Below, one piece after another: positions 1 to 64,000 of a DNA stretch of 64,000 nt (position 1 is the stretch's first letter; the number at the start of each line of letters is the position of its first letter). Location: assembly GCF_038397715.1 (NCBI RefSeq), contig NZ_CP151633.1, positions 1,302,001 to 1,366,000 on the forward strand. The letters are read 5' to 3'. The stretch comes from Microbacterium sp. LWO14-1.2 (lineage in GTDB: Bacteria > Actinomycetota > Actinomycetes > Actinomycetales > Microbacteriaceae). Below the pieces are notes generated by a model, which was not told where the DNA came from, did not search any database, and saw only the letters and a program-made list of their open reading frames with translations. The translations under genes and the position numbers were made by a program.

Positions 1-999
1 TTCGCCTCGCGCACGCTCGTCGTCGGCAACCGTGACGACGTCGAGTACGTCGTCCGAACCCTGCACCCGATCGGGGCCTCCGGCTACCAGGTCGTCGGTG
101 CCACACTGCTCGACGGCAACGCGCGCGATGTCGAGGTCGAGGGTGCTCACTTCCCCGTGATCGGCAACGTGAACACGGTGTCGACGGTGGCCGCCGAGCT
201 CGGCGCCGACACGATCATCGTGGCGAGCCGCCCCGAGGGCGAGCCCGACTTCGTGAAGAAGCTCAGCTGGCAGCTCGAAGGCACCGCCGCCGAGCTCGTG
301 CTCTCGAGCCGTCTGACAGACGTGGCCGGTCCGCGAATCTCGTTCGCGCCGGTCGAGGGCCTGCCGCTCATCCAGGTGCAGATCCCGTCGTACGAGGGCG
401 GGCAGCACGTGCTGAAGCGCGCACTCGACATCGCCGTCGCGACCATCGCGCTCATCCCGATCGCACTGATCACGCCGCTCCTCGCGCTGCTCGTGAAGCT
501 CGACTCGCCCGGCCCGCTCTTCTTCTTCCAGGAGCGCGTCGGCCGCGACGGACGGACGTTCCGCATCGTCAAGTTCCGGTCCATGAAGACGGATGCCGAG
601 CAGCAGCTCGCCGCACTCAAGGAGCAGAACGAAGGCGCCGGCCTGCTGTTCAAGATGAAGGACGACCCGCGCGTGACGCGTGTCGGCCGCATCCTGCGCA
701 AGCTCTCGCTCGACGAGCTCCCCCAGTTCTGGAACGTGCTCGTCGGCGACATGAGCGTCGTCGGACCGCGTCCGCCGCTGCCCAGCGAGGTCACGGCGTA
801 CGACGGCACGGTCTACCGTCGCCTCTACATCAAGCCCGGCATCACCGGGCTGTGGCAGGTCTCCGGACGCAGCGACCTCTCGTGGGACGAGAGCGTGCGC
901 CTCGACCTGCGGTACGTCGAGAACTGGTCGGTCATGAACGACCTGCAGATCATGTGGCGCACCGCCAAGGTCATGGTGCAGCCCAGCGGGGCATACTGA
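1..999 (+). CDS. Polyprenyl glycosylphosphotransferase (bacterial sugar transferase), 5' end missing
   Basis: The frame is open from the first base, so the start lies outside the window and 332 codons are visible. The C-terminal half is a bacterial sugar transferase domain: a hydrophobic segment after the KRALDIAV stretch, then QERVGRDGR, KFRSMKTDAE, the DELPQFWNVL helix, and VGPRPPLP, all hallmarks of the WcaJ/RfbP family. The domain ends with the conserved GITGLWQVSGRS block. These membrane enzymes move a hexose-1-phosphate from UDP-sugar to undecaprenyl phosphate, the first committed step of exopolysaccharide repeat synthesis. The upstream part resembles the CoA-binding-like domain of the CpsE/WcaJ group. 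The stop is followed after 4 bases by a glycosyltransferase gene, so the two are probably co-transcribed. The sugar specificity cannot be read from the sequence. Confidence 0.93.
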   Translation, partial: FASRTLVVGNRDDVEYVVRTLHPIGASGYQVVGATLLDGNARDVEVEGAHFPVIGNVNTVSTVAAELGADTIIVASRPEGEPDFVKKLSWQLEGTAAELVLSSRLTDVAGPRISFAPVEGLPLIQVQIPSYEGGQHVLKRALDIAVATIALIPIALITPLLALLVKLDSPGPLFFFQERVGRDGRTFRIVKFRSMKTDAEQQLAALKEQNEGAGLLFKMKDDPRVTRVGRILRKLSLDELPQFWNVLVGDMSVVGPRPPLPSEVTAYDGTVYRRLYIKPGITGLWQVSGRSDLSWDESVRLDLRYVENWSVMNDLQIMWRTAKVMVQPSGAY

Positions 1000-1003
1000 T
1001 TCC

Positions 1004-2203
1004 ATGAGCCAGGGGAACGCCCTCACCATCGCGATGGTGGGGACGCGGGGGGTGCCCGCAGCATATGGAGGATTCGAGACCGCGATCGAGGAAGTCGGTC
1101 GCCGTCTCGCCGAGCGCGGCCACGACGTCGTCGTGTACACCCGAGGCTCGGAGCGTCGCGAGAAGGAGTACCTCGGCATGCGCGTGGTGCACCTCCCCGC
1201 GGTGCCCGTGAAGCAGGTGGAGACGCTGAGCCACACCGGCTTGTCGACGCTGCACCTGATGTTCCGTCGGCGTCCGGACGCGACGTTCGTGTTCAACGCC
1301 GCGAACTCGCCGTTCCTGCCCCTTCTGCGGCTGCGCCGCGCGCGTGTCGCCCTCCACATGGACGGCCTCGAGTGGCGCCGCTCGAAGTGGGGCCCGCGGG
1401 GCAAGGCCTACTACCGGTGGGCCGAGCAGTTCGGCGTGCGCACAGCCGACGCGCTGATCGCGGACGCCCCCGGCATCGCCGACTACTACACGCATCAGTT
1501 CGGAGTACCCACCGAGCTCATCCGCTACGGCGCACCGATCCTCGAGGAGCCGCCCGCGCGCGGGGTGGGCGAACTCGACCTCGAACCGGACGGCTACCAC
1601 CTGGTCGTCGCACGCTTCGAACCCGAGAACCACGTGCTGGAGATCGTGCAGGGCTACCGCGACAGCGCTGCGACACTGCCCCTCGTCGTCGTCGGCTCGG
1701 CACCGTACAGCGCCGGGTACACGCAGGAGATCCAGCGACTGGCCGACGGCGACGACCGTATCCGTCTCATCGGCGGCGTCTACGACCAGGAGCTCCTCGA
1801 CGCCCTGTACGCGAACGCTCTCACGTACGTGCACGGCCATTCCGTCGGGGGGACGAACCCGTCTCTGCTCCGCGCGATGGGCGCCGCGACCGCTGTGATC
1901 GGCTTCGACGTGCCCTTCAACCGCGAGGTGCTCGACGACGACGGCTGGTTCTTCGCGGATGCCGACGATGTGGCCGCCCACGTCGTCGCGGCGGAGAACG
2001 ACCGTGCCCTCACCGCGACCCGCGCCCGCAACGCCCAGGAGCGGGCACGAACGCACTTCCGCTGGGAGGACGTGGCCGACGAGTACGAGGCCCTCGCCCG
2101 ACGCCTCGCCGATCGTTCGACGATCCACCCTTCGGCCAAGCGCGCCAGGCGCCGCACCGAGGACTGGGCGCCGTCGTCGGCGGCAAAGCGGACGACGCCG
2201 TGA
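1004..2203 (+). CDS. Glycosyltransferase with DUF1972 N-terminal domain
   Basis: A 399-residue cytosolic glycosyltransferase. The N-terminus carries MVGTRGVPAAYGGFETA, the signature of DUF1972-type GT4 rhamnosyl/galactosyl transferases. A GT-B C-terminal half follows (VVARFEPENHVLEI, then HGHSVGGTNPSLLRAMG near residue 275, where the sugar-nucleotide usually binds). It sits 4 bp after the initiating sugar transferase, which fits addition of the second or a later sugar of the repeat unit. No strong Shine-Dalgarno lies before the ATG, but the start gives the family's usual N-terminus. Its TGA overlaps the GTG of the next gene. Acceptor and donor are unknown. Confidence 0.9.
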   Translation: MSQGNALTIAMVGTRGVPAAYGGFETAIEEVGRRLAERGHDVVVYTRGSERREKEYLGMRVVHLPAVPVKQVETLSHTGLSTLHLMFRRRPDATFVFNAANSPFLPLLRLRRARVALHMDGLEWRRSKWGPRGKAYYRWAEQFGVRTADALIADAPGIADYYTHQFGVPTELIRYGAPILEEPPARGVGELDLEPDGYHLVVARFEPENHVLEIVQGYRDSAATLPLVVVGSAPYSAGYTQEIQRLADGDDRIRLIGGVYDQELLDALYANALTYVHGHSVGGTNPSLLRAMGAATAVIGFDVPFNREVLDDDGWFFADADDVAAHVVAAENDRALTATRARNAQERARTHFRWEDVADEYEALARRLADRSTIHPSAKRARRRTEDWAPSSAAKRTTP

Positions 2204-3357
2204 GCGGTGACGCGCGGCGCATCGTCCTTCTCGTGCACCCCGGCGCCGAGATGTTCGGCTCCGATCGCATGCTGCTCGAGAGTGCGATCGCGCTCGTCGA
2301 GAGCGGCTCCCGCGTCGTCGTCGCGCTCCCGAGCCGAGGACTCCTCGATCGGGAGCTCCGCGCCGCGGGTGCAGAGGTCGTCGTCATCCCGATGCTCGTG
2401 CTCCGCAAGGTGCTGCTCACACCGCGAGGACTGCCCCGGCTCTTCCGCGACATGTTCCGCGGCCTCGGAGCCGCCTGGCGACTGATCGGCTCCCTGCGCC
2501 CGGACGTCGTGTACGTGTCGACCATCATCATCCCGCAGTGGCCTCTCGTCGCCCGTCTGCGCGGTACGCGCGCGGTCAGCCACGTGCACGAGGCGGAAGC
2601 CTCGGGGAACCGGCTGGTCAACCGCATCCTCTACTCCCCCCACCTCGCCTCGCAGCAGACCCTCGTCAACAGTCGGTTCAGTCTCGAGACGCTCCGTGCC
2701 GCCCTGCCCGCCCTCGCGCGGCGGTCCCACGTCGTCTACAACGGCGTGGCGTCGCCCGACGAGCCCGCCGCCCCGCGCCGAGCGATCGACGGTCCGCTGC
2801 GCGTCCTGTACGTGGGCCGCCTGTCGCCGCGGAAGGGTCCCGACCTCGTGATCGAGGCCGCTGCGCAGCTGCGTGCGGCCGACCAGCCCGTGCGGTTGAC
2901 GCTGCTCGGGGCCGTGTTCGAGGGCTACGAGTGGTTCGAGAGGGAACTGCGCGACCAGGCGGATTCCGCGGGCGTCGAGGTCGACTTCGCGGGGTTCCAC
3001 CCCGACATCTGGCCGTTCCTCGCGGATGCCGACGTGCTGGTCGTCCCCTCGCGGGTCGACGAGCCATTCGGCAACACCGCCGTCGAAGGCGTGTTGGCTC
3101 TGCGTCCCGTGATCGCGAGCGACAGCAGCGGACTCCGAGAGGCGGCCGGCGGCTACGAGACGACAGCACTGGTCCCCGCCGGGGACGCGCGCGCGATCGC
3201 GGCGGCGCTCACCGACTTCCGCGAGCGGTGGGACCGCATCGTGGACGCTGTCGACGAGTCCCGCGCAGAGGCCCTGCGTCGCCACGCGCCATCGGAGTAC
3301 CGCGCCAGCATCCGGTCGCACCTGCTCGGCGCGACCGACGACGCGGCGAGCGCCTAG
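2200..3357 (+). CDS. Glycosyltransferase family 4
   Basis: A 385-residue GT4 enzyme. I place the start at a GTG that overlaps the previous stop (GTGA), although the same frame stays open much further upstream. The N-terminal domain begins with IVLLVHPGAEMFGSDRML, the donor domain holds VLYVGRLSPRKGPDLVIEAA, and the acidic EPFGNTAVEG motif follows, with the E-x7-E spacing typical of GT4. It probably extends the exopolysaccharide repeat at the inner membrane face. Its TAG stop interleaves with the stop of the convergent flippase gene within the palindrome CTAG at 3354-3357, so the operons meet tail to tail with no spacer and no obvious terminator. Confidence 0.9.
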   Translation: MSGDARRIVLLVHPGAEMFGSDRMLLESAIALVESGSRVVVALPSRGLLDRELRAAGAEVVVIPMLVLRKVLLTPRGLPRLFRDMFRGLGAAWRLIGSLRPDVVYVSTIIIPQWPLVARLRGTRAVSHVHEAEASGNRLVNRILYSPHLASQQTLVNSRFSLETLRAALPALARRSHVVYNGVASPDEPAAPRRAIDGPLRVLYVGRLSPRKGPDLVIEAAAQLRAADQPVRLTLLGAVFEGYEWFERELRDQADSAGVEVDFAGFHPDIWPFLADADVLVVPSRVDEPFGNTAVEGVLALRPVIASDSSGLREAAGGYETTALVPAGDARAIAAALTDFRERWDRIVDAVDESRAEALRRHAPSEYRASIRSHLLGATDDAASA

Positions 3358-4682
3358 CCCGAGACGTCCGCGGTCGGGGTGTCGGCCGGTGCCGCGGTGA
3401 GGCGCGCCCGGTGACGCACGATGTAGATCGTGAACGGAATCAGTTGACACACCAGCAGGGCGAAGGCGACACCGATCAGCGGTCCGGCGATTCCCAGGAT
3501 CGGCGTGAGCACGAACGACAGCGTGATGCCGAGCGCCGCCATGCTCAACGTCGGGATGACCTGAAACCGGATGCCCGGCTTGTCCATGATGAACATGCCG
3601 AGCGGATACACCGCAGCCGTCAGCATGATCATCAGCCCGAATGCGAAGATCGTCGTCGGCCTGACGGTCAGCTCGCCCTGCGTGATGAAACCGAACAGCC
3701 ACGGACCGACGAGCCAGACCATGACCGTCGCCACGGCCACCGCGAGTGCGAACAGCGCCGACAGCAGGAACGGCCCGCGCGTGAGGTCGCCCTTGTGACG
3801 TGAGCGAGCGAAATGCGGCCACAGCGCGAGCCCGCCCGCCATCACCAGCCCGTTGAGGGCGAAGAAGACCTGACCGGCGACGCCGTACTCGGCGACATCG
3901 GTCGGTCCGCCGAGCTGCGCGATGATGTACCGCTGCGATCCGACCGCGATCGGGTACGTGACCATCTGCGCGAGCATGGGCCATCCGACATCCATGACGC
4001 GCACGCCGGGGAACCGGCGGGGCCGCAGCACCATGCCGGCAGCGGAGGGGATGAGCGGCGAGGTGGTCCGCGCCGTGATCAGGATGCCGAGGACACCCAC
4101 CAGGAACGACGCCGCGAACGAGGCGATCGCGACGAACGAGTGCAGGTCGTCGCCGCCGAAGGTCAGCATGAGCCAGACGCCCAGCAGCGTCAGCGGCGAG
4201 ATGAGACCCTGCAGGAGGATCACGACGTGGTTGCGGCGCTGGCCGAGCATGATCCGAGTCCACACGCCCAACGGGATGCCGAGGCAGAAGATCGTCACGC
4301 AGTAGAAGGCCGCGAGGGAGGCGCCGGGACGCCCTCCGGCCTCGCCGAACACCAGCTCCCATGCCCCGGTCGTCACCAGCACCGTGTTGATCGCCATCGC
4401 CGACCCCGCGAAGATCAGCAGCACTCGTCCGACCGAGGTCAGTTGGTAGCGCAGCTTCTCGTCCGAGCGCACGTCGTCACTCGTCGCGACGGCGTTCACG
4501 AGCACCGCCCCGCTGCCGAGGTCGGTGAACGTGAGCAGTGAGGGGATCGTGGTGAGGAGGGTGTAGAGCGCGAAGCTGTCGACTCCTGCATCACCGATGA
4601 TCATCCGGGTGGTCAGCACGCCGCACACGAGCGCGATGACCATCGTCAGCGCTCGCGCGCCGACGGCGAGAAGTGAGCTCAT
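3354..4682 (-). CDS. Polysaccharide flippase (Wzx/MOP superfamily)
   Basis: A 442-residue integral membrane protein with about 12 to 14 hydrophobic segments and few charged loops. The N-terminal LLAVGARALTMVIALVCGVL and the repeated Gly/Pro-rich helices match the polysaccharide export (MOP/Wzx) family, which flips undecaprenyl-linked repeat units across the membrane. It lies 7 bp behind the beta-helix protein on the same strand, and the Wzz-like kinase and polymerase are further upstream. This looks like the export half of the locus facing the glycosyltransferases encoded on the other strand. Oligosaccharide specificity cannot be deduced. Confidence 0.88.
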   Translation of the reverse strand: MSSLLAVGARALTMVIALVCGVLTTRMIIGDAGVDSFALYTLLTTIPSLLTFTDLGSGAVLVNAVATSDDVRSDEKLRYQLTSVGRVLLIFAGSAMAINTVLVTTGAWELVFGEAGGRPGASLAAFYCVTIFCLGIPLGVWTRIMLGQRRNHVVILLQGLISPLTLLGVWLMLTFGGDDLHSFVAIASFAASFLVGVLGILITARTTSPLIPSAAGMVLRPRRFPGVRVMDVGWPMLAQMVTYPIAVGSQRYIIAQLGGPTDVAEYGVAGQVFFALNGLVMAGGLALWPHFARSRHKGDLTRGPFLLSALFALAVAVATVMVWLVGPWLFGFITQGELTVRPTTIFAFGLMIMLTAAVYPLGMFIMDKPGIRFQVIPTLSMAALGITLSFVLTPILGIAGPLIGVAFALLVCQLIPFTIYIVRHRARLTAAPADTPTADVSG

Positions 4683-4689
4683 AGATCAA

Positions 4690-7680
4690 TCATCGACGAG
4701 GCAGGGCTCCCAGTGTCGTAGCGTTCTGGTCGAGCCGCGATGCCGACGCGACATCGCCGGGCACGGGGACCGCGATCGACGCCTGCGAACCCTGCTGCGC
4801 GGGCAGCAGCGTGTAGTACGCGTCGACGACCGGCGCTCCGCTGACCTCGACCGAACGGCGGTCCTGACCGGTCGCCGCGGTGAACTGCCGCAGGGTGTCG
4901 GCGACGGCGGGGTCGCGGGAGACGGACCCGCGCGACCAGGCCGAGAACCAGCGGGGGGTGCCGGGCTGCGAGCGCTGGTAGAGGTTGCCGTTGACGCTCG
5001 ACACCATCTGCGAGCCGGTGAACTGCAGCGAGAAGTCCTGCACGCAGACCATGCAGTTGCCGCCGCTGTCCGCGACCACGTTGTTCGACACGACGATGCC
5101 TCGCACGATCCAGTCGGCGAGCGGCGCGTAGCGCGTCCGGGGGTCGTGTCCTGCGGCGTTCGGGTCGGAGGCGCGACGCGAGTCCTGCGCGATGTTGATG
5201 TTCCGGTCGGCGTTCCCGGCGAGCGTGTTGTTCCAGACCTTCACGTTGCCGGAGTCCACGACGAAGAGACCGAACTCGCCGTTGGCGGCGATCACGTTGT
5301 CGGCGACGATCGCCCTCTCCGAGAGCTCGACCATCACGCCGTGCCCGGTGTTGCCGATCACGTCGTTCCCCGTGAACACGATGTCGATCACGGACTCGTC
5401 GAACCACGGTCCGCGACCGTAGTTCTCGGTGAAGGCGGAGTCGATCACCGAGACGCCCTGCGTCCGCGTGACCTTGAACGCGCCGGAGACGGGTGCGTGA
5501 TTGAAGTGCTCGGAGTTGTTGCCGACCGACAGCATCCCGACGACCTTCAGCCCGTCGGCCTGTGAGGCGCCGCCGCCCAGCATCCCGTTGCCGATCAGCG
5601 ACACCCGGGTCAGCGTGGTGCGCGGCGCCCAGGAGTAGAAGCCGGTGGTGGAGTTGTCGCGGATCGTCACGTCGTTCAGCGTGATGTCCTTGGCTGCGGC
5701 CACGACCGTGCCCATCTCGGGCACGCTGGTGGCGTAGCGACGGACGCCGATCCCCTGCACGACACTGCCGGCGGACTGGATCGACAGTGCCTGCGTGAGG
5801 ACGCTCGCCTCGACCGTGCGTCCCGTGGGATCGCTGCCCACGATGAGGCGGTCACCGCCGTCGTCGACGAAGAAGGTCCCGGGCTTGACCTGGGCGGCCG
5901 AGGCGACCTCGCGGAGCTGCACGCCGTCGATCCAGAGCTGATCCGGGTGCGCTGCCATCGGATACGCCGGATCGATGAAGCGCCAGTCGGCTTCGGTGTT
6001 GTCGGCCGCCCCCTTGCTGTAGGTGGGGCTCGAGTCGAGATCGGTCTTCCACCCGCTGACGACCCAGGTGCTGCCGGAGGCTCGCCATCCGGTGACCTTC
6101 TGGGTGCCGTCGAGCCAGACCGCCTCGTTGGGCGCCGGCTGGATGGTGACGCGCTTGCTGCCCGGGACCACGACTTCCTCGTGGTAGGTGCCGCCCCGGA
6201 GCACGATCGTGCCACCGTTCGGCACGATGCGCAGCGCTGCGGCGATCGACCGGACCGGCGCGGCGCTGGTGCCTGCAGAGCCGTCCATGCCCGAAGGCGA
6301 GACGTAGACCGCGGTGGCCGGTGCCGGGTAGGCGATCGAGCCGGGTGCGGCGGCGCCGGCGGCCCCGCGCACCCCCGCGGGCACGGTCGACGGCTGCGGA
6401 CCGGTCGGCGCGGGCGGCTCAGGGGCAGGAGTCGGGGTGGGGGTGGGGGTGGGGGTGGGGGTGGGAGTCGGTGTGGGGGTGGGGGTGGGCGTCGGGGTGG
6501 GGGTGGGGGTGGGAGTCGGGGTGGGGGTGGCCGTCGGAGTCGGCTTCGGGGTCGCCGAGGGAGTCGGCTTCGGGGTCGCCGAGGGAGTCGGCTTCGGGGT
6601 CGCCGAGGGGGTGGGCTTCGGCGTAGCCGTCGGCGTCGGCTTAGGAGTCGCCGTCGGAGTCGGAGTCGGCTTCGAGGTCGCCGAGGGCGTCGGGGTCGCC
6701 GTCGCCGTGGGAGTGGGTGCGGGCACCGGCTCCTCGCTCGGAGCAGGCGAGGGCTCCTCCGTCGGCTGCGGCTGCTCGGACGGCTCGGGCTGAGGCTCCT
6801 CGGAGGGCTCTGGCTGCGGTGCCTGCTCGGTCGGCGTGGGCTCGGGGACGGGCGCCGGTGCCACGGCATCCATCGTGGTGAGCGAGAGGTCGTCGATCGC
6901 GACGGGCACGACCGTCTTGGCGCCGCGCGAGGTGTAGAGGGCGAAGGCGTAGCCGCCCGCCCCTTCGATGCGCGATGCGGAGGCGTCGGAGTGCGATACG
7001 AGCCAGGATGCGGGCTCGGCGGATCCGGCCTCCCAGGCCTTCGCGTCGAGCTCCACCGGATTCGTGCCGGTGACGCTGAGAGCGACCTCGACCTCGGTGC
7101 CCGCCTCGACGGTGAACGGCAGCCGGCGCTCCGCGACGTTCTGCACCCGCATCAGATCGGTGAGACGCACGAGCGACAGATAGGCCGCACCCTTGGGCTC
7201 GACGCGCACGCGCACGCCGTAGGCGTCCTTGCCGACGACGCGCACGGCCTGCGCGAGGTACAGCGGTCCGCCGGTGGGCAGTGTGGGGACGGTGAGCGAG
7301 AAGCGGCTGTCGACGTCGGTCGCCTCGACCCCGTCGAGCGTCGCGCGGGCGGTGATGCCCGGCTTGCGGCTGGCGAGCAGCGCCTCGCCGTCGGAGACGC
7401 TCGATGCGCCCTCCACGACGCGCCAGGCGCCGGATGCCGAGTCGCCCCACCCCGAGGCGACGTCGCGGTCCATGCCGTCGTCGAGGAGAGGAGTGCCGTC
7501 GACAGCGCTGGGCACGGCGGACGCCTGCGGGGCGGCGGAGGCGGCGGAGGGTGCGAGCGCGAGGAACGCGCTCACCCCCATCAGGGCGCTCAGCCCGGCG
7601 GCGAGAGTGCGTCGACGCAGCGGCGTCCGCGCAGCGGAGAGGTCACGGGCAGTGGAGTCGTGCTTCGGGTACGAGGCCAT
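4690..7680 (-). CDS. Secreted right-handed beta-helix protein with Thr-Pro linker
   Basis: A 996-residue secreted protein. The ATG at 7680 is preferred over an in-frame TTG 36 bp upstream because it is followed by a normal signal peptide ([15 protein letters not shown] core, cut near ASA-APQ). Residues about 60-260 form a beta-rich module ([26 protein letters not shown]) also found in the two PKD giants nearby. Residues about 270-425 are a Pro/Thr/Glu linker with long Thr-Pro repeats. The rest is a parallel beta-helix: [18 protein letters not shown] opening, then many short turns such as [14 protein letters not shown]. Such folds often bind or cut polysaccharides. No lyase residues can be assigned, so binding to or trimming of the locus's own polymer is inference. 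Confidence 0.88.
6425..6535. repeat. Hexameric GGGGGT tract encoding (Thr-Pro)n linker
   Basis: A low-complexity purine-rich tract on the plus strand, built of GGGGGT hexamers with GGGAGTCGG variants. It is the non-template face of the Thr-Pro linker of the beta-helix gene. The many G runs could fold as G-quadruplexes, and the tract is prone to slippage, so repeat number may vary between strains. Confidence 0.85.
6536..6607. repeat. Three perfect 24-bp tandem repeats
   Basis: Three identical 24-bp units lie back to back at 6536-6559, 6560-6583 and 6584-6607, with degenerate copies on both sides. Each encodes eight residues, a [12 protein letters not shown] unit, in the linker of the beta-helix protein. 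Identity at the DNA level points to recent expansion. Confidence 0.9.
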
Positions 7681-7868
7681 GTCGCGGTCTTCTGGGGCAG
7701 GGTCTACGATCACCAACGTCCGCCGCAGATTAACCCCGGCAGCAGAGCGCGAGTCCCCCTCGCAACCCCTGAAGAATAACGGCCAGGTAAAGGTTCCACA
7801 ACTTCACCCGCCGCTTTCCCGGCAGTATCCCAGCACACAGTCGACTCGTCCGCGCGGATGCGCGGCTA

Positions 7869-9221
7869 TCAGTCGCTGTAGTACTCGCTGCGGTGGCGGT
7901 CGGGGCGAGCCCGGTTCAGCACCGTGCCGAGAATGCGGGCACCGCCCGACTCGAGCGACTTGATGCTCTTCGCGAGAGCCGCGCGGCCGGTCTTCGTCGC
8001 ATCGACCACGAGGATCACACCGTCGGTCTGCGTCGCGAAGAGGTTGGCGTCCGCCACGCTCAGGGTCGGCGGCGAGTCGATCACGACGTAGTCGTACTCG
8101 GTCGCGGCGAAGTCGAGCAGCTGCGTCATGCGCGACGACGTCAGCAGCTCGGCCGGATTCGGCGGCACGGTTCCCGCCGGCAGGATGTCGAGCGTGCTGT
8201 CGGCGACACTGTGCTTGGCCACCTCGAAGTCGACCTCGTCGAGCAGCACGCTCGTGAGGCCGATCGAGCCGTCGATCCCCGCGTGCTCGTGCGCCCGAGG
8301 CCGCCGCATGTCGGCGTCGATCAGGAGCACGGAGTTGCGCAGACCGGCCAGCGTCATGGCCAGGTTCACCGACACCGTCGACTTGCCCTCCCCCGGTGAC
8401 CCGGAGGTGACGAGCAGGACCTTCACCTGCGACGTGACGTTGGCGTATGCGAGAGCCGAGCGGATGCGGCGGAACTCCTCCGACGTGTGCCCCAGCGGCT
8501 CCTGCGCCACCGCGATGCCGCGCGTCGCGAGCAGGGTGTCTTTCGAGACCACGCCGAGCACCGGGTCGCCGCCCGACTGCGCGAGGGTCTCCTCGTTGCG
8601 CACACGCGTGTCGAGCACGCCGATCAGCACGGCGACCGCGAGACCCAGCACGCCGCCGAGGAAGGCGCCGAGCAGGGCATCGCGCGGCTTGCTCGGTGTG
8701 AACTGGAACTCCGGGGCGACGGCGTCGTCGATGATCTCGGCGCTGATGGTCGATTCACCCTGCGGATCCTTCGGCGCGACGTCCTTCACGACGAGGATCA
8801 GCTGACCGGCGACAGCGTTCGCGAGGTCGGCAGCGGCATCCTTGTCGTCGGCGATGCCGGTGATGCGGAGCGTGACCGTGCTCTGCGGGATCGAGACCTC
8901 GATCGAGCGCGTGAGCTCACGCGGCGTGACGTCGAGGTCGAGTTCCTCGATCACGGGGTCGAGCACGCGGGAGCTCGTCGCGAGCTGCGCGAACGACAGC
9001 ATCTGGCTCTGCGTGTACGCCGAGCCCTGGTTGAGGTCGGAGGCGCTGGTGCCCTGGTTGAGGGCGAAGTAGAGCGAGGTGGTCGCCTGGAAGAGCGGAG
9101 TCTGCAGCGAGGCGTATCCGAACGACCCGATGCCGCCGATGAGCGCGCCGGCGACGATGATCCACCAGAACTTGCGCAGCGAGCCCGCGATCACGCGCAG
9201 ACTGACCCGGCTCTCGCCCAT
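7869..9221 (-). CDS. Polysaccharide co-polymerase / tyrosine autokinase (Wzz-CpsD type)
   Basis: A 450-residue BY-kinase. The N-terminal Wzz part has a membrane helix after LRKFWWIIVAGALIGG, an extracytoplasmic domain, and a second helix near KPRDALLGAFLGGVLG. The C-terminal ATPase shows Walker A SGSPGEGKSTVSVNLA, Walker A' LLIDADMRRP, and Walker B DYVVIDSPP. The tail ends in SEYYSD, a short tyrosine cluster that would be the autophosphorylation site. Such proteins set polymer chain length and couple polymerisation to export. A much longer frame reads upstream, but the ATG at 9221 has a GGGGAACGGGGAAAC leader as ribosome site. Its likely antagonist, a low-molecular-weight tyrosine phosphatase, is at 19891-20508. 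Confidence 0.93.
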   Translation of the reverse strand: MGESRVSLRVIAGSLRKFWWIIVAGALIGGIGSFGYASLQTPLFQATTSLYFALNQGTSASDLNQGSAYTQSQMLSFAQLATSSRVLDPVIEELDLDVTPRELTRSIEVSIPQSTVTLRITGIADDKDAAADLANAVAGQLILVVKDVAPKDPQGESTISAEIIDDAVAPEFQFTPSKPRDALLGAFLGGVLGLAVAVLIGVLDTRVRNEETLAQSGGDPVLGVVSKDTLLATRGIAVAQEPLGHTSEEFRRIRSALAYANVTSQVKVLLVTSGSPGEGKSTVSVNLAMTLAGLRNSVLLIDADMRRPRAHEHAGIDGSIGLTSVLLDEVDFEVAKHSVADSTLDILPAGTVPPNPAELLTSSRMTQLLDFAATEYDYVVIDSPPTLSVADANLFATQTDGVILVVDATKTGRAALAKSIKSLESGGARILGTVLNRARPDRHRSEYYSD

Positions 9222-9277
9222 GTTTCCCCGTTCCCCCTGAGACTTCGATTCTAGAGGAGACACCCACGCGGCCCCCG

Positions 9278-10582
9278 TCATGGCTGTGGATGACTCCGCG
9301 CAGGGGCGCTGAGCGCCGGAACGGCAGAGGGCTCGGTCAGGAACTCGGATGCAGGATGCCGTGCTCCCCCGCGCGTCGCGTCGTTCGCCCACGTGATCGC
9401 GAGGCCGACGCAGAACCAGAGGAACATGCTGTACTGCGTGATCAGCGCCACGACGACGAGGCTCGGGAGCTGTCCGACGACTGCGAGGGACGCGGCGTTG
9501 CGGGTCGACCGGCGGACCGCGATCAGCGCCGCGCACACGATCGCGGCCATGATCAGCAGCGTCGGGACCCAGCCGTAACGGAGCAGGGTGAGCACGAGCG
9601 CGTTGTCGATGGACCGGGCGAAGTAGCCGAGGTAGTAGTCCCCCGAGACCAGCGATTCCCAGTCGCCGGGGTTGCCGAACGGCTGCACCTGTTCGAGCAG
9701 CACCAGCAGGTCGGTGCGGTAGTCGGCGCTGCCGCCCGCCTCCTCACCCGCTGCGCCGAACACGGTGTCGATGATCGGCAGGACGATCGCCGTGCCCAGC
9801 AGACCCGCGGCGGCGACGGCGACGCGGAACCGCGTCGAGACCCCTGCGATGAGGAAGGTCGAGAGCACGAGCGTGAGCACGAGCGTGATGAGCCCCGCAC
9901 GACTGAAGGTCAGCACCGTCGCGACAGCGATGATCAGCACACCGGCGATCTTGGGGAGCAGACGCCAGCGCGTGGCGACGACGAACGCTGACGACATCGC
10001 GAGAGCGGCCCCGAGCGCGATCGAGTGACCGAACGCCCCCTCGACGCGCAGCAGACCGCCGCGCTCCTGGAGGGGGCTCCACGTGTCGTACACGACTCCC
10101 GAGCCCGGCACCAGCACGAAGGGGTTGAACGACGTCACGAACTCCACGACCGCGAGGGCCGCGGCGATGATGGCCACGACCGAGATCGTGGTCGTCACCC
10201 ACGCGGTGTCGACGCGCGCGAGCAGGACACGCCCCCAGATGTAGGGGATGATCCACTCCAGCATCGCCGCGACGAGCGACGCGAGGTCGACGGAGCCGAA
10301 GCCGTAGAGCCCGGCGACCACGAGCACGAAGGACGCGACCCACGCGTCGGCCGCGCGCAGCGGCACGATCGACCAGTTGACGACGATCAGCAGAGCCGTG
10401 AGCAGCGTGATCGCCGCCCAGTAGAAACCGAGGTTCGCTCCCACCCAGATCGGGACGAAGAAGAGCACGCACGTCCAGACCGCGAACGCCGCCCTCGGCA
10501 GCATCCGGAAGAGGAGCACCGCGATGGCTCCCGCGGCGATCGCTCCGACGGCGAGCAGCACGATCGGAACGGCAGTGGTCAT
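9278..10582 (-). CDS. O-antigen polymerase/ligase-like membrane protein (Wzy type)
   Basis: A 434-residue polytopic protein with about 11 to 12 predicted membrane helices. A large extracytoplasmic loop around residues 260-330 is followed by DNALVLTLLRYGWVPTLL, which resembles the HN-x-x-L...G signature of Wzy_C/O-antigen ligases. It lies between the tyrosine autokinase and the PKD proteins on the same strand, the usual place for the polymerase that joins flipped repeat units. Sequence families here are very divergent, so polymerase versus ligase is not settled. The C-terminal 25 residues are polar and Pro/Ser-rich. Confidence 0.85.
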   Translation of the reverse strand: MTTAVPIVLLAVGAIAAGAIAVLLFRMLPRAAFAVWTCVLFFVPIWVGANLGFYWAAITLLTALLIVVNWSIVPLRAADAWVASFVLVVAGLYGFGSVDLASLVAAMLEWIIPYIWGRVLLARVDTAWVTTTISVVAIIAAALAVVEFVTSFNPFVLVPGSGVVYDTWSPLQERGGLLRVEGAFGHSIALGAALAMSSAFVVATRWRLLPKIAGVLIIAVATVLTFSRAGLITLVLTLVLSTFLIAGVSTRFRVAVAAAGLLGTAIVLPIIDTVFGAAGEEAGGSADYRTDLLVLLEQVQPFGNPGDWESLVSGDYYLGYFARSIDNALVLTLLRYGWVPTLLIMAAIVCAALIAVRRSTRNAASLAVVGQLPSLVVVALITQYSMFLWFCVGLAITWANDATRGGARHPASEFLTEPSAVPALSAPARSHPQP

Positions 10583-10593
10583 GCGTCAGGATC

Positions 10594-13500
10594 TTACTCG
10601 GGTGCGGTGACGCGGAACGAGTCGAACGTCACACCCAGCGTCGCCGTGGACGAACCCGAACGATTCCCGCTCAGACCCACCGCACCCGACGCCGCCAAAG
10701 GAGCAGCATCCGTCGTGCTCAACTGCCACGCCGCCGGCTCCACCGACCCCGTCGCCCACACCTTCGCCTGCAACGCCACCGACGACGAACCCGTCACCGA
10801 CACCTTCAACGAATACGACGTGTTCGGCTGATACGTCAGACCCGACACCACCTGCGTCGCCAGCACCGTACCCTCACGATGCGCAACCAACCACACCATC
10901 CCATCCGGACGCAACCACGCCCGCACGAAGTACTTCCCCGCCGCCGAACTCCGAGCGATCACACCGATATACGACCCACCCGTCGAACTCGGCTGATCCA
11001 CCGAGAACTGCACCGACAACACCGCATCACCCACCGCCGTCGACCCCAACGTCGCATGACGCGTATCACCGGGAGCGAGTGCCATCCTGCCTCGACCGTC
11101 GCTCACCGAGGTCGTCGCCTGCGAGCCGCCCGCGATCGTCCAGGCGCCACCCGTGCCGGTGGCACCCCAGCCAGGACCCGCCGTGCGCTCGAACTCATCG
11201 GCCGCGAGCGCCGGGAGCTCCGACTTCACGGGCGGCGCCGTGACCGTCACCGCCCGGGTGGCGGCGTGCGTGACGCCGCGATCGTCGGTCACCGTCAGGG
11301 TGACCGTGTAGGTCCCCGCGGCGGCGAACACGTGGGAGGCGGTCCTCCCCGCGGACACGGCGCCGTCGCCCCAGTTCCACGAGTACGACGCGATCGTGCC
11401 GTCGGCGTCGGTCGACGTGGAGCCGTCGACGGATGCCGTCAGGTCGACGCTCGACGCGGTGAACGCGGCCGCAGGGGCGGTGTTCGGCGCCGGGATGTTG
11501 ATCAACCGCTCGGTCTTCGAGACGAGGTCGTTACTGTCGCGGACCGTGAGGCGCACCGTGTACGTCCCGGGCTGCGCGTATGCGTGCGTCGCCGCCGCCC
11601 CCGACCCGGCGGCGGAGCCGTCGCCCCAGTTCCACGAGTAGGACGAGACCGTCGCCGTGCCGGATGCCGCGGTCGCCGCGGCATCCACCGTCAGATCGAG
11701 TCCGGACGACGATGCCGTGAAGGCCGCAGCGGGTGGCAGGACGTTCCGGCCGATGCTGAAGTGCGTCTTCACCTGGTCCGCCGAGAGGGCCTGCGGATAG
11801 ACGGCGACCTCGTCGATCTTGCCCTGGAAGTTCATCGAGGTCGGAGCGAGCGGGTAACCGGACACGGAGTCGCCTCCGACGCGCCAGTACCCTCCGAAGG
11901 ACTGTCCCTTCGTCGCCGACGCATCCGTCGCGACGAGGACGCCGTCGACGTACAGCTTCATGCCGTACGAACTCTGGCTCGTGACGACGTGGTGCCACAC
12001 GCCGTCGTTCAACGCAGTCGGCGAGGTGACCGTCTTCACTCCGCTGCCGTTCGTGGCGAACACCACACGCCCGTCATCGGCCATGACCAGCTGTCGGTCG
12101 TACATGCCGGAGTTGCCGGTCGACGACGACCCCCAGCCGATGAGCTTGCCACCGGTCTTCGTCTCGGTCTTGAACCACAGCTCCGTCGTGAAGGCGCCGG
12201 GCGCGGAGCCCCACGCGGTCGCTGTCATGCGACCGTCGATCGTGCCGGAGAAGCTCGAGCCGTTCGGCGGTGTGTGTGCCACGTTCGCGGTGGTCGGGGT
12301 GACGCCGGTTCCGACGGTCGCGGTGTTCGCGCCGGTCCAGTCCTGAGTGGTGCCGCCCATCGGGTAGTACAGCTGGGGGCCGTCGGCGATCACGGCATCC
12401 GCGTAGGCCGACGGCGCGCTGGGCGCGACGGCGGTCACCGTCTGACTGCGGACCGCGTTCCCGTTGCCGTCGCGCGCCACCACCACGTACTGCTGACCCG
12501 CCCCGGCGCCCGCGGTCTCGTCCGTCAGCACGATCGGCGCACGCCTCCACCAGGTCGAATCGAGCGCGGTCGTCGCGACCAGGGAATCGTCACCGGCGCG
12601 CCTCAGCTCGTAGGTGAGCGACAGATCGTCACGATCCCAGTTGCTGCGGATGACGACCCGCACCCTGCCGGGGACGAGAGCGCGTGCCGTCGGCACCCAG
12701 GTGGATGCCGAGAGTCGCGGCCCGTCCTTCGCACCGCCCGGGGGCGTGGTCGAGAAGCGCACGAGTCCCTCGAAGCGACCGTTGTTCACGGAGCGGAACT
12801 CGCCGCCGATCGAGATCATCGAGCCGGTGCCCGTGATCGACAGGCCGGCCTGGCCCAGGCCGGTCGTGGTCCCGACCGCCCAGTCCGGCGACCAGGCGTA
12901 GGCGGACGGCGCCGGAGTGCCCTGCCAGTTCACGTAGTTGCCGTCGGGCTGACGGCCGAGAGTCCCGCGGGCCTCGGCGGTGAACGCCTCGGAGTACCGG
13001 TGGGTGCGGGGACTCTGCTCGGGGTGCATCCCCATGGTCTCGCACGCGTGCGTGTGGCTGGTCGTGTAGACGACCTTGCCGGTGGAGTAGACGCCGTAGT
13101 GGTCGCCGAGGCAGTCGGCGATCCAGCGCACCGCCCCCGTCCCCGCCTCCGCGGCGAACGTGCCCTCGAGGTTCGCGACGGCGGGGCCGGCGAACGCCCA
13201 GCCGGTCCCGTACACGGCACCGGCGTCGGCTGCGAGACCGAAGATCCCCGCCTTGCCCGCCGTCGTACCGGCGTTGCTGCCGTTCTTCACGGTCTTCGGC
13301 AGCGCCCAGCCTGTGTCGAGTCCTCCGGTGATCTTGTCGACGGCCGCAACGCCGCGCATGGCGGTGTCGCCGTTCACCTGCGAGAAGCGGCCGGCGACGA
13401 TGACGTTCCGTCCCGCGGGGTCCATCACCAGGGCATCCACCTGGAGATCCGACTGCGGCGCCCACGGCTGGACGGCGCCGGTCGCCGCGGTGAAGGCGGC

Positions 13501-14112
13501 GAGGTTCTTGCGCGCCGCGCCGTTGCCCTGTGTGAAGAGTCCGCCCGCGTACACGGTCTCCCCCGAGGTCGCCAGTGCGTAGACCCCGCTGCCGCCGATC
13601 GACGGCGCGAATCCGGGGACGAGCTCGCCGGTCCTGGCGTCGATAGCGGCGATGTTCCAGCGCGAGGCGCCGTTGACCTGGTTGAAGGAGCCGCCGATGT
13701 AGATGCGGGTGCCGTCGGGCGAGGCCGCGACCGCCTTGACGACGCCGTTGACCTTGGGCGCGAACGGCAGCAGCTGACCGGTCTCGATGTCGTACGCGAG
13801 CACGTTCGACCGGGCGGTGAGCTTCGCACCCGGTGCGGCCAGGGGTTCGCGGGCGTTGTCGAACTTGCCCACCGCGTACACGGTGGAGCCGATCATGGTC
13901 TGCGCCCACACGTATCCGTTGTCGATCTGCACGGTCGGGATCGGATCCGACGTGACGACGTTCTCATCGCGTTGCAGGAGCGGCGGCGGTGACGACGGTT
14001 CCGCGGCCACCGCCGCCTGCGCTCCCAGCGCGGTCATGCCTGCGACGAGCAGACCCGCCGTCAGGACGACGGCGAGAGATCGGCGCGCACGGCGCACGAA
14101 AGAGTTCCCCAT
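10594..14112 (-). CDS. Large secreted beta-propeller/LamG/PKD protein
   Basis: A 1172-residue secreted protein. The ATG at 14112 starts a signal peptide (RRARRSLAVVLTAGLLVAG, cut after AVA). Residues about 40-430 carry a propeller-like repeat (IYIGGSFNQVNG, VYAGGLFTQGNG, VIVAGRFSQVNGD). About 590-785 is a LamG/concanavalin-like fold (ELWFKTETKTGG, DGVWHHVVTSQ, KLYVDGVLVA). Two PKD domains (SYSWNWGDG motifs) follow, then a C-terminal module of about 200 residues shared with two neighbours. There is no membrane anchor or LPXTG motif, so it is probably released or held by carbohydrate binding. The gene's last 466 bases are almost identical to those of the next gene. Its 5' UTR carries G-run hairpins and paired TGGGGA boxes. 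Confidence 0.9.
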   Translation of the reverse strand: MGNSFVRRARRSLAVVLTAGLLVAGMTALGAQAAVAAEPSSPPPLLQRDENVVTSDPIPTVQIDNGYVWAQTMIGSTVYAVGKFDNAREPLAAPGAKLTARSNVLAYDIETGQLLPFAPKVNGVVKAVAASPDGTRIYIGGSFNQVNGASRWNIAAIDARTGELVPGFAPSIGGSGVYALATSGETVYAGGLFTQGNGAARKNLAAFTAATGAVQPWAPQSDLQVDALVMDPAGRNVIVAGRFSQVNGDTAMRGVAAVDKITGGLDTGWALPKTVKNGSNAGTTAGKAGIFGLAADAGAVYGTGWAFAGPAVANLEGTFAAEAGTGAVRWIADCLGDHYGVYSTGKVVYTTSHTHACETMGMHPEQSPRTHRYSEAFTAEARGTLGRQPDGNYVNWQGTPAPSAYAWSPDWAVGTTTGLGQAGLSITGTGSMISIGGEFRSVNNGRFEGLVRFSTTPPGGAKDGPRLSASTWVPTARALVPGRVRVVIRSNWDRDDLSLTYELRRAGDDSLVATTALDSTWWRRAPIVLTDETAGAGAGQQYVVVARDGNGNAVRSQTVTAVAPSAPSAYADAVIADGPQLYYPMGGTTQDWTGANTATVGTGVTPTTANVAHTPPNGSSFSGTIDGRMTATAWGSAPGAFTTELWFKTETKTGGKLIGWGSSSTGNSGMYDRQLVMADDGRVVFATNGSGVKTVTSPTALNDGVWHHVVTSQSSYGMKLYVDGVLVATDASATKGQSFGGYWRVGGDSVSGYPLAPTSMNFQGKIDEVAVYPQALSADQVKTHFSIGRNVLPPAAAFTASSSGLDLTVDAAATAASGTATVSSYSWNWGDGSAAGSGAAATHAYAQPGTYTVRLTVRDSNDLVSKTERLINIPAPNTAPAAAFTASSVDLTASVDGSTSTDADGTIASYSWNWGDGAVSAGRTASHVFAAAGTYTVTLTVTDDRGVTHAATRAVTVTAPPVKSELPALAADEFERTAGPGWGATGTGGAWTIAGGSQATTSVSDGRGRMALAPGDTRHATLGSTAVGDAVLSVQFSVDQPSSTGGSYIGVIARSSAAGKYFVRAWLRPDGMVWLVAHREGTVLATQVVSGLTYQPNTSYSLKVSVTGSSSVALQAKVWATGSVEPAAWQLSTTDAAPLAASGAVGLSGNRSGSSTATLGVTFDSFRVTAPE
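10607..11072. repeat. 466-bp near-identical block, copy A
   Basis: This block matches 14323-14788 without gaps, with about four mismatches by my count. It encodes the last ~155 residues of the C-terminal module. Within it Leu is mostly TTG (8 of 11 in the part I decoded) and Gly is GGT/GGG, unlike the CTG/CTC and GGC of the flanks. Similarity drops sharply at 11072. Confidence 0.93.
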
Positions 14113-14120
14113 GTGTTGTT

Positions 14121-14134
14121 TCCCCACTCCCCAG
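14121..14134 (-). promoter_or_regulatory. Paired TGGGGA boxes before the first PKD gene
   Basis: On the coding strand the leader holds CTGGGGAGTGGGGA, 8 bases before the ATG at 14112. The downstream copy can serve as the ribosome binding site. Similar pairs precede three other genes of this locus. Confidence 0.6.
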
Positions 14135-14137
14135 AAT

Positions 14138-14176
14138 GAGGGGTTCCCCAACCCCTCAATCGCCTCCCCAAAGGCG
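14138..14176 (-). promoter_or_regulatory. Two leader hairpins with G-rich loops
   Basis: Two short inverted repeats sit in the leader of the 10594-14112 gene. One has 8-bp arms at 14138-14145 and 14150-14157 with a GGGG loop on the mRNA. The other has 5-bp arms at 14161-14165 and 14172-14176 with a TTGGGG loop. Together with the paired boxes there are five GGGG runs in about 55 nt. Confidence 0.55.
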
Positions 14177-14253
14177 ACGTTCCACGGTATCGCGGCCGTG
14201 TTCACGGATTCCTCGGGGATGTGTGAAAACAGTCCGGCGTCCTCGGGAACGAA

Positions 14254-14297
14254 GAGAACCACCCGCCGGATCCGTGCGGATCCGGCGGGTGGTTCTC
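14254..14297. terminator. Terminator hairpin after the second PKD gene
   Basis: A perfect 21-bp inverted repeat (arms 14254-14274 and 14277-14297, two-base loop) lies 16 bp beyond the stop of the minus-strand gene ending at 14313. The arms begin with GAGAACC, and the transcript has no clear U tract. It separates the two PKD genes and suggests that each has its own transcript. Confidence 0.85.
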
Positions 14298-14312
14298 AGG
14301 AGAGGAAGGTGG

Positions 14313-17300
14313 TTACGGTGCCGTGACGCGGAACGAGTCGAACGTCACACCCAGCGCGGCCGTGGACGAACCCGAACGATTCCCGCTCAGACCCACCGCA
14401 CCCGACGCCGCCAAAGGAGCAGCATCCGTCGTGCTCAACTGCCACGCCGCCGGCTCCACCGACCCCGTCGCCCACACCTTCGCCTGCAACGCCACCGACG
14501 ACGAACCCGTCACCGACACCTTCAACGAATACGACGTGTTCGGCTGATACGTCAGACCCGACACCACCTGCGTCGCCAACACCGTACCCTCACGATGCGC
14601 AACCAACCACACCGTCCCATCCGGACGCAACCACGCCCGCACGAAGTACTTCCCCGCCGCCGAACTCCGAGCGATCACACCGATATACGACCCACCCGTC
14701 GAACTCGGCTGATCCACCGAGAACTGCACCGACAACACCGCATCACCCACCGCCGTCGACCCCAACGTCGCATGACGCGTATCACCGGCGATCAGAGAGA
14801 GCTTGCCCTTGCCGTCCGCGACCGTGGCGGCGGCCTGCGAGCCGCCGGTGATCGTCCAGGCGCCACCGGTGACCGCGGAGCCCCAGCCAGGACCCGCCGT
14901 CCGCTCGAACTCATCGGCCGCGAGCGCCGCCGGGTCGACCGGAGGCTGCGGGTCGACGGGAGGAGCCGTGACCGTGACCTGACGCGTCGTCGTGTTCGTC
15001 GCGCCCTTGTTGTCGGTCACGGTCAGGGTGACCGTATAGGTGCCGGCCGCGGCGTAGGTCCGCGAGCTCGTCGCCCCGGTGCCGGTCGTGCCGTCGCCGA
15101 AGTTCCACGCGTACGACGCGATGGTGCCGTCGGAGTCGGTCGAGGCGCTGCCGTCGACGTTCACCGTGAGCGCCGAGGGAGTCGCCGTGAAGGAGGCGAC
15201 CGGAGCGGCGTTCGTGGGCTCCGGCTGCGGCTCCGGCTGCGGCTCGGGCTGCGGAGCGGCACCGAGGTTCTTGACCGTGAAGTCGTCGAACGTCGCGATG
15301 TTCGTGCCGGTCGCACTGCCTGCGCGGTACGAGAACACGGTCGGCGCACCGGCCACCTGCAGCGCCGGAGTGGCGTCGGTGGTCGACAGCTGCCAGTTCG
15401 CGGGCTCTGCCGCGCCGCTGGCCCACAGCTTCGCACGGATGGTGGTGGTGGAGGACCCGGAGGTCTCCATCGCCAGGTTGAACGTGCTGCCGGCCGACCA
15501 GGTCAGCCCGGCGACGGCCGTGCTCGCGATGGCGGTGCCGTTGCGGTGGATGACCAGCCACGTCGTGCCGTCGGCGCGGTGCCAGGCGAGCGCCCGGTAG
15601 CCGTTGTTGCCGGAGCGGCGAGCGCCGAGACCCTCGTACGCGACTCCCGTCGACGGACCGGAGGTCAGCGTGTAGGTGATCCGCGACTCGGTGTCGCGCA
15701 GGGACGTTCCCTGCAGCAGCATCTCGCGCGTCTCGCCCGCGGTGAGGTTGATGCGTCCGACGCCGTCGGCGACCGAGGTGACGGCGGCCGAGCCGCTCAT
15801 CGGCGCCCAGGTGCCACCGGCATCCGCTGCTCCCCAGCCGCTCGAGACGACCCGACCGAAGGAGTCGGATGCCGCGAACACCTGCGCCTGCACGGTGACC
15901 GACTTGGTCTGGCTGGCCGTCGCGCCGAGGCTGTCGGTCACGGTCAGCGTGATGTCCTTCGCCCCGCCCTGCGCGTAGGTGTGGCTGGCCGTCGCACCCG
16001 TGCCTGCGGCCGTGCCGTCGCCCCAGTTCCACGAGTAGGTCAGGGTCGCCCCGTCGGACGCGCTCGACCCCGTTCCGGAGACGTCGACCCGGAGGCCGGA
16101 GGCCGTCGAGGTGAACGCCGCGACCGGGTTGGCGTGCGTCGTGACGGCGTCACGAGTGGTCGAGGCGGAGCCGCCGCGGTCGTCCGTCACGGTGAGCGTC
16201 ACGGTGCGGGTGCCGGGCGTCGCGTAGACGTGGCTCGCGACCTGGCCGGTCGACGTGGTGCCGTCGCCCCAGTTCCAGTCGTACGAGACGATCGTCCCGT
16301 CGGAGTCCGTGGATGCCGAGGCATCGGCCGAGACCGAGAGCCCGGAACCCGTGACGACGAACGACGGAGCGGGCAGCACGTTCGGCGCCTGGACCACGAC
16401 CGTCTTCTCGACCGTGGTCGAGAGGTCGTTGCTGTCGGTCACCGTGAGCTTCGCTGTGTAGGTGCCCGCAGCGCCGTAGGTGTGCGACACGGTCTTGCCG
16501 GTGCCGGCCGGTGTCCCGTCGCCGAAGTCCCAGCGGTAGCCGGAGATCGTGGCGGGGGCGGTCGGCGCCGAGGCGCTCGCGTCGAACGCGACCGAGAGGT
16601 CGGTCGGGGTCGCCGTGAAGTCCGCGGTCGGGGCGACGAAGCCCTTGCCGACGCCGTAGTGCGTGCGCACCTGCGCCGCGGTGAGCGGGTAGGAGTACAC
16701 CGCGACCTCGTCGATCGAGCCCGCGAAGTAGTACGAGCTCGGTCCCGACGGCCAGCCGCCGATGTTGTCGCCGCCCACTCGCCAGTATCCGACGTATCCC
16801 TCGGCGTCCGTCGCTCCGGGGAGCGAGGAGGCGAGCGTTCCGTCGACGTACAGCTTCATGCCGGACGAGTCCTGCGACGCGACCACGTGGTGCCACTCGC
16901 CGTCGTTGAGGGCGGTGTTGTTCTGCACCGTCTGCGTGCTGCCGTTGTAGGCGCCGAAGATGATGCGGCCGTTGTTCGTCATGTAGATGTGACGGTCGTA
17001 GCTTCCCGACTCACCGGTCGCCGAGCTGCCGTAGCCCAGCAGCTTGCCTCCCGACGTCGTGGTGGTCTTGAACCACAGCTCGGTCGAGAACTGCTTCGGC
17101 GCTGCCACGCGGTTGCTCGCCGCCACGAGGCCCGAGTTGTTCCCGCTGAACGAGGACGCTCCGGTGATGGTGTTCTTCACACCCGTCTGGGTCTGGCTGA
17201 CGCCGGAGCCGAAGGTCGGGGTGTTCGACCCCGCCCAGTCCTGGTTGACGGTGCCGAGCGGGTAGTACAGCTGCGGCTCGTCGGCCGTGACGGTGTCGAC

Positions 17301-19022
17301 GTAGGACGAGGCCGCACCGGCGGCGACCGTCGCGGTCACGCTCTGGCTGCTCACCGTGTTGCCGTTGCCGTCCTTGGCGACGACCGTGTACTGCTGCTGC
17401 GATCCCGGCGTGGCGGTCTTGTCCTCGAGGCTGATCGAGGAGCGGTCCCACCACGTGCTGTTGACGGTCTTCGTGGCGACGGGCGTGGTGCTCCCCGCGC
17501 GACGCAGCTCGTAGGTGAGGACGAGGTCGTCGCGGTCCCAGTTCGCCGGGATCGAGACCCGCACGCGACCGGGGATGAACGACTGCGCGGTGGGCACCCA
17601 GTTGGCGCCCGAGAGACGGGGGCCGTCCTTGGCTCCGCCCGGAGGCGTGGTCGAGAAGCGCACGAGGCCCTCGAAGCGGCCGTTGTTCACGGAGCGGAAC
17701 TCGCCGCCGATCGAGATCATGTTGCCGGTGCCCGTGATCGACAGGCCGGCCTGGCCCATGCCGGTGGTCACACCGACCGCCCAGTCCGGGGTCCACGCGT
17801 ACGCCGACGGCGCCGGGGTGCCCTGCCAGTTCTTGTAGGTGCCGCCGGCGGCGGGCTGGTTGCCGAGCGTGCCGCGGGCATCGGCCGTGTAGGCCTCCGA
17901 GTAGCGGTGCGTGCGCGGGTTCTGCTCGGGGTGCATGCCCATGGTGCCGCAGGCGTGGGTGTGGCTGGTCGTGTAGACGACCTTGCCTGTGGAGTAGACG
18001 CCGTAGTGGTCGCCGAGGCAGTCCGAGATCCACCGCACCTGGCCGGAACCGGCCTCGGCGGCGAACGTGCCCTCGAGGTTGCCGGTCGCGGCGTCCGCGT
18101 AGACCCAGCCGGTGCCGTAGACGCCGTTCGCGTCGGCGGCGAGGCCGAAGATGCCCGCCTTGCCGGCGTTGCCGCCGGTGTTGGAGCCGTTCTTCACCGT
18201 CTGCGGCAGAGCCCAGTTGGTGTCGACGGCACCCGTGGTCTTGTCGATCGCGACGGTACCGCGCATGCTCGTGTCACCGTTGACCTGAGAGAAGCGGCCC
18301 GCCGCGATGACGTTCTGTCCCGCGGGGTCCATGACCATCGCATCGACCTGCAGGTCGGCCTGTGGCGCCCACGGCAGCAGTGCGCCGTTGGCCGCGTTGA
18401 AGGCGGCGAGGTTCTTGCGGGTGGTGCCGTTGCCCTGGGTGAACAGGCCGCCGACGTAGACGCTGGATCCCGAGGTCGCGAGGGCGTAGACGCCGCTGCC
18501 GCCGATCGAGGGGTTGAAGCCTGAGACGAGCTGGCCGGTCTGGGCGTCGAGCGCCGCGAAGTTCCAGCGGGTCTGGCCGTTCACGGAGTTGAACGATCCG
18601 CCGATGTAGATGCGGCTTCCGTCGGGCGATGCCGCGACGGCCTTGATGACGCCGTTGACCTGCGGTGCGAACGAGAGCAACTGGCCGGTGTTGATGTCGT
18701 AGGCCAACACGTTCGACCGTGCCGTGAGGCTGGTGCCCGGCACGGCGAGCGGCGCGCGGGCGTTGTCGAACTTGCCGACCGCGTAGACCGTCGACCCGAT
18801 GGTCGTCTGCGACCAGACGTAGCCGTTGTCGATCTGCACAGTCGGGATCGGGTCGGACGTCACGACGTTGTCGTCGCGCTGCAGCAGCGGCGGCGGCTGC
18901 GGCGCGTCGGCCGCGACCGCGGCCTGCCCTCCCAGCGTCGTCATGCCGGCGACGAGCAGCGCCGCCGTGACGACGGAAGCGAGGACGGAGCGCGTCCGCT
19001 TCCCGATCGATGTGTTCCCCAT
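14313..19022 (-). CDS. Giant secreted beta-propeller/LamG/PKD protein
   Basis: A 1569-residue paralogue of the protein encoded at 10594-14112. A signal peptide (LASVVTAALLVAGMTTLG, cut after AVA) leads into the same propeller-like N-terminus (residues about 40-440) and a LamG domain (about 590-790). Three PKD repeats (WDFGDG, WNWGDG, WNWGDG), one shared module (about 1060-1265, opening SFGRVVSSGWGAADAGG), a fourth PKD (WNFGDG), and a second copy of the module at the C-terminus follow. A Gln-Pro-Glu hinge (PQPEPQPEP) precedes the fourth PKD. No anchor is visible. The role is probably structural or adhesive in the polysaccharide layer, which is inference. The leader carries CTGGGGACTGGGGA, and a strong hairpin follows the stop. 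Confidence 0.9.
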   Translation of the reverse strand: MGNTSIGKRTRSVLASVVTAALLVAGMTTLGGQAAVAADAPQPPPLLQRDDNVVTSDPIPTVQIDNGYVWSQTTIGSTVYAVGKFDNARAPLAVPGTSLTARSNVLAYDINTGQLLSFAPQVNGVIKAVAASPDGSRIYIGGSFNSVNGQTRWNFAALDAQTGQLVSGFNPSIGGSGVYALATSGSSVYVGGLFTQGNGTTRKNLAAFNAANGALLPWAPQADLQVDAMVMDPAGQNVIAAGRFSQVNGDTSMRGTVAIDKTTGAVDTNWALPQTVKNGSNTGGNAGKAGIFGLAADANGVYGTGWVYADAATGNLEGTFAAEAGSGQVRWISDCLGDHYGVYSTGKVVYTTSHTHACGTMGMHPEQNPRTHRYSEAYTADARGTLGNQPAAGGTYKNWQGTPAPSAYAWTPDWAVGVTTGMGQAGLSITGTGNMISIGGEFRSVNNGRFEGLVRFSTTPPGGAKDGPRLSGANWVPTAQSFIPGRVRVSIPANWDRDDLVLTYELRRAGSTTPVATKTVNSTWWDRSSISLEDKTATPGSQQQYTVVAKDGNGNTVSSQSVTATVAAGAASSYVDTVTADEPQLYYPLGTVNQDWAGSNTPTFGSGVSQTQTGVKNTITGASSFSGNNSGLVAASNRVAAPKQFSTELWFKTTTTSGGKLLGYGSSATGESGSYDRHIYMTNNGRIIFGAYNGSTQTVQNNTALNDGEWHHVVASQDSSGMKLYVDGTLASSLPGATDAEGYVGYWRVGGDNIGGWPSGPSSYYFAGSIDEVAVYSYPLTAAQVRTHYGVGKGFVAPTADFTATPTDLSVAFDASASAPTAPATISGYRWDFGDGTPAGTGKTVSHTYGAAGTYTAKLTVTDSNDLSTTVEKTVVVQAPNVLPAPSFVVTGSGLSVSADASASTDSDGTIVSYDWNWGDGTTSTGQVASHVYATPGTRTVTLTVTDDRGGSASTTRDAVTTHANPVAAFTSTASGLRVDVSGTGSSASDGATLTYSWNWGDGTAAGTGATASHTYAQGGAKDITLTVTDSLGATASQTKSVTVQAQVFAASDSFGRVVSSGWGAADAGGTWAPMSGSAAVTSVADGVGRINLTAGETREMLLQGTSLRDTESRITYTLTSGPSTGVAYEGLGARRSGNNGYRALAWHRADGTTWLVIHRNGTAIASTAVAGLTWSAGSTFNLAMETSGSSTTTIRAKLWASGAAEPANWQLSTTDATPALQVAGAPTVFSYRAGSATGTNIATFDDFTVKNLGAAPQPEPQPEPQPEPTNAAPVASFTATPSALTVNVDGSASTDSDGTIASYAWNFGDGTTGTGATSSRTYAAAGTYTVTLTVTDNKGATNTTTRQVTVTAPPVDPQPPVDPAALAADEFERTAGPGWGSAVTGGAWTITGGSQAAATVADGKGKLSLIAGDTRHATLGSTAVGDAVLSVQFSVDQPSSTGGSYIGVIARSSAAGKYFVRAWLRPDGTVWLVAHREGTVLATQVVSGLTYQPNTSYSLKVSVTGSSSVALQAKVWATGSVEPAAWQLSTTDAAPLAASGAVGLSGNRSGSSTAALGVTFDSFRVTAP
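14323..14788. repeat. 466-bp near-identical block, copy B
   Basis: Partner of 10607-11072 at a constant offset of 3716 bp. Similarity outside the block is only at the protein level, so the two copies were probably homogenised by gene conversion or spread by recent duplication of this domain segment. Confidence 0.93.
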
Positions 19023-19029
19023 GAGTGAC

Positions 19030-19043
19030 TCCCCAGTCCCCAG
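19030..19043 (-). promoter_or_regulatory. Tandem CTGGGGA boxes before the giant PKD gene
   Basis: The coding strand reads CTGGGGACTGGGGA with the second copy ending 7 bases before the ATG at 19022, so it doubles as a Shine-Dalgarno. The direct repeat is perfect, with period 7. Confidence 0.6.
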
Positions 19044-19071
19044 AAATGTGATGTTGTGAAAAGTGATTGCC

Positions 19072-19103
19072 GTACTTCAGTACTGCGGTATTGCGATATA
19101 TCG
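19072..19103 (-). promoter_or_regulatory. AT-rich promoter with two palindromes
   Basis: Two palindromes, GTACTTCAGTAC (19072-19083) and CGATATATCG (19094-19103), lie in an unusually AT-rich spacer. A TACCCT-like hexamer sits just upstream on the coding strand. They look like operator candidates for the giant PKD gene. No regulator can be named. Confidence 0.4.
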
Positions 19104-19157
19104 AGCAGGGTAAAAAATGAAAAGCTCAGATGACGATGACGATGAATCCGTGATGCG

Positions 19158-19766
19158 TCAGGAGATCACGCCGGCGAAGGTCGCGACGGGTTCTCCTGCG
19201 GCGTAGTTGACGTTGATCGAGACGGCTCGACCCTGCGCCGGGTCGAGCATGAAGACGTAGGTGCCCTCGGTCTTGGCGCCTGCGGCGAGCTCGCCCTGGA
19301 GCGGCTTGTTCGGGCCGGCCGTGGTGGCCACCCCCACGTCGCCGTCGTCGGTGACGAGATTGACGACGGCCGAGTCGATGCTCTGCGCGCGGTCGGAGTC
19401 GTTGGCGACCGAGACCGTGACGACGACGGCCGGACCCGCGTACTCGCCGGGTGTCTCAGGCGTCACGGTCGTGGTCGAGATCTTGTCGATCGTGATGGCC
19501 ACGTCGGTCGAGAGAGTGATCGTCTCGTCGAGGGCGCCGGCCTGCACCGTCAGCTCCGGTGCCTCGGTGGGACCGTCGGCGGTCGGATCGGCCGGCGCGT
19601 CCCACTCGGTCGTGACCGAGGCTTCGGGCTCGGGTGTCTCGGACGCGGCCGGAGCACCCGTGCATCCGGCGAGCACGACGGCGAGCGCCACGACGGGCGC
19701 GATCAGGAGCGCACGATGCGTGCGCGATGTGCCATCCCCACGACGGCAGGAAGAAACGCTGAACAC
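19158..19766 (-). CDS. Lipoprotein with DUF4352-like domain
   Basis: A 202-residue predicted lipoprotein. I place the start at a GTG because a GGGGAG ribosome site lies 5 bp upstream; the frame is open further back. A signal segment ends in the lipobox VVLAGC. A Glu/Pro/Thr-rich linker follows, then an immunoglobulin-like beta domain (VVVTVSVANDSDRAQSIDSA) that resembles DUF4352 proteins found on actinobacterial surfaces. The function is unknown. It lies between the giant PKD gene and the tyrosine phosphatase on the same strand, and its leader carries two CTGGGGA boxes, linking it to the surface-protein set. Confidence 0.82.
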   Translation of the reverse strand: MFSVSSCRRGDGTSRTHRALLIAPVVALAVVLAGCTGAPAASETPEPEASVTTEWDAPADPTADGPTEAPELTVQAGALDETITLSTDVAITIDKISTTTVTPETPGEYAGPAVVVTVSVANDSDRAQSIDSAVVNLVTDDGDVGVATTAGPNKPLQGELAAGAKTEGTYVFMLDPAQGRAVSINVNYAAGEPVATFAGVIS

Positions 19767-19772
19767 TGCAGC

Positions 19773-19797
19773 TCCCCAGTACAGAAAAAATCCCCAG
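19773..19797 (-). promoter_or_regulatory. Two CTGGGGA boxes before the lipoprotein gene
   Basis: On the coding strand two exact CTGGGGA copies are separated by 11 bases (19791-19797 and 19773-19779). The second ends 6 bases before the GTG at 19766 and acts as ribosome site. A TAGTAT -10-like hexamer is further upstream near 19857. Confidence 0.6.
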
Positions 19798-19890
19798 TTC
19801 CGAGGCCCCTCGCCTCGGCTTCCCCTCACGTCGCGCAGAACGCGGCGTCGGCTCATACTAATGCCGAAACGCCGCCCTCACAAGAGGGAA

Positions 19891-20508
19891 TCAGGAAGAA
19901 CGACGGGCCGGACCGCCGAGCTGAGCCACGATGGTCTCCACGGCTCGCTCGACCTCCGCGATCGTGTCGCGGTGACCGCGGCTCCCATGCCGGTCGGCGA
20001 TGCTCGTGGGGTCGCTCGGCGCACGGCCGGAGAACACCCGTCGCAGGCGGCTGCCGAGATCATCGGGCGCGGCGAGCGGCACGGCGCGGGAGCGCGCGCG
20101 ATCGAGGTGCGCGACGTACTCGACGACCCGATCCTCGGCCGCCGAGGGGAACCCCTCGCCCAGGTGGGCGGCCTCCTTGATCGTGAACATCCAGTCGCGC
20201 GACCTCGGAGCGAGACGCACGAGCTCGCCGCGGATGTCTCGCGAGGCCGCCAGCACGATGCTCGCGTGCTCGATCATCTCCGCGGTCACCTCCCGTGCAC
20301 GATGCGCGTCGGCCGACTCGCGCCACGCCTCGTCGCCGTGCAGGTGGGCGACCTCGGTGCAGATCGTGTCACCCGCCGTCGCTCTGACCCCGCCGCTCGT
20401 CACGGTGATGCCGGCCGAGGAGCCGAGGCCCCGCTGCAGCAGCAGCTCGGCGAGCGGGGAACGACACACGTTCGCGGCGCAGACGACGAGGATGCTCTCT
20501 TCGGTCAT
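19891..20508 (-). CDS. Low-molecular-weight protein tyrosine phosphatase
   Basis: A 205-residue cytosolic phosphatase. The P-loop VCAANVCRSPLAE near residue 9 gives the C-x5-R-S/T signature. The C-terminal part is longer and more basic than in the 150-residue classical enzymes, and I could not assign the DPF/DPY acid loop. In polysaccharide loci such enzymes dephosphorylate the Wzz-type tyrosine autokinase, here encoded at 7869-9221. Its ATG overlaps the stop of the CDP-alcohol phosphotransferase by 4 bp, so translation is likely coupled. Confidence 0.88.
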   Translation of the reverse strand: MTEESILVVCAANVCRSPLAELLLQRGLGSSAGITVTSGGVRATAGDTICTEVAHLHGDEAWRESADAHRAREVTAEMIEHASIVLAASRDIRGELVRLAPRSRDWMFTIKEAAHLGEGFPSAAEDRVVEYVAHLDRARSRAVPLAAPDDLGSRLRRVFSGRAPSDPTSIADRHGSRGHRDTIAEVERAVETIVAQLGGPARRSS

Positions 20509-21224
20509 GAGGTCGCACCGAGCCTTCCGATCTCACGGAACCACTTCACCGCGGCGAGCGCGAGGAACGCGACGGCCGCCGCGCACAGCAGCGAGTAGAC
20601 GACGAGGAAACCGGGGGTCCAGCCCCAGAGGACGAACACCAGGCAGACGAGGCCGAAGTCGGTCGGCAGCAGCACCAGGGACCGGAGCAGCGTGCCTCCG
20701 CCGCGCTCGTGCGTCGATTCGACGGCGTGCTTGCCCTTGAGCAGATCGTTCAGCAGCATCCCGGAGAAGGTCGTCGTCGCGACGATGCTGAACACGATCG
20801 GGATCAGGAGCAGCGCGGGCGTCTCCGGCAGCACGCGGTAGAGCCCGACGAGCACGGCGAGATGCAGTGAGGCGATCTTGAGCGTGTCGATGAAGTGGTC
20901 GAGCCACTCCCCCTGCGGGCTTCCCCCGCCTCGAAGGCGCGCGACCTGGCCGTCGGCCGAGTCCCACGCGTAGCCGAGCACGAGGAGCAGAGCGATGAGC
21001 AGCCCCAGCGGCACCGTCACCGGCGCGAAGGCGATCAGGCCGATGGCCGCGAACGAGTGGATCGCGCTGATGATCGAGACCTGGTTCGGCGTGAGGCCGA
21101 ACCGGTAGGCGACGGCGGCGAGGACGCGGCCGATGCGGCGGTTCACGTACACCGAGTACGCGGGCGCGCCCCTGGCGTGCCCCTTCTGCGCCTTCGCCAG
21201 GCGATGGTACGCCTCTAGGACCAT
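20505..21224 (-). CDS. CDP-alcohol phosphatidyltransferase family protein
   Basis: A 239-residue membrane enzyme with about five or six helices. It carries the full family signature D-x2-D-G-x2-A-R-x8-G-x3-D-x3-D within DSADGQVARLRGG...GEWLDHFIDTLK. It would move an alcohol-phosphate from a CDP-alcohol to an acceptor. In this context it may decorate or anchor the polymer rather than make a bulk phospholipid, which is inference. The frame is open far upstream, but the ATG at 21224 gives the family's usual N-terminus and overlaps the preceding glycosyltransferase by 10 bp. Confidence 0.88.
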   Translation of the reverse strand: MVLEAYHRLAKAQKGHARGAPAYSVYVNRRIGRVLAAVAYRFGLTPNQVSIISAIHSFAAIGLIAFAPVTVPLGLLIALLLVLGYAWDSADGQVARLRGGGSPQGEWLDHFIDTLKIASLHLAVLVGLYRVLPETPALLLIPIVFSIVATTTFSGMLLNDLLKGKHAVESTHERGGGTLLRSLVLLPTDFGLVCLVFVLWGWTPGFLVVYSLLCAAAVAFLALAAVKWFREIGRLGATS

Positions 21225-22168
21225 GTGCCGTCCTTCCGCTGGACTCCCCGACGGCGTGCGATGCGCCGCGCTTCCCGAACACCGCGCAGGTACGCCCTGA
21301 CCGGCGCGACCGATCGCAGCAGCTGGCGGCGACCCCCGCGCAGGATGACCTCGCGCGCCGTGCGCGGGATCGATCGCGACCAGCGTCGCACGGCCTCGTC
21401 GTCGAGGTGGCGAACAGCGAACAGCATCCGATTGCGGATGTTGTAGAAGTAGTAGCCCTCGGACTTGGCGCGGCTCGGTTCGACCTCGGCGCGCTGGGTT
21501 CCGCCCTCGTCGTGCACGGCCTTCGCCCCCTCTACGAGGGCGAGCCCTCCCCCGGCGTCGAGGACGCGGTGGGAGAAATCGACGTCCTCCCAGTACAGGA
21601 AGTAGTCCTCGTCGAAGCCGCCGGTGAGCTCCCACACCTCGCGGGTGATCCAGAGGCACGCGCCGCTCAGCCACGGCTCGAACGGCCGCGCGTCGCCGAC
21701 GGTGCGCTTGCGTCGAGCGCGCATCGTGCCGTCATCGAGCAGCACGTCGACGCCCGCGAACCAGGTGCGCCCGTCGGAGTCCTCGATCACGGGGCAGGCG
21801 AGGGTGGTGCGGGCCTCGGTGGTCGCATCCCGCAGCAGGCGGAGGGATGCCGTGTCGATGTGCGCGTCCGGATTGATGACGAGCACATCGATCGCCCCGT
21901 CCGCGAGCGCGCGGGTCACGCCGAGGTTGACGCCGCCGCCGAAGCCCGCGTTCGTCTCGGACTCGACGAGGGTCCAGCCGTGCTCGGCAGCGGCGCTCCG
22001 CGTCTCGCGTCGCTCGTCGGACCCCGCCCAGTTGTCGACGACGATCACCGTCGTCGCCGGGTCGAGCTCCCTGGCCGCGCCCTCGACGATCACGAGGTTG
22101 CGGCGGAGCAGCGCGGCGGAGGCGTAGTTGACGACCACGATCGCCAGGCGTCCGTGCACCACGGGCAC
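21215..22168 (-). CDS. Glycosyltransferase family 2 (rhamnosyltransferase-like)
   Basis: About 317 residues with a GT-A fold: LAIVVVNYASAALLRRN at the start, VIVVDNWAGSDE, the INPDAHID segment for metal and nucleotide binding, and FDEDYFLYWEDVDFSHR with the acidic ED motif of WbbL-type rhamnosyltransferases. The rml operon nearby supplies dTDP-rhamnose, so this enzyme is a candidate user. The start is uncertain. I prefer the GTG at 22168 because GGAGG lies 5 bp upstream, but an ATG at 22192 and a GTG at 22258 are also in frame. A TATAGT hexamer (22261-22266) is the probable -10. Confidence 0.87.
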   Translation of the reverse strand: MPVVHGRLAIVVVNYASAALLRRNLVIVEGAARELDPATTVIVVDNWAGSDERRETRSAAAEHGWTLVESETNAGFGGGVNLGVTRALADGAIDVLVINPDAHIDTASLRLLRDATTEARTTLACPVIEDSDGRTWFAGVDVLLDDGTMRARRKRTVGDARPFEPWLSGACLWITREVWELTGGFDEDYFLYWEDVDFSHRVLDAGGGLALVEGAKAVHDEGGTQRAEVEPSRAKSEGYYFYNIRNRMLFAVRHLDDEAVRRWSRSIPRTAREVILRGGRRQLLRSVAPVRAYLRGVREARRIARRRGVQRKDGTWS

Positions 22169-22260
22169 GCGCTCCTCCCCCCGGCTCCGCATCGCGGATC
22201 GGCTCGGGTCGCCGGTCGAATTCCCCGGAGTCGCGACCGACGTCGACTCCCAGGGCACAG

Positions 22261-22312
22261 ACTATACGCGAGAGCGCCTCAGGATGCCGGAATCCGGCCG
22301 TCACGGTACGAT
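22261..22312. promoter_or_regulatory. Divergent promoter region
   Basis: The 189-bp gap between two divergent glycosyltransferase genes carries a minus-strand -10 (TATAGT, 22261-22266) and a plus-strand -10 (TACGAT, 22307-22312). The leaders are about 85 and 40 bases. I saw no clear operator. Confidence 0.5.
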
Positions 22313-22357
22313 GAGCCGGCGCCGGGTGCGGCGCGATGTGCCATGGGGACGGGGCGG

Positions 22358-24361
22358 ATGACACAGCAATCGGCATCGGGCGACGCGGTCGCCGTCACCA
22401 TCGGCGTCCCCACGTATCAGCGCCCCGAGCTGCTGGCGGCCCTGCTTCGCGCGCTCCCCGCCCGCATCGAGGAATGCCGCGGGCTCGGGCTCGAGATCGA
22501 CGTGCTCGTCGTCGACAACGACCCGACCGGCTCCGCCCGCCGTACCGCCGCCGACGCGGAACTGCCGGTCCGCTACGTCGTCGAGAGCACCGCCGGGATC
22601 GCGGCGGCACGCAACCGCATCCTGGACGAGTGCGCGCAGAGCGACCTCGTCGCCTTCATCGACGACGACGAGATCCCCCGGGAGAACTGGCTGTCTGCAC
22701 TCGTCGGGGTCTGGCGGGAGCACGAGGCGGATGCCGTGATGGGGCGCGTCATCTCGGTGTTCGACGACGACGTCGACCCCTGGCTTCTCGCCTCCGGAAC
22801 GTTCCGCCGCCCACCGCGGACGACGGGCACGGTGCTGCAGGTCGCGGCGGCGGGCAACCTGCTGCTCGACCTCCGGACCATCCGGCGGCTCGGACTGCGC
22901 TTCGACGAGACCCTCGGACTCGGCGGCGGCGAGGACACGCTCTTCTCCCGCCAGCTCGCCCGCAAAGGCGGCCGGATCGTGTGGTGCAACGAGTCGGAGA
23001 CCGAGGACCTCGTGGTCGCGGCGCGCCTCAGCCGCGCGTGGGCGGCGCAGCGCGCGTTCAGCTCAGCGAACGCCGGAACCCGCATCCGCCTGCAGCTCAC
23101 CGACGGCGCGCCCCGGCGCGCGCTCGTGCGGGCCGAGGCACTGCTCGGAGGCGTCGCGCGCATCGCTGTCGGCGGCGCGCGGCGGGCGTTCGGCGCGCTG
23201 ACCTCGCGCATCGACCACCACGCCAGGGGCACGAGACTGGTGCACCGCGGCCGCGGCACGATCGCCGCCGCCCTCGGTCGCCGCTACGACGAGTACCGTC
23301 GCCCATCGGAGGATGACACGACCATGACCGATTCCGGCATCCGCGTGATGCAGTCGCTGGGCGCTCCGCGGCCGACGACGAACCCCTACAACAAGATGCT
23401 CGACGACGCCCTCGGCGCGACCGAGGGACTGACGCACCTGCGGTTCTCGTGGAAGACGGCGCTCTTCGGCCGATACGACGCCTTCCACTGGCACTGGCCC
23501 GAGGCGAAGATGCACGGGTCCTCGTGGGTGAAGTCGACGGGCAAGCTCGTGCTCACGGCCGCGCTCGCGATGCGTCACCGCCTGTCGCGCCGCATCGCCG
23601 TGGTGCGCACGGTGCACAACATCGAGCTGCCCGACGACGACGCCGCGCGGCTCCGGGTGCTGCGCTTCATCGAGAAGCACACCGACTACCGGATCGCGAT
23701 CAACGAGACGACGCCGCTGCCGGCTGCCGCACCGCACCACCTCATCCTGCACGGCCACTACCGCGACTGGTACGCCGAGTACCCCGCGGCGGAACGGGTG
23801 CGCGGGCGGCTCGGCGCATTCGGCGGAGTGCGCCGCTACAAGGGACTCGAGGGGTTCATCGACGCGTACGGCGAGGCTGTGGCGACCGAACCGCAGCTGA
23901 GCCTGGCCATCGGCGGTCGACCGTCGAGCACCGAGCTCGGCGACGACCTGCGGGCTCGGACCGCGGACCTGCCCGACGTGCACCTGCAGCTCGACTTCCT
24001 CAGCGACGCCGAACTCGTGCAGCTCGCGACCTCGTCGGAGCTGATCGTGCTGGCCTACCGCTTCATGCACAACTCGGGAAGCGTGCTCGCCGCCCTGTCG
24101 CTCGACCGACCGGTGCTCGTGCCTCGCAACGAGGCCAACGAGGCTCTGGCCCGCGAGGTCGGCGCGGACTGGGTGCGCATGTACGACGGCGACCTCGACG
24201 CCGACGATCTCGTGACCACCTGGCGGGCGGTCGCCGACCTCGACGGCTCCCCCGACCTCTCGCGCCGCGAATGGGCCGACGCCGGCCGCGCGCACGCCGA
24301 CGCCTATCGCGCGGCGGTGCGGGTCAAGCGCCGCTCACGCTCTCAGCAGGCGAACCGCTAG
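22358..24361 (+). CDS. Bifunctional glycosyltransferase (GT2 fused to GT4-like)
   Basis: A 667-residue protein with two enzyme halves in one uninterrupted frame. Residues 1-320 are GT2: [27 protein letters not shown], and the DXD motif AFIDDDEIP. Residues about 325-667 form a GT-B enzyme opening [19 protein letters not shown] and carrying [31 protein letters not shown], and [16 protein letters not shown], similar to GumK/AceK-like transferases. Between them an internal ATG (23324) has GGAGGA 10 bp upstream, so the second half may also be made alone. Each half would add one sugar of the repeat. The start could also be the ATG 15 bp upstream. Confidence 0.85.
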
Positions 24362-24388
24362 AGTCGTCGATACGACTGTGGGGGTCGT

Positions 24389-24413
24389 GGGCGGCAGGGG
24401 ACGGCCGCCCTTT
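24389..24413 (+). terminator. Rho-independent-like terminator
   Basis: A GGGCGGC/GCCGCCC hairpin (24389-24395 with 24404-24410) followed by TTT lies 28 bp beyond the fused glycosyltransferase stop. A smaller hairpin (AGTCGT/ACGACT, 24362-24377) precedes it. The rml operon therefore probably starts from its own promoter in 24411-24456. Confidence 0.7.
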
Positions 24414-24456
24414 CCGTGACGCCACCACGCTTTTTCAACGCAGTACGAGGGGGATC

Positions 24457-26323
<1,867 letters not shown>

Positions 26324-26324
<1 letters not shown>

Positions 26325-27748
26325 TGACGGAGTTCGGCAAGGATCTCGTCGTCACCCCGACTCCCATCCCCGGGCTGCTGGTGGCGGAGCTGCCGGTGCA
26401 CGGAGACTCGCGAGGGTGGTTCAAGGAGAACTGGCAACGTGAGAAGATGCGGGCCGCGGGACTCCCCGACTTCGGCCCGGTGCAGAACAACGTGTCGTTC
26501 AACGATGCGGTGGGCACGACGCGCGGCATCCACGCGGAGCCCTGGGACAAGTGGGTCTCCGTCGCCACCGGACGCATCTTCGGAGCATGGGTCGACCTCC
26601 GGGAGGGCGACACGTTCGGCGCGGTCTTCACCGCCGAGCTCGATCCCTCGCGAGCGATCTTCGTTCCTCGCGGGGTGGGCAACTCCTACCAGACGCTCGA
26701 GCCGGACACGGCCTACACGTATCTCGTCAACGACCATTGGTCGCCGGACGCCGAGTACTCGTTCCTCAATCTCGGTGACGAGACCGCGGCGATAGCGTGG
26801 CCGATCCCGCTCGACGAGGTCGAGATCTCCGCGAAGGATCTGGCCCACCCCCGGCTCGCGGAGGTCCGCCCGATCCCGCCGCGCAAGACTCTGGTCCTCG
26901 GCGCGAGCGGGCAGCTCGGGGCGGCGCTGCGCCGCGCTCTGGGTGACCGACCGCACCTGGAGTACGCGAATCGCTCGGATCTCGATCTGACCGACCCTCA
27001 CCTCGCCTCCGCTCGCCGGTGGCGCGATTACGAGACGGTGATCAACGCAGCCGCCTTCACCGCTGTCGACCTGGCGGAGACCCCCGCGGGCCGCGAGGCG
27101 GCCTGGACGGCGAATGCCGCGGGTGTCGCGAACCTCGCCCGCCTTGCGACCGAACACGGCATCACCCTCGTGCACGTCTCGAGCGACTATGTCTTCGACG
27201 GCACCAAGGACGGAGCGTACGGCGAGGATGATCCGGTCGCGCCGCTGAGTGTGTACGGACAGAGCAAGGCGGCGGGAGACATCGCAGCGACCACGGTTCC
27301 GCGCCATTACGTCCTGCGGACCTCGTGGGTGATCGGCGAGGGGCGCAACTTCGTGCGCACGATGGCCTCGCTCGCCCAGCGTGGCGTCGCCCCGCGCGTG
27401 GTCGGCGACCAGGTGGGGCGTCTGACCTTCACCGAGGATCTCGCGGGGGCGATCGTGCACCTCCTCGCATCCGGGGCTCCTCACGGCGTCTACAACGTCA
27501 CGAGCTCAGGATCGCCTCGTTCCTGGGCCGACATCGCTTGCGCGGTGTACCGCCTGTCCGGTCACGATCCGGCGGCAGTGACGCCCGTCACGACGGAGGA
27601 GTATTTCGTGGGCCAGGACGGTCCGATCGCGCCCCGCCCGCGCAACAGCATGCTCGATCTGGCCAAGATCACGGCGACCGGCTGGACGCCCCGAGACGTC
27701 GACGCCGCGCTGCAGGAGTACCTTGCCGCAGGGCACGGTCTCTCTTAG
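26324..27748 (+). CDS. Fused RmlC-RmlD (epimerase and dTDP-4-dehydrorhamnose reductase)
   Basis: A 474-residue fusion that would finish dTDP-L-rhamnose synthesis. Residues 1-185 are RmlC-like: RGIHAEPWDKW with the catalytic His, VDLREGDTFG, and FVPRGVGNSYQTL. At the place where RmlC usually has a Tyr before x-P (Y-x-P), this protein reads HWSP, so the proton-donor Tyr seems replaced by Trp. Residues about 190-474 are RmlD: LVLGASGQLGAALRR, VINAAAFTAVDLAE, SSDYVFDGTKDG, YGQSKAAGD with Tyr-x3-Lys, and LRTSWVIGEG. Such fusions occur in Actinobacteria. The stop interleaves with the convergent gene's stop at 27745-27748. Confidence 0.94.
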
Positions 27749-28920
27749 AGCTCGCCCGGCTTCATCGCCTCCGCGTCGATCGCCCTGATCACGCGCAGGG
27801 CCGCGGTGTCGGGCTTCGGCTCGGATGCCGCGTCGGCGCCTCGCGCGCGCTTCGGCGCGTAGACGACGAGCGAGTGGAACAGGAAACGCGCGAAGAACGC
27901 GACGACGAGCGAGAGCCCGGTCGCGAGGACGCTCGAGATGTGCCACGTCTCGACCATGAGTGCCATCAGCGGGATGCGCAGTGCCGCCTCGACGTTGTTG
28001 AACCCGAACGAGGCGGCGAAGCGCAGACCGAGCCCCCGGGCGTCGGTGCGCATGTCGGCGAAGACGAAGCGCTCCTGCAGCAGGAAGTTCCCGACGATGG
28101 TGACCTCGGCCCCGATGATCGCCGCCCATACGTACGGGACGCCCGCCGTGGTGAGCGCCCACATGATCGCGAGGTTCGCGACGGCCCCGATCACGCCGAT
28201 GAGCGCGAACAGCGACATCTTGCCGAACCGCAGGCGTGCGAGGTGGGCGATGAAGGTCGTCCCCTGGCGAAGGCTCGCCTTCGAGGTGCCGTGGCGCCGC
28301 TCGCCGAACTCCATCGGCACCTCGGCGATGCGCAGGTCGGTGCGGGCGAGGATCTCGAGGAGGATCTTGAAACCCTGGGGTTTGAGCGTCGCGAGGTCGA
28401 GGCGGCTCCGGTCGACGAGGAAGAACCCGGTCATCGGGTCGGTGCTGCGGGCGAGGCGGATCGGGAACATCGCGCGGGTCAGCCAGGTCGCGGCCCGCGA
28501 GACGCCGAAGCGCACGGCCGTGCCGAGTCCGCTCGTGTCGCCGCCGCCGACGTACCGTGAGGCGGCGACGACGTCGACCCCGCCCTCCGCATGCCGCGCG
28601 ACGAGCGCCGGCAGCAGCTCGGGCGGATGCTGCAGGTCGCCGTCCATCACGATGCACAGGTCGGATGCCGCGGCCCCCAGCCCGACCACCACCGCGCCGC
28701 CCAGACCGCCGGTGTTGTCGTCGCGATGGATGACGCGGACGGGCAGCGGCGCGTCGGCCGCGACCCTCGCCACCTCGGCGGCGGTGTCGTCCGTGCTGTC
28801 GTCGACGAAGAGGATCTCGGCGTCGTATCCGGCGAGCGCGGCGGCGGTGCGTGCGACGAGTTCCGCGACGTTGTCGCGTTCGTTGAACGTCGGCACGATG
28901 ACCGTGACCGCTGTCTGCAC
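27745..28920 (-). CDS. Polyprenyl-phosphate glycosyltransferase fused to GtrA
   Basis: A 391-residue membrane protein. Residues 1-240 are a GT2 domain of the DPM1/GtrB kind: TVIVPTFNERDNVAEL, LFVDDSTDDT, IVMDGDLQHPPE with the DXD motif, and FKILLEILARTD. Residues about 250-365 hold four membrane helices with the GtrA signature (FALIGVIGAVANL, GNFLLQERFVF). GtrB charges a polyprenyl phosphate with a sugar and GtrA-type helices help flip it, supplying sugars outside the membrane. The GTG start at 28920 has AGGGGG 6 bp upstream and is preferred over a longer frame. Confidence 0.92.
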   Translation of the reverse strand: MQTAVTVIVPTFNERDNVAELVARTAAALAGYDAEILFVDDSTDDTAAEVARVAADAPLPVRVIHRDDNTGGLGGAVVVGLGAAASDLCIVMDGDLQHPPELLPALVARHAEGGVDVVAASRYVGGGDTSGLGTAVRFGVSRAATWLTRAMFPIRLARSTDPMTGFFLVDRSRLDLATLKPQGFKILLEILARTDLRIAEVPMEFGERRHGTSKASLRQGTTFIAHLARLRFGKMSLFALIGVIGAVANLAIMWALTTAGVPYVWAAIIGAEVTIVGNFLLQERFVFADMRTDARGLGLRFAASFGFNNVEAALRIPLMALMVETWHISSVLATGLSLVVAFFARFLFHSLVVYAPKRARGADAASEPKPDTAALRVIRAIDAEAMKPGEL

Positions 28921-29003
28921 GGTGTCCCCCTTCGGCGGCGATGGCTCTCGCTGCGGCCTCCATCGTTCCACGGGTTGCTGTGCGCGACGAAACCGGTTCC
29001 TGC

Positions 29004-29080
29004 TACACTGCTCGAATGCGGCTGTGGGAGTCGCTGGGCGGATGGGGATCCGCCTTCTGGGGAACTACTTGATCTGGGGA
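29004..29080 (+). promoter_or_regulatory. Promoter and CTGGGGA boxes of the nucleotidyltransferase gene
   Basis: A -10-like TACACT lies at 29004-29009. The leader has five TGGG-type repeats, the last two being exact CTGGGGA copies (29057-29063 and 29074-29080) separated by 10 bases. The final copy is 4 bases from the ATG and acts as ribosome site. Confidence 0.6.
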
Positions 29081-29084
29081 GATC

Positions 29085-29543
29085 ATGCAGACGCGCATCG
29101 GCTATGCCGTTGGTGCCTTCGACCTGTTTCACGTCGGGCATCTGAACCTTCTTCGTCACGCCAAGCAGCAGTGCGACATCCTGATCGCCGGCGTCGTCAG
29201 CGACGAGATGCTCCGCCAGGTGAAGGGCATCGAGCCCGTCATCCCGACGGCCGAGCGCGCGGAGATCGTCAAGCACATCTCGTTCGTCGACGACGTGTAC
29301 GTCGAGACCAGTCCGTCGAAGATGGACTCGTGGCGCGACGTGCACTTCACGCACTTCTTCAAGGGCGACGACTGGCGGGGCACCGACAAGGGGCTGCGCC
29401 TCGAGCGGGAGTTCGCCGAGGTGGGCGTGGAGGTCGTGTACTTCCCGTACACCGCGCACACCTCGAGCTCTTCGCTGCGCCGTGCGCTCGATGCGATCAC
29501 GGCCGGCGCGTCCGCACAGGCACCGGCGCTCGCGACCGTCTGA
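29085..29543 (+). CDS. Cytidylyltransferase-like nucleotidyltransferase
   Basis: A 152-residue member of the glycerol-3-phosphate cytidylyltransferase/PCYT2-like family. It has the nucleotide-binding motif GAFDLFHVGHLNLLRHAK with the HxGH signature, the V(S/T)DE loop GVVSDEML, and a C-terminal segment AHTSSSSLRRAL in place of the classic RTEGISTT. Such enzymes make CDP-alcohols (CDP-glycerol or CDP-ethanolamine) or ADP/CDP-sugars. The CDP-alcohol phosphotransferase at 20505-21224 is a possible consumer, which is inference. The ATG follows paired CTGGGGA boxes. Confidence 0.87.
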   Translation: MQTRIGYAVGAFDLFHVGHLNLLRHAKQQCDILIAGVVSDEMLRQVKGIEPVIPTAERAEIVKHISFVDDVYVETSPSKMDSWRDVHFTHFFKGDDWRGTDKGLRLEREFAEVGVEVVYFPYTAHTSSSSLRRALDAITAGASAQAPALATV

Positions 29544-29556
29544 GCGCCGCGACCCG

Positions 29557-29949
29557 CTAGTTCGCGACGCCGAGCAGGCTGCGCGCCATGCGCGCGACGT
29601 GCGGCGGCGTGTGCGGCCCGAGCCAGACCGTCCACTGAGCGGGGGGCTCGGAGCACGTCCACTCGACGCACCACGAGTGCACGGCGTTCGCGAGGCGCTC
29701 GCCCTTCGCGTGCTGACGGATGCCGTCGCCGCGCAGCAGCCACCGCACGGAGACCCCCTCGGGAACGTCGATGTGACGGAACTGGATGCGAGCGGCGGCC
29801 TCGATGAGGATCACGCCCTCGGCGTCCCACGGCATGCGCGCGGCGATCGCGGTGATCAGGCCGACATCGGCGGCGTCTCCGGCGATGAGCACGGCTCCCT
29901 CGATGCGCTCCCAGTCCGGATCCTCGAGGTGCTCGCTCGCTGTCGTCAT
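29557..29949 (-). CDS. Stand-alone SIP-like (siderophore-interacting) domain protein
   Basis: A 130-residue cytosolic protein resembling only the C-terminal NAD(P)-binding half of siderophore-interacting ferric reductases: VLIAGDAADVGLITAIAARMPW and the Trp-rich end TVWLGPHTPPHVARMARSLL. The FAD-binding N-terminal domain is missing, so it cannot be a complete ferri-siderophore reductase. An almost perfect iron box overlaps its -10 region, which argues for a role in iron supply. Short SIP-only proteins occur in Microbacteriaceae. The exact activity is unknown. Confidence 0.8.
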   Translation of the reverse strand: MTTASEHLEDPDWERIEGAVLIAGDAADVGLITAIAARMPWDAEGVILIEAAARIQFRHIDVPEGVSVRWLLRGDGIRQHAKGERLANAVHSWCVEWTCSEPPAQWTVWLGPHTPPHVARMARSLLGVAN

Positions 29950-29956
29950 GCCGACA

Positions 29957-29978
29957 AGTCTAGGTAAGGCTCACCTAA
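29957..29978 (-). promoter_or_regulatory. DtxR/IdeR iron box overlapping a leaderless promoter
   Basis: CTAGGTAAGGCTCACCTAA (29960-29978) matches 16 of 19 positions of the DtxR/IdeR palindrome as I know it. On the coding strand the -10 hexamer TAGACT (complement of 29957-29962) overlaps the box and ends 7 bases before the ATG. Iron-loaded repressor here would block RNA polymerase directly. Confidence 0.87.
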
Positions 29979-30039
29979 CCTGGCAACCCTTCGGGTGGCG
30001 ATCCCCCGTCGTCCCGGCGCCGTGCACCCCACGCGGACG

Positions 30040-30045
30040 TACCCT
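30040..30045 (+). promoter_or_regulatory. -10 hexamer of leaderless mycoredoxin gene
   Basis: TACCCT ends exactly 6 bases before the ATG at 30052, so transcription should start at or next to the start codon. No Shine-Dalgarno is present. Confidence 0.6.
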
Positions 30046-30051
30046 TGATGC

Positions 30052-30315
30052 ATGACCTCTCCCGCAGCATCCACCATCACGATGTTCGGCGCCGACTGGT
30101 GCCGCGACTGCATCCGCACCAAGAAGCAGCTCGACGAGCTGGGTGTCGAGTACACCTACGTCGACCTCGTGGCCGACCCCTCGGCCGCCGACGTCGCCAA
30201 GGAGATCTCGGGCCGCACGAACATCCCTGTCGTGCTCTACCCGGACTCCTCGCACCACGTCGAGCCGTCGAACGCCGACGTCGAGGCGAAGCTGCGCGAG
30301 CTGTCGCTGATCTGA
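30052..30315 (+). CDS. Mycoredoxin/glutaredoxin-like protein
   Basis: An 87-residue thioredoxin-fold protein with the active site WCRDC near residue 16 and the cis-Pro segment TNIPVV. Mycoredoxins use mycothiol to reduce mixed disulfides in the actinobacterial cytosol. Length and motif spacing fit that family. The gene appears leaderless, and the aldehyde dehydrogenase gene follows after 68 bp with its own TAGGCT hexamer. Confidence 0.92.
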   Translation: MTSPAASTITMFGADWCRDCIRTKKQLDELGVEYTYVDLVADPSAADVAKEISGRTNIPVVLYPDSSHHVEPSNADVEAKLRELSLI

Positions 30316-30383
30316 CCGAGGCATGACCCGTCGCGCGGCGGTGCCGGCGGCATAGGCTGGAGACCCGTCCGAAGGAGACGCCG

Positions 30384-32150
30384 ATGACTTCTGCGACCAC
30401 GTCCGCCTCGCCCACCGCCGGCTCCGCCCAAGGGCCCGACCTCGACGAGGGCGAACGAGCCCGCCTCGACGCCGCGATCGGCGAGCTGCACGTCGGCGCC
30501 GGCACCTGGTCGGCGCTGACTCTCGCCCAGCGGGTCACCCTGCTGCGTCAGGTGCGGACGAGCGTCGCCGCCGCGGCGGAGGACTGGGCCGTCACGGCCG
30601 CCGCGTCGAAGCGCCTGGACGGACGCCATCCGCTGCGCGGTGAGGAGTGGCTGAGCGGCCCCTACAGCGTGCTGGGTGCGCTCGACGCGTACATCGACAC
30701 ACTCGCCCGCCTCGCCGACGGTCGCAATCCGCTGGATGGTGTGCGCGTGGGCCGTGCACCGGGCGGACGCGTCCGCGTGCAGGCCTTCCCCCTCACGGGC
30801 ATCGACCGGTTCCTGCTGTCCGGCTTCACGGGCGAGGTGTGGCTCGAGCCGGGCATCACCCCGAACGGCGCGCGCGCCGGCGCCGGCCTCGCGCAGCGCA
30901 CGCCCGCGGCATCCGGGGGTGTGGGCCTGGTGCTCGGCGCCGGCAACGTCACGTCGATCCCGGTGCTCGACGTGCTCTACGAACTGCTCGCGCACAACCG
31001 CACCGCGCTGCTCAAGGTGAACCCGACGCAGGACGCCCTTGTCCCCGTGTTCAAGAGGGCCCTGGCTCCGCTCATCGGCCCGGGATTCCTGCGCATCGTC
31101 CGCGGCGGCCCCGCCGTCGGCGCCTACCTCACCGGCCACCGCGATCTCGCACACGTGCACATCACCGGATCCGCCGCGACTTTCGACGCGATCGTCTGGG
31201 GAAGCGGCTCGGGCGCCACGCGCCGTCGCCGCGAGAACCGTCCGCAGATGAAGAAGCCGATCACCGCAGAGCTCGGCGGGGTCTCGCCCATCATCGTCGT
31301 GCCCGGTCCGTGGACCGAGGCAGACCTGACCTACCAGGCCGAGCACATCGCGACCATGCGCCTGCAGAACGGCGGCCACAACTGCATCGCCGGACAGGTC
31401 GTCATCGTGTCGGCGGACTGGGAGCAGGCGGATGCGTTCCGGGCCGCGCTGCGCCGCGCCTACGCGAACGCCCCGGAGCGGCCGATCTGGTACCCGGGAT
31501 CGCCCTCGCGTATGGACGCGGCCACGGAGGACTACCCCGACGCCCTCGTGCTCGGCGACAGACTGCTCGTCGAGATCGACGAGGGACAGGATGCCGCAGC
31601 GCTGCAGAGCACGGAGTACTTCGCCCCGGTGCTCGGTGTCGTCTCGCTGCCGGGCTCCGGACAGGCGTTCCTCGACGCCGCCGTCGCGTACGCGAACGAC
31701 AGCCTGCAGGGCACGCTCGGCGCCAACCTGCTCGTCGACCCGGTGACGGAGAAGTCGCTCGGCACCGGTTTCGAGCGCGCGATCGCCGCACTGCGGTACG
31801 GGTCGATCGCCATCAACAGCTGGACCGCATTCGGCTTCATCATCCCGACGCTCACCTGGGGCGCCTTCCCCGGCAACACGATCGACGACGTGGGCAGCGG
31901 GATCGGCGTCGTGCACAACGCGCTGCTGCTGGATGGCGTCGAGCGCTCGGTCATCCGCGGGCCGTTCCGTCCGTTCCCTCGCTCGCTGCCGCTCGTCAAC
32001 GGCGGAGGCCGGTTCACGATCCTGCCGACGCCGCCGTGGTTCGTCTCCGCGCGCACGGGCGCGCAGGTGAGCGAGGGCCTGACCCGGTTCCGAGCCGGCG
32101 GCGGCGTCCTGGGACTTCTGAAGACGCTCACGGCGGCGCTCCGCGCCTGA
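30384..32150 (+). CDS. Aldehyde dehydrogenase family protein
   Basis: A 588-residue NAD(P)-dependent dehydrogenase, longer than the common 480-500. The general-base Glu lies in KPITAELGGVSP and the catalytic Cys in GGHNCIAGQ. Cofactor binding is seen around GLVLGAGNVTSIPVLD and HITGSAATFDAIVWG. Its C-terminal 80 residues (GPFRPFPRSLPLVNGG onward) are an extension of unclear use. The substrate is not evident. GAAGGAG lies 8 bp before the ATG. Confidence 0.9.
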   Translation: MTSATTSASPTAGSAQGPDLDEGERARLDAAIGELHVGAGTWSALTLAQRVTLLRQVRTSVAAAAEDWAVTAAASKRLDGRHPLRGEEWLSGPYSVLGALDAYIDTLARLADGRNPLDGVRVGRAPGGRVRVQAFPLTGIDRFLLSGFTGEVWLEPGITPNGARAGAGLAQRTPAASGGVGLVLGAGNVTSIPVLDVLYELLAHNRTALLKVNPTQDALVPVFKRALAPLIGPGFLRIVRGGPAVGAYLTGHRDLAHVHITGSAATFDAIVWGSGSGATRRRRENRPQMKKPITAELGGVSPIIVVPGPWTEADLTYQAEHIATMRLQNGGHNCIAGQVVIVSADWEQADAFRAALRRAYANAPERPIWYPGSPSRMDAATEDYPDALVLGDRLLVEIDEGQDAAALQSTEYFAPVLGVVSLPGSGQAFLDAAVAYANDSLQGTLGANLLVDPVTEKSLGTGFERAIAALRYGSIAINSWTAFGFIIPTLTWGAFPGNTIDDVGSGIGVVHNALLLDGVERSVIRGPFRPFPRSLPLVNGGGRFTILPTPPWFVSARTGAQVSEGLTRFRAGGGVLGLLKTLTAALRA

Positions 32151-32291
32151 CTGGCAGGTCGCCCGCAGCCACCGGAATCCCGGCATACGATGCGCGAGCT
32201 CTCGACCCGTCGCGGCGGGCACGCCCCCTCGCCGGTGATGATGGGGAGCGGCCCGGGGAGGACCGCGGCGACAGCGAGGAACGGAGTGGCG

Positions 32292-33047
32292 ATGTCGGGA
32301 TATCGGAGCGCGACGGTGGCACCGGGCGTGGTGTTCGTGCAGGGGCCGAGCGTGAACTGGATCATCCTGGACGGCGCGGCAGGGCCCGTGCTGATCGACA
32401 CCGGCTATCCGGGCGACGAGGGTGCCGTGCGCGCGAGCCTGCGCGACGCCGGCCACGCGGTGCGGGAGCTCGCGGCGATCCTGATCACGCACGGCCACGG
32501 CGACCACATGGGCAACGCGGCGGCCTTCGCGGCCGAGGCGTCCTGCCCCGTCTTGACATCCGCGGAGGAGATCCCCAACGTGCGGCGCGAGATCTGCGAG
32601 CAGGTCGAGATCCGCGACGTGCTGCCGCACGCGTTCCGCCCGGGCGTCTTCCGGTGGGCCCTCCACGCCCTCCGCGCCGGCGGCAAGAAAGCGGCTCCGG
32701 TGCTCGACGCGCGACCGCTGCCCGACGACCTCGCCGACGCGGTGGGCGTCGACATCCAGCCTGTCCCTCTTCCCGGTCACACCCGCGGGCACACCGGATT
32801 CCTGCTCCCCCGCGCCGGAGTCCTGATCACCGGCGACGCTCTCGTCAGCGGCCACCCGACGAGTCCCCTCGCCGGTCCGCAACTGCTCGCCCGGATGTTC
32901 CACGCGATCCCGGAGGACGCGATCGATGCCCTCTCCACGGTCGAGGCGCTCGATGCCCGGGTCACGCTCCCCGGGCACGGGCCCGCCCTCTCGGAGCGCC
33001 CGGCGCTGCTCGCGGATCAGGCGCGCGCCGCCTCCCTGCCGTTCTGA
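32292..33047 (+). CDS. MBL-fold metallohydrolase
   Basis: A 251-residue metallo-beta-lactamase-fold hydrolase. The metal site is ILITHGHGDHMGNAAAF (H-x-H-x-D-H), with a second His in VPLPGHTRGHTGFL, an Asp in LITGDALVSG, and a final His in LPGHGPALSE. The family spans glyoxalase II, lactonases and nucleases, and I cannot choose among them. The frame opens 102 bp earlier, but ACGGAG 5 bp before the ATG at 32292 favours this start. Confidence 0.88.
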   Translation: MSGYRSATVAPGVVFVQGPSVNWIILDGAAGPVLIDTGYPGDEGAVRASLRDAGHAVRELAAILITHGHGDHMGNAAAFAAEASCPVLTSAEEIPNVRREICEQVEIRDVLPHAFRPGVFRWALHALRAGGKKAAPVLDARPLPDDLADAVGVDIQPVPLPGHTRGHTGFLLPRAGVLITGDALVSGHPTSPLAGPQLLARMFHAIPEDAIDALSTVEALDARVTLPGHGPALSERPALLADQARAASLPF

Positions 33048-33107
33048 CCGTTTCGGGACCCGAGCGCCCTCAGCTCGATGCCCGACGCGCCCGCCGGGGT
33101 GCCGAGT

Positions 33108-33992
33108 TCAGAGTTCGTCGCCGGAGACGGTGAGGGGCTGCGAGCAGCTGTCGAGGCCGTTCTGGTAGCCGCTCGCGAACCAGAACTGCCGCTGCGTGCT
33201 CGAGCCGTGCGTGAAGCTCTCCGGGTTCACGGTGCCGCTCGACTGCTCCTGGATGTTGTCGTCCCCGACCGTGAACGCCGCGTTCAGAGCATCCTGCCGC
33301 TCCGCCTCGGTGCTGGGCTGCAGGTAGGGCACGCCGTTCTTGTCCTCCTCGTCCTCCATCTGCCCGATCCACGCGCCGGCGTAGCAGTCCGCCTGCAGCT
33401 CGATGCGCACGCCGTTGCTGTCAGGCCCGGTGCCGTTGTTCGGGTAGCGCTCCATGTCGCCGGTGATGTACTGGATGTGGTGGCCCCACTCGTGCCCCAC
33501 GATGTACAGCTGCGCGAGGTTGCCGGCCGATGCGCCGAACTGCTGCTGCATGAGCTGGAAGAACGTCGGGTCGATGTACACCGTCTCATCGGGCGGGCAG
33601 TAGAACGGCCCCACGGCGTTCGACGCCGTCCCGCAGGAGCTGGCCGTCGCACCGTCGACGATGATCAGCTGCGGCGGCCGGTAGTTCTCGACGTGGTCCT
33701 CCCAGTAGCCGTCGAGGGCTAGCTGGGAACTCGCGACCCGGCAGTCGACGTTCTCGTTCGCGTCCTGGCCGGTCAGGCAGTTCTCGATCACGCTGCCCTC
33801 GGAGGGCTCGGAACCGGTGCCCCCGCCGCCGGACCCGCCGAGGAGTCCGGTGAGGTCGATGCCGAGCAGCGGACCGGCGATGAGCGCGATGATGCCGAGA
33901 AGGCCCACGCCCCCGGCACCGGCCACGACCGCGCCGCGGCCCTTGCGACGGGCGGTGTTGCCGGAGACATCGGCCTCGGGGTTGAAGGTCAT
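33108..33992 (-). CDS. Neutral zinc metallopeptidase (YpfJ family)
   Basis: A 294-residue membrane-anchored protease. One helix (GVGLLGIIALIAGPLLGI) near residue 30 is followed by a Gly-rich linker. The zinc site VGHEWGHHIQYITG carries HExxH, and a downstream ELQADCYAG provides the third ligand region. Cys pairs such as SCGTAS and FYCPP suggest an extracytoplasmic disulfide. The family (YpfJ/KPN_02809) is widespread and its substrates are poorly known. TACCCT ends 6 bases before the ATG, so the mRNA is probably leaderless. Confidence 0.92.
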   Translation of the reverse strand: MTFNPEADVSGNTARRKGRGAVVAGAGGVGLLGIIALIAGPLLGIDLTGLLGGSGGGGTGSEPSEGSVIENCLTGQDANENVDCRVASSQLALDGYWEDHVENYRPPQLIIVDGATASSCGTASNAVGPFYCPPDETVYIDPTFFQLMQQQFGASAGNLAQLYIVGHEWGHHIQYITGDMERYPNNGTGPDSNGVRIELQADCYAGAWIGQMEDEEDKNGVPYLQPSTEAERQDALNAAFTVGDDNIQEQSSGTVNPESFTHGSSTQRQFWFASGYQNGLDSCSQPLTVSGDEL

Positions 33993-34046
33993 GCCACGAG
34001 GGTACTCCGCCCGGGTGCCGCGCCCCCGCATCGCCGGCGCCCGTCG

Positions 34047-34052
34047 TAGGCT
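34047..34052 (+). promoter_or_regulatory. -10 hexamer of leaderless mdh
   Basis: TAGGCT ends 6 bases before the mdh ATG at 34059, the same geometry as for the mycoredoxin and YpfJ genes. No ribosome site is visible. Confidence 0.6.
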
Positions 34053-34058
34053 CGGGGC

Positions 34059-35048
34059 ATGAGCACCACGATCACGATCACGGGCGCGGGCGGACAGATC
34101 GGCTACGCGCTGCTGTTCCGCATCGCCGCCGGAGACCTGCTCGGCCCTGACGAGAAGGTGCGGCTGCGACTGCTCGAGATCCCCCAGGGGCTCGGCGCCG
34201 CGGAGGGCGCCGCCCTCGAACTGCAGGACGGCGCGTTCGGACTGCTCGAGCACGTCGAGGTCACCGACGACGCAGCGGTCGGATTCGACGGATGCGACCT
34301 CGCGCTGCTCGTCGGCGCTCGCCCGCGGGGACCCGGCATGGAACGCGGCGACCTGCTCGCGGCCAACGGCGGCATCTTCGGTCCGCAGGGGGCGGCGATC
34401 GCCGCGAACGCCTCGCCGGACGTGCGCGTCACGGTGGTGGGCAACCCGGCGAACACCAACGCCCTCATCGCGGCGGCAGCCGCCGACGGAGTGCCGTCGT
34501 CGCGGTTCACCGCTCTGACGCGCCTCGACGAGAACCGCGCCCGCGCGCAGCTCGCCCAGACCCTCGCGGTGCCCGTCGACACGGTGCGCCGCGTGCCGAT
34601 CTGGGGCAACCACTCGGCCACGCAGTTCCCCGACGTGTCGCACGCCACCGTGGCCGGCAGACCGGTGCACGAGGCGCTCGAGGCCATCGTCGGCGATGTG
34701 CCCGGCTGGCTCGACTCGACGTTCATCCCCCGGGTCGCCAAGCGCGGCGCGGAGATCATCGAGGTGCGCGGCTCCTCCTCCGTCGCATCCGCGGCCAACG
34801 CGACCCTCGACCATGTGCGCGACTGGGTGCGCGGCAGCCAGGACTGGACGTCGGCCGGCGTCGTCTCGCAGGGCGAGTACGGGGTGCCCGAGGGTCTCGT
34901 CTGCTCGTTCCCGGTGCAGTCGGTCGACGGTGAATGGCAGGTCGTCGAGGGACTCGAGGTGAGCGACTGGGCGCGTCAGCGAATCGACGCGTCGGTGGCC
35001 GAGCTCGTCGAGGAGCGCGACGCCGTGACCGCGCTCGGACTGCTCTGA
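34059..35048 (+). CDS. mdh: Malate dehydrogenase
   Basis: A 329-residue TCA-cycle enzyme interconverting malate and oxaloacetate with NAD. The Rossmann loop is [18 protein letters not shown]. Substrate-binding and catalytic residues appear in [15 protein letters not shown] (Asp/Arg) and [18 protein letters not shown] (catalytic His). The overall pattern matches the actinobacterial cytosolic-type malate dehydrogenases. It is a core gene placed between unrelated neighbours and starts from an apparent leaderless promoter. Confidence 0.97.
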
Positions 35049-35100
35049 CGCGTCACCGTTCGCGTCTCATTCAGGGCAGAATGGATGCCGGAGGTGCGCG

Positions 35101-35577
35101 ATGAGCGAGACGATCGATCCCACGAGGGCGGCGGCATCCGTCGAGGAGCCGCTGACCAGCCCGCTGCACCTGCCGCACGCCGCGGCCGAGTGCCCGAAGT
35201 GCTTCACCGAGCTGCAGCAGAACCGTGATTTCTGGCTCGCCCGCCCCGACGGCTCGCGCCTCGTCGGACTCGTCGTGTCGCGCGACGACATGCCGTCGGT
35301 GGTCGAGCAGCGCGACGACCTCACGCGCTTCGGCGTGCCGATCGAGGGCTTCCGTCATCCGGCCCCCGACATCCTGGAGAGCTGGAACGACCGACTCTCC
35401 CGCCTCATCGCGACGCTGCACAAGGGCGACGTGCTCGTCGTCGCGAACATCCGCGCCCTCGGCCGTGACGCCGACGAGGGCGCGCGCACCGTCGCGGAAC
35501 TGCGCCGCCACGGCATCATCGTCAAGGTGCTCAGCCACAACGCACGGCACCTCGCCGACGCCACCGCCGCGCGCTGA
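35101..35577 (+). CDS. Resolvase-like stand-alone domain protein
   Basis: A 158-residue protein whose residues about 50-150 follow the fold order of serine-recombinase catalytic domains: LVGLVVSRDDMPSVVEQRDDLTRF, then LHKGDVLVVANIRALGRDADEGARTVAELRRHG. The usual YxRVS start and DRLGR arginine are altered (VVSRDD and RALGR), and there is no DNA-binding tail. It is probably not an active recombinase. An N-terminal CPKC pair precedes the domain. The ATG has GGAGG 7 bp upstream. It ends at a bidirectional terminator bordering the secretion locus. Confidence 0.72.
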   Translation: MSETIDPTRAAASVEEPLTSPLHLPHAAAECPKCFTELQQNRDFWLARPDGSRLVGLVVSRDDMPSVVEQRDDLTRFGVPIEGFRHPAPDILESWNDRLSRLIATLHKGDVLVVANIRALGRDADEGARTVAELRRHGIIVKVLSHNARHLADATAAR

Positions 35578-35612
35578 GTCGGCTCGGCCTCCGGCTCCTC
35601 CCCGCACGAGAA

Positions 35613-35644
35613 AGCCGGCTGCCACCCGAGGGTGACAGCCGGCT
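35613..35644. terminator. Bidirectional terminator
   Basis: A 15-bp inverted repeat (arms 35613-35627 and 35630-35644, one mismatch, AGCCGGCTG core) sits between the resolvase-like gene and the convergent WXG100 genes. It marks the edge of the type VII locus. Confidence 0.8.
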
Positions 35645-35673
35645 CAGAACTCACCGTGAAGGTGGCGACATCG

Positions 35674-35964
35674 TCACCAGCGGTTCATGTTCTTGTTCTC
35701 GTTCGCCTGGCCGTCGGCAGAGTCCTGCGAGACCTGGCGTCCGATGTCGGTCAGGAGCGCCTTCATCTCGCTCAGGGCCGAGTTCCACTGCGCCTTCGCC
35801 TGGAGGTAGGCCTCCGAGGCCGAACCCGTCCAGTTGGCCTGGAGGGGCTTGAGCGCGTCCTCCATGTCGTTGAGCTTGCTCTCGATGTTGTTGGCGCCGC
35901 GGACCAGGTCGGTACCCGCCGTGTCGACAGCGCCGAACTGCATCTTGTAACCGTCGTTACCCAT
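35674..35964 (-). CDS. WXG100-family protein (EsxA-like)
   Basis: A 96-residue helical hairpin protein with the W-x-G motif as QANWTGSASEAY near residue 45, the length and pattern of WXG100 substrates. It probably forms a heterodimer with the neighbour encoded 19 bp upstream and is exported by the EccC machinery. It lacks a C-terminal YxxxD/E signal, as expected for the partner that rides along. The ATG at 35964 is chosen over a longer open frame because it gives the usual WXG100 length. The C-terminus is polar and Asn-rich. Confidence 0.93.
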   Translation of the reverse strand: MGNDGYKMQFGAVDTAGTDLVRGANNIESKLNDMEDALKPLQANWTGSASEAYLQAKAQWNSALSEMKALLTDIGRQVSQDSADGQANENKNMNRW

Positions 35965-35983
35965 AGTGTCTTCCCCTCCGATC

Positions 35984-36295
35984 TCAGCCGAGACGGCCCA
36001 TGAACTTGTTCTGAGCCTGCGCCGACGCGTCGTCGGTCTGGGTGTAAGCAGACTGCGAGTCGCGCAGGTTCTGCTCGAACGTGTCGAGCGCGTTCGTGAT
36101 CTTCCGCGACTTCTCCTGCCACGCCTGGAAGGTCTGCTGGAACGCAGCGGCGCCCGAGCCGGCCCAAGACGCACCGATGCCGGAGAGCTGGCTCTGAATC
36201 GAGTTCAGCTCACCGATGATGTCCGTTTTCGAACTGCTGACGATGCTGGCACCTTGCTGCAGGGCACCATCCGCTGCAGAGACTTCTCCTGCCAC
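35984..36295 (-). CDS. WXG100-family protein with YxxxD signal (EsxB-like)
   Basis: A 103-residue WXG100 protein. The turn motif is ASWAGSGAAAF, and the C-terminal helix ends with YTQTD, which fits the YxxxD/E export signal recognised by EccC. The start is decided by the ribosome site: AGGAGG lies 5 bp before the GTG at 36295, whereas an in-frame GTG at 36301 overlaps it. It precedes the EsxA-like gene by 19 bp. Upstream is a promoter with the palindrome shared by two other operons of the locus. Confidence 0.93.
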   Translation of the reverse strand: MAGEVSAADGALQQGASIVSSSKTDIIGELNSIQSQLSGIGASWAGSGAAAFQQTFQAWQEKSRKITNALDTFEQNLRDSQSAYTQTDDASAQAQNKFMGRLG

Positions 36296-36382
36296 GGTCA
36301 CCTCCTGGTCATAAGGGCTCTTGGGCCCCGATTGGTCGACCCCGGATGGGGGCCGTGACGCCGATGCCCGGCGACAGATATC

Positions 36383-36427
36383 ACCTTACGGGTCAGGTGC
36401 GGCGCTGCCCATGGGTAGCTCTGCCCA
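36383..36427 (-). promoter_or_regulatory. esx promoter with shared palindrome (site a)
   Basis: On the coding strand TGGGCAGAGCTACCCA (36427-36412) lies 23 bp upstream of a TAAGGT -10 hexamer (36388-36383). The 36296-36457 gap otherwise holds only the leader. The same layout recurs at 45201-45246 and 50173-50217. Confidence 0.7.
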
Positions 36428-36457
36428 CCTGCCGGTCGAACCTCGGACTCATCGTCG

Positions 36458-39400
36458 TCAGAGGTGGGACGAGGGCGCGTACGCGAGCTGCATGGTCTGC
36501 ACCCCGCGCTCGCGCGTGATGACCTTGGCCCGACCGGGCACGGCCGGCGTCGCCTTGACGTTGCCGATGAGCGGCCCCTCGTCGGGGCTTCCCGACAGGA
36601 GGATGCCGGGAGAGGCCAGATCGCGCAGCGTCTGCATCACCGGCTCGAACGTCGCGCGGGACGCACCGCCGGAACGGCGGGCGAGCACGAGATGCAGGCC
36701 CACGTCGGTGGCCTGCGCGAGCAGGGGCTGCAGCACCGCGATCGGGTTGCCCGACTGCGTGTTCACGAGGTCGTAGTCGTCGACCAGCACGTAGACCTCC
36801 GCCCCCGTCCACCAGGACCGGTCGCGGAGCTGCTGCGGCGTCACATCCGGACCGGGCAGTCGTCCGCGCAGATACTCCGCCAGGCCGGCGAGCTCCTCCG
36901 AGGCCTGCTGCGCCGTCGTGTAGTAGCCGGCGAGGTATTCGTCGGGGATCTCCGAGAGCAGGGCACGGCGGTAGTCGACGACGAACACCTGCGCCGTCTT
37001 CGGGGTGGTCGTGCGCATGACCTCGCGCGCGAAGGCGCGCAGGAAGCTCGACTTGCCCGACTGACTGTCGCCGAAGACATACAGGTGCGGGTTGCGACGC
37101 ACGTCGAACGCGGTGGGCGCCAGCTCCGCCTCGTCGACCCCCAGGAGCACCTGGCTCTCGAGCGGCGTGCCGGCGGCGAGCTGCTGCAGACGCGGCAGCT
37201 CCAGCATCTCGGGCAGCAGACGGAGCTTGGGAGCCTGCGGCCCCTTCCACGCCGCATTGACCCGCTCGATCAGATGCTCGACGCCCTCACCGAGGGTCTC
37301 CGGGTCCCCGGACCCGTCCACGCGGGGCAGGGCCGTCAGCATGTGGTGCTTCGACGGGGCGAGGCCTCGGCCCGGCCGCCCGAGCGGCACGTTGGCGGCG
37401 ACCTTGCGGTCGATCTCCGAGTCGGTCGTGTCGCCGAGACGCAGCTCGAGCTTCGATCCGAAGGTGTCGCGGATGGCGGTGCGGAAGTCCATCCAGCGGG
37501 TCGTCGTCACGATCAGGTGCACGCCGAACGTCAGCGCCCGACCGGCGAGCGCCTGGATGCCGAACTCCATCTCGTCGAACTCGGCGCGGATCGTCGGCCA
37601 GCCGTCGATGACGAGGAAGACGTCGCCGTACCCGTCGTCGGCCTGCCCCCTGGCACGCAGTCGCCGGTACGTCTCGATCGAGTCGATGGAGTTCGCGGTG
37701 AAGTAGCGCTCGCGGGCGTTGACGATCCCCACGACCTCCTGGAACATGCGTCGCAGGACGTCGGGCTGGTTCCTGCCGGCGACCCCTGCGACGTGCGCCA
37801 TCTTGCCGAACGGCACGAACGTGCCGCCCCCGAAGTCCATGACGTAGAACTGCACCTCCTGCGGGGTGTGGGTCAGGGCGATGCCGGTGAGGACGCTGCG
37901 AGCCAGTGTGCTCTTGCCGCTCCGCGCCCCGCCGACGATGGCGAGGTGACCGCCTGCACCGGTGAGGCTCATGACGAGGCTGTCGCGACGCTGCTCGAGC
38001 GGCCGGTCGACGATGCCGAGAGGGATGGTCAACGGTCCCTGCGCGCGCCAGCGCGGCGAGATGAGACCCAGCTGCGGGTCCTCGACCAGGTCGCCGAGCA
38101 TCTCGTCGAAGGTGGGCGGAACGTCGAGCGGGGGCAGCCACACCTGATGCGCGGGCACGCTCCGACCCTTCATGAGCGAGACGGCGATGTCGAACGTCAC
38201 GCGCTTCTCCGGGGCCTCGCCGGCAGCAGCGCCCAGAGCGAGTTGCGGCTCCTCGGCGTCCTCCTGCACGTGCACGGGGGCGGCGGTGAAGGAGCGCGCC
38301 TCGATCGCGCGGACCGGCAGGTCGCTCCCCGGTGCCTCCGCCGTCGCGCCGGGCTTGCGCCGGCGCGTCTTCGGCGGGGCGGAGACGTACGCCGCACGGA
38401 ACTGGGTGAGCGTCTCGGCATCCGACTTCAGGATGCCGTGGCCACCGCCTCCGGGAAGGGTGAACGCGTCCGGCACGCCGATGACCGCACGCGAGTCGGC
38501 GCCGGAGAAGGTCTTCAGACCGATCCGGTACGAGAGGTGCGAGTCGAGGCCACGGAGCTTGCCCTCCTCCAGACGCTGCGTCGAGAGCAGGAGGTGCACC
38601 TGCAGCGACCGACCGAGGCGGCCGATCGCGACGAACAGCTCGGTGAAGTCCGGCTTCGCGGCGAGCAGCTCGGAGAACTCGTCGGCGACGATCAGCAGCG
38701 CGGGCAGCGGCTTGAGATCGGTGCGACCGCCCTTGCGCGCGGTCTCGTAGTCGGTCACGTTCGCGAAGTTGCCGGCGTCGCGGAGCAGCTCCTGCCGACG
38801 CGTCATCTCGCCCTGGATCGCGTCCTGCATGCGGTCGACGAGCGTGAGGTCGTCGCCGAGGTTCGTGATGACCGCCGACACGTGCGGCATATCGGCCATG
38901 CCGGCGAAGGTCGCACCGCCCTTGAAGTCGATGAGGACGAAGTTGAGGGCCTCGGACGAGTGGGTCATCGCCAGCGACAGCACCAGGGTGCGCAGCACCT
39001 CCGACTTCCCCGATCCGGTGGCGCCGATCAGCATGCCGTGCGGGCCCATGCCCTGCTGCGCGGATTCCTTGAGGTCGAGCACCATCGGCTGCCCCGTGGA
39101 GGTGAGCCCGATCGGCACCCGCAGCCGGTCCCGGGCGGAGCGCGGCTTCCACGCCACCTCCGGGTCGAAGTCGCGCACGTCCGGCAACGACAGCAGGTCG
39201 GTGAGCTCGGCGCTGATCGTGCGGGCACCGCCGGCATCCTCGTCCTGCGCCGCCTCGCCGAGGCCGGTGAGCCGCCGCGCGACCGCCTCGGCCGATGCGA
39301 TGCCGAGGAAGTCAGCGGATGCCGAGACCGCACCCACACCGCGCCGCGCGACCGTCAGCGCCGTGCCGGTCTCGCCCTCGAGGATGAGCCGGATCGTGAG

Positions 39401-40447
39401 CGGGTCGGTCAGCTGGTCCCACTCCCGAGGGATGTCGAGCACGGTCACGCCGTCCACGCCGCCCTCCTCGTTCAGCAGGTTGCCCGGCGGCAGCTCGACG
39501 CCGTCGGTGATCACCAGGATGTGCGGGACGGCTCCGCCGCCCCGGCCGCTCACCGGTCCGCGCGAACGGATGTCGGCGATCAGCGGCTCGATCTCCGCCC
39601 AGGAGGAGCCGATCCGGCGCGCGCCGCCCACGGCATCCGTCTTGCTCTCCGACTGCGCGTGCGGGAGCCACTTGACCCACTCCCAGTAGGGGAGGTCGAC
39701 GCCCGACGCGATGACCGCGACCTGCAGGTCCTCCGGCGCGGCGAAGGTCACCAGCTGCGCGATCATGGCCCGCGCGAGGCCCCGCCCGCGCACGGTGTCG
39801 CCCACGAGCTCGATGCGCGCGCAGGTGGCGATGTTCAGACCGAACGGCAGGTCGGGCACCTGGTCGTGGGTGAGGACGAAGCGGTGCGCCGCCGAGGCGC
39901 TGACCGGGTCGAGCTGCGCGAGCGGCGGGATCGGAGCCTCGTCGAGCGTCATGACGAGCGGCTGCGTGGCCGTGCCGACCCTCGTCACCAGGAACTGCGG
40001 GTCGCCGACCGGCCGCTCCCACACGCGGGACCCCTCCTCCACGATGAAGGGCAGGGAGTCGGGGGCCGGCAGCATCCACTCCTCGTAGCGGCGCTGGCGA
40101 GACGCCACCTCGCGGACGGCGTCGCGCGTCTCGGCGAGGTAGGCGAGGTACTCGCGGCGGGTGTTCTCGACGTTGGTGGAGTGCTGCGACTTCTGCCGCC
40201 ACATCTGCCCGCCGACCATCGACAGCGCCATGAACAGGAACAGCCCGCCCATGATGTAGGTGCGTGTGGCGTCGCCGCCCTGGGTGAGCGAGAGCACCGC
40301 GACGGACCCGAGGCTCCCCACCATCGGCAGTGCCATCATGAGGGTGTTCGAGGCACCTTCGGGCTTCGGGAGCTCCGGCGCCTGCTGCAGGGTGAGTTGG
40401 CCCCCGGCCGGGGGTTTCGGCGCACGGCGATTGCTGGTGGTGCTCAC
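36458..40447 (-). CDS. eccC: Type VII secretion ATPase EccC
   Basis: A 1329-residue membrane ATPase, the motor of ESX-type secretion. Two helices lie at about residues 35-80. Three FtsK/SpoIIIE-type ATPase domains follow with Walker A boxes GATGSGKS (about 475), GGARSGKS (about 839) and GDSQSGKS (about 1126). Walker B segments are FVLIDFKGG, FYVMDFGGG and VFVVDYRRA. EccCa and EccCb are therefore one chain. The last domain normally binds the YxxxD signal of WXG100 substrates. The GTG start has GAGGAGG 9 bp upstream. The gene is divergent from an EccD paralogue and followed by the esx pair. Confidence 0.96.
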   Translation of the reverse strand: MSTTSNRRAPKPPAGGQLTLQQAPELPKPEGASNTLMMALPMVGSLGSVAVLSLTQGGDATRTYIMGGLFLFMALSMVGGQMWRQKSQHSTNVENTRREYLAYLAETRDAVREVASRQRRYEEWMLPAPDSLPFIVEEGSRVWERPVGDPQFLVTRVGTATQPLVMTLDEAPIPPLAQLDPVSASAAHRFVLTHDQVPDLPFGLNIATCARIELVGDTVRGRGLARAMIAQLVTFAAPEDLQVAVIASGVDLPYWEWVKWLPHAQSESKTDAVGGARRIGSSWAEIEPLIADIRSRGPVSGRGGGAVPHILVITDGVELPPGNLLNEEGGVDGVTVLDIPREWDQLTDPLTIRLILEGETGTALTVARRGVGAVSASADFLGIASAEAVARRLTGLGEAAQDEDAGGARTISAELTDLLSLPDVRDFDPEVAWKPRSARDRLRVPIGLTSTGQPMVLDLKESAQQGMGPHGMLIGATGSGKSEVLRTLVLSLAMTHSSEALNFVLIDFKGGATFAGMADMPHVSAVITNLGDDLTLVDRMQDAIQGEMTRRQELLRDAGNFANVTDYETARKGGRTDLKPLPALLIVADEFSELLAAKPDFTELFVAIGRLGRSLQVHLLLSTQRLEEGKLRGLDSHLSYRIGLKTFSGADSRAVIGVPDAFTLPGGGGHGILKSDAETLTQFRAAYVSAPPKTRRRKPGATAEAPGSDLPVRAIEARSFTAAPVHVQEDAEEPQLALGAAAGEAPEKRVTFDIAVSLMKGRSVPAHQVWLPPLDVPPTFDEMLGDLVEDPQLGLISPRWRAQGPLTIPLGIVDRPLEQRRDSLVMSLTGAGGHLAIVGGARSGKSTLARSVLTGIALTHTPQEVQFYVMDFGGGTFVPFGKMAHVAGVAGRNQPDVLRRMFQEVVGIVNARERYFTANSIDSIETYRRLRARGQADDGYGDVFLVIDGWPTIRAEFDEMEFGIQALAGRALTFGVHLIVTTTRWMDFRTAIRDTFGSKLELRLGDTTDSEIDRKVAANVPLGRPGRGLAPSKHHMLTALPRVDGSGDPETLGEGVEHLIERVNAAWKGPQAPKLRLLPEMLELPRLQQLAAGTPLESQVLLGVDEAELAPTAFDVRRNPHLYVFGDSQSGKSSFLRAFAREVMRTTTPKTAQVFVVDYRRALLSEIPDEYLAGYYTTAQQASEELAGLAEYLRGRLPGPDVTPQQLRDRSWWTGAEVYVLVDDYDLVNTQSGNPIAVLQPLLAQATDVGLHLVLARRSGGASRATFEPVMQTLRDLASPGILLSGSPDEGPLIGNVKATPAVPGRAKVITRERGVQTMQLAYAPSSHL

Positions 40448-40529
40448 GACTGGCCCTCCTCGCGTCGCCTACTATTGTGGCAGGACGCCGAGATGAACCG
40501 GTATCGCGCGAGAACTTCGAGGGGCGGGG

Positions 40530-41864
40530 ATGTCAGCGAAGACGATTCGCCTCACCGTCGCCGACGCGAACGGACGACACGACCTCGTCGTCGCCGCTGA
40601 TTCCACCGTGTCAGAGCTCCTCGCCGTCGGCGGCGTGGACCTGCGCCGCTACGTGGGCACGACGACCTCCGGCGCGGCGATCGATCTCGACAGCACCGTC
40701 TCGGTCACGCCGGGAGACGGCGGTGTCATCTGGCTGTTCGACCGCACGCAGACCGAGGCGGCGTCGTCGCGTCGCGCCGCGCGGGCCGATGCGCCTGCCT
40801 CTCGCGCGCACCTGGGTCCGCTGCTGCTGGCACTGCTGCTCCTGATCACCGCGACCCTCGTCCTCTGCGCGGTGCTCACTCCGACGCCACTGATCGTGGG
40901 GCTGTCGGCCGTCCTGCTGCTCGCGGGCGCCGTGAGCATGCTGACCCGGCCGGTGGACTACTCGGCTCCGTCCGTGGCGTACATCGCGCCGCTGCTCGGC
41001 GGCGCTGGGGGCGCCGTCCTGCTCGCCGGCTTCCATGATGCGGGGGCCATGATCGCGGCCGGCCTCGTGGCAGGCGCCACGATCGCCTGCACCCGTCATG
41101 CCCAGGCGCAGGTGGCGGGCACCGTGCCCCGTGCGACGACGGCGGTCGTCGCCGTGCTCTGGTCGGTGTTCGCGGTCGTCGACACCGCCGCGTTCCTCGC
41201 CGAGATCCCGGCCACGACGATGACGGCCGTGCACATCGCCTGCGCGATCCCGATCTTCCACTACATGCGCGCGGCAGCACTCGACGTCGACGCGAACGAG
41301 CTGATCGACACGCCCTTCGTGATCCGCGACGCGCAGGGGCTGCGATCGGGGACTCCGATCCCGCCGTCCCCGGTGCATGCCGAGGCCGCTGCACGGCAGT
41401 ACTTCCTCGCGCGACGCCGCTCGGAAGCGGGCATCGTGATCGCCTGCACGCTCGCGATGCTGTCGGCCCTCTACGCGGTGCCGACGGCCGTCGACCGGTC
41501 GATCGAGTCGTGGTGCGTGCTGGGCGGGTCGCTCGGCGCCGGCTGCTACTTCCTCCTCACCTCGCGGACGGTGCGCAACGGCATCTCCCGAGCAGCCGCC
41601 CTGGTCACCGGGACCGTCATCGCGGCCATCTCGGCGACTGCCCTCATCCTCGCCCTGCAGCCCAGTGGGCTGCTGGTCTCGCTTGCGCTCCTGCTGGCGG
41701 GCGTCGTGGTCGGATGCCTGACGGTGCCGCTCGCCCGAGACTGGCGGTCGCTCGGATGGTCGCGCACCGGTGACATCGTCGAAGGGCTGCTCCTCGCGCT
41801 GGCCCCGGCCGCCCTGCTGTACGGCTCCGGGATCGCCGGACAGATTCTGGAGGTCTTCTCGTGA
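40530..41864 (+). CDS. EccD-like type VII membrane protein (paralogue 1)
   Basis: A 444-residue protein with a short ubiquitin-like N-terminal domain (TIRLTVADANGRHDLVV, residues 5-75) and about 11 membrane helices from residue 90, the layout of EccD. Residues about 245-295 form a cytoplasmic loop (DTPFVIRDAQGLRSG). It is one of two EccD-like proteins in this locus and lacks close identity to the other. It is translated ahead of an RDD-FHA gene with a GTGA overlap and is divergent from eccC across an 82-bp gap. The two may alternate or form a mixed channel, which is inference. Confidence 0.82.
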   Translation: MSAKTIRLTVADANGRHDLVVAADSTVSELLAVGGVDLRRYVGTTTSGAAIDLDSTVSVTPGDGGVIWLFDRTQTEAASSRRAARADAPASRAHLGPLLLALLLLITATLVLCAVLTPTPLIVGLSAVLLLAGAVSMLTRPVDYSAPSVAYIAPLLGGAGGAVLLAGFHDAGAMIAAGLVAGATIACTRHAQAQVAGTVPRATTAVVAVLWSVFAVVDTAAFLAEIPATTMTAVHIACAIPIFHYMRAAALDVDANELIDTPFVIRDAQGLRSGTPIPPSPVHAEAAARQYFLARRRSEAGIVIACTLAMLSALYAVPTAVDRSIESWCVLGGSLGAGCYFLLTSRTVRNGISRAAALVTGTVIAAISATALILALQPSGLLVSLALLLAGVVVGCLTVPLARDWRSLGWSRTGDIVEGLLLALAPAALLYGSGIAGQILEVFS

Positions 41865-43405
41865 CCGTCTCCCCGCCCGCCGCTCCGCTGCGATCGCGGA
41901 CGCGAACGACTCCCCCGCCCGTGCCGACGACGATCGCCGCCCCCGCGACGTCCGGCCAGCGCGCCGGTGCGTACCTGATCGACGTCGCGATCGTGGCAGC
42001 CGTGGCCGTCGCGATCTGGTTCACCACGGGATCGCTCGTCCTCGTGGCGGTCGCCGTGGTCGAGCTGTGGGCCATCGGATGGGTCTGGGAAGGCCACACC
42101 GGCGCGACGCCGGGCAACCTCGTCTGCGGCATCCGCACCGTGCAGCGCGACGGCGATCTCAGCGTGGGAGCACTGCGGCTGTTCCCCCGGAGTCTCGCGA
42201 TGGGTCTGTCGCACGTCGTGCCCGTGCTGCTCCCGGTCGGGTTCACCGCCTCGGGTCTGCTCGACGGCCTCGCCGGCGCGCGGGTGATCGACGTCCGCAA
42301 GAGCCGCGTGATCGCGCAGAACGGAGCGCCCCGCACCCTCGATCTGACGGCACGGGTGACCGGCGCCGACTCCTCGACCACCGCCATCGCCGATCAGCCG
42401 GGCGTCATCACCCAGACCCCGCTCACGGCGGCGCCGGCCGCGATCGCCGCCCCGACGCCGACCGCGGCGCCCGCACCGCAGAGCGACGCGGGCACCGTCC
42501 CGGCCTTCGTCCTCTCGGACGGCACGGTGATCCAGGCGACCGGTCTGGGGTTCATCGGTCGGGCGCCGCGCGCCCCGGAGTCGATCCCCGACGCGATCCT
42601 CATCCGCGTCCCGGAGGGCAGCCGTTCGCTGTCCCGCACGCATGCCGCGTTCGGCCTCGAGGACGGTCAGCTGTGGGTGCAGGACCTGGGGTCGGCGAAC
42701 GGGGCGTCCGTCCGTCACGCCGACGGGACGGTCTCGGAACTCGCTCCGCACGTTCCCGGGTTCCTCGTTCCGGGGGACGTGCTCGTGCTCGACACCGATG
42801 CCGAACTGGCCTACCGACGCATCGTCGCCCGGGGCGGCCGGCCGACCGGATCCGCGTCGGACGCACCCTCGGTCTCGGCCAGGCTCGGGCCTGCGCAGAC
42901 CCCGGCGGCTCCGGCCACACCGGATGCGGCCCCACAGATCGCGCACCCCGCGCCCGCGCCGACAGCCGAGCCGGTACCGCCGGCGCCCGAGCCTGCAGCG
43001 CCCGCGGCCGCGGCGCCCGCGGCCGCGGCGCCCGCGCCGACTCCGGCACCTCCTGCCCCCGTGGCAGCAGCACCGGTCATCGCCCTGCTGTTCCAGGACG
43101 GGACGACCGTGCCCATCCACGGCCTCGGCTACATCGGACGCGCGCCGCGTCTGCCGGAAGGCGAGCGGGCGGATGCCGTACTCGTCGCCGTTCCGGACGG
43201 AGACCGCTCGGTCTCGCGCACGCACGGACGATTCGGCATCGTCGACGGGCAGACCTGGTTCGAGGATCTCGGGTCGGGCAACGGCTCGTCGCTGCGCACC
43301 GAGGACGGCCGGACCGGACCGATGACGCCCCACCAGCGATTCGGCCTGACCCCGGGCACCGTGCTGCAGCTCGGCGAATGCGTCATCCGGGTCATCGCCG
43401 TGTGA
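41861..43405 (+). CDS. RDD membrane protein with two FHA domains
   Basis: A 514-residue protein. Residues about 30-145 form an RDD-type membrane domain (GQRAGAYLIDVAIVAAVAV, then GATPGNLVCGIRTV). Two cytoplasmic FHA domains follow, each with GRAPR, a Ser/His loop (SLSRTHAAF and SVSRTHGRF), and DLGSxNG (DLGSANG, DLGSGNG). FHA domains bind phosphothreonine, so this protein should dock onto targets of the Ser/Thr kinase encoded at 54999-56630. An Ala/Pro-rich spacer joins the two. The GTG start has GGAGG 7 bp upstream and overlaps the EccD-like stop. Confidence 0.92.
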   Translation: MTVSPPAAPLRSRTRTTPPPVPTTIAAPATSGQRAGAYLIDVAIVAAVAVAIWFTTGSLVLVAVAVVELWAIGWVWEGHTGATPGNLVCGIRTVQRDGDLSVGALRLFPRSLAMGLSHVVPVLLPVGFTASGLLDGLAGARVIDVRKSRVIAQNGAPRTLDLTARVTGADSSTTAIADQPGVITQTPLTAAPAAIAAPTPTAAPAPQSDAGTVPAFVLSDGTVIQATGLGFIGRAPRAPESIPDAILIRVPEGSRSLSRTHAAFGLEDGQLWVQDLGSANGASVRHADGTVSELAPHVPGFLVPGDVLVLDTDAELAYRRIVARGGRPTGSASDAPSVSARLGPAQTPAAPATPDAAPQIAHPAPAPTAEPVPPAPEPAAPAAAAPAAAAPAPTPAPPAPVAAAPVIALLFQDGTTVPIHGLGYIGRAPRLPEGERADAVLVAVPDGDRSVSRTHGRFGIVDGQTWFEDLGSGNGSSLRTEDGRTGPMTPHQRFGLTPGTVLQLGECVIRVIAV

Positions 43406-43439
43406 GGCCAGCCCGCGGCATCCGATCGGAGCAGAAAGA

Positions 43440-43475
43440 GAAGCCGCTCACCCGCGCATGCGGGTGAGCGGCTTC
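43440..43475. terminator. Bidirectional terminator
   Basis: A perfect 16-bp stem (43440-43455 and 43460-43475) with a GCAT loop and the core AAGCCGCTCACCCGC lies between two convergent genes of the type VII locus. Confidence 0.88.
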
Positions 43476-43488
43476 GGCGTCTGGTGGA

Positions 43489-44790
43489 CTACCAGCCGAG
43501 CTCTTCGCGCCCCTCCGACGTCGAGCGTCCGGCGGCACCCGCCGAACCCATGTCGGGCACGGACTCGTCGTCGTCCGCCTCGACCTCGAACGCCATCAGG
43601 TCCTGGCCACGGCGGCGGTTGCGCTTGTCGGCGCGACCGGCTCCGCCGGCCATCGCGCCTCCGGCCATGGCACCGCCTCGGCCACCGGCCGCCGCGCCGG
43701 ACTGGGCGACGACTCCGGTCGCTCCCGGGGCTCCTGCGCCGCCCGCACCGCCTACGCCGCCAACGCCGCCGGCGATGAGGCCGGCACCGCCGCTGAGACG
43801 ATTCGCGAGGGCCGCGCCTCCCGCGAGTCCTGCACCGCCCACGACCCCGCCGACGCCTGCGCCGACCGAGCCGGCTCCGCCGCCGGTGGTGCCACCGGGG
43901 AACGCGCCGTTGCCACCCGGACTCACGCCGGGGATCTCGCCGCCGATGCCTCCGTCGATGCGGGGATCGTCGTCCCTCGGGCGGGGGAAAGGCGGCTCCT
44001 CGATGACGGGAGGGTTGACCGGAGGCTCCCGGATGATCGGCGGGCGACCGATGGTGCCGTTGTCATTGTCGTTGCCGTTGCCGCCGTTCCCGCCGCCGCC
44101 GTTGCCGCCGCCGTCGATCACCGAGCCGCCGCCGACGCTGCCGTTGCTGCCACCGCCGGAGCCGCCACCGCCGTTCACGCCGGGGTAGTCGATCGGCGTG
44201 CGCCCTCCGGGCCCCTCGCCGTCCTTCGGTTCGTCGGTCGGCTTGTGCTCGTCGTAGTCGCTCGTCGGCATCCCGTCGATGATCTCCTGCAGACGCTGGT
44301 CGAGGGCGTCCGCGAGCTTGCGGGCCTCCTCTTCCTGGGCCGCGGCCGCCTGGTCCAGGTAGTGCTGCTGGGCCTGAGCGGGGGTCATCGTCACGCCCGG
44401 CGACACCTGCACCGGGCTGTCGGTCTTCGCCGCCATGTCGATCGTGTTCTGCTGCTCGGCGGAGAGCCCGGTTCCCGGAAGACCGGAGGTGCCGCTCGCC
44501 GTCTGCTGAAGGGCCTCGTCGGCTTCCGCGATGGCGGTGTTGAGCGCCGCCTGGTACTCGCCGAAGCTGACCAGGTCCTTCCGGATCTTCGTGAGAGCCT
44601 CGGCGACGGTCATGCCGAATTTGCCCTCGAAGGCCTCCGTCCTCGCGGCCTTCTGCACGTTCGCCGCCACCGTGTCGACAGCCTCGGAGGCAGCGGCGCG
44701 CTGCACGGACTGAGTGGTCCGCACAACCACGACGGCGAAGTCCGCGCGATTGTTCTGCAGACGGTCGAGTCGCTCGACGTTCTTTCCCAT
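43489..44790 (-). CDS. Type VII locus protein with helical N-terminus and Gly-rich C-terminus
   Basis: A 433-residue protein of no family I recognise. Residues 1-185 are alpha-helical (opening MGKNVERLDRLQNNRADF), similar in feel to LXG/EspB-type helical hairpins. Residues about 205-400 are dominated by Gly, Pro, Asn and Asp repeats. The C-terminus is acidic with a basic patch (DKRNRRRGQD). There is no signal peptide. Position directly after a WXG100-like gene and before a strong terminator suggests a secreted substrate or a scaffold of the apparatus. The ATG at 44790 has GGGGAG 6 bp upstream. Confidence 0.8.
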   Translation of the reverse strand: MGKNVERLDRLQNNRADFAVVVVRTTQSVQRAAASEAVDTVAANVQKAARTEAFEGKFGMTVAEALTKIRKDLVSFGEYQAALNTAIAEADEALQQTASGTSGLPGTGLSAEQQNTIDMAAKTDSPVQVSPGVTMTPAQAQQHYLDQAAAAQEEEARKLADALDQRLQEIIDGMPTSDYDEHKPTDEPKDGEGPGGRTPIDYPGVNGGGGSGGGSNGSVGGGSVIDGGGNGGGGNGGNGNDNDNGTIGRPPIIREPPVNPPVIEEPPFPRPRDDDPRIDGGIGGEIPGVSPGGNGAFPGGTTGGGAGSVGAGVGGVVGGAGLAGGAALANRLSGGAGLIAGGVGGVGGAGGAGAPGATGVVAQSGAAAGGRGGAMAGGAMAGGAGRADKRNRRRGQDLMAFEVEADDDESVPDMGSAGAAGRSTSEGREELGW

Positions 44791-44801
44791 GATCTCTCCC
44801 C

Positions 44802-45167
44802 TCAGACCGCGATCGGCTTGTTGGGCCCGCCCACGGCCTTGTGGAGCAGCGTCTGGTACGCGACCTTCTGATCGGTATCGAGCTGATTCGTCTCCTGGAT
44901 CGCCTTGTCGAGGTTCACGAAGGCGTCGTTCAGCTCCAGCTGGATCGCGTCGAGCCACTTGAGCGCGGACTGATACCTCTCGCCCAGTGCGGCGACGAGG
45001 TCTACCGATTTGCCGTCCGCGGTCCAGAGGGACGCGGTCTGCCCCTCCGAGAGATGCTCGAGCGTGGTGCGCGACTGAACCAGGGTGTCCCAGGCCTCTT
45101 TGATGAGGTCGATCTGAGTCTGGGCCGTCTCCTCGTCCATACCGAAGTCTGGAACCATCATGATCAT
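44802..45167 (-). CDS. WXG100-like helical protein
   Basis: A 121-residue helical protein. ASLWTADGKSVDL in the middle resembles a W-x-x turn between two helices, a relaxed form of the WXG hairpin, and the size fits the family's longer members. No YxxxD signal is evident. GGGGGAG 4 bp before the ATG at 45167 decides the start. It is 11 bp ahead of the Gly-rich protein gene and has its own promoter with the shared palindrome. It is probably a substrate or chaperone partner of the next protein. Confidence 0.8.
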   Translation of the reverse strand: MIMMVPDFGMDEETAQTQIDLIKEAWDTLVQSRTTLEHLSEGQTASLWTADGKSVDLVAALGERYQSALKWLDAIQLELNDAFVNLDKAIQETNQLDTDQKVAYQTLLHKAVGGPNKPIAV

Positions 45168-45200
45168 TGCGCTCCCCCTCCGACGATCCTGAGCATCACG

Positions 45201-45246
45201 ATGATAGCCCGGGTCGTCGCTCGTTCTCCATGGGGAGACCTCCCCA
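45201..45246 (-). promoter_or_regulatory. Promoter with shared palindrome (site b)
   Basis: TGGGGAGACCTCCCCA (45231-45246) lies 24 bp upstream of the -10 hexamer TATCAT (complement of 45201-45206). The palindrome is nested in a longer perfect inverted repeat, 45222-45255 with 15-bp arms and a four-base centre, giving the strongest operator-like site in the window. Confidence 0.75.
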
Positions 45247-45302
45247 TGGAGAACGCGCATCAGCGCTGGGCGGTCATGACCCTCGACGGACGAACGCTCA
45301 CA

Positions 45303-46034
45303 CTACGGCTGAGGGTCGCACGTGAGCACCGCATCGGTGATCGCCTTCTCCGCGGCCGCGCGTTCGGACTCGGGCGGGTCATCGCCGACGATGATGAGCC
45401 GCAGCGCCTCATCCGACAGGTCGGAGTCGTACAGGAACTGCCCCACACAGGGATAGAACTCGGGCATGTCGTCGTATGTCGTGACGCCGCCGGCCCTGAT
45501 CGTCGCGGCGAACTCCTCGGCTATCTCCTCCGGTGACGGGCGGCTGTCGCTCGCGTCGGTGGACGGATCCGAAGGCTCGGCGGAGGGCGACGGGACGCTC
45601 GTGGCCGGAGCCGTATCGATCGGCGCCGGCGCGTTCGCCAGCAGGGTCACGACGAGGACGACGACTCCGATCACGCCACCCACGACGGACAGGATCATGC
45701 CCACGATCGACGGCCACTTCGCCGCACCCTTCGTGAACAGACCGATCAGCGACACCACGAAGCCCGCGAGCAGAAGGACCACGCCGATCCCGAACACGAC
45801 AGGGATGCAGGCCAGGATCGTGCCGAGCACGGCCAGACCCAGTCCGACGAACCCGAGGATCGGCGACCGGCGGGCTGCTGCGGGCGGAGCGGAGGGAGCC
45901 TGCGCCTGCGCGCTCGCACCGGGCTGCGGGGAGCCTGCGTCGTGAACGGGCGCGTAGTCGTCGGTCCACCGTGCACCGTCCCACCAGCGCTGTCGCCCTG
46001 AACCGTCGTCGTACCACCCAGCCGGCATGCTCAT
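45303..46034 (-). CDS. DUF2510 membrane protein
   Basis: A 243-residue protein. The N-terminal PAGWYDDGSGRQRWWDGARW is the DUF2510 motif common on actinobacterial membrane proteins. Three hydrophobic segments between about residues 58 and 132 are followed by a Ser/Pro/Thr-rich linker and a small exported domain (FYPCVGQFLYDSDLSDEAL) with two Cys that could pair. The function is unknown. It sits among type VII genes and may be an accessory envelope protein. GGAGG lies 8 bp before the ATG, and a TAGGAT -10 (complement of 46080-46085) lies upstream. Confidence 0.85.
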   Translation of the reverse strand: MSMPAGWYDDGSGRQRWWDGARWTDDYAPVHDAGSPQPGASAQAQAPSAPPAAARRSPILGFVGLGLAVLGTILACIPVVFGIGVVLLLAGFVVSLIGLFTKGAAKWPSIVGMILSVVGGVIGVVVLVVTLLANAPAPIDTAPATSVPSPSAEPSDPSTDASDSRPSPEEIAEEFAATIRAGGVTTYDDMPEFYPCVGQFLYDSDLSDEALRLIIVGDDPPESERAAAEKAITDAVLTCDPQP

Positions 46035-46095
46035 GCGCTCACCCTCCTCGTCGCTGCGGTCCGCATCACGCGAACACCCATCCTACGGCGGAGCG

Positions 46096-46848
46096 TCAGC
46101 TGACGACGGCGCCCTGGGGATCGAACGCCTCGAGCAGTTCGAGATCATCCGGCGTCACGATGCGCGCACCGACGGCATGCTCGACGAGGCGCGAGCGCAC
46201 GGCATCCGGCATCCGTCCCTCGGAGTCTCGATGCAGGCCGCGCACGCCATGCCGCGCGAACTTGTCGCACAGGCTTCCGGCCCTGCGCTCGAGCTTGGCC
46301 AGCGGCCACCCCAGGCGGACCGCCACGTCGCCCATCGGCGGCAGGCGCACGGACCCCTGGGCCGCCTGGCGGAGCATCGGCTCCGCGAGGGCGGTGAGCA
46401 CGATCTTCTGCACCGGGGAGAGGAGACCGACCACGTCTGCCTCGTCGGGCGTCGACGCCCACGGGGTGGACACCTGATAGAACGGGGACTCCGTCGACAG
46501 CTCGATCTCATACGTCGTCGGCCCCGCGGTGAACATCACCGTGGTCGCCGGGAACACCAGCGGCGTCGACTCCCCGGGCGCGAGCAGCGACTGCGCCATC
46601 CCGTCGGCGGACGCGACGGAGGCCGTCAACCGCGATCCGACGTTCGACAGCCACCAGATGCCCTCGCGCTGCTCGAGTTCCAGGAAGCGCCGGTGCACGT
46701 ATTGGTTGTCGTCCATGGCGAGGTCGGCGCCCCGCCCGATGACGAACGTCGAGCCGGCCGGGATGCGCTTCCGCCGACCACCGAAATCGAGGTCGATCGC
46801 CGCGCCCGCCTGGGTCTCCCGGCTCGCCGTCCCTCCCGAGTCCGCCAT
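46096..46848 (-). CDS. Divergent FHA domain with C-terminal HTH (paralogue 1)
   Basis: A 250-residue cytosolic protein. Residues about 25-115 look like a degenerate FHA fold: FVIGRGADLAMDD, then VHRRFLELE where FHA domains have SRxH, and WWLSNVGSRLTA where they have DLGSTNG. Residues about 145-240 form a helix-turn-helix-like region (SPVQKIVLTALAEP, VAVRLGWPLAKLERR, LCDKFARHGVRGL). A paralogue lies at 54253-55002 with the same order. It could read a phospho-signal and bind DNA, making it a candidate regulator of the shared palindromes, which is inference. The ATG follows the previous stop by 2 bp. Confidence 0.8.
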   Translation of the reverse strand: MADSGGTASRETQAGAAIDLDFGGRRKRIPAGSTFVIGRGADLAMDDNQYVHRRFLELEQREGIWWLSNVGSRLTASVASADGMAQSLLAPGESTPLVFPATTVMFTAGPTTYEIELSTESPFYQVSTPWASTPDEADVVGLLSPVQKIVLTALAEPMLRQAAQGSVRLPPMGDVAVRLGWPLAKLERRAGSLCDKFARHGVRGLHRDSEGRMPDAVRSRLVEHAVGARIVTPDDLELLEAFDPQGAVVS

Positions 46849-46850
46849 CG

Positions 46851-47702
46851 TCACGCCGTGTGACGGGGCCAGGCCCCGCCGGGGAAGGCGCTGACCGCAC
46901 CGAGCTCGTTCGTGACCTGGGTCATGAAGTCGGCCGCGGCCTGGTTGGCGGTCAGGATGATGTTCACGAGGTTCACGACGTCGGCGATGAACGAGACGAC
47001 CTCCATGATGATCGTGGCCACACCGCCCGGCGCGCCCCACACCGACACGATCTCCGCGATGCCGAGGCCGACGCCGACGGCGGTGGTGAGAGCGGCGATC
47101 GAGAACGCGACCCAGAAGTCCACGATCGCGTCCGCGAACGTGTTCAGCTGCTCGTCGATCATCGTGCACTTGGCGTAGATGCTGTCGGATGCCGGCTGCT
47201 GCAGCTCGACGCGCGCCGAGTAGGCGTTGTACGCCGCACCGGTCCAGTGACCGGTGCTCGGGAGCGAGGAGAGCACCACGGTGGAGGTCGCGACGGTCGC
47301 CGGCGTGCCGACGCTCTGGACCCAGCTGATGCCTGTCTGGCGGAGAGTGGTCGGACTTCCCACGTAGGCGAAGATCTCCGCCGTCTTCGAGATGGCCTCG
47401 TTCACCTTCTCGAACATCCTGCGGATCAGGTCGTTGATGCGGTCGATCAGGTCGCCGATCAGCGGGATGTGGCCGGCGAGCTCGAGGATGCCGTTGATGA
47501 GGTCGACGACCGAGCTCGCGCCGTCGACGAACTCGGTGAACTTCGATCGAGAGCGCTCGACGTCCCCGGCGTTGTCACCGCCGCCGTGGGGCGTGCTGCG
47601 GCCGGAGGGGGCGCCGGGACCGTCCCCGTGCGGGGTGGTGCGACCGACAGGCGCGTCGGGACCGTCCGGGCGCGGACGCGGAGGCGAGGGAATTCTAACC
47701 AT
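46851..47702 (-). CDS. Type VII locus protein with WTG motif and helical hydrophobic tail
   Basis: A 283-residue protein with no clear family. A Pro/Gly-rich N-terminus (residues 1-50) precedes helices (VVDLINGILELAGHIP). GHWTGAAYNAYSARV near residue 150 fits the WXG hairpin turn. Hydrophobic amphipathic helices (AFSIAALTTAVGVGLGIAEI) follow and could insert in membranes. It has no signal peptide. Within the operon between a coiled-coil EspC-like gene and an FHA-HTH gene, it is probably a secreted substrate. Confidence 0.8.
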   Translation of the reverse strand: MVRIPSPPRPRPDGPDAPVGRTTPHGDGPGAPSGRSTPHGGGDNAGDVERSRSKFTEFVDGASSVVDLINGILELAGHIPLIGDLIDRINDLIRRMFEKVNEAISKTAEIFAYVGSPTTLRQTGISWVQSVGTPATVATSTVVLSSLPSTGHWTGAAYNAYSARVELQQPASDSIYAKCTMIDEQLNTFADAIVDFWVAFSIAALTTAVGVGLGIAEIVSVWGAPGGVATIIMEVVSFIADVVNLVNIILTANQAAADFMTQVTNELGAVSAFPGGAWPRHTA

Positions 47703-47735
47703 GATGACGTCTTCTTCCAGTCGTGGAGTCTGCGA

Positions 47736-49382
47736 TCAGCTGTTCAGTCGGGACTGCCAGGCAGCCGTCGCCGGCTGGGCGGTCACCGGTGTGCCGAGGA
47801 GGTCGTCGGGCTGGGGATCGACCGATCCGGCACCCTCGTCGGTCGCGGTCGGGTCGGTGCCGTCGACATCCACGCCTGCGTCGGCATCCGGGCCGGCGTC
47901 CGGGCCGGCGTCGACGCCTCCGTCGGCATCCGCGCCCGGGGTCTCGCCGGCTCCGCCGTCGGTCGCTTCCGCCGGGACATCGGCCGGGTTCTCCGCCTGG
48001 TCCTCGGGCACGACGCCCGTGTCGCCGGCGCCGTCCGTGGCATCCGTTCCGTCGATGCCTCCGTCGATGTCGCCGTCGACGTTCGCCTCGCCGCCGACCT
48101 CCGCGACACCGCCGCGGTCTCCGTGGTCGAGACCGGCAGCCTCGTGGTGCAGATCGGCTGCCTTGTCGCGCAGCTCGGCCGCCTTGTCGCGCAGCTCCGC
48201 GGCATCCTCCCTGGCGTCAGCCATCTCCTCGGCGGCGGCGTCGCGGCTCTCCTTCAGCTGCTCGATCCGCTCCCGGATCTCCGCGGCCTCCGCGCGCTGG
48301 GCCGAGGCGTCCGCGCGCAGCGCAGCCGACTCGGTGCGGGTCTGCAGCGCACCGGCGTCGTCGCCCGCGGCTTCCTGCTGCGTCGCCTTCAGGTCGAGCT
48401 CGGTCGCGCGGCGCTCGGTGTCGGTCGCGCTGCGATCGAGTGCGGACGCCTGCTCCTCGAGCTCGTCGATCTGCTTGTCGAGCGCTTCGACCTGCTCCTG
48501 CGCCTTGTCGGCGTGCTGGTCGGCCTGGTCGGCCTGCCTGTCGAGCGCGTCGGCCCGCGCATCGAGCCGGTCGGCCTTCGCATCGGCCTCGGCCCTGGCT
48601 TCGTCGTCGCCGGTCTCGCCGTCGAGCGAACCGTCCACGCGCGGGTCGTCGACCGACGGCGTGCCCCCGCCGCCTGCTCCGCCGCCGACGGATCCACCGC
48701 CGCCGGACGACCCGCCGCCGCTGCCCCCGCCGCTCCCGCCACCGCTGCCGCCGCCGTCGGGCGCGGTGTAGTCGGTGTCCACGTCCTGGTTCTGGTTCTG
48801 CGCCGACTCGACGTCGGTCGTGTCGTACGCGTCGGCGGTCAGGCGGAGCGAATCCGCGAAGCCCGTGAGGGCGTCGGGGGCGGTGCCGAGGAGCGCCACC
48901 ATGGTCGCCTGGAACGTGTTGTACGCGCTCGAGGCCTGTCCTCCGATGAAGGAGAACGCAGCCGCGTCGATCGTCAGTCCCTGGGCCGCCGAGGTGATGT
49001 CTCCGTACGACCCCGCAGCCGCGTCGAAGGCGGAGGCATCCTTGCGGAGGTACTCGGTCTCGACGTTCACCTCTCCCTCGGGCCCGAAGGTCGAGGGTGA
49101 GGGCTGCGGCGACGGGTCGGGCAGGATCGACTCCCCCGGCACGTCGTTCAGCGGCGCGGGGGCCGCCGGACGGATGCCGCCCGAGCTGCTCACGCCTCCT
49201 CCGCCGCCACCGGCCAGGTGGAATCCCGCGCTCACCATCTCGTCGAGCGGCGTCGCGGCATCGAGCACGTTGCCGGCGGCGCCGAGAAGGTCGCCGTCCA
49301 TGACGTTCTGACCGAAGTCGACGATCTCGTCGATCGGGTTCACCGCGTCGACGACATCGCCGAACGCATCTCTCAGTCCCAT
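47736..49382 (-). CDS. Candidate type VII substrate with coiled coil and YxxxD signal
   Basis: A 548-residue protein. The helical region ending DSLRLTADAYDTTDVESAQ (about residues 115-205) resembles the EspC/type VII target domain and contains YDTTD, a YxxxD export signal. A Gly/Ser spacer is followed by about 160 residues of near-continuous heptad coiled coil (KADRLDARADALDRQADQ pattern, residues about 265-425), then an acidic Asp/Gly/Ala-rich tail. There is no cleavable signal or anchor. I read it as a secreted rod-like protein. The ATG has a GGGAGAGACGC leader. Confidence 0.82.
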   Translation of the reverse strand: MGLRDAFGDVVDAVNPIDEIVDFGQNVMDGDLLGAAGNVLDAATPLDEMVSAGFHLAGGGGGGVSSSGGIRPAAPAPLNDVPGESILPDPSPQPSPSTFGPEGEVNVETEYLRKDASAFDAAAGSYGDITSAAQGLTIDAAAFSFIGGQASSAYNTFQATMVALLGTAPDALTGFADSLRLTADAYDTTDVESAQNQNQDVDTDYTAPDGGGSGGGSGGGSGGGSSGGGGSVGGGAGGGGTPSVDDPRVDGSLDGETGDDEARAEADAKADRLDARADALDRQADQADQHADKAQEQVEALDKQIDELEEQASALDRSATDTERRATELDLKATQQEAAGDDAGALQTRTESAALRADASAQRAEAAEIRERIEQLKESRDAAAEEMADAREDAAELRDKAAELRDKAADLHHEAAGLDHGDRGGVAEVGGEANVDGDIDGGIDGTDATDGAGDTGVVPEDQAENPADVPAEATDGGAGETPGADADGGVDAGPDAGPDADAGVDVDGTDPTATDEGAGSVDPQPDDLLGTPVTAQPATAAWQSRLNS

Positions 49383-49398
49383 TGCGTCTCTCCCTGGC

Positions 49399-50142
49399 TC
49401 AGCGGATCGCGCCCATGCGGCGCATCAGCTCGTGGGGGTTGTGAGCGATCTTCCGCAGCTGCTCGATCGCGGGGAAACCCTCGTACTTGTTCTCTCGCTC
49501 GCGAGCCGACATCGCCATGACGTTGTTCAGCGCCCGCACGATCTCCTTCTCGATCACACCGTCGTTGGTGTTCTTGACCCACCGCTCATCCAGCTTCACC
49601 GCGGTGATCGTGTCGCCCTCGCGGGTGACCGTGATGGTCCTCGCGGAGTTCACGCCGTCGCGCGGCTCACGAGCGCGCTGCGCACGGTGGGCGAGGAAGT
49701 CCGCCTGCTCCGCGTCGGCTGCCGCGTACATCTCGCGCAGCTGCTCACGCCCCTCGAGGCCCCAGGCGGAACTGGGGTCGGCAAGCTCGACCGGCTCGGG
49801 TGCGGCCACCGGCGACGCTCCCTCGTGGTCGGTGGTCTCGGAGTACGCCTTGAGCCACTGGGCGGCGCGCTGCTCGATGGCGGACTGGTAGCACGCGCTG
49901 ACGGCGAGCCCGAGCGATTCCTCGCCGATCGTGTCGCGCCAGTCCTCGTCGAGGACGAGCGCCTGCACGGCGCCGTTCGCGGCCAGAGTGAGCTCGACCG
50001 CGCCCTCCTCATCCTTCACGGTGATGGGCGCCAGCTGCTCCGACGCCGTGGCGAGCGCCCGCAGTTCGCGCTGCAGTTCGCCTGCCGTCTGCTGCAGCTC
50101 TGCCATCAGACGGTTGGCGTCCGCCATATCCAAGCTGACCAT
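49399..50142 (-). CDS. Tandem YbaB/EspL-like protein
   Basis: A 247-residue cytosolic protein with two YbaB-like halves. The first (residues 1-100) has the helix MADANRLMAELQQTAGEL and the strand VELTLAANGAVQALVLDEDW. The second (about 165-235) repeats the pattern with TITVTREGDTITAVKLDERW. In mycobacterial ESX-1 the YbaB-like EspL acts as an accessory or regulator of substrates, and some YbaB proteins bind DNA. It opens the substrate operon and has its own promoter with the shared palindrome. GAGGGAG lies 3 bp before the ATG. Confidence 0.82.
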   Translation of the reverse strand: MVSLDMADANRLMAELQQTAGELQRELRALATASEQLAPITVKDEEGAVELTLAANGAVQALVLDEDWRDTIGEESLGLAVSACYQSAIEQRAAQWLKAYSETTDHEGASPVAAPEPVELADPSSAWGLEGREQLREMYAAADAEQADFLAHRAQRAREPRDGVNSARTITVTREGDTITAVKLDERWVKNTNDGVIEKEIVRALNNVMAMSARERENKYEGFPAIEQLRKIAHNPHELMRRMGAIR

Positions 50143-50172
50143 GGGCTCCCTCTTCCGTAGACCGTTGACGCA

Positions 50173-50217
50173 ATCCTACGAAGCGCCGCGCGAAGGCCAT
50201 AGGGGGAGAAGTGCCCA
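50173..50217 (-). promoter_or_regulatory. Promoter with shared palindrome (site c)
   Basis: On the coding strand TGGGCACTTCTCCCCC (50217-50202) lies 23 bp upstream of the -10 hexamer TAGGAT (50178-50173). Spacing is identical to site a. The site sits just after the mycP stop and drives the YbaB-like operon. Confidence 0.7.
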
Positions 50218-50226
50218 TCCGGGCGC

Positions 50227-51498
50227 TCAGGCCCGAAGGCGTCGCGTCCGCCCGCGCGCGAGCAGCAGCACGATCACGGAGATCGTCGCCGCCGCACCGA
50301 ACCCCCATCCGACGATCTCCCTCGCGGGGTCGAGCGGATCGGCGCCCGCGTCGACCGAGACCGTCCTGGGCTCCTCGGGCGTGGGCTCGGGGGCGGCGAA
50401 CGCCGGAGAGGGAGGGCCGGGAAGCGTCCCGTCGTCGACCAGGGCGAGCGCTTCGGCGGGGCGCACCTCGCCCCATCCCACCGTGTCTGACGCCTCGGCG
50501 GGAGCGACGCGCATCGCCGCCTGCGTGAGACGGAACGCCCACTGGTCGGGGGTCTCGTCGGGATAGCGTGCGGCCACGAGCGCGGCAGCGCCCGAGACGA
50601 CGGCGGTCGCGTAGCTCGACGAGGCGGAGTCGCCGTTGAAGACGCAGTCTCCGCCGGAGATGTACGCCGAGGGCATCGACTGGCCGGGCGCCGCGATGTC
50701 GACGTGCGGACCGGCGTACGACGAATCGGCGCTCCACGTGCCGTCCCTGAGCACCGCCGCGACGGCGAGCGCACCCGGCAGCTCGCCCGGGTAGAAGTTC
50801 GCGGGGTCGGGGCGGTCGGAGTCCGCCGTGTTGCGGTTGCCCGCACTCGCGACCACCAGCGAGCCCCGCGCATGCGCGTAGTTCACGGCATCCGCGTACA
50901 GATCGGCCGACTGGTCGTCCGACAGCGAGACGTTGATGATCTGCGCGCCGTTGTCGGCGGCCCACTTGATGCCGGCCACGACCGACTGCGCGGTGGGACC
51001 GACCACGTCTCTCGACGACTGCCCGTCCTCGGGCGCCGACTCGAAGGCGCGGACCGGCATGATCTTCGCGGCGGGGGCGATGCCGACCACGCCCGACCCG
51101 TCGACCATGCGCGCGGCGATGATGCCGGCCACGGCGGTGCCGTGTCCGAAGAGGTCGTCGTCGGCTGGCGCCGAGCCGTCTCCGAACGTGCTGGCACCCG
51201 GCACCAGGGCATCCGCGAAGTGCACGTTGTCGGCATCGATGCCGGAGTCGACGACCGCGACCGTCACGCCCTGTCCGCGGCTGAACTCCCAGGCGTCTTC
51301 GAGGCCGAGCCGCTCGACGAGATAGCTCGCCGACGACACGAAGGCCCTGTCACCCGGTGTGCACTGCTGACCGGCGTCGACGACGGGGCTCGACGCGGGA
51401 TCGGTCGAGGCCGAAGGAGCGCCCGCCGCGGCACCCGCCGTGCCCAGCAGGACGGCGATCCCCAGCGCCGCGGCAGTGCGCGCGATGCGCATCCGCAT
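50227..51498 (-). CDS. mycP: Mycosin-type subtilase MycP
   Basis: A 423-residue secreted, membrane-anchored serine protease, the cap protease of ESX systems. A signal peptide (TAAALGIAVLLGTAGAAAG) is followed by the catalytic Asp in VAVVDSGID, His in FGHGTAVAGIIA, and Ser in SSSYATAVVSGAAAL. The last motif lacks the usual Pro of GTSxAxP. The oxyanion Asn is in VASAGN. A C-terminal helix (WGFGAAATISVIVLLLA) ends with basic residues. Its ATG overlaps the eccB stop by one base. Mycosins stabilise the channel and cut some substrates. Confidence 0.94.
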   Translation of the reverse strand: MRMRIARTAAALGIAVLLGTAGAAAGAPSASTDPASSPVVDAGQQCTPGDRAFVSSASYLVERLGLEDAWEFSRGQGVTVAVVDSGIDADNVHFADALVPGASTFGDGSAPADDDLFGHGTAVAGIIAARMVDGSGVVGIAPAAKIMPVRAFESAPEDGQSSRDVVGPTAQSVVAGIKWAADNGAQIINVSLSDDQSADLYADAVNYAHARGSLVVASAGNRNTADSDRPDPANFYPGELPGALAVAAVLRDGTWSADSSYAGPHVDIAAPGQSMPSAYISGGDCVFNGDSASSSYATAVVSGAAALVAARYPDETPDQWAFRLTQAAMRVAPAEASDTVGWGEVRPAEALALVDDGTLPGPPSPAFAAPEPTPEEPRTVSVDAGADPLDPAREIVGWGFGAAATISVIVLLLARGRTRRLRA

Positions 51499-52817
51499 CA
51501 GTCGTCCCCCTGCCCCGATGCGGTGGTGCGGGCGATGGACCGACTGAGGGTGGGACCCTGCTCGAGCAGCTGCGTCCAGGTGGCCGGCACGGTCACCGAC
51601 TGCTCGGGGGTGTAGCCGAGCAGCGCGAGGTCGTCCGCCGACTCGACCGGGAAGTAGACCCCCGCCTCGGAGACGAACCCGTACGTCGCGCCCTGACCCG
51701 TCGACCGCGAGGTGATCGCCGCCCCCGCACCCGGAGTCACGCGCGTGCCCGGTTCGAGGTCCTGCGGCGCCGTTGCGACCGACACCTCGGGTCCGTCGGC
51801 GGTGGGGGTCATCTGCAGGCACGCGGTCGCCGCGTCGGTGGACGCGGTCGGCACGTTCTCGGGCCAGTCGGCGGGAATGGCCTCGGAGTTCACATCGACC
51901 AGGTCCGTCGCCTCGGCGACGGTCATCACGACGGGGTCCACGCCGACGTACGCCGTGAAGAGCTGGCGCGCGAAGGGCGTGGCCGGCACGAGCCTCCCCT
52001 CGCCGTCCACGACGTACTCCGCCACGACGTTGCCGTCGGACTGCGTCTGCACGACCTGGCCGATGCGGAGCCCGGCGGTGCCGGCATCCTCTCCCAGCTC
52101 GCCGCCGAGGTCGACCGCGAGGGGCGAACCCGGCGAGACGAGGTTCAGCCACAGGCCGGAGACGGTCGGCACCGACTCGACGTCGTCGATCCCGAGGAAC
52201 ACGCTGGCCACGACCGCGACGGTGTCGTCGGTCACCGCGTACCTCCGATCGCCCTGGACGAACCAGTAGCGCTCGCGGTCGTCGCGCACGAGGGCCCCCT
52301 GGTCGTCGGCCCCGACCTCGTCGCCGAGCAGTCGTGTCGAGATCTCGAGGGGGGCGTCGGCGACCACGCAGCTCAGCCAGGGGTCGTCGTACTGACGGTC
52401 GGGTGACGGAAGGTAGTCGGGCGCTCCGTCGATGCCGACCGGAGAGGGATCACGGCTGATGCCGTCGAGCTTGTTCGCGGGCACCGAGGTGATCTTCACC
52501 GAGCCGACCAGCAGGCGGGCGCTCGCGAGGTTCTTGACCGGGTAGAGCGTGCCGTCGAGGGCCACGTAGCGCGACCCCTCCCCCTGCACGACGATGATCG
52601 CGCCGTCGCGCCAGTCCTTCGGCAGGCTCCCGGTGAACGTGCCGATCAGCAACGACACGATGACGGTCAGCACGCCCAGCGCGACACTCACCACCACACC
52701 GCGCAGCGGCTTCCCCGGCGGGAGCTCGCGGCCGCCGGGGGCGCCGCTGACGAAGGCGCGCTGAAGACGGCGTCTGTTGAAGGCCTGCGCCTGCAGGAGT
52801 TCGGACTTGGATGCCAT
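51498..52817 (-). CDS. eccB: Type VII secretion protein EccB
   Basis: A 439-residue protein with an Arg-rich cytosolic N-terminus (AQAFNRRRLQRAF), one membrane helix (VVVSVALGVLTVIVSLLIG, about residues 40-60), and a large extracytoplasmic domain. YVALDGTLYPVKNLASARLL near residue 90 is the conserved EccB opening of the R1 repeat. EccB forms the periplasm-facing part of the ESX channel. It lies 3 bp after eccD and overlaps mycP, giving an eccD-eccB-mycP core operon on the minus strand. Confidence 0.95.
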   Translation of the reverse strand: MASKSELLQAQAFNRRRLQRAFVSGAPGGRELPPGKPLRGVVVSVALGVLTVIVSLLIGTFTGSLPKDWRDGAIIVVQGEGSRYVALDGTLYPVKNLASARLLVGSVKITSVPANKLDGISRDPSPVGIDGAPDYLPSPDRQYDDPWLSCVVADAPLEISTRLLGDEVGADDQGALVRDDRERYWFVQGDRRYAVTDDTVAVVASVFLGIDDVESVPTVSGLWLNLVSPGSPLAVDLGGELGEDAGTAGLRIGQVVQTQSDGNVVAEYVVDGEGRLVPATPFARQLFTAYVGVDPVVMTVAEATDLVDVNSEAIPADWPENVPTASTDAATACLQMTPTADGPEVSVATAPQDLEPGTRVTPGAGAAITSRSTGQGATYGFVSEAGVYFPVESADDLALLGYTPEQSVTVPATWTQLLEQGPTLSRSIARTTASGQGDD

Positions 52818-52820
52818 GGA

Positions 52821-54173
52821 TCAGAACCAGCCGCCCGCGATGATGGCCAGCGGCAGCAGCAGCGCGATCGTCGCCCACTCGGCGAAGTCGGCGAAGCGAG
52901 TGAGTCCCAGGCGTGTGCGCGGGTTCAGCAGCACCACGACGATGATGCAGACGGCGGCGACGGCGAGGCCGATCACCAGCCCGCCGATCCAGTCGGGGTG
53001 GGTGAGGATGGCGGTGACGACGCTCAGGGCGACTCCGGAGAGGACGCCGGCGGCCACCGCCACGATGTCGTAGCGGGAGTAGACCTGCCGCGTTCCGAGG
53101 AACATGCCGAGGAAGGTCACGGCGCACAGCAGCAGACCCCAGAACCCGGATGCCACGACCGGCACCGTCGCGACGAGCACGATCAGGCACAGCGAGATCC
53201 GCAGCGACACCTGGTACCGGTGGGCCCGGCTGTACAGCTTCGCGACCTCCTCCGGGGAGATGTGCGAGGGGGCGTCGTAGACCTCGGACTCCTCGCGAGC
53301 GGAGACCACGCGAAGCGGCACGGATGCGAGAGCGACCCAGGGGGCGCCGAGTCCGGCGATGCCGGCGACCGCCATGGCGGCCGCGAGGGTTCCCGCGACG
53401 GGTGCGTCGACCCAGGCGACGATCGCGCCGATCGCCAGGAGGGCTCCGCCGACCGCGATCGGGATGAGACCGTACTCGCGCAGCGACTTCAGGGCGAGGA
53501 GGGAGACCACGCCGAACGCCAGCGCCGCGGCGCCGCCTATGACGAGGGGGACTCCCCACCCCGGACCGCCGGGGAGGAGCGTGTAGCCGGCGACACCCGC
53601 GTACACGGACGACACCAGCGCGAGAGCCATGGTCGCCTGCGACGGCGCGCCCGTTCGCGCCATCACCAGGGCGCAGATGAGGAGCACCACCGCGGCCGCG
53701 CCGGTGCCGGCTGCGGTGACGATCGTCCCGCCGCCGACCCAGGCCCACACCGCCGGGACGAGCGCGAGGAGCAGGAGGACGGCCGCCACGACCGTCGCCG
53801 TCGTGACGGAGCTCTGCGTCGACCACTTCGGCGCGTTCGTCTCGACCGCGTCGGCGACGGCCTCGACCAGGTCGTCGTAGCGCTTGGCGAGCGCCGCGGA
53901 GGCTCCCTGCTCCAGCACGAGGAAGTCGCCGTCCTGCACCCCCTGGGCGGCGAGGGTGCGGTCGCCGTCGAGCGGTGAGCCGTCGGCGTGGACGAGACGG
54001 AAGCCGGAGGACGCGGAGTGGCTGTCGAGCATCCGCAGCCGACGCGTGAGCGACGGGAGGACCTCGGCGACCGGCACGCCGCCCGGCACGCCGACATCGA
54101 TCCGCTCCGACTCCCACTGCACCGAGAGGCGTATCAGTTGCGATGATGCGACGGCTGTCGTCTGAGGCGACAT
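52821..54173 (-). CDS. eccD: Type VII secretion protein EccD (paralogue 2)
   Basis: A 450-residue protein. The ubiquitin-like N-terminal domain (LIRLSVQWESERIDVGVP, residues about 12-90) includes DGDFLVLEQG, and about 11 membrane helices follow from residue 125. This matches canonical EccD, which lines the ESX pore. A GGGGG ribosome site 4 bp before the ATG at 54173 is preferred over an ATG 18 bp upstream. It heads the eccD-eccB-mycP operon. The EccD-like protein encoded at 40530-41864 has the same layout but different sequence. Confidence 0.93.
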   Translation of the reverse strand: MSPQTTAVASSQLIRLSVQWESERIDVGVPGGVPVAEVLPSLTRRLRMLDSHSASSGFRLVHADGSPLDGDRTLAAQGVQDGDFLVLEQGASAALAKRYDDLVEAVADAVETNAPKWSTQSSVTTATVVAAVLLLLALVPAVWAWVGGGTIVTAAGTGAAAVVLLICALVMARTGAPSQATMALALVSSVYAGVAGYTLLPGGPGWGVPLVIGGAAALAFGVVSLLALKSLREYGLIPIAVGGALLAIGAIVAWVDAPVAGTLAAAMAVAGIAGLGAPWVALASVPLRVVSAREESEVYDAPSHISPEEVAKLYSRAHRYQVSLRISLCLIVLVATVPVVASGFWGLLLCAVTFLGMFLGTRQVYSRYDIVAVAAGVLSGVALSVVTAILTHPDWIGGLVIGLAVAAVCIIVVVLLNPRTRLGLTRFADFAEWATIALLLPLAIIAGGWF

Positions 54174-54252
54174 GGAACCCCCTGCTTTCAATGAATACGC
54201 GCGTTCACACTATCGCGCGGACTGTCCGATCTCGGCGCCGCGCAGCCGTGCT

Positions 54253-55002
54253 CTACGCGTCGTCGTCGTCTTCCGCGTCCCCCTGCGGGGCATCGAGCAG
54301 AGCCAGGTCGTCCTTCGTCACCAGGCGGCTCGAGACGGCGTACTCGACCAGGCGGGCCTTGCGGTTGACGGCGTTGCGCCCCTGCCCTCCGCGCATGCCC
54401 TGCACGCCGATGCGGTCGAATTTCTCGCACACGTTGTCGAGCTTGCGGTTGAAGCGCGTGCTGGTCCATCCGAGCCGCGCGGCGGCCTCCGACGAACTGG
54501 GGATCTCGCTGATCCCGGCTCCCTCACGCCGCAGCGCGGGTTCGGCGAGCGCGAGGATGAGCAGCTTCTGCCGCGAGGTCAGCGGCACGTGCCCGATCGT
54601 CGACTGCCCGCCGTCCGCGCCGCCGTTCGAGTCGATGCGGAGGGCGGCGCCCTGGGAGTGGATCGTGAACTCGTACGTCGTCGGACCGGCGGTGAACACC
54701 ACCGTGGTCCGCTCGAAGACGAGTGGCAGCCGCGCACCCGGTGCGAGCCAGGCGTTGACCCCGCCCGTGGAGTCGGTCACCGTCGCCGTCAGCCGTGCCC
54801 CGATGTTCGACAGCCACCAGAGGCCGTCGATGAGCGAGATCTCGAGGAAGTGCCGGTGCAGGAAGAGGTTGTCGTCGTCCAGCTCCAGATCCCCCTGGCG
54901 CCCGACGTAGAACGGCTCGTCCGGTCTCGGCGTGAAGTACTCCCCCGCGAATTCGACTGTGATGTCCATCGATCCCTCTTCCCCCCTGATCGGATCGCTC
55001 AT
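54253..55002 (-). CDS. Divergent FHA domain with C-terminal HTH (paralogue 2)
   Basis: A 249-residue protein, paralogous along its length to that encoded at 46096-46848. FHA-like part: FYVGRQGDLELDDD, LHRHFLEIS, WWLSNIGARLTATV. HTH-like part: SRQKLLILALAEPAL, AAARLGWTSTRFNRKL, VCEKFDRIGVQGM. The tail is acidic (DAEDDDDA). The start at 55002 overlaps the kinase stop as ATGA; an ATG at 54969 with GAGGG upstream is an alternative. Direct coupling to the kinase gene suggests that it reads kinase output. DNA binding is inferred from the HTH-like pattern only. Confidence 0.8.
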   Translation of the reverse strand: MSDPIRGEEGSMDITVEFAGEYFTPRPDEPFYVGRQGDLELDDDNLFLHRHFLEISLIDGLWWLSNIGARLTATVTDSTGGVNAWLAPGARLPLVFERTTVVFTAGPTTYEFTIHSQGAALRIDSNGGADGGQSTIGHVPLTSRQKLLILALAEPALRREGAGISEIPSSSEAAARLGWTSTRFNRKLDNVCEKFDRIGVQGMRGGQGRNAVNRKARLVEYAVSSRLVTKDDLALLDAPQGDAEDDDDA

Positions 55003-56630
55003 TCCACGCACCCTCGCACCGGTTCCGAGGCACGGCCGTCGTCGCGACGCAGCATCACGTCGATGCAGACGGCCCCGGGCTCGGCGGCGAACTGCGCGCT
55101 CGTCTGATCGGTCTGCTGCGGATCCACTTCCCCCGACACCTTGACGACGTTCCAGATGTAGGAGTCGCCCTCGAGAGGATCCGCGTTGGTCCACGTGAAC
55201 GAGACCTGATCGCCCGTCCTGACGCCCTCGAGGTCGCCGACCTTCGGGACGACGTCCGACAGGACGTCCTGCGGGCTCGGCGTGTCCGTCGCCTCGGGGG
55301 TCGTCTCGACACCGGCGACCAGGAGGTTCAGGAGCACGATGCCCCCGACGACCACGACGGCGGCCACGGCGGAGAGCGCGATCCAGAGACCTCGCCGGCT
55401 CCGCGGGCGTTCCGCCTGCTCGGCGGGGACCGGCACGCCCGGGGCGAACGTCGGCGCGGGCTGCGGGACGGATGCCGCGGCATCCGGCGCCACGACCTTC
55501 GGACCGCGAGCGATCGTGCGGTCGTCGTCGGCTCCCGGATCCGGAGCGGAGGCGGGCGCGGACGGAACGCGGATCTGGGTCTGCTCGACCGACGCGGGCG
55601 GAGGCGAGTCGAAGCGCGGCACATCGGGCACCGGCACGGCTGGTCCCTTGCGCTGGGTCGTCGCCGAGGGGCGCGTGAAAGCCGCGACCTCCGGATCGAT
55701 GCTGACGATCTCGCGGACCCTGGTCAGGCCGTCGCCGTCGTCGTCGAGCTCCTCCGCCGGCGGGTGGTCGTCGACGATGTCGATCGGCGTGACCGAGTGC
55801 GACAGCTCGATCTGCACCTTCTGCAGCGCCCGCGCGAAGGCGACCGCGCTCGGGAAGCGGTCGTCGGGGTTCTTCGCCATGGCCCGCTCGAGCACCCGCT
55901 GCAGGCTCTCCGGCGAATCCGGGCGACCGAGGGGCGGAAGCGCGGCCCGCTCGATGCGCTCGATGAGATCCGCACTGGAGTTGCGCTGACCGGCGCGCTC
56001 GAACGGCGAACGCCCGGCCAACAGCGTGTACAGCGTCGCGCCGAGAGCCCATACGTCGGTGCGCGGGCCGCTGCGCGGCGGCTCCGCGAAGGACTCCGGA
56101 GGCGACCACGGGACGGACATCCCGGATGCCTCGCTCGTGGCGCCCGTGGTCGATGCGATGCCGAAGTCGGTCAGGGCCGGGCGGTTGTACTCGGTGACGA
56201 GGATGTTCGCCGGCTTGATGTCGCGGTGCAGGACCCCCGCGCGGTGGGCCGTCTCGACGGCTCCCGCGACCTGGACGCCGACGCGCAGCGCCTCCGCGAC
56301 CGAGAACTGCTCCTTGCGCGTGCGCACCTGCAGGTTCGGCCGCGGGCAGTACTCCATGACGAGGTACGGACGCCCGTCGCCCGCGACCCCCGCCTGGTAG
56401 ATCGTGACGATCGCGGGATGGGTCGAGAGCATGGCCATGACGTTCGCCTCATCGGCGAACTCCTGCGCGGCGTTGCTCGACAGCCGATCGGCGAGAAGGA
56501 CCTTCACCGCGACGCGACGCCGCGGCATCTGCTGCTCGTACAGGAACACGTCGGCGAAGCCGCCGGTCCCGAGGGGCTCGACGTAGGTGAACCCCGGCAG
56601 CTGCGGAGGCGGTGAAGGTCGACGACTCAC
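54999..56630 (-). CDS. Transmembrane Ser/Thr protein kinase
   Basis: A 543-residue kinase of the Pkn family. The catalytic domain (residues about 13-270) has the Gly loop GTGGFADV, Lys44 in [17 protein letters not shown] at 135, and TDFG at 154. A cytosolic Pro-rich juxtamembrane region with VEQTQIRVP (about 349) is followed by one helix ([19 protein letters not shown], about 415-435). The external domain of about 105 residues is fibronectin-like ([18 protein letters not shown]) with two Cys and no PASTA repeats. The GTG overlaps the stop of the FHA gene. It probably phosphorylates the FHA partners around it. Confidence 0.95.
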
Positions 56631-58126
56631 GGAAGATCCTCGAACGCGACGGTCACTCCGTCTCCCAGATCGACGACATCTCCGGACAGGACGAGCGTCT
56701 GCTCCCCGGGGTGCAGACGAACAGGGTCGGAGCCGGGGCGCAGCAGCGTCGAGCCGTTGGTCGTGTGCAGGTCGATGACCACCACGGTGTCGGCGTCGGG
56801 GCGGACCTCGAGGTGGCTGCGCGAGATGTCCTGCTGCGGGCTCTCGACGGCGACGAGGTGCGGGAGGTTCTCGCCGCTCGCGCGCTGCGAGCGCGGGCGG
56901 CGGCCGATGATCACGGTGCGGTCGAGCTCGACGACCTGTCCGGTGGAGACGCGGATGCGTCCTGATCCGGATGCCGCCACCGGGATGACCTGGGTGGGCG
57001 TGTCGTCGCCGGAGGGCGCCTGCTGGCGGAGCGCGCGCATCTCGGCGGCCGAGATCGTCGCACCGTCGTGATCGCCCTCGACGATGGGAGGGATCGGCGG
57101 CTGAGGAGTCGCAGCCACCGGTACGGGCGCCGTGTGCACCGTGGGCGCGAACAGCTGCTCGAAGTCGTCGATCTCGCTCGGCGCGATCGTGTCGTCGGCG
57201 GTGTCCGACGGCGCGACCGTGTCGTCGATCTCGCTCGACGGCGTCCCGAGGACCTCGCTGGGGACCAGGGTGTTGCCGTCGACCGCGTCGTCGACCGGCT
57301 CCGGCTCGGGTTCGGGCTCCGGCTCCGGCTCCGACTCGGCGGTGGGCTCCGGCTCGACGGTGGGCTCCGGCTCCGGCTCGGGCTCGGGCTCGACGGTGGG
57401 CTCCGGCTCGACGGTGGGCTCCGGCTCGGGCTCCGGCTCGACGGTGGGCTCCGGCTCGACGGCAGGCTCCGGCTCGACGGTGGGCTCGGGCGCGGACTCC
57501 GGCTCCCGCTCCGGCTCGGCGGATGCCGCATCCGCGACCTGTGCGACGGCGGCAGCGGTGCCCGCGCCGAAGAACGCCAGCGGCGGAGCGGGGACGGCAC
57601 CCAGCACGGCCGCCGATGCTCCCTCGGGCGCTGACTCGATCAGGGGCACCGGACCCAGCACGGCCGTGATCGGCTCGGCGTCGGAGGCCTCGAGCTCGGC
57701 GCTGACGGCCGCCGCGCGGACGACGCCGCTCTGCACGGGGAGTCCCGACGCGACAGCTGTCTCCTCCACGGTGATCTCGATGCGGGTGGCGCCGCCGACG
57801 AAGCGCTCGCTCCAGGTGGTCACCTCCGCCCCGGTGAACTCCTGGGCCTCGTCGGGACCGCTGCTGACGCGCGCCACCACGCCGCCTCGCAGCGCGATGC
57901 GCACGTCCTTGCCCTCCGCGACCGCTGCGGCGAACGGCGGCAGCGTCGAGAACGAGCCGCCCTCGCCCGAGGTGAGAACGTCCACCACGCAGGAGAGGGT
58001 CTTCTCTGCGGGCAGCCGATCCCACAGCCGCGCGACGACCTGGCTCGACACGTCTGGCGGGAGTGCGACGAGCGCTCCGGGAACGACGATCAGATACCAC
58101 TGACCCGGTCGGTAGATCGTCTGCAT
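56627..58126 (-). CDS. FHA-domain protein with Glu-Pro repeat linker
   Basis: A 499-residue cytosolic protein. Residues 1-140 form an alpha/beta domain of unknown family ([19 protein letters not shown]). A linker of (Glu-Pro)-rich repeats spans about 215-280. The C-terminal FHA domain (about 400-495) has [20 protein letters not shown] with the SRxH motif, and [20 protein letters not shown] before it could be a phosphorylation site for the neighbouring kinase, as in GarA. It overlaps both neighbours by 1-4 bp, so kinase, FHA protein and phosphatase are one translational unit. Confidence 0.93.
57297..57490. repeat. Glu-Pro coding repeat
   Basis: A tract of short tandem units (GGCTCCGGCTCG and variants on the plus strand) encodes the [13 protein letters not shown] linker of the FHA protein. 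It probably acts as a rigid spacer and may vary in length between strains. Confidence 0.8.
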
Positions 58127-58932
58127 CAGCGAACCCCTCCTGCTGACTCGCGTGGGCGAGTGTCCATGTCGATGTCGGTCTCGAGCAGCGTGCCGGGGCG
58201 CGAGGCCACCGAGACCGCGTCTGCGATGACGACCGTGATGTTGTCGCGCCCGCCGGCCTGGAGCGCCTCGGCGACCAGGGCCTCCGCGGCCTCCTGCGGA
58301 TCGGCCGTCGTCGACAGGATCTCGCGGATACGCCGGTCGGGCAGCTCCGAGGTGAGTCCGTCGGAGCACACGATGATGCGGTCGCCGAGCTCTGCGGGGA
58401 ACAGCCAGTAATCGGCATCCCCCGTGCTGCTGGCGCCGATCGCCCGGGTGATGATGTTGCGCCGTCGATCGGTCGACGCGTCCTCGGGGGTGAGTTCTCC
58501 CGCGTCGATGAGTTCCTGCACGACGGAGTGGTCGACCGTGATCTGCTCGAGCTCGGCATCCGCGAAGCGATAGGTGCGCGAGTCGCCGATGTTCACCGCG
58601 AGCCAGTACCCCATGCCGTCGACCGACGCGATCACGACACCGCTCAGCGTCGTGCCCGCGCGGCCGTTGCCCGAGGTGGACAGGTGCTCGACGCCCTCGC
58701 GGGCCCGCTCCAGCGCGAAGCGGACGTCATCGAGCGCGAGCGAGGTCCGGCCGATGAACAGCGCGAACTCCTCGATGACCGTGGCGCTGGCGCGCTCGCC
58801 TGCCTCGTGCCCGCCCATGCCGTCTGCGACGACGAAGACCGGAGAGCTCGCGAGGTACGAGTCCTCGTTCAGTGCGCGACGCAGTCCGGCATGGGTCGCG
58901 GAGCCCGTGTGGACGACCAGCCCGGGCCTCAT
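58126..58932 (-). CDS. PP2C-family Ser/Thr phosphatase
   Basis: A 268-residue phosphatase that would reverse the neighbouring kinase. Metal-binding motifs are in order: [50 protein letters not shown], and [10 protein letters not shown]. All the usual Asp ligands are present. It lacks a membrane segment, unlike some PstP enzymes. The start at 58932 overlaps the RDD-FHA stop (ATGA), and the stop overlaps the FHA start (TGATG). Confidence 0.95.
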
Positions 58933-60509
58933 GCGTAGCCGCCGACGGTCACGATGCGGTCGCCGATCTCGATCGCGTCGCCGAGGCGCACGGGAACGCG
59001 CTGTCCTGCGGGGCACGCGAAGCGCTGTCCGTCGCGCACGATCGTCATGCCGTTCGTGGAGTGCCGGTCGAGCACCCAGCCGCCGGACGCTTCGGATGCC
59101 GCCTCGAAGTGCGTCTTCGACAGCGAGAGCGTCTCATCGCGCACCGGAACCAGCACCGCGCCGTCCTCGGGGGCGGGATTGCGGCCGAAGATCGTGCGGC
59201 GGGAGACGGGGACCCTGGTGCCGTCGTCCCACGTGAAGATGAGGCGGTGGCCGGGGACGCTGATGCGGGTCTGCTCGAGCTCGGCCTCCTCGTCGTACTC
59301 CGCATCGAACGCGGGCGTCGTGGTCGGGGCGAGCGCGGGCGCGGGCGTCACGGGAACGGGCTCGGGAGTCGCGGGCTGAGCCGTCGGCACTTCCGGTGCG
59401 GGCGGCATCGCGGGAACGGGAGGCGTCACGGGAACGGGAGGCGTCGCGGGGACGGTAGGCGTCGCGGCGACGGGAGGCGTCGCGGCGACGGGAGGTATGG
59501 CGGAAGCAGGGGGTGTGGCGGGAGCGGGAGGCGTGCTCGGCCGCTGCACGATCGTCTCGTCGAGTCCCGGGTCGAGGTCCGACTCAGGCTCCTGCGCGGC
59601 CGCCGGCGGCTCCACCCTGGACGGAGGACCGGGCTGTGTGACACCGGGCACGAACGCGATCAGTGATCCCTCGTCCGCCGACGGGTTCTCTACCGGCGCG
59701 GGGCTCTCCGACGGTGCGGGGCTCTCGAACGGTGCCGGCGGCCGCGGAGGCGTGGCAGGCGGGTCGTACGCGGCTGCGGGCGCCGGGGTAGCCGTCGCCG
59801 GAGCGGCGGGCGGTGTGTCCGCCGGCACCGTGAAGGCGCTCGCTGCGGGAGCCGCCACAGGAGCGGGCTCGGGTGCGGGCGGTGCGGGGACGGTCGGAGG
59901 AGTGAAGCCGCCCGAGGCGGGCGCGGCGGGGAGCCCCGGGATCGCCGGCGGAACCGGTGCACCGCCGGCGGAACCATACGCCGCACCGGCGGAACCGTAG
60001 GCTGCACCGGCGGCGACCGTGACGTCGGGGCCGCTCGGTGCCGAGACGGGGGCCGGCGACTGTCGGGCGTCGAGCACGAGAGCGTTCGCGACCTTATCGT
60101 GCCAGCCCTGGAAGCGTCCGGATCCGTCGAACAGCGGAGTGAAGTATCCGACGACGATGCCGGCGGCGAGACCGAAGATGACGTTGCGCAGCAGCGCCCG
60201 ACCGAACCCGAGCGGAGAGCCGTCGACCGCGGACACGAGACGCAGTCCCTGCGCTCGCATCCCGATCGAGCCCTTGCCCGCCTGCATCAGCGTGTAGACG
60301 ACGAACCAGCCGAGCAACAGGAGCGAGACGATCGGGCCGCCGATCAGAAGGGTCGTGAGCCCCGCCTCGACCCCGCCCGACAGGCTGATCGCAGCGATCA
60401 GGGCGCCGTAGAGCACCACGGCGATCCCGGCGGCGATGGCCGCGTCGATGAGGTAGCCGATCGCGCGGCGGTTGATCGGCGCGATCTGCGCGAACGCGGG
60501 CTGCGTCAT
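58929..60509 (-). CDS. RDD membrane protein with C-terminal FHA domain
   Basis: A 526-residue protein. An RDD domain with four hydrophobic segments (residues about 12-145, INRRAIGYLIDAAIAAG) is followed by about 250 residues of Pro/Ala-rich linker and one FHA domain (about 430-520: TIFGRNPAPEDG, SLSKTHFEA, HSTNGMTI). The linker holds DETIVQRPS (Thr319) and LEQTRISVP (Thr414), which look like FHA-docking phospho-threonine sites. It tethers phospho-signalling to the membrane. It overlaps both neighbours by 4 bp. Confidence 0.93.
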   Translation of the reverse strand: MTQPAFAQIAPINRRAIGYLIDAAIAAGIAVVLYGALIAAISLSGGVEAGLTTLLIGGPIVSLLLLGWFVVYTLMQAGKGSIGMRAQGLRLVSAVDGSPLGFGRALLRNVIFGLAAGIVVGYFTPLFDGSGRFQGWHDKVANALVLDARQSPAPVSAPSGPDVTVAAGAAYGSAGAAYGSAGGAPVPPAIPGLPAAPASGGFTPPTVPAPPAPEPAPVAAPAASAFTVPADTPPAAPATATPAPAAAYDPPATPPRPPAPFESPAPSESPAPVENPSADEGSLIAFVPGVTQPGPPSRVEPPAAAQEPESDLDPGLDETIVQRPSTPPAPATPPASAIPPVAATPPVAATPTVPATPPVPVTPPVPAMPPAPEVPTAQPATPEPVPVTPAPALAPTTTPAFDAEYDEEAELEQTRISVPGHRLIFTWDDGTRVPVSRRTIFGRNPAPEDGAVLVPVRDETLSLSKTHFEAASEASGGWVLDRHSTNGMTIVRDGQRFACPAGQRVPVRLGDAIEIGDRIVTVGGYA

Positions 60510-62917
60510 GGGGTCTCGCTCTCGGGTGCGGACGGTGTCGTGGTGCTGCTCTCGATAGTGCCAGGTTCGCGTCGGACCCGCGCGGTGGCGGCATCGCGGA
60601 GACCCTGCAGACCGTTCGAGATCGCGGAGCCGCCCAGCAGCGAACGAAGGCTCAGGCGCGCCTTGGTCCGCTTCCAGAAGCCGGCTTCGGCGCCGAGTCC
60701 TCCGACGATCGTGTCGACCTCGCTCCAGAAGGCGTCGACGTCTTCGGGTGTCGGATCGGTCGGTCCGAACACCTCGGCATCCGCCCGCTGCGCGAGATCG
60801 GTGACGCGCGGCACGGCGAGGGTCGCGACGACAGCCGCGGCCTCCTCCGAGCGGGTCCCTCCCGGTGCGAGGCGCGCGCCGTAGTCGACGGCGCGGTCGG
60901 TGAGCTCGTCCCAGCCGCCGCTGATGCGGTCGGAGGTCCGGGCGGCGGCGCGCCGCGAGCGGCGCTTCGCCGCCTTCCACGCGCCGATCACGATGAACGG
61001 AGAGGCGAGCAGCGCGAGGATCGACAGCGAGATGCCGCCGATCACGAGGATCGTGCCGATGATGCCGAGGATGTTGAGCGTCTCGTCGTCGCCCTTGCGG
61101 TCGTCGGGCAGGGTCGGGGGCAGGTCGACCGGCTCCTGCGGCGGGGGCGGCGGCTGCAGCACCTGCGGCTTCGGGTCGACCTTGGGCTTGGTGTTCTGGT
61201 CGTTGGGGACTTTGTCCTCGGGCGGCGTCGGGTTGAACGTGAGCCACCCGAGCCCCTCGAAGTTCACCTCGACCCACGCGTGCACGTTGTCGCCGGTCGC
61301 CTCGAACACGGCGTCCCCGGCCTGCTCCTCGTCGGGGTAGAAGCCCATGACGACGCGGGCGGGGATGCCGACCTCGCGAGCCAGCAGCGCCATCGCGACC
61401 GAGTACTGCTCGTCGTCGCCGATCATCTGGTCGCCGCCGATGAGCGTCGTGATGCGCTCGGCGGTGTGGCCGGCCCGCGACAGCACCTCGCCCTCGAGGC
61501 CGTGACTGAAGAAGCCGCCGTCGGCGAGGAACGTCTCGAGCGCCCGCACCTGCTCGATGGGCGACTCGGCACCCGACACCGTCTCCGCGGCGAGCGAGGT
61601 CAGCTCCTCCGGCACGTTGCTCTGCTTCGGCAGCGGCACGGTGCCGAAGCCGACGTCGGCGAGCTGCGTGTCGTCGAACTCGTTCGGGATCACGGTGTCG
61701 ACCGTGTAGCTGTCGCCCTCCGCGAGCTTCGACGTCGCCACAGCCGTGCCCGTCGCCGTGTTGTAGTAGGTCGATCGGCGCAGCTCGTCGGCACGCCCGC
61801 CCGAGAAGTCGATCTGCGACACCTGTCCGGCGTCGGGCACCCACACCCCGCGGTACTCGTCGATCTCGACCTGCAGCGTCACGGGGATGCCCTCGGCATC
61901 CGGCGACATGTTCGCGCGGATCGGTGTGAACGCGCTCGACGAGTCGGCACCGCCGTCGGTGACGTTGTAGACCATGCCGTCGTACTGGTCCATGACCGCG
62001 ATGCGCATGCGGGCGCCCTTCGGCAGACCGTTCACGGTGAAGAGCGTGTCGCCGGCCTCGTCGCGCACGTTCTTGCGGAACGCCTGCAGCGGGCTCGGGT
62101 AGTCGCGGATGTTGAAGGGCGGGATGATCACGTCACGGAACACGTGCCGCGGCTGCACCGGGGCGGCGATCGCACTCGTCGCGATGCCCGCGCCTCCGGC
62201 GACCGCGAGCACGGCCACACCCGCGAGCAGCCGACGCAGCCGCATGTGCGCGGCCCGCGAGGGATCGACCTCGCTCACCGAGACGGCGGCGTTGTGCGGC
62301 GCCCACAGCTGGCGGAGCGCGAGCCACGCGGTGGCGAGCACCGCGAACACGAGGCCCTGCAGCACGGGGAAGGCGGGCTCGGGCGTGCCGAGCGCGATCA
62401 CCAGCATGAGCATGACGCCCGCGGGCAGCAGTGCCCAGGCGACCTGCGGCAGACGCAGCGCGAGCGACGCCGTCAGCACCGTGATGACGAGGGTCAGCAG
62501 GAACGGCACGAGGAAGTGCCCGTCGGCGCCCGACACGGGGGCCACCGTGGTGAGGAGCTGCTTCCAGGCCGTGACGGTGCCGACCGCGAGCTTCTCCAGG
62601 GTCTCCAGCGACGGGATGACGCCGAGGATCGCCGTGTGCGGCAGTGCGAGCGCGCCGCCGAACACGAAGTAGACGGCGACCGTGAGGCCGGCGACGATCA
62701 GGATGCCCCAGCGCCGCCACGTCGCGACGGCGGCGATGGCGAGTCCGAGGAACAGGGCGCCGATCGCGGCCGGGAGGTACGACGGTCCGGCGAACGTGGG
62801 CCAGAAACCCACGATCGACACCGCGATGAGCAGCGCGGAGGCGCTGAGATCGAGGATCCAGCGACGCACCGGCATCCCGGCGAAGTCCTTCGCGAGAGCG
62901 GTCGACACGGCGGTCAT
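60506..62917 (-). CDS. TgpA-like transglutaminase-domain membrane protein, active site altered
   Basis: An 803-residue protein with about six N-terminal helices, an extracytoplasmic transglutaminase-like domain (about 430-570), a Pro-rich spacer, and a C-terminal helix with a cytosolic tail. The fold signature is clear (GIPARVVMGFYP, NVHAWVEVNFEGLGWLTFNP). The catalytic Cys position reads GDDEQY (Asp502), and the terminal Asp reads Asn562, leaving only His547. It is probably a pseudo-enzyme, a state I recall in actinobacterial relatives. DUF3488-TgpA genes normally follow DUF58 and MoxR ATPase genes, as here. Confidence 0.93.
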   Translation of the reverse strand: MTAVSTALAKDFAGMPVRRWILDLSASALLIAVSIVGFWPTFAGPSYLPAAIGALFLGLAIAAVATWRRWGILIVAGLTVAVYFVFGGALALPHTAILGVIPSLETLEKLAVGTVTAWKQLLTTVAPVSGADGHFLVPFLLTLVITVLTASLALRLPQVAWALLPAGVMLMLVIALGTPEPAFPVLQGLVFAVLATAWLALRQLWAPHNAAVSVSEVDPSRAAHMRLRRLLAGVAVLAVAGGAGIATSAIAAPVQPRHVFRDVIIPPFNIRDYPSPLQAFRKNVRDEAGDTLFTVNGLPKGARMRIAVMDQYDGMVYNVTDGGADSSSAFTPIRANMSPDAEGIPVTLQVEIDEYRGVWVPDAGQVSQIDFSGGRADELRRSTYYNTATGTAVATSKLAEGDSYTVDTVIPNEFDDTQLADVGFGTVPLPKQSNVPEELTSLAAETVSGAESPIEQVRALETFLADGGFFSHGLEGEVLSRAGHTAERITTLIGGDQMIGDDEQYSVAMALLAREVGIPARVVMGFYPDEEQAGDAVFEATGDNVHAWVEVNFEGLGWLTFNPTPPEDKVPNDQNTKPKVDPKPQVLQPPPPPQEPVDLPPTLPDDRKGDDETLNILGIIGTILVIGGISLSILALLASPFIVIGAWKAAKRRSRRAAARTSDRISGGWDELTDRAVDYGARLAPGGTRSEEAAAVVATLAVPRVTDLAQRADAEVFGPTDPTPEDVDAFWSEVDTIVGGLGAEAGFWKRTKARLSLRSLLGGSAISNGLQGLRDAATARVRREPGTIESSTTTPSAPESETP

Positions 62918-64000
62918 GCGAGCACCTTCTGCAGTGCGAGGGGCACCTGTTCGAGAGCGCCGATCGTGACGACGTCGGCCTCGCCGATGCGACGGAGGGC
63001 GGGGGCGGTCACGCTGCGATCGGCGACCACCGCGAGCACCTTCGCGCCGAAGGGCAGGCGGGCGCACGCGACGCGCAGGTCATCGGTGTCGACCCGCGAA
63101 CCGCACACGAGCACCACGACGCTCGCGAGGGGCATGGTGCGCGACAGAACGCCGGCGAGCTGGTCGATGCCGCCGTCACGGGGCTTGGAGTACTCGACGC
63201 CCGAGAGCGAGTCGAGCAGCTGCTTGCCCGTGCCGGCGGCGAGCTCGCGCCCCTGCACGCGCACGTCGACGCGCTGCGAGTCGCGGATGGCGCGGAGCCC
63301 GATGGAGCCGGCCGCCGAGATCGCCAGCTCGAAGTCGTCGTCGGTGGCGTAGTCGCCGGCCGAGCGCGAGAGGCCGATCACGAAGTGCGAGCGGCGGGTC
63401 TCCTCGTACTGGCGGACCATCATCGTGCCGGTGCGCGCGGTCGAGCGCCAGTGCACGTGGCGCAGGTCGTCGCCCGGCTGATACTCGAGCAGGGCGTGGA
63501 ACGAGACGTCGTCGCGCGAGAGGTCGGCGGCCGGCAGGCCCTCGAGGTCGCGGAGGTAGCCGAGCGACTGGCCGTCGAACAGCACCGTGCGGGGGTGTAC
63601 GTACAGGTCGACGGGCTCGTCGCGACGGTGCGCGCGCTCGAACAGCCCGAGCGGATCGCCGCGCACGACGCTGACGGGGCCGACCTTCACGACCGCGCGC
63701 TTCTGCGTGGGGATCGCGAACAGCTCCTCCGCCTCCTCGCCGGGAGCGAGACGCTGGATGCCGAACTCGCCGCGCCCCGAGCCGACGGGCAGCACGACGC
63801 GGGAGGGCAGGATCGCCCTGGCGCCGCGGTTCGCGAGGGTGAGCGCGCCGACCGCGCGTTCACCGACGACCACGCGGGTGCGCGCGAGATCGAGCGAGAC
63901 GTCGTAGGCGGTGCGGCCGATGAGGAACAGCGCGCACAGCCCGACGGTGAGGGCGATCACGACGGCGGCGACGGTGAATTCCGCCCACCCCGCGATCTGA
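62914..64000 (-). CDS. DUF58 family protein, 5' end missing
   Basis: The minus-strand frame runs to the last base, so the start is outside. 361 codons are visible. An N-terminal hydrophobic stretch (FTVAAVVIALTVGLCALFLIG) is followed by a beta-rich domain (RTRVVVGERAVGALTLANRG) and the DUF58 core HALLEYQPGDDLRHVHWRST near the middle. DUF58 proteins are usually encoded with a MoxR AAA+ ATPase and a TgpA-like protein and act in envelope or secretion processes. The next gene beyond the window is probably MoxR. The stop overlaps the TgpA-like start (ATGA). Confidence 0.92.
   Translation of the reverse strand, partial: QIAGWAEFTVAAVVIALTVGLCALFLIGRTAYDVSLDLARTRVVVGERAVGALTLANRGARAILPSRVVLPVGSGRGEFGIQRLAPGEEAEELFAIPTQKRAVVKVGPVSVVRGDPLGLFERAHRRDEPVDLYVHPRTVLFDGQSLGYLRDLEGLPAADLSRDDVSFHALLEYQPGDDLRHVHWRSTARTGTMMVRQYEETRRSHFVIGLSRSAGDYATDDDFELAISAAGSIGLRAIRDSQRVDVRVQGRELAAGTGKQLLDSLSGVEYSKPRDGGIDQLAGVLSRTMPLASVVVLVCGSRVDTDDLRVACARLPFGAKVLAVVADRSVTAPALRRIGEADVVTIGALEQVPLALQKVLA

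Follow-up and report, generated by a model that had tools for sequence, protein, structure and literature searches.

Related Operators and Regulators

In mycobacteria, ESX substrates are under transcriptional control by EspR, WhiB6, and PhoP. We know of no palindrome like the one described below in that regulation. The TraR/LuxR box of proteobacterial quorum-sensing regulators is an 18-bp palindrome, at which the activator reads near -42. It agrees with the palindrome here at six of nine half-site positions; a literature search for the letters of this box found no paper containing them. A further operator of related letters is that of CebR, a member of the LacI family.

The CebR box of Streptomyces (TGGGAGCGCTCCCA, 14 bp with a CG centre) is bound by a repressor of cellulose genes, and such boxes are located from -13 to -899, with one at +1507 (PMC5332605). 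The box shares GGGAG-NN-CTCCC with the palindrome here. According to the available text of PMC5332605, it differs in its 14-bp length, its fixed CG centre, and its widely varying positions, while the core here is 16 bp long and the centre is CG in only 5 of 211 sites, so that the element does not qualify as a CebR operator. PAS-LuxR (PimM-type) regulators of Streptomyces carry a LuxR-type domain and target antibiotic clusters. Their operator, located in the -35 region, is a GGGA...TCCC palindrome of 16 bp (PMC9774167), and in this it resembles the element described here. GGGA and TCCC are, however, separated by two bases there and by four here, and the consensus here, ATGGGGAGTTCTCCCCAT, does not conform to CTVGGGAWWTCCCBAG as given in the available text of PMC9774167. 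No printed description of the palindrome was found in the literature search.

Operator-like Palindromes at the Type VII Locus

The window, that is, the whole 64,000-nucleotide stretch analysed, contains an ESX-type type VII secretion system, with EccC, EccB, EccD, a mycosin, and WXG100 proteins encoded in one cluster; all genes, operators, and -10-like hexamers of the window given here lie on the minus strand. EccC (36458..40447) scores over the cut-offs of TIGR03924 and TIGR03925, EccD (52821..54173) matches TIGR03920, EccB (51498..52817) PF05108, and MycP (50227..51498) PF00082, with TIGR03921 below its cut-off.

Three exact 16-mers are located in front of genes for predicted substrates or accessories, at the distances to -10-like hexamers that the first-pass annotation had reported. 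Operator 1 (TGGGCAGAGCTACCCA, 36412..36427) lies upstream of the esx pair, 23 bp from TAAGGT (36383..36388); the pair encodes an esxA-like WXG100 protein (35984..36295; PF06013, E 4e-15) and an esxB-like one (35674..35964; TIGR03930, E 2.3e-15). Operator 2 (TGGGGAGGTCTCCCCA, 45231..45246) is part of a 34-bp inverted repeat and is followed after 24 bp by TATCAT (45201..45206). The first gene behind it encodes a small helical protein, WXG100-like by reading (44802..45167) and without any Pfam or NCBIfam match, and the second a Gly-rich protein (43489..44790) without any Pfam match. Operator 3 (TGGGCACTTCTCCCCC, 50202..50217), 23 bp from TAGGAT (50173..50178), precedes a five-gene run (45303-50142) that opens with a YbaB/EbfC-like protein (49399..50142; PF02575, E 3.7e-8), the second gene encoding a protein with an EspC/WXG100-like N-terminal domain (47736..49382; PF10824, E 4.6e-6). 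Since the earlier consensus was fitted to these three sites, counting its exact matches within the window would be circular.

Conservation and Occurrence

The element has a fixed spacing and a polarity and is conserved at orthologous promoters. At the esx promoter, the palindrome with 23 or 24 bp to a TANNNT hexamer is present in 9/9 loci where an esxA ortholog follows eccC, and the hexamer position is likewise kept in all nine. The promoters of operators 2 and 3 carry palindrome and spacing in 9/9 syntenic Microbacterium relatives each, these nine being all that were found; the WXG-like protein behind operator 2 falls to 41% identity among the relatives, and yet its operator is conserved. Conservation in orthologous promoters, on which the earlier proposal had been staked beforehand, thus holds for all three, and substrate and accessory transcription units are preceded by one operator-like palindrome at conserved spacing.

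The earlier consensus occurs at six places in the 3.78 Mb of the own genome, three of them in the 64-kb window, while the reversed-pattern control gives none. A stricter symmetric form with two mismatches allowed finds 14 places in the own genome vs 13 for the control, which is the one count in favour of a chance or dispersed repeat. The symmetric form TGGGGASNNSTCCCCA, however, has 139 sites vs 7 for the reversed control in 149 genus genomes, and at least one site is found in 54 of them. With the spacing peak described below, and with the palindrome kept at orthologous promoters, a chance or repeat origin has a next to negligible probability. The scan of own and related genomes bore out the conserved spacing. 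The palindrome reaches 45 of the 109 genera of the order and is found in 127 of its 396 genomes. Within the families f9, f12, f14, and f20, the number of sites varies sharply from one genus to another.

Several matches in the own genome were set aside as chance occurrences: 982300, without a -10 box at the spacing and apparently inside a coding sequence, as well as 1364422 (window 62422), 3022848, 3074862, 3504606, and the remaining loci among L386-L395, all lacking a TANNNT hexamer at distances of 15-45 bp in both directions. The site at 1846486 (TTGGGAATGCTCCCCA) was excluded because its TAGAGT hexamer, at 25 bp, falls outside both spacing classes.

Viral contigs were scanned with an exact 17-mer, and four of them matched. 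In L440, TAACTT stands at 23 bp with a doubtful frame behind it; in L438, TATTTT is at 34 bp; the other two belong to neither spacing class.

Spacing and Polarity

The 151 distinct strict sites fetched stem from genomes related to each other and do not form an independent sample. In 109 of them, TANNNT stands at precisely 23 or 24 bp, the fixed position overlapping or abutting -35 and the conserved spacing to an inferred -10 box that mark the operator of a class II type activator. Twelve further sites have the hexamer only at 33/34 bp, about one helical turn more, and 30 have it at neither distance. The background gaps (0-57 minus 22-25 and 32-35) hold a mean of 0.62 sites per gap, the largest value being four, and none of the 151 sites has TANNNT at 23/24 on both sides. 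When 40 EccC loci were fetched irrespective of the motif, the palindrome with TANNNT was encountered nine times, each time at 23/24, all other gaps between 10 and 59 being empty. Of the 45 sites in three site-rich genomes, one from each of three further families, 32 are at 23/24; in samples of one locus per genome across the order, 14 of 32 sites belong to no spacing class, and in genome G229, 4 of 20 are without a -10 box at any counted gap.

The consensus reads (A)TGGG(G/c)AG TT CTCCCCA(T), a palindrome of 16-18 bp with a 16-bp core. It is polar: in promoter orientation the centre is TT in 66 vs AA in 8 of 130 sites, and the half nearer the promoter is the more constrained one at most positions. 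The fixed distance to the -10 box could also be expected of the -35 element of an alternative sigma factor, an explanation that we regard as very unlikely for a palindrome of 16-18 bp at two spacings, the more so as the site at flgN precedes a CGATAGT box, which we take to be sigma-28-like, instead of TANNNT.

The palindrome is probably an operator at which a single dimeric DNA-binding protein would act as activator from just upstream of -35. Its centre would be located about 43-44 bp before the inferred start at gaps of 23/24, or about one helical turn further at 33/34; with two positions about one turn apart, RNA polymerase would be contacted from one face of the DNA. In this respect the earlier suggestion of an activator touching RNA polymerase agrees with the spacing to the predicted -10 boxes. 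A repressor obstructing RNA polymerase in the -35 region would fit the same location, as the palindrome abuts or overlaps the -35 position and the CebR box TGGGAGCGCTCCCA, of similar letters, belongs to a repressor (PMC5332605). Sites of repressors usually vary in position, however, whereas here the sites fall into two sharp classes of spacing, separated by about one helical turn, which recur together with the polarity in the sampled genomes, and repression is accordingly rather unlikely.

Apparatus Genes and Further Carriers

Directly upstream of eccC, eccD, eccB, and mycP the palindrome is absent from the own genome and from the relatives (0/9 each). To this extent the first-pass annotation was right that the apparatus genes do not carry it, and together with the three substrate and accessory promoters, which in this subtype have the site in every relative, this would be in line with its proposal that a dedicated type VII regulator turns the substrates on and off independently of the channel. 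The eccD-eccB-mycP genes, however, lie downstream of a further operator. A co-directional run (54253..63999) encodes an unassigned protein (FHA-like by reading), a kinase, FHA, PP2C, RDD, TgpA, and DUF58 proteins, and extends beyond the window to moxR and an Ig-like head gene. Operator 4 is located before this head gene (genome 1373387-1373402, 7.4 kb beyond the window), so that it heads an Ig-like/moxR/DUF58/tgpA/RDD/PP2C/FHA/kinase run continuing into eccD-eccB-mycP. From operator 4 to past mycP there is no terminator-like site on the strand of the run.

Upstream of the Ig-like head gene, the site is found in 30/30 best-matching loci, own included. It is present in 65 of 73 named Ig-like loci, whose genomes are partly shared with the 30-locus set; the controls for the 73 gave 28 of 1460 random 300-bp pieces and, for four other gap sets, 0, 1, 3, and 4 of 73. 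Of 20 Ig-like promoters from genomes without a strict site, 16 have a variant palindrome. In the relative G115 (L053), where esxA and eccD are divergent, the palindrome stands between the two genes and is flanked in both directions by a -10-like hexamer.

Further carriers are a lipoprotein, a membrane protein, flgN, and a second moxR operon. Of 30 flgN loci, only 15 have the site, and it is missing in some whose FlgN is 84-91% identical. G229 belongs to another family; among 14 proteins read behind its sites, nine contain a hydrophobic stretch, and a MoxR ATPase is one of the 14. Hits are found before type VII genes, the three window promoters among them, and before other genes as well. Operator 4 at the head of the run speaks against separate switching, and these carriers against dedication to type VII, and a dedicated regulator of substrates is an improbable explanation; what survives of the earlier interpretation is an operator-like palindrome at conserved spacing in an activator-like position.

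Many sites precede otherwise anonymous small WXG100-like proteins.

Candidate Regulators

As a first guess from operator geometry alone, the reader of the palindrome could be a GerE/LuxR-type helix-turn-helix dimer. As a supporting, not a strictly defining, criterion, the gene of such a regulator was expected to bear the site itself, through autoregulation, or to neighbour the regulon. The site with its spacing is found at none of 41 GerE gene loci (16 own, 10 of G229, 15 of G505). Reciprocal best hits among the GerE genes of these three genomes overlap only in common NarL types and a few pairs. The GerE proteins have no match in the window or the compared loci except at L007, which itself holds one of the compared GerE genes, and the G075 regulator. 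The gene of the reader may lie unlinked to the regulon.

The one response-regulator gene that has a site codes for the G075 regulator, of the NarL type (L019); the site is a strict one, and TAAACT follows it after 23 bp. Among 29 other loci of its homologues, 27 are without a candidate site, while L301 and L303 have only four-mismatch matches. As its site is thus unmatched, it was rejected as the reader and would be at most a member of the regulon.

Concluding Remarks

In Microbacterium and related actinobacteria, the palindrome marks, by its sequence context, predicted promoters of type VII substrates as well as those of some genes for the cell surface and the flagellum. A single protein would read all copies as activator sites. 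It would jointly raise the genes of type VII substrates and the Ig-like/moxR/tgpA/kinase operon leading into eccD-eccB-mycP, and with them a number of envelope and flagellar genes. More tentatively, and with some doubt, this could be a master activator across much of the order that couples type VII substrates, envelope machinery (the Ig-like/moxR/tgpA/kinase operon and lipoproteins), and the flagellar export chaperone gene flgN through one polar palindrome that is read at two positions in helical phase and combined with -10 boxes of two kinds. Precise and widely conserved, the palindrome is a ready bait for finding its regulator, and through it promoters alone could list substrates and cargo modules. 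In common environmental actinobacteria, it would tie type VII secretion to surface assembly and motility, a connection that can be tested.

Operators of the Type VII Cluster

According to profile matches, the window (bases 1302001-1366000 of the 3.78-Mb single-contig genome; 70.5% G+C) encodes an ESX-type type VII secretion cluster comprising eccC, eccB, eccD, mycP, and a WXG100 pair, along with YbaB-like, EspC-like, FHA, RDD, PP2C, kinase, and TgpA genes. Adjoining eccC, at 40530-43405 on the plus strand, is a divergent gene pair for a second EccD-like membrane protein (weak match) and an RDD-FHA protein. The three palindromes reported in the first-pass annotation, preceding the esx pair, the WXG-like/Gly-rich pair, and the YbaB-like run (operators 1, 2, and 3), were found on the minus strand in exact agreement, as were their distances of 23, 24, and 23 bp to the -10-like hexamers TAAGGT, TATCAT, and TAGGAT, respectively. 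Operator 2 is nested in a 34-bp inverted repeat (45222-45255, minus strand; CGTTCTCCATGGGGAGGTCTCCCCATGGAGAACG), which is perfect except at its centre and whose outer arms lie outside the general consensus.

Since the consensus had been derived from these three sites, it was tested on independent data, namely 40 of the 42 EccC matches above 776 bits, which are best matches only, from other genomes of the genus (the own genome and a second copy from genome G073 being set aside). An esxA orthologue is located behind eccC in nine of the 40 loci, and all nine carry the palindrome followed by TANNNT, at a distance of 23 bp in eight and 24 bp in one. The remaining 31 loci, with EccC 41-70% identical, showed neither an esxA match nor a site; one of them (L128) gave a weak esxB match. 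When gaps of 10-59 bp were scanned for a loose palindrome followed by TANNNT, nine cases were obtained in the 40 loci, exclusively at 23 and 24 bp. In the same nine genomes, site and spacing also precede the WXG-like gene (9/9; proteins 41-80% identical) and the YbaB gene (9/9; 53-87% identical), so that the motif is kept with its spacing at all three orthologous promoters. In several relatives (loci L050, L034, L057, L069, and L080), copies of near-identical WXG100 genes are spread over distances from a few hundred bases up to several kilobases, and every copy has a palindrome promoter of its own, as if they were heads of successive cargo modules.

The Promoter of the Ig-Like Gene

A fourth operator (genome 1373387-1373402; 23 bp to TAGGAT) precedes an Ig-like/Fn3 gene, which heads the neighbouring gene run and whose protein is matched in 101 of 149 genomes searched. 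The palindrome, with 0-4 mismatches, is present in all 30 best-matching loci, own genome included, at gaps of 23/24 bp (27 loci) or 34 bp (three loci). Among 20 further loci, taken from genomes without a strict site (i.e., the symmetric palindrome pattern), 16 contain a variant with up to three mismatches and a spacing of 23, 24, 32, or 33 bp, and four contain none. Nine of these variants are TGGGTGNTTGTCCCCA, a changed operator common to a group of Microbacterium genomes (L238-L257), possibly accompanied by a co-evolved regulator. In a named collection, drawn partly from the same genomes, palindrome and spacing occur at 65 of 73 loci (random 300-bp pieces, 28/1460; four other gap sets, 0, 1, 3, and 4 of 73); four of the eight loci without this combination retain a palindrome of up to three mismatches, but no -10 hexamer at a counted gap. 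Nearly all 73 are titled Microbacterium, the exceptions being Microbacteriaceae, Actinomycetota, and once Planococcus. The latter record (L337, JASDDH010000041.1, Planococcus sp. APC 4015), which contains a locus matching the Ig-like protein of Microbacterium at 76% identity, looks wrongly labelled or assembled.

Operator Geometry

The loci assembled for this count contain 151 distinct strict sites (TGGGGASNNSTCCCCA), which are kin by descent and many of which were chosen for the palindrome, none being selected by spacing. TANNNT lies 23 or 24 bp away on one side of 109 sites and on both sides of no site; another 12 have it at 33/34 bp only, and 30 at neither distance (background gaps: mean 0.62, largest 4). 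Oriented by their promoters, 130 deduplicated sites show a central TT in 66 cases and AA in eight, and most positions are more conserved in the promoter-proximal half; together, these asymmetries make the element a polar operator with the consensus ATGGGGAGTTCTCCCCAT. With the hexamer placed at -12 to -7, its centre would fall at about -43.5 (gap 23), -44.5 (gap 24), or some ten bases further. Judged by known promoter architecture and predicted starts, this would be the geometry of activators contacting polymerase from one DNA face.

Substrates versus Channel

In none of the nine genomes does a site lie directly upstream of eccC, eccD, eccB, or mycP (0/9 each). To this extent the first-pass annotation, according to which the apparatus genes are without the motif, was borne out; it went on to infer that a dedicated regulator switches the substrates separately from the channel. 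Operator 4, however, heads a co-directional chain (Ig-like, moxR, DUF58, tgpA, RDD, PP2C, FHA, kinase, and an FHA-like gene), whose members overlap or are at most about 60 bp apart and which reaches, after about 80 bp, eccD, eccB, and mycP. Two scans covering the chain revealed no terminator-like site on its strand (shuffled-sequence expectation 1.1 and 3.4, both strands together). On both counts, transcription starting at operator 4 could plausibly continue into eccD-eccB-mycP, although a private eccD promoter may serve instead. In genome G115, esxA and eccD (PF19053, PF08817) stand divergently on either side of a site, whose gap is 24 bp towards esxA and 34 bp towards eccD. In view of the operator 4 chain and of G115, separate switching of substrates is not established.

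Further Promoters and Candidate Regulator

Outside the type VII region, sites with a gap of 33 bp precede a second moxR/DUF58 operon (1784359; PF07726, PF01882), a small lipoprotein-like gene (2467491; no Pfam hit), and a membrane-protein-like gene (392280; DUF5684 below cut-off). These three and the four type VII region promoters, all at 23/24 bp, are the seven own promoters with TANNNT at such distances; in other genomes, Ig-like promoters belong to both gap classes. The G126 orthologue of the lipoprotein-like gene (77% identical) has a strict site with gap 33, and a protein from a genome of another bacterial family (L175; gap 24) shares a 43% similar stretch with the membrane-protein-like gene. 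Upstream of flgN-flgK (3585534; PF05130), the palindrome is followed by CGATAGT, which we take to be a sigma-28-like box. flgN was found in 38 of 149 genomes; the palindrome (up to two mismatches) is upstream of it in 15 of 30 Microbacterium loci (L408-L437), in two different sequence backgrounds, and absent from 15, a pattern suggesting that a link to motility has been gained or lost.

Operator length, symmetry, and position, together with a resemblance to PAS-LuxR operators as described in PMC9774167, make a GerE/LuxR-type dimer a candidate reader. Three results speak against it: at 41 GerE loci examined, no site with spacing was present, their GerE proteins had no match at the secretion loci, and a single autoregulation-like regulator case was not conserved among homologue loci. 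Other dimeric helix-turn-helix families may read the operator.

Full-text literature yielded no description of the operator strings, and nothing on type VII secretion with Micrococcales/regulator, WXG100/LuxR/regulon, or Streptomyces/esxA-promoter themes; judged from the listing, no paper naming both "type VII secretion" and Microbacterium concerns this operator. This absence is weak evidence, because most subscription papers fall outside the searched text.

Occurrence beyond the Genus

The strict palindrome is present in 127 of 396 genomes and 45 of 109 genera of the order, with up to 20 copies per genome (reversed control, at most two in any listed genome). In 30 loci drawn from that palindrome search, one per genome, 17 of 32 sites have the hexamer at 23/24 bp, one at 33 bp, and 14 at none. 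Three genomes rich in sites, each from a different family other than that of the window, have 32 of all their 45 sites at 23/24 bp, the rest being at 25, 34, or none. In one genome (G505), nine related proteins that look WXG-like at the N-terminus and are grouped by blast recur downstream of the sites; eight such proteins were searched, giving one nuclease domain (PF13930), one WXG100 match below cut-off, and no Pfam hit for the others. In another (G229), nine of 14 proteins read behind sites contain a hydrophobic 19-residue stretch; the domains identified there include LppM, LRV, and MoxR. The operator thus extends beyond the genus, and the content of its regulon seems to shift.
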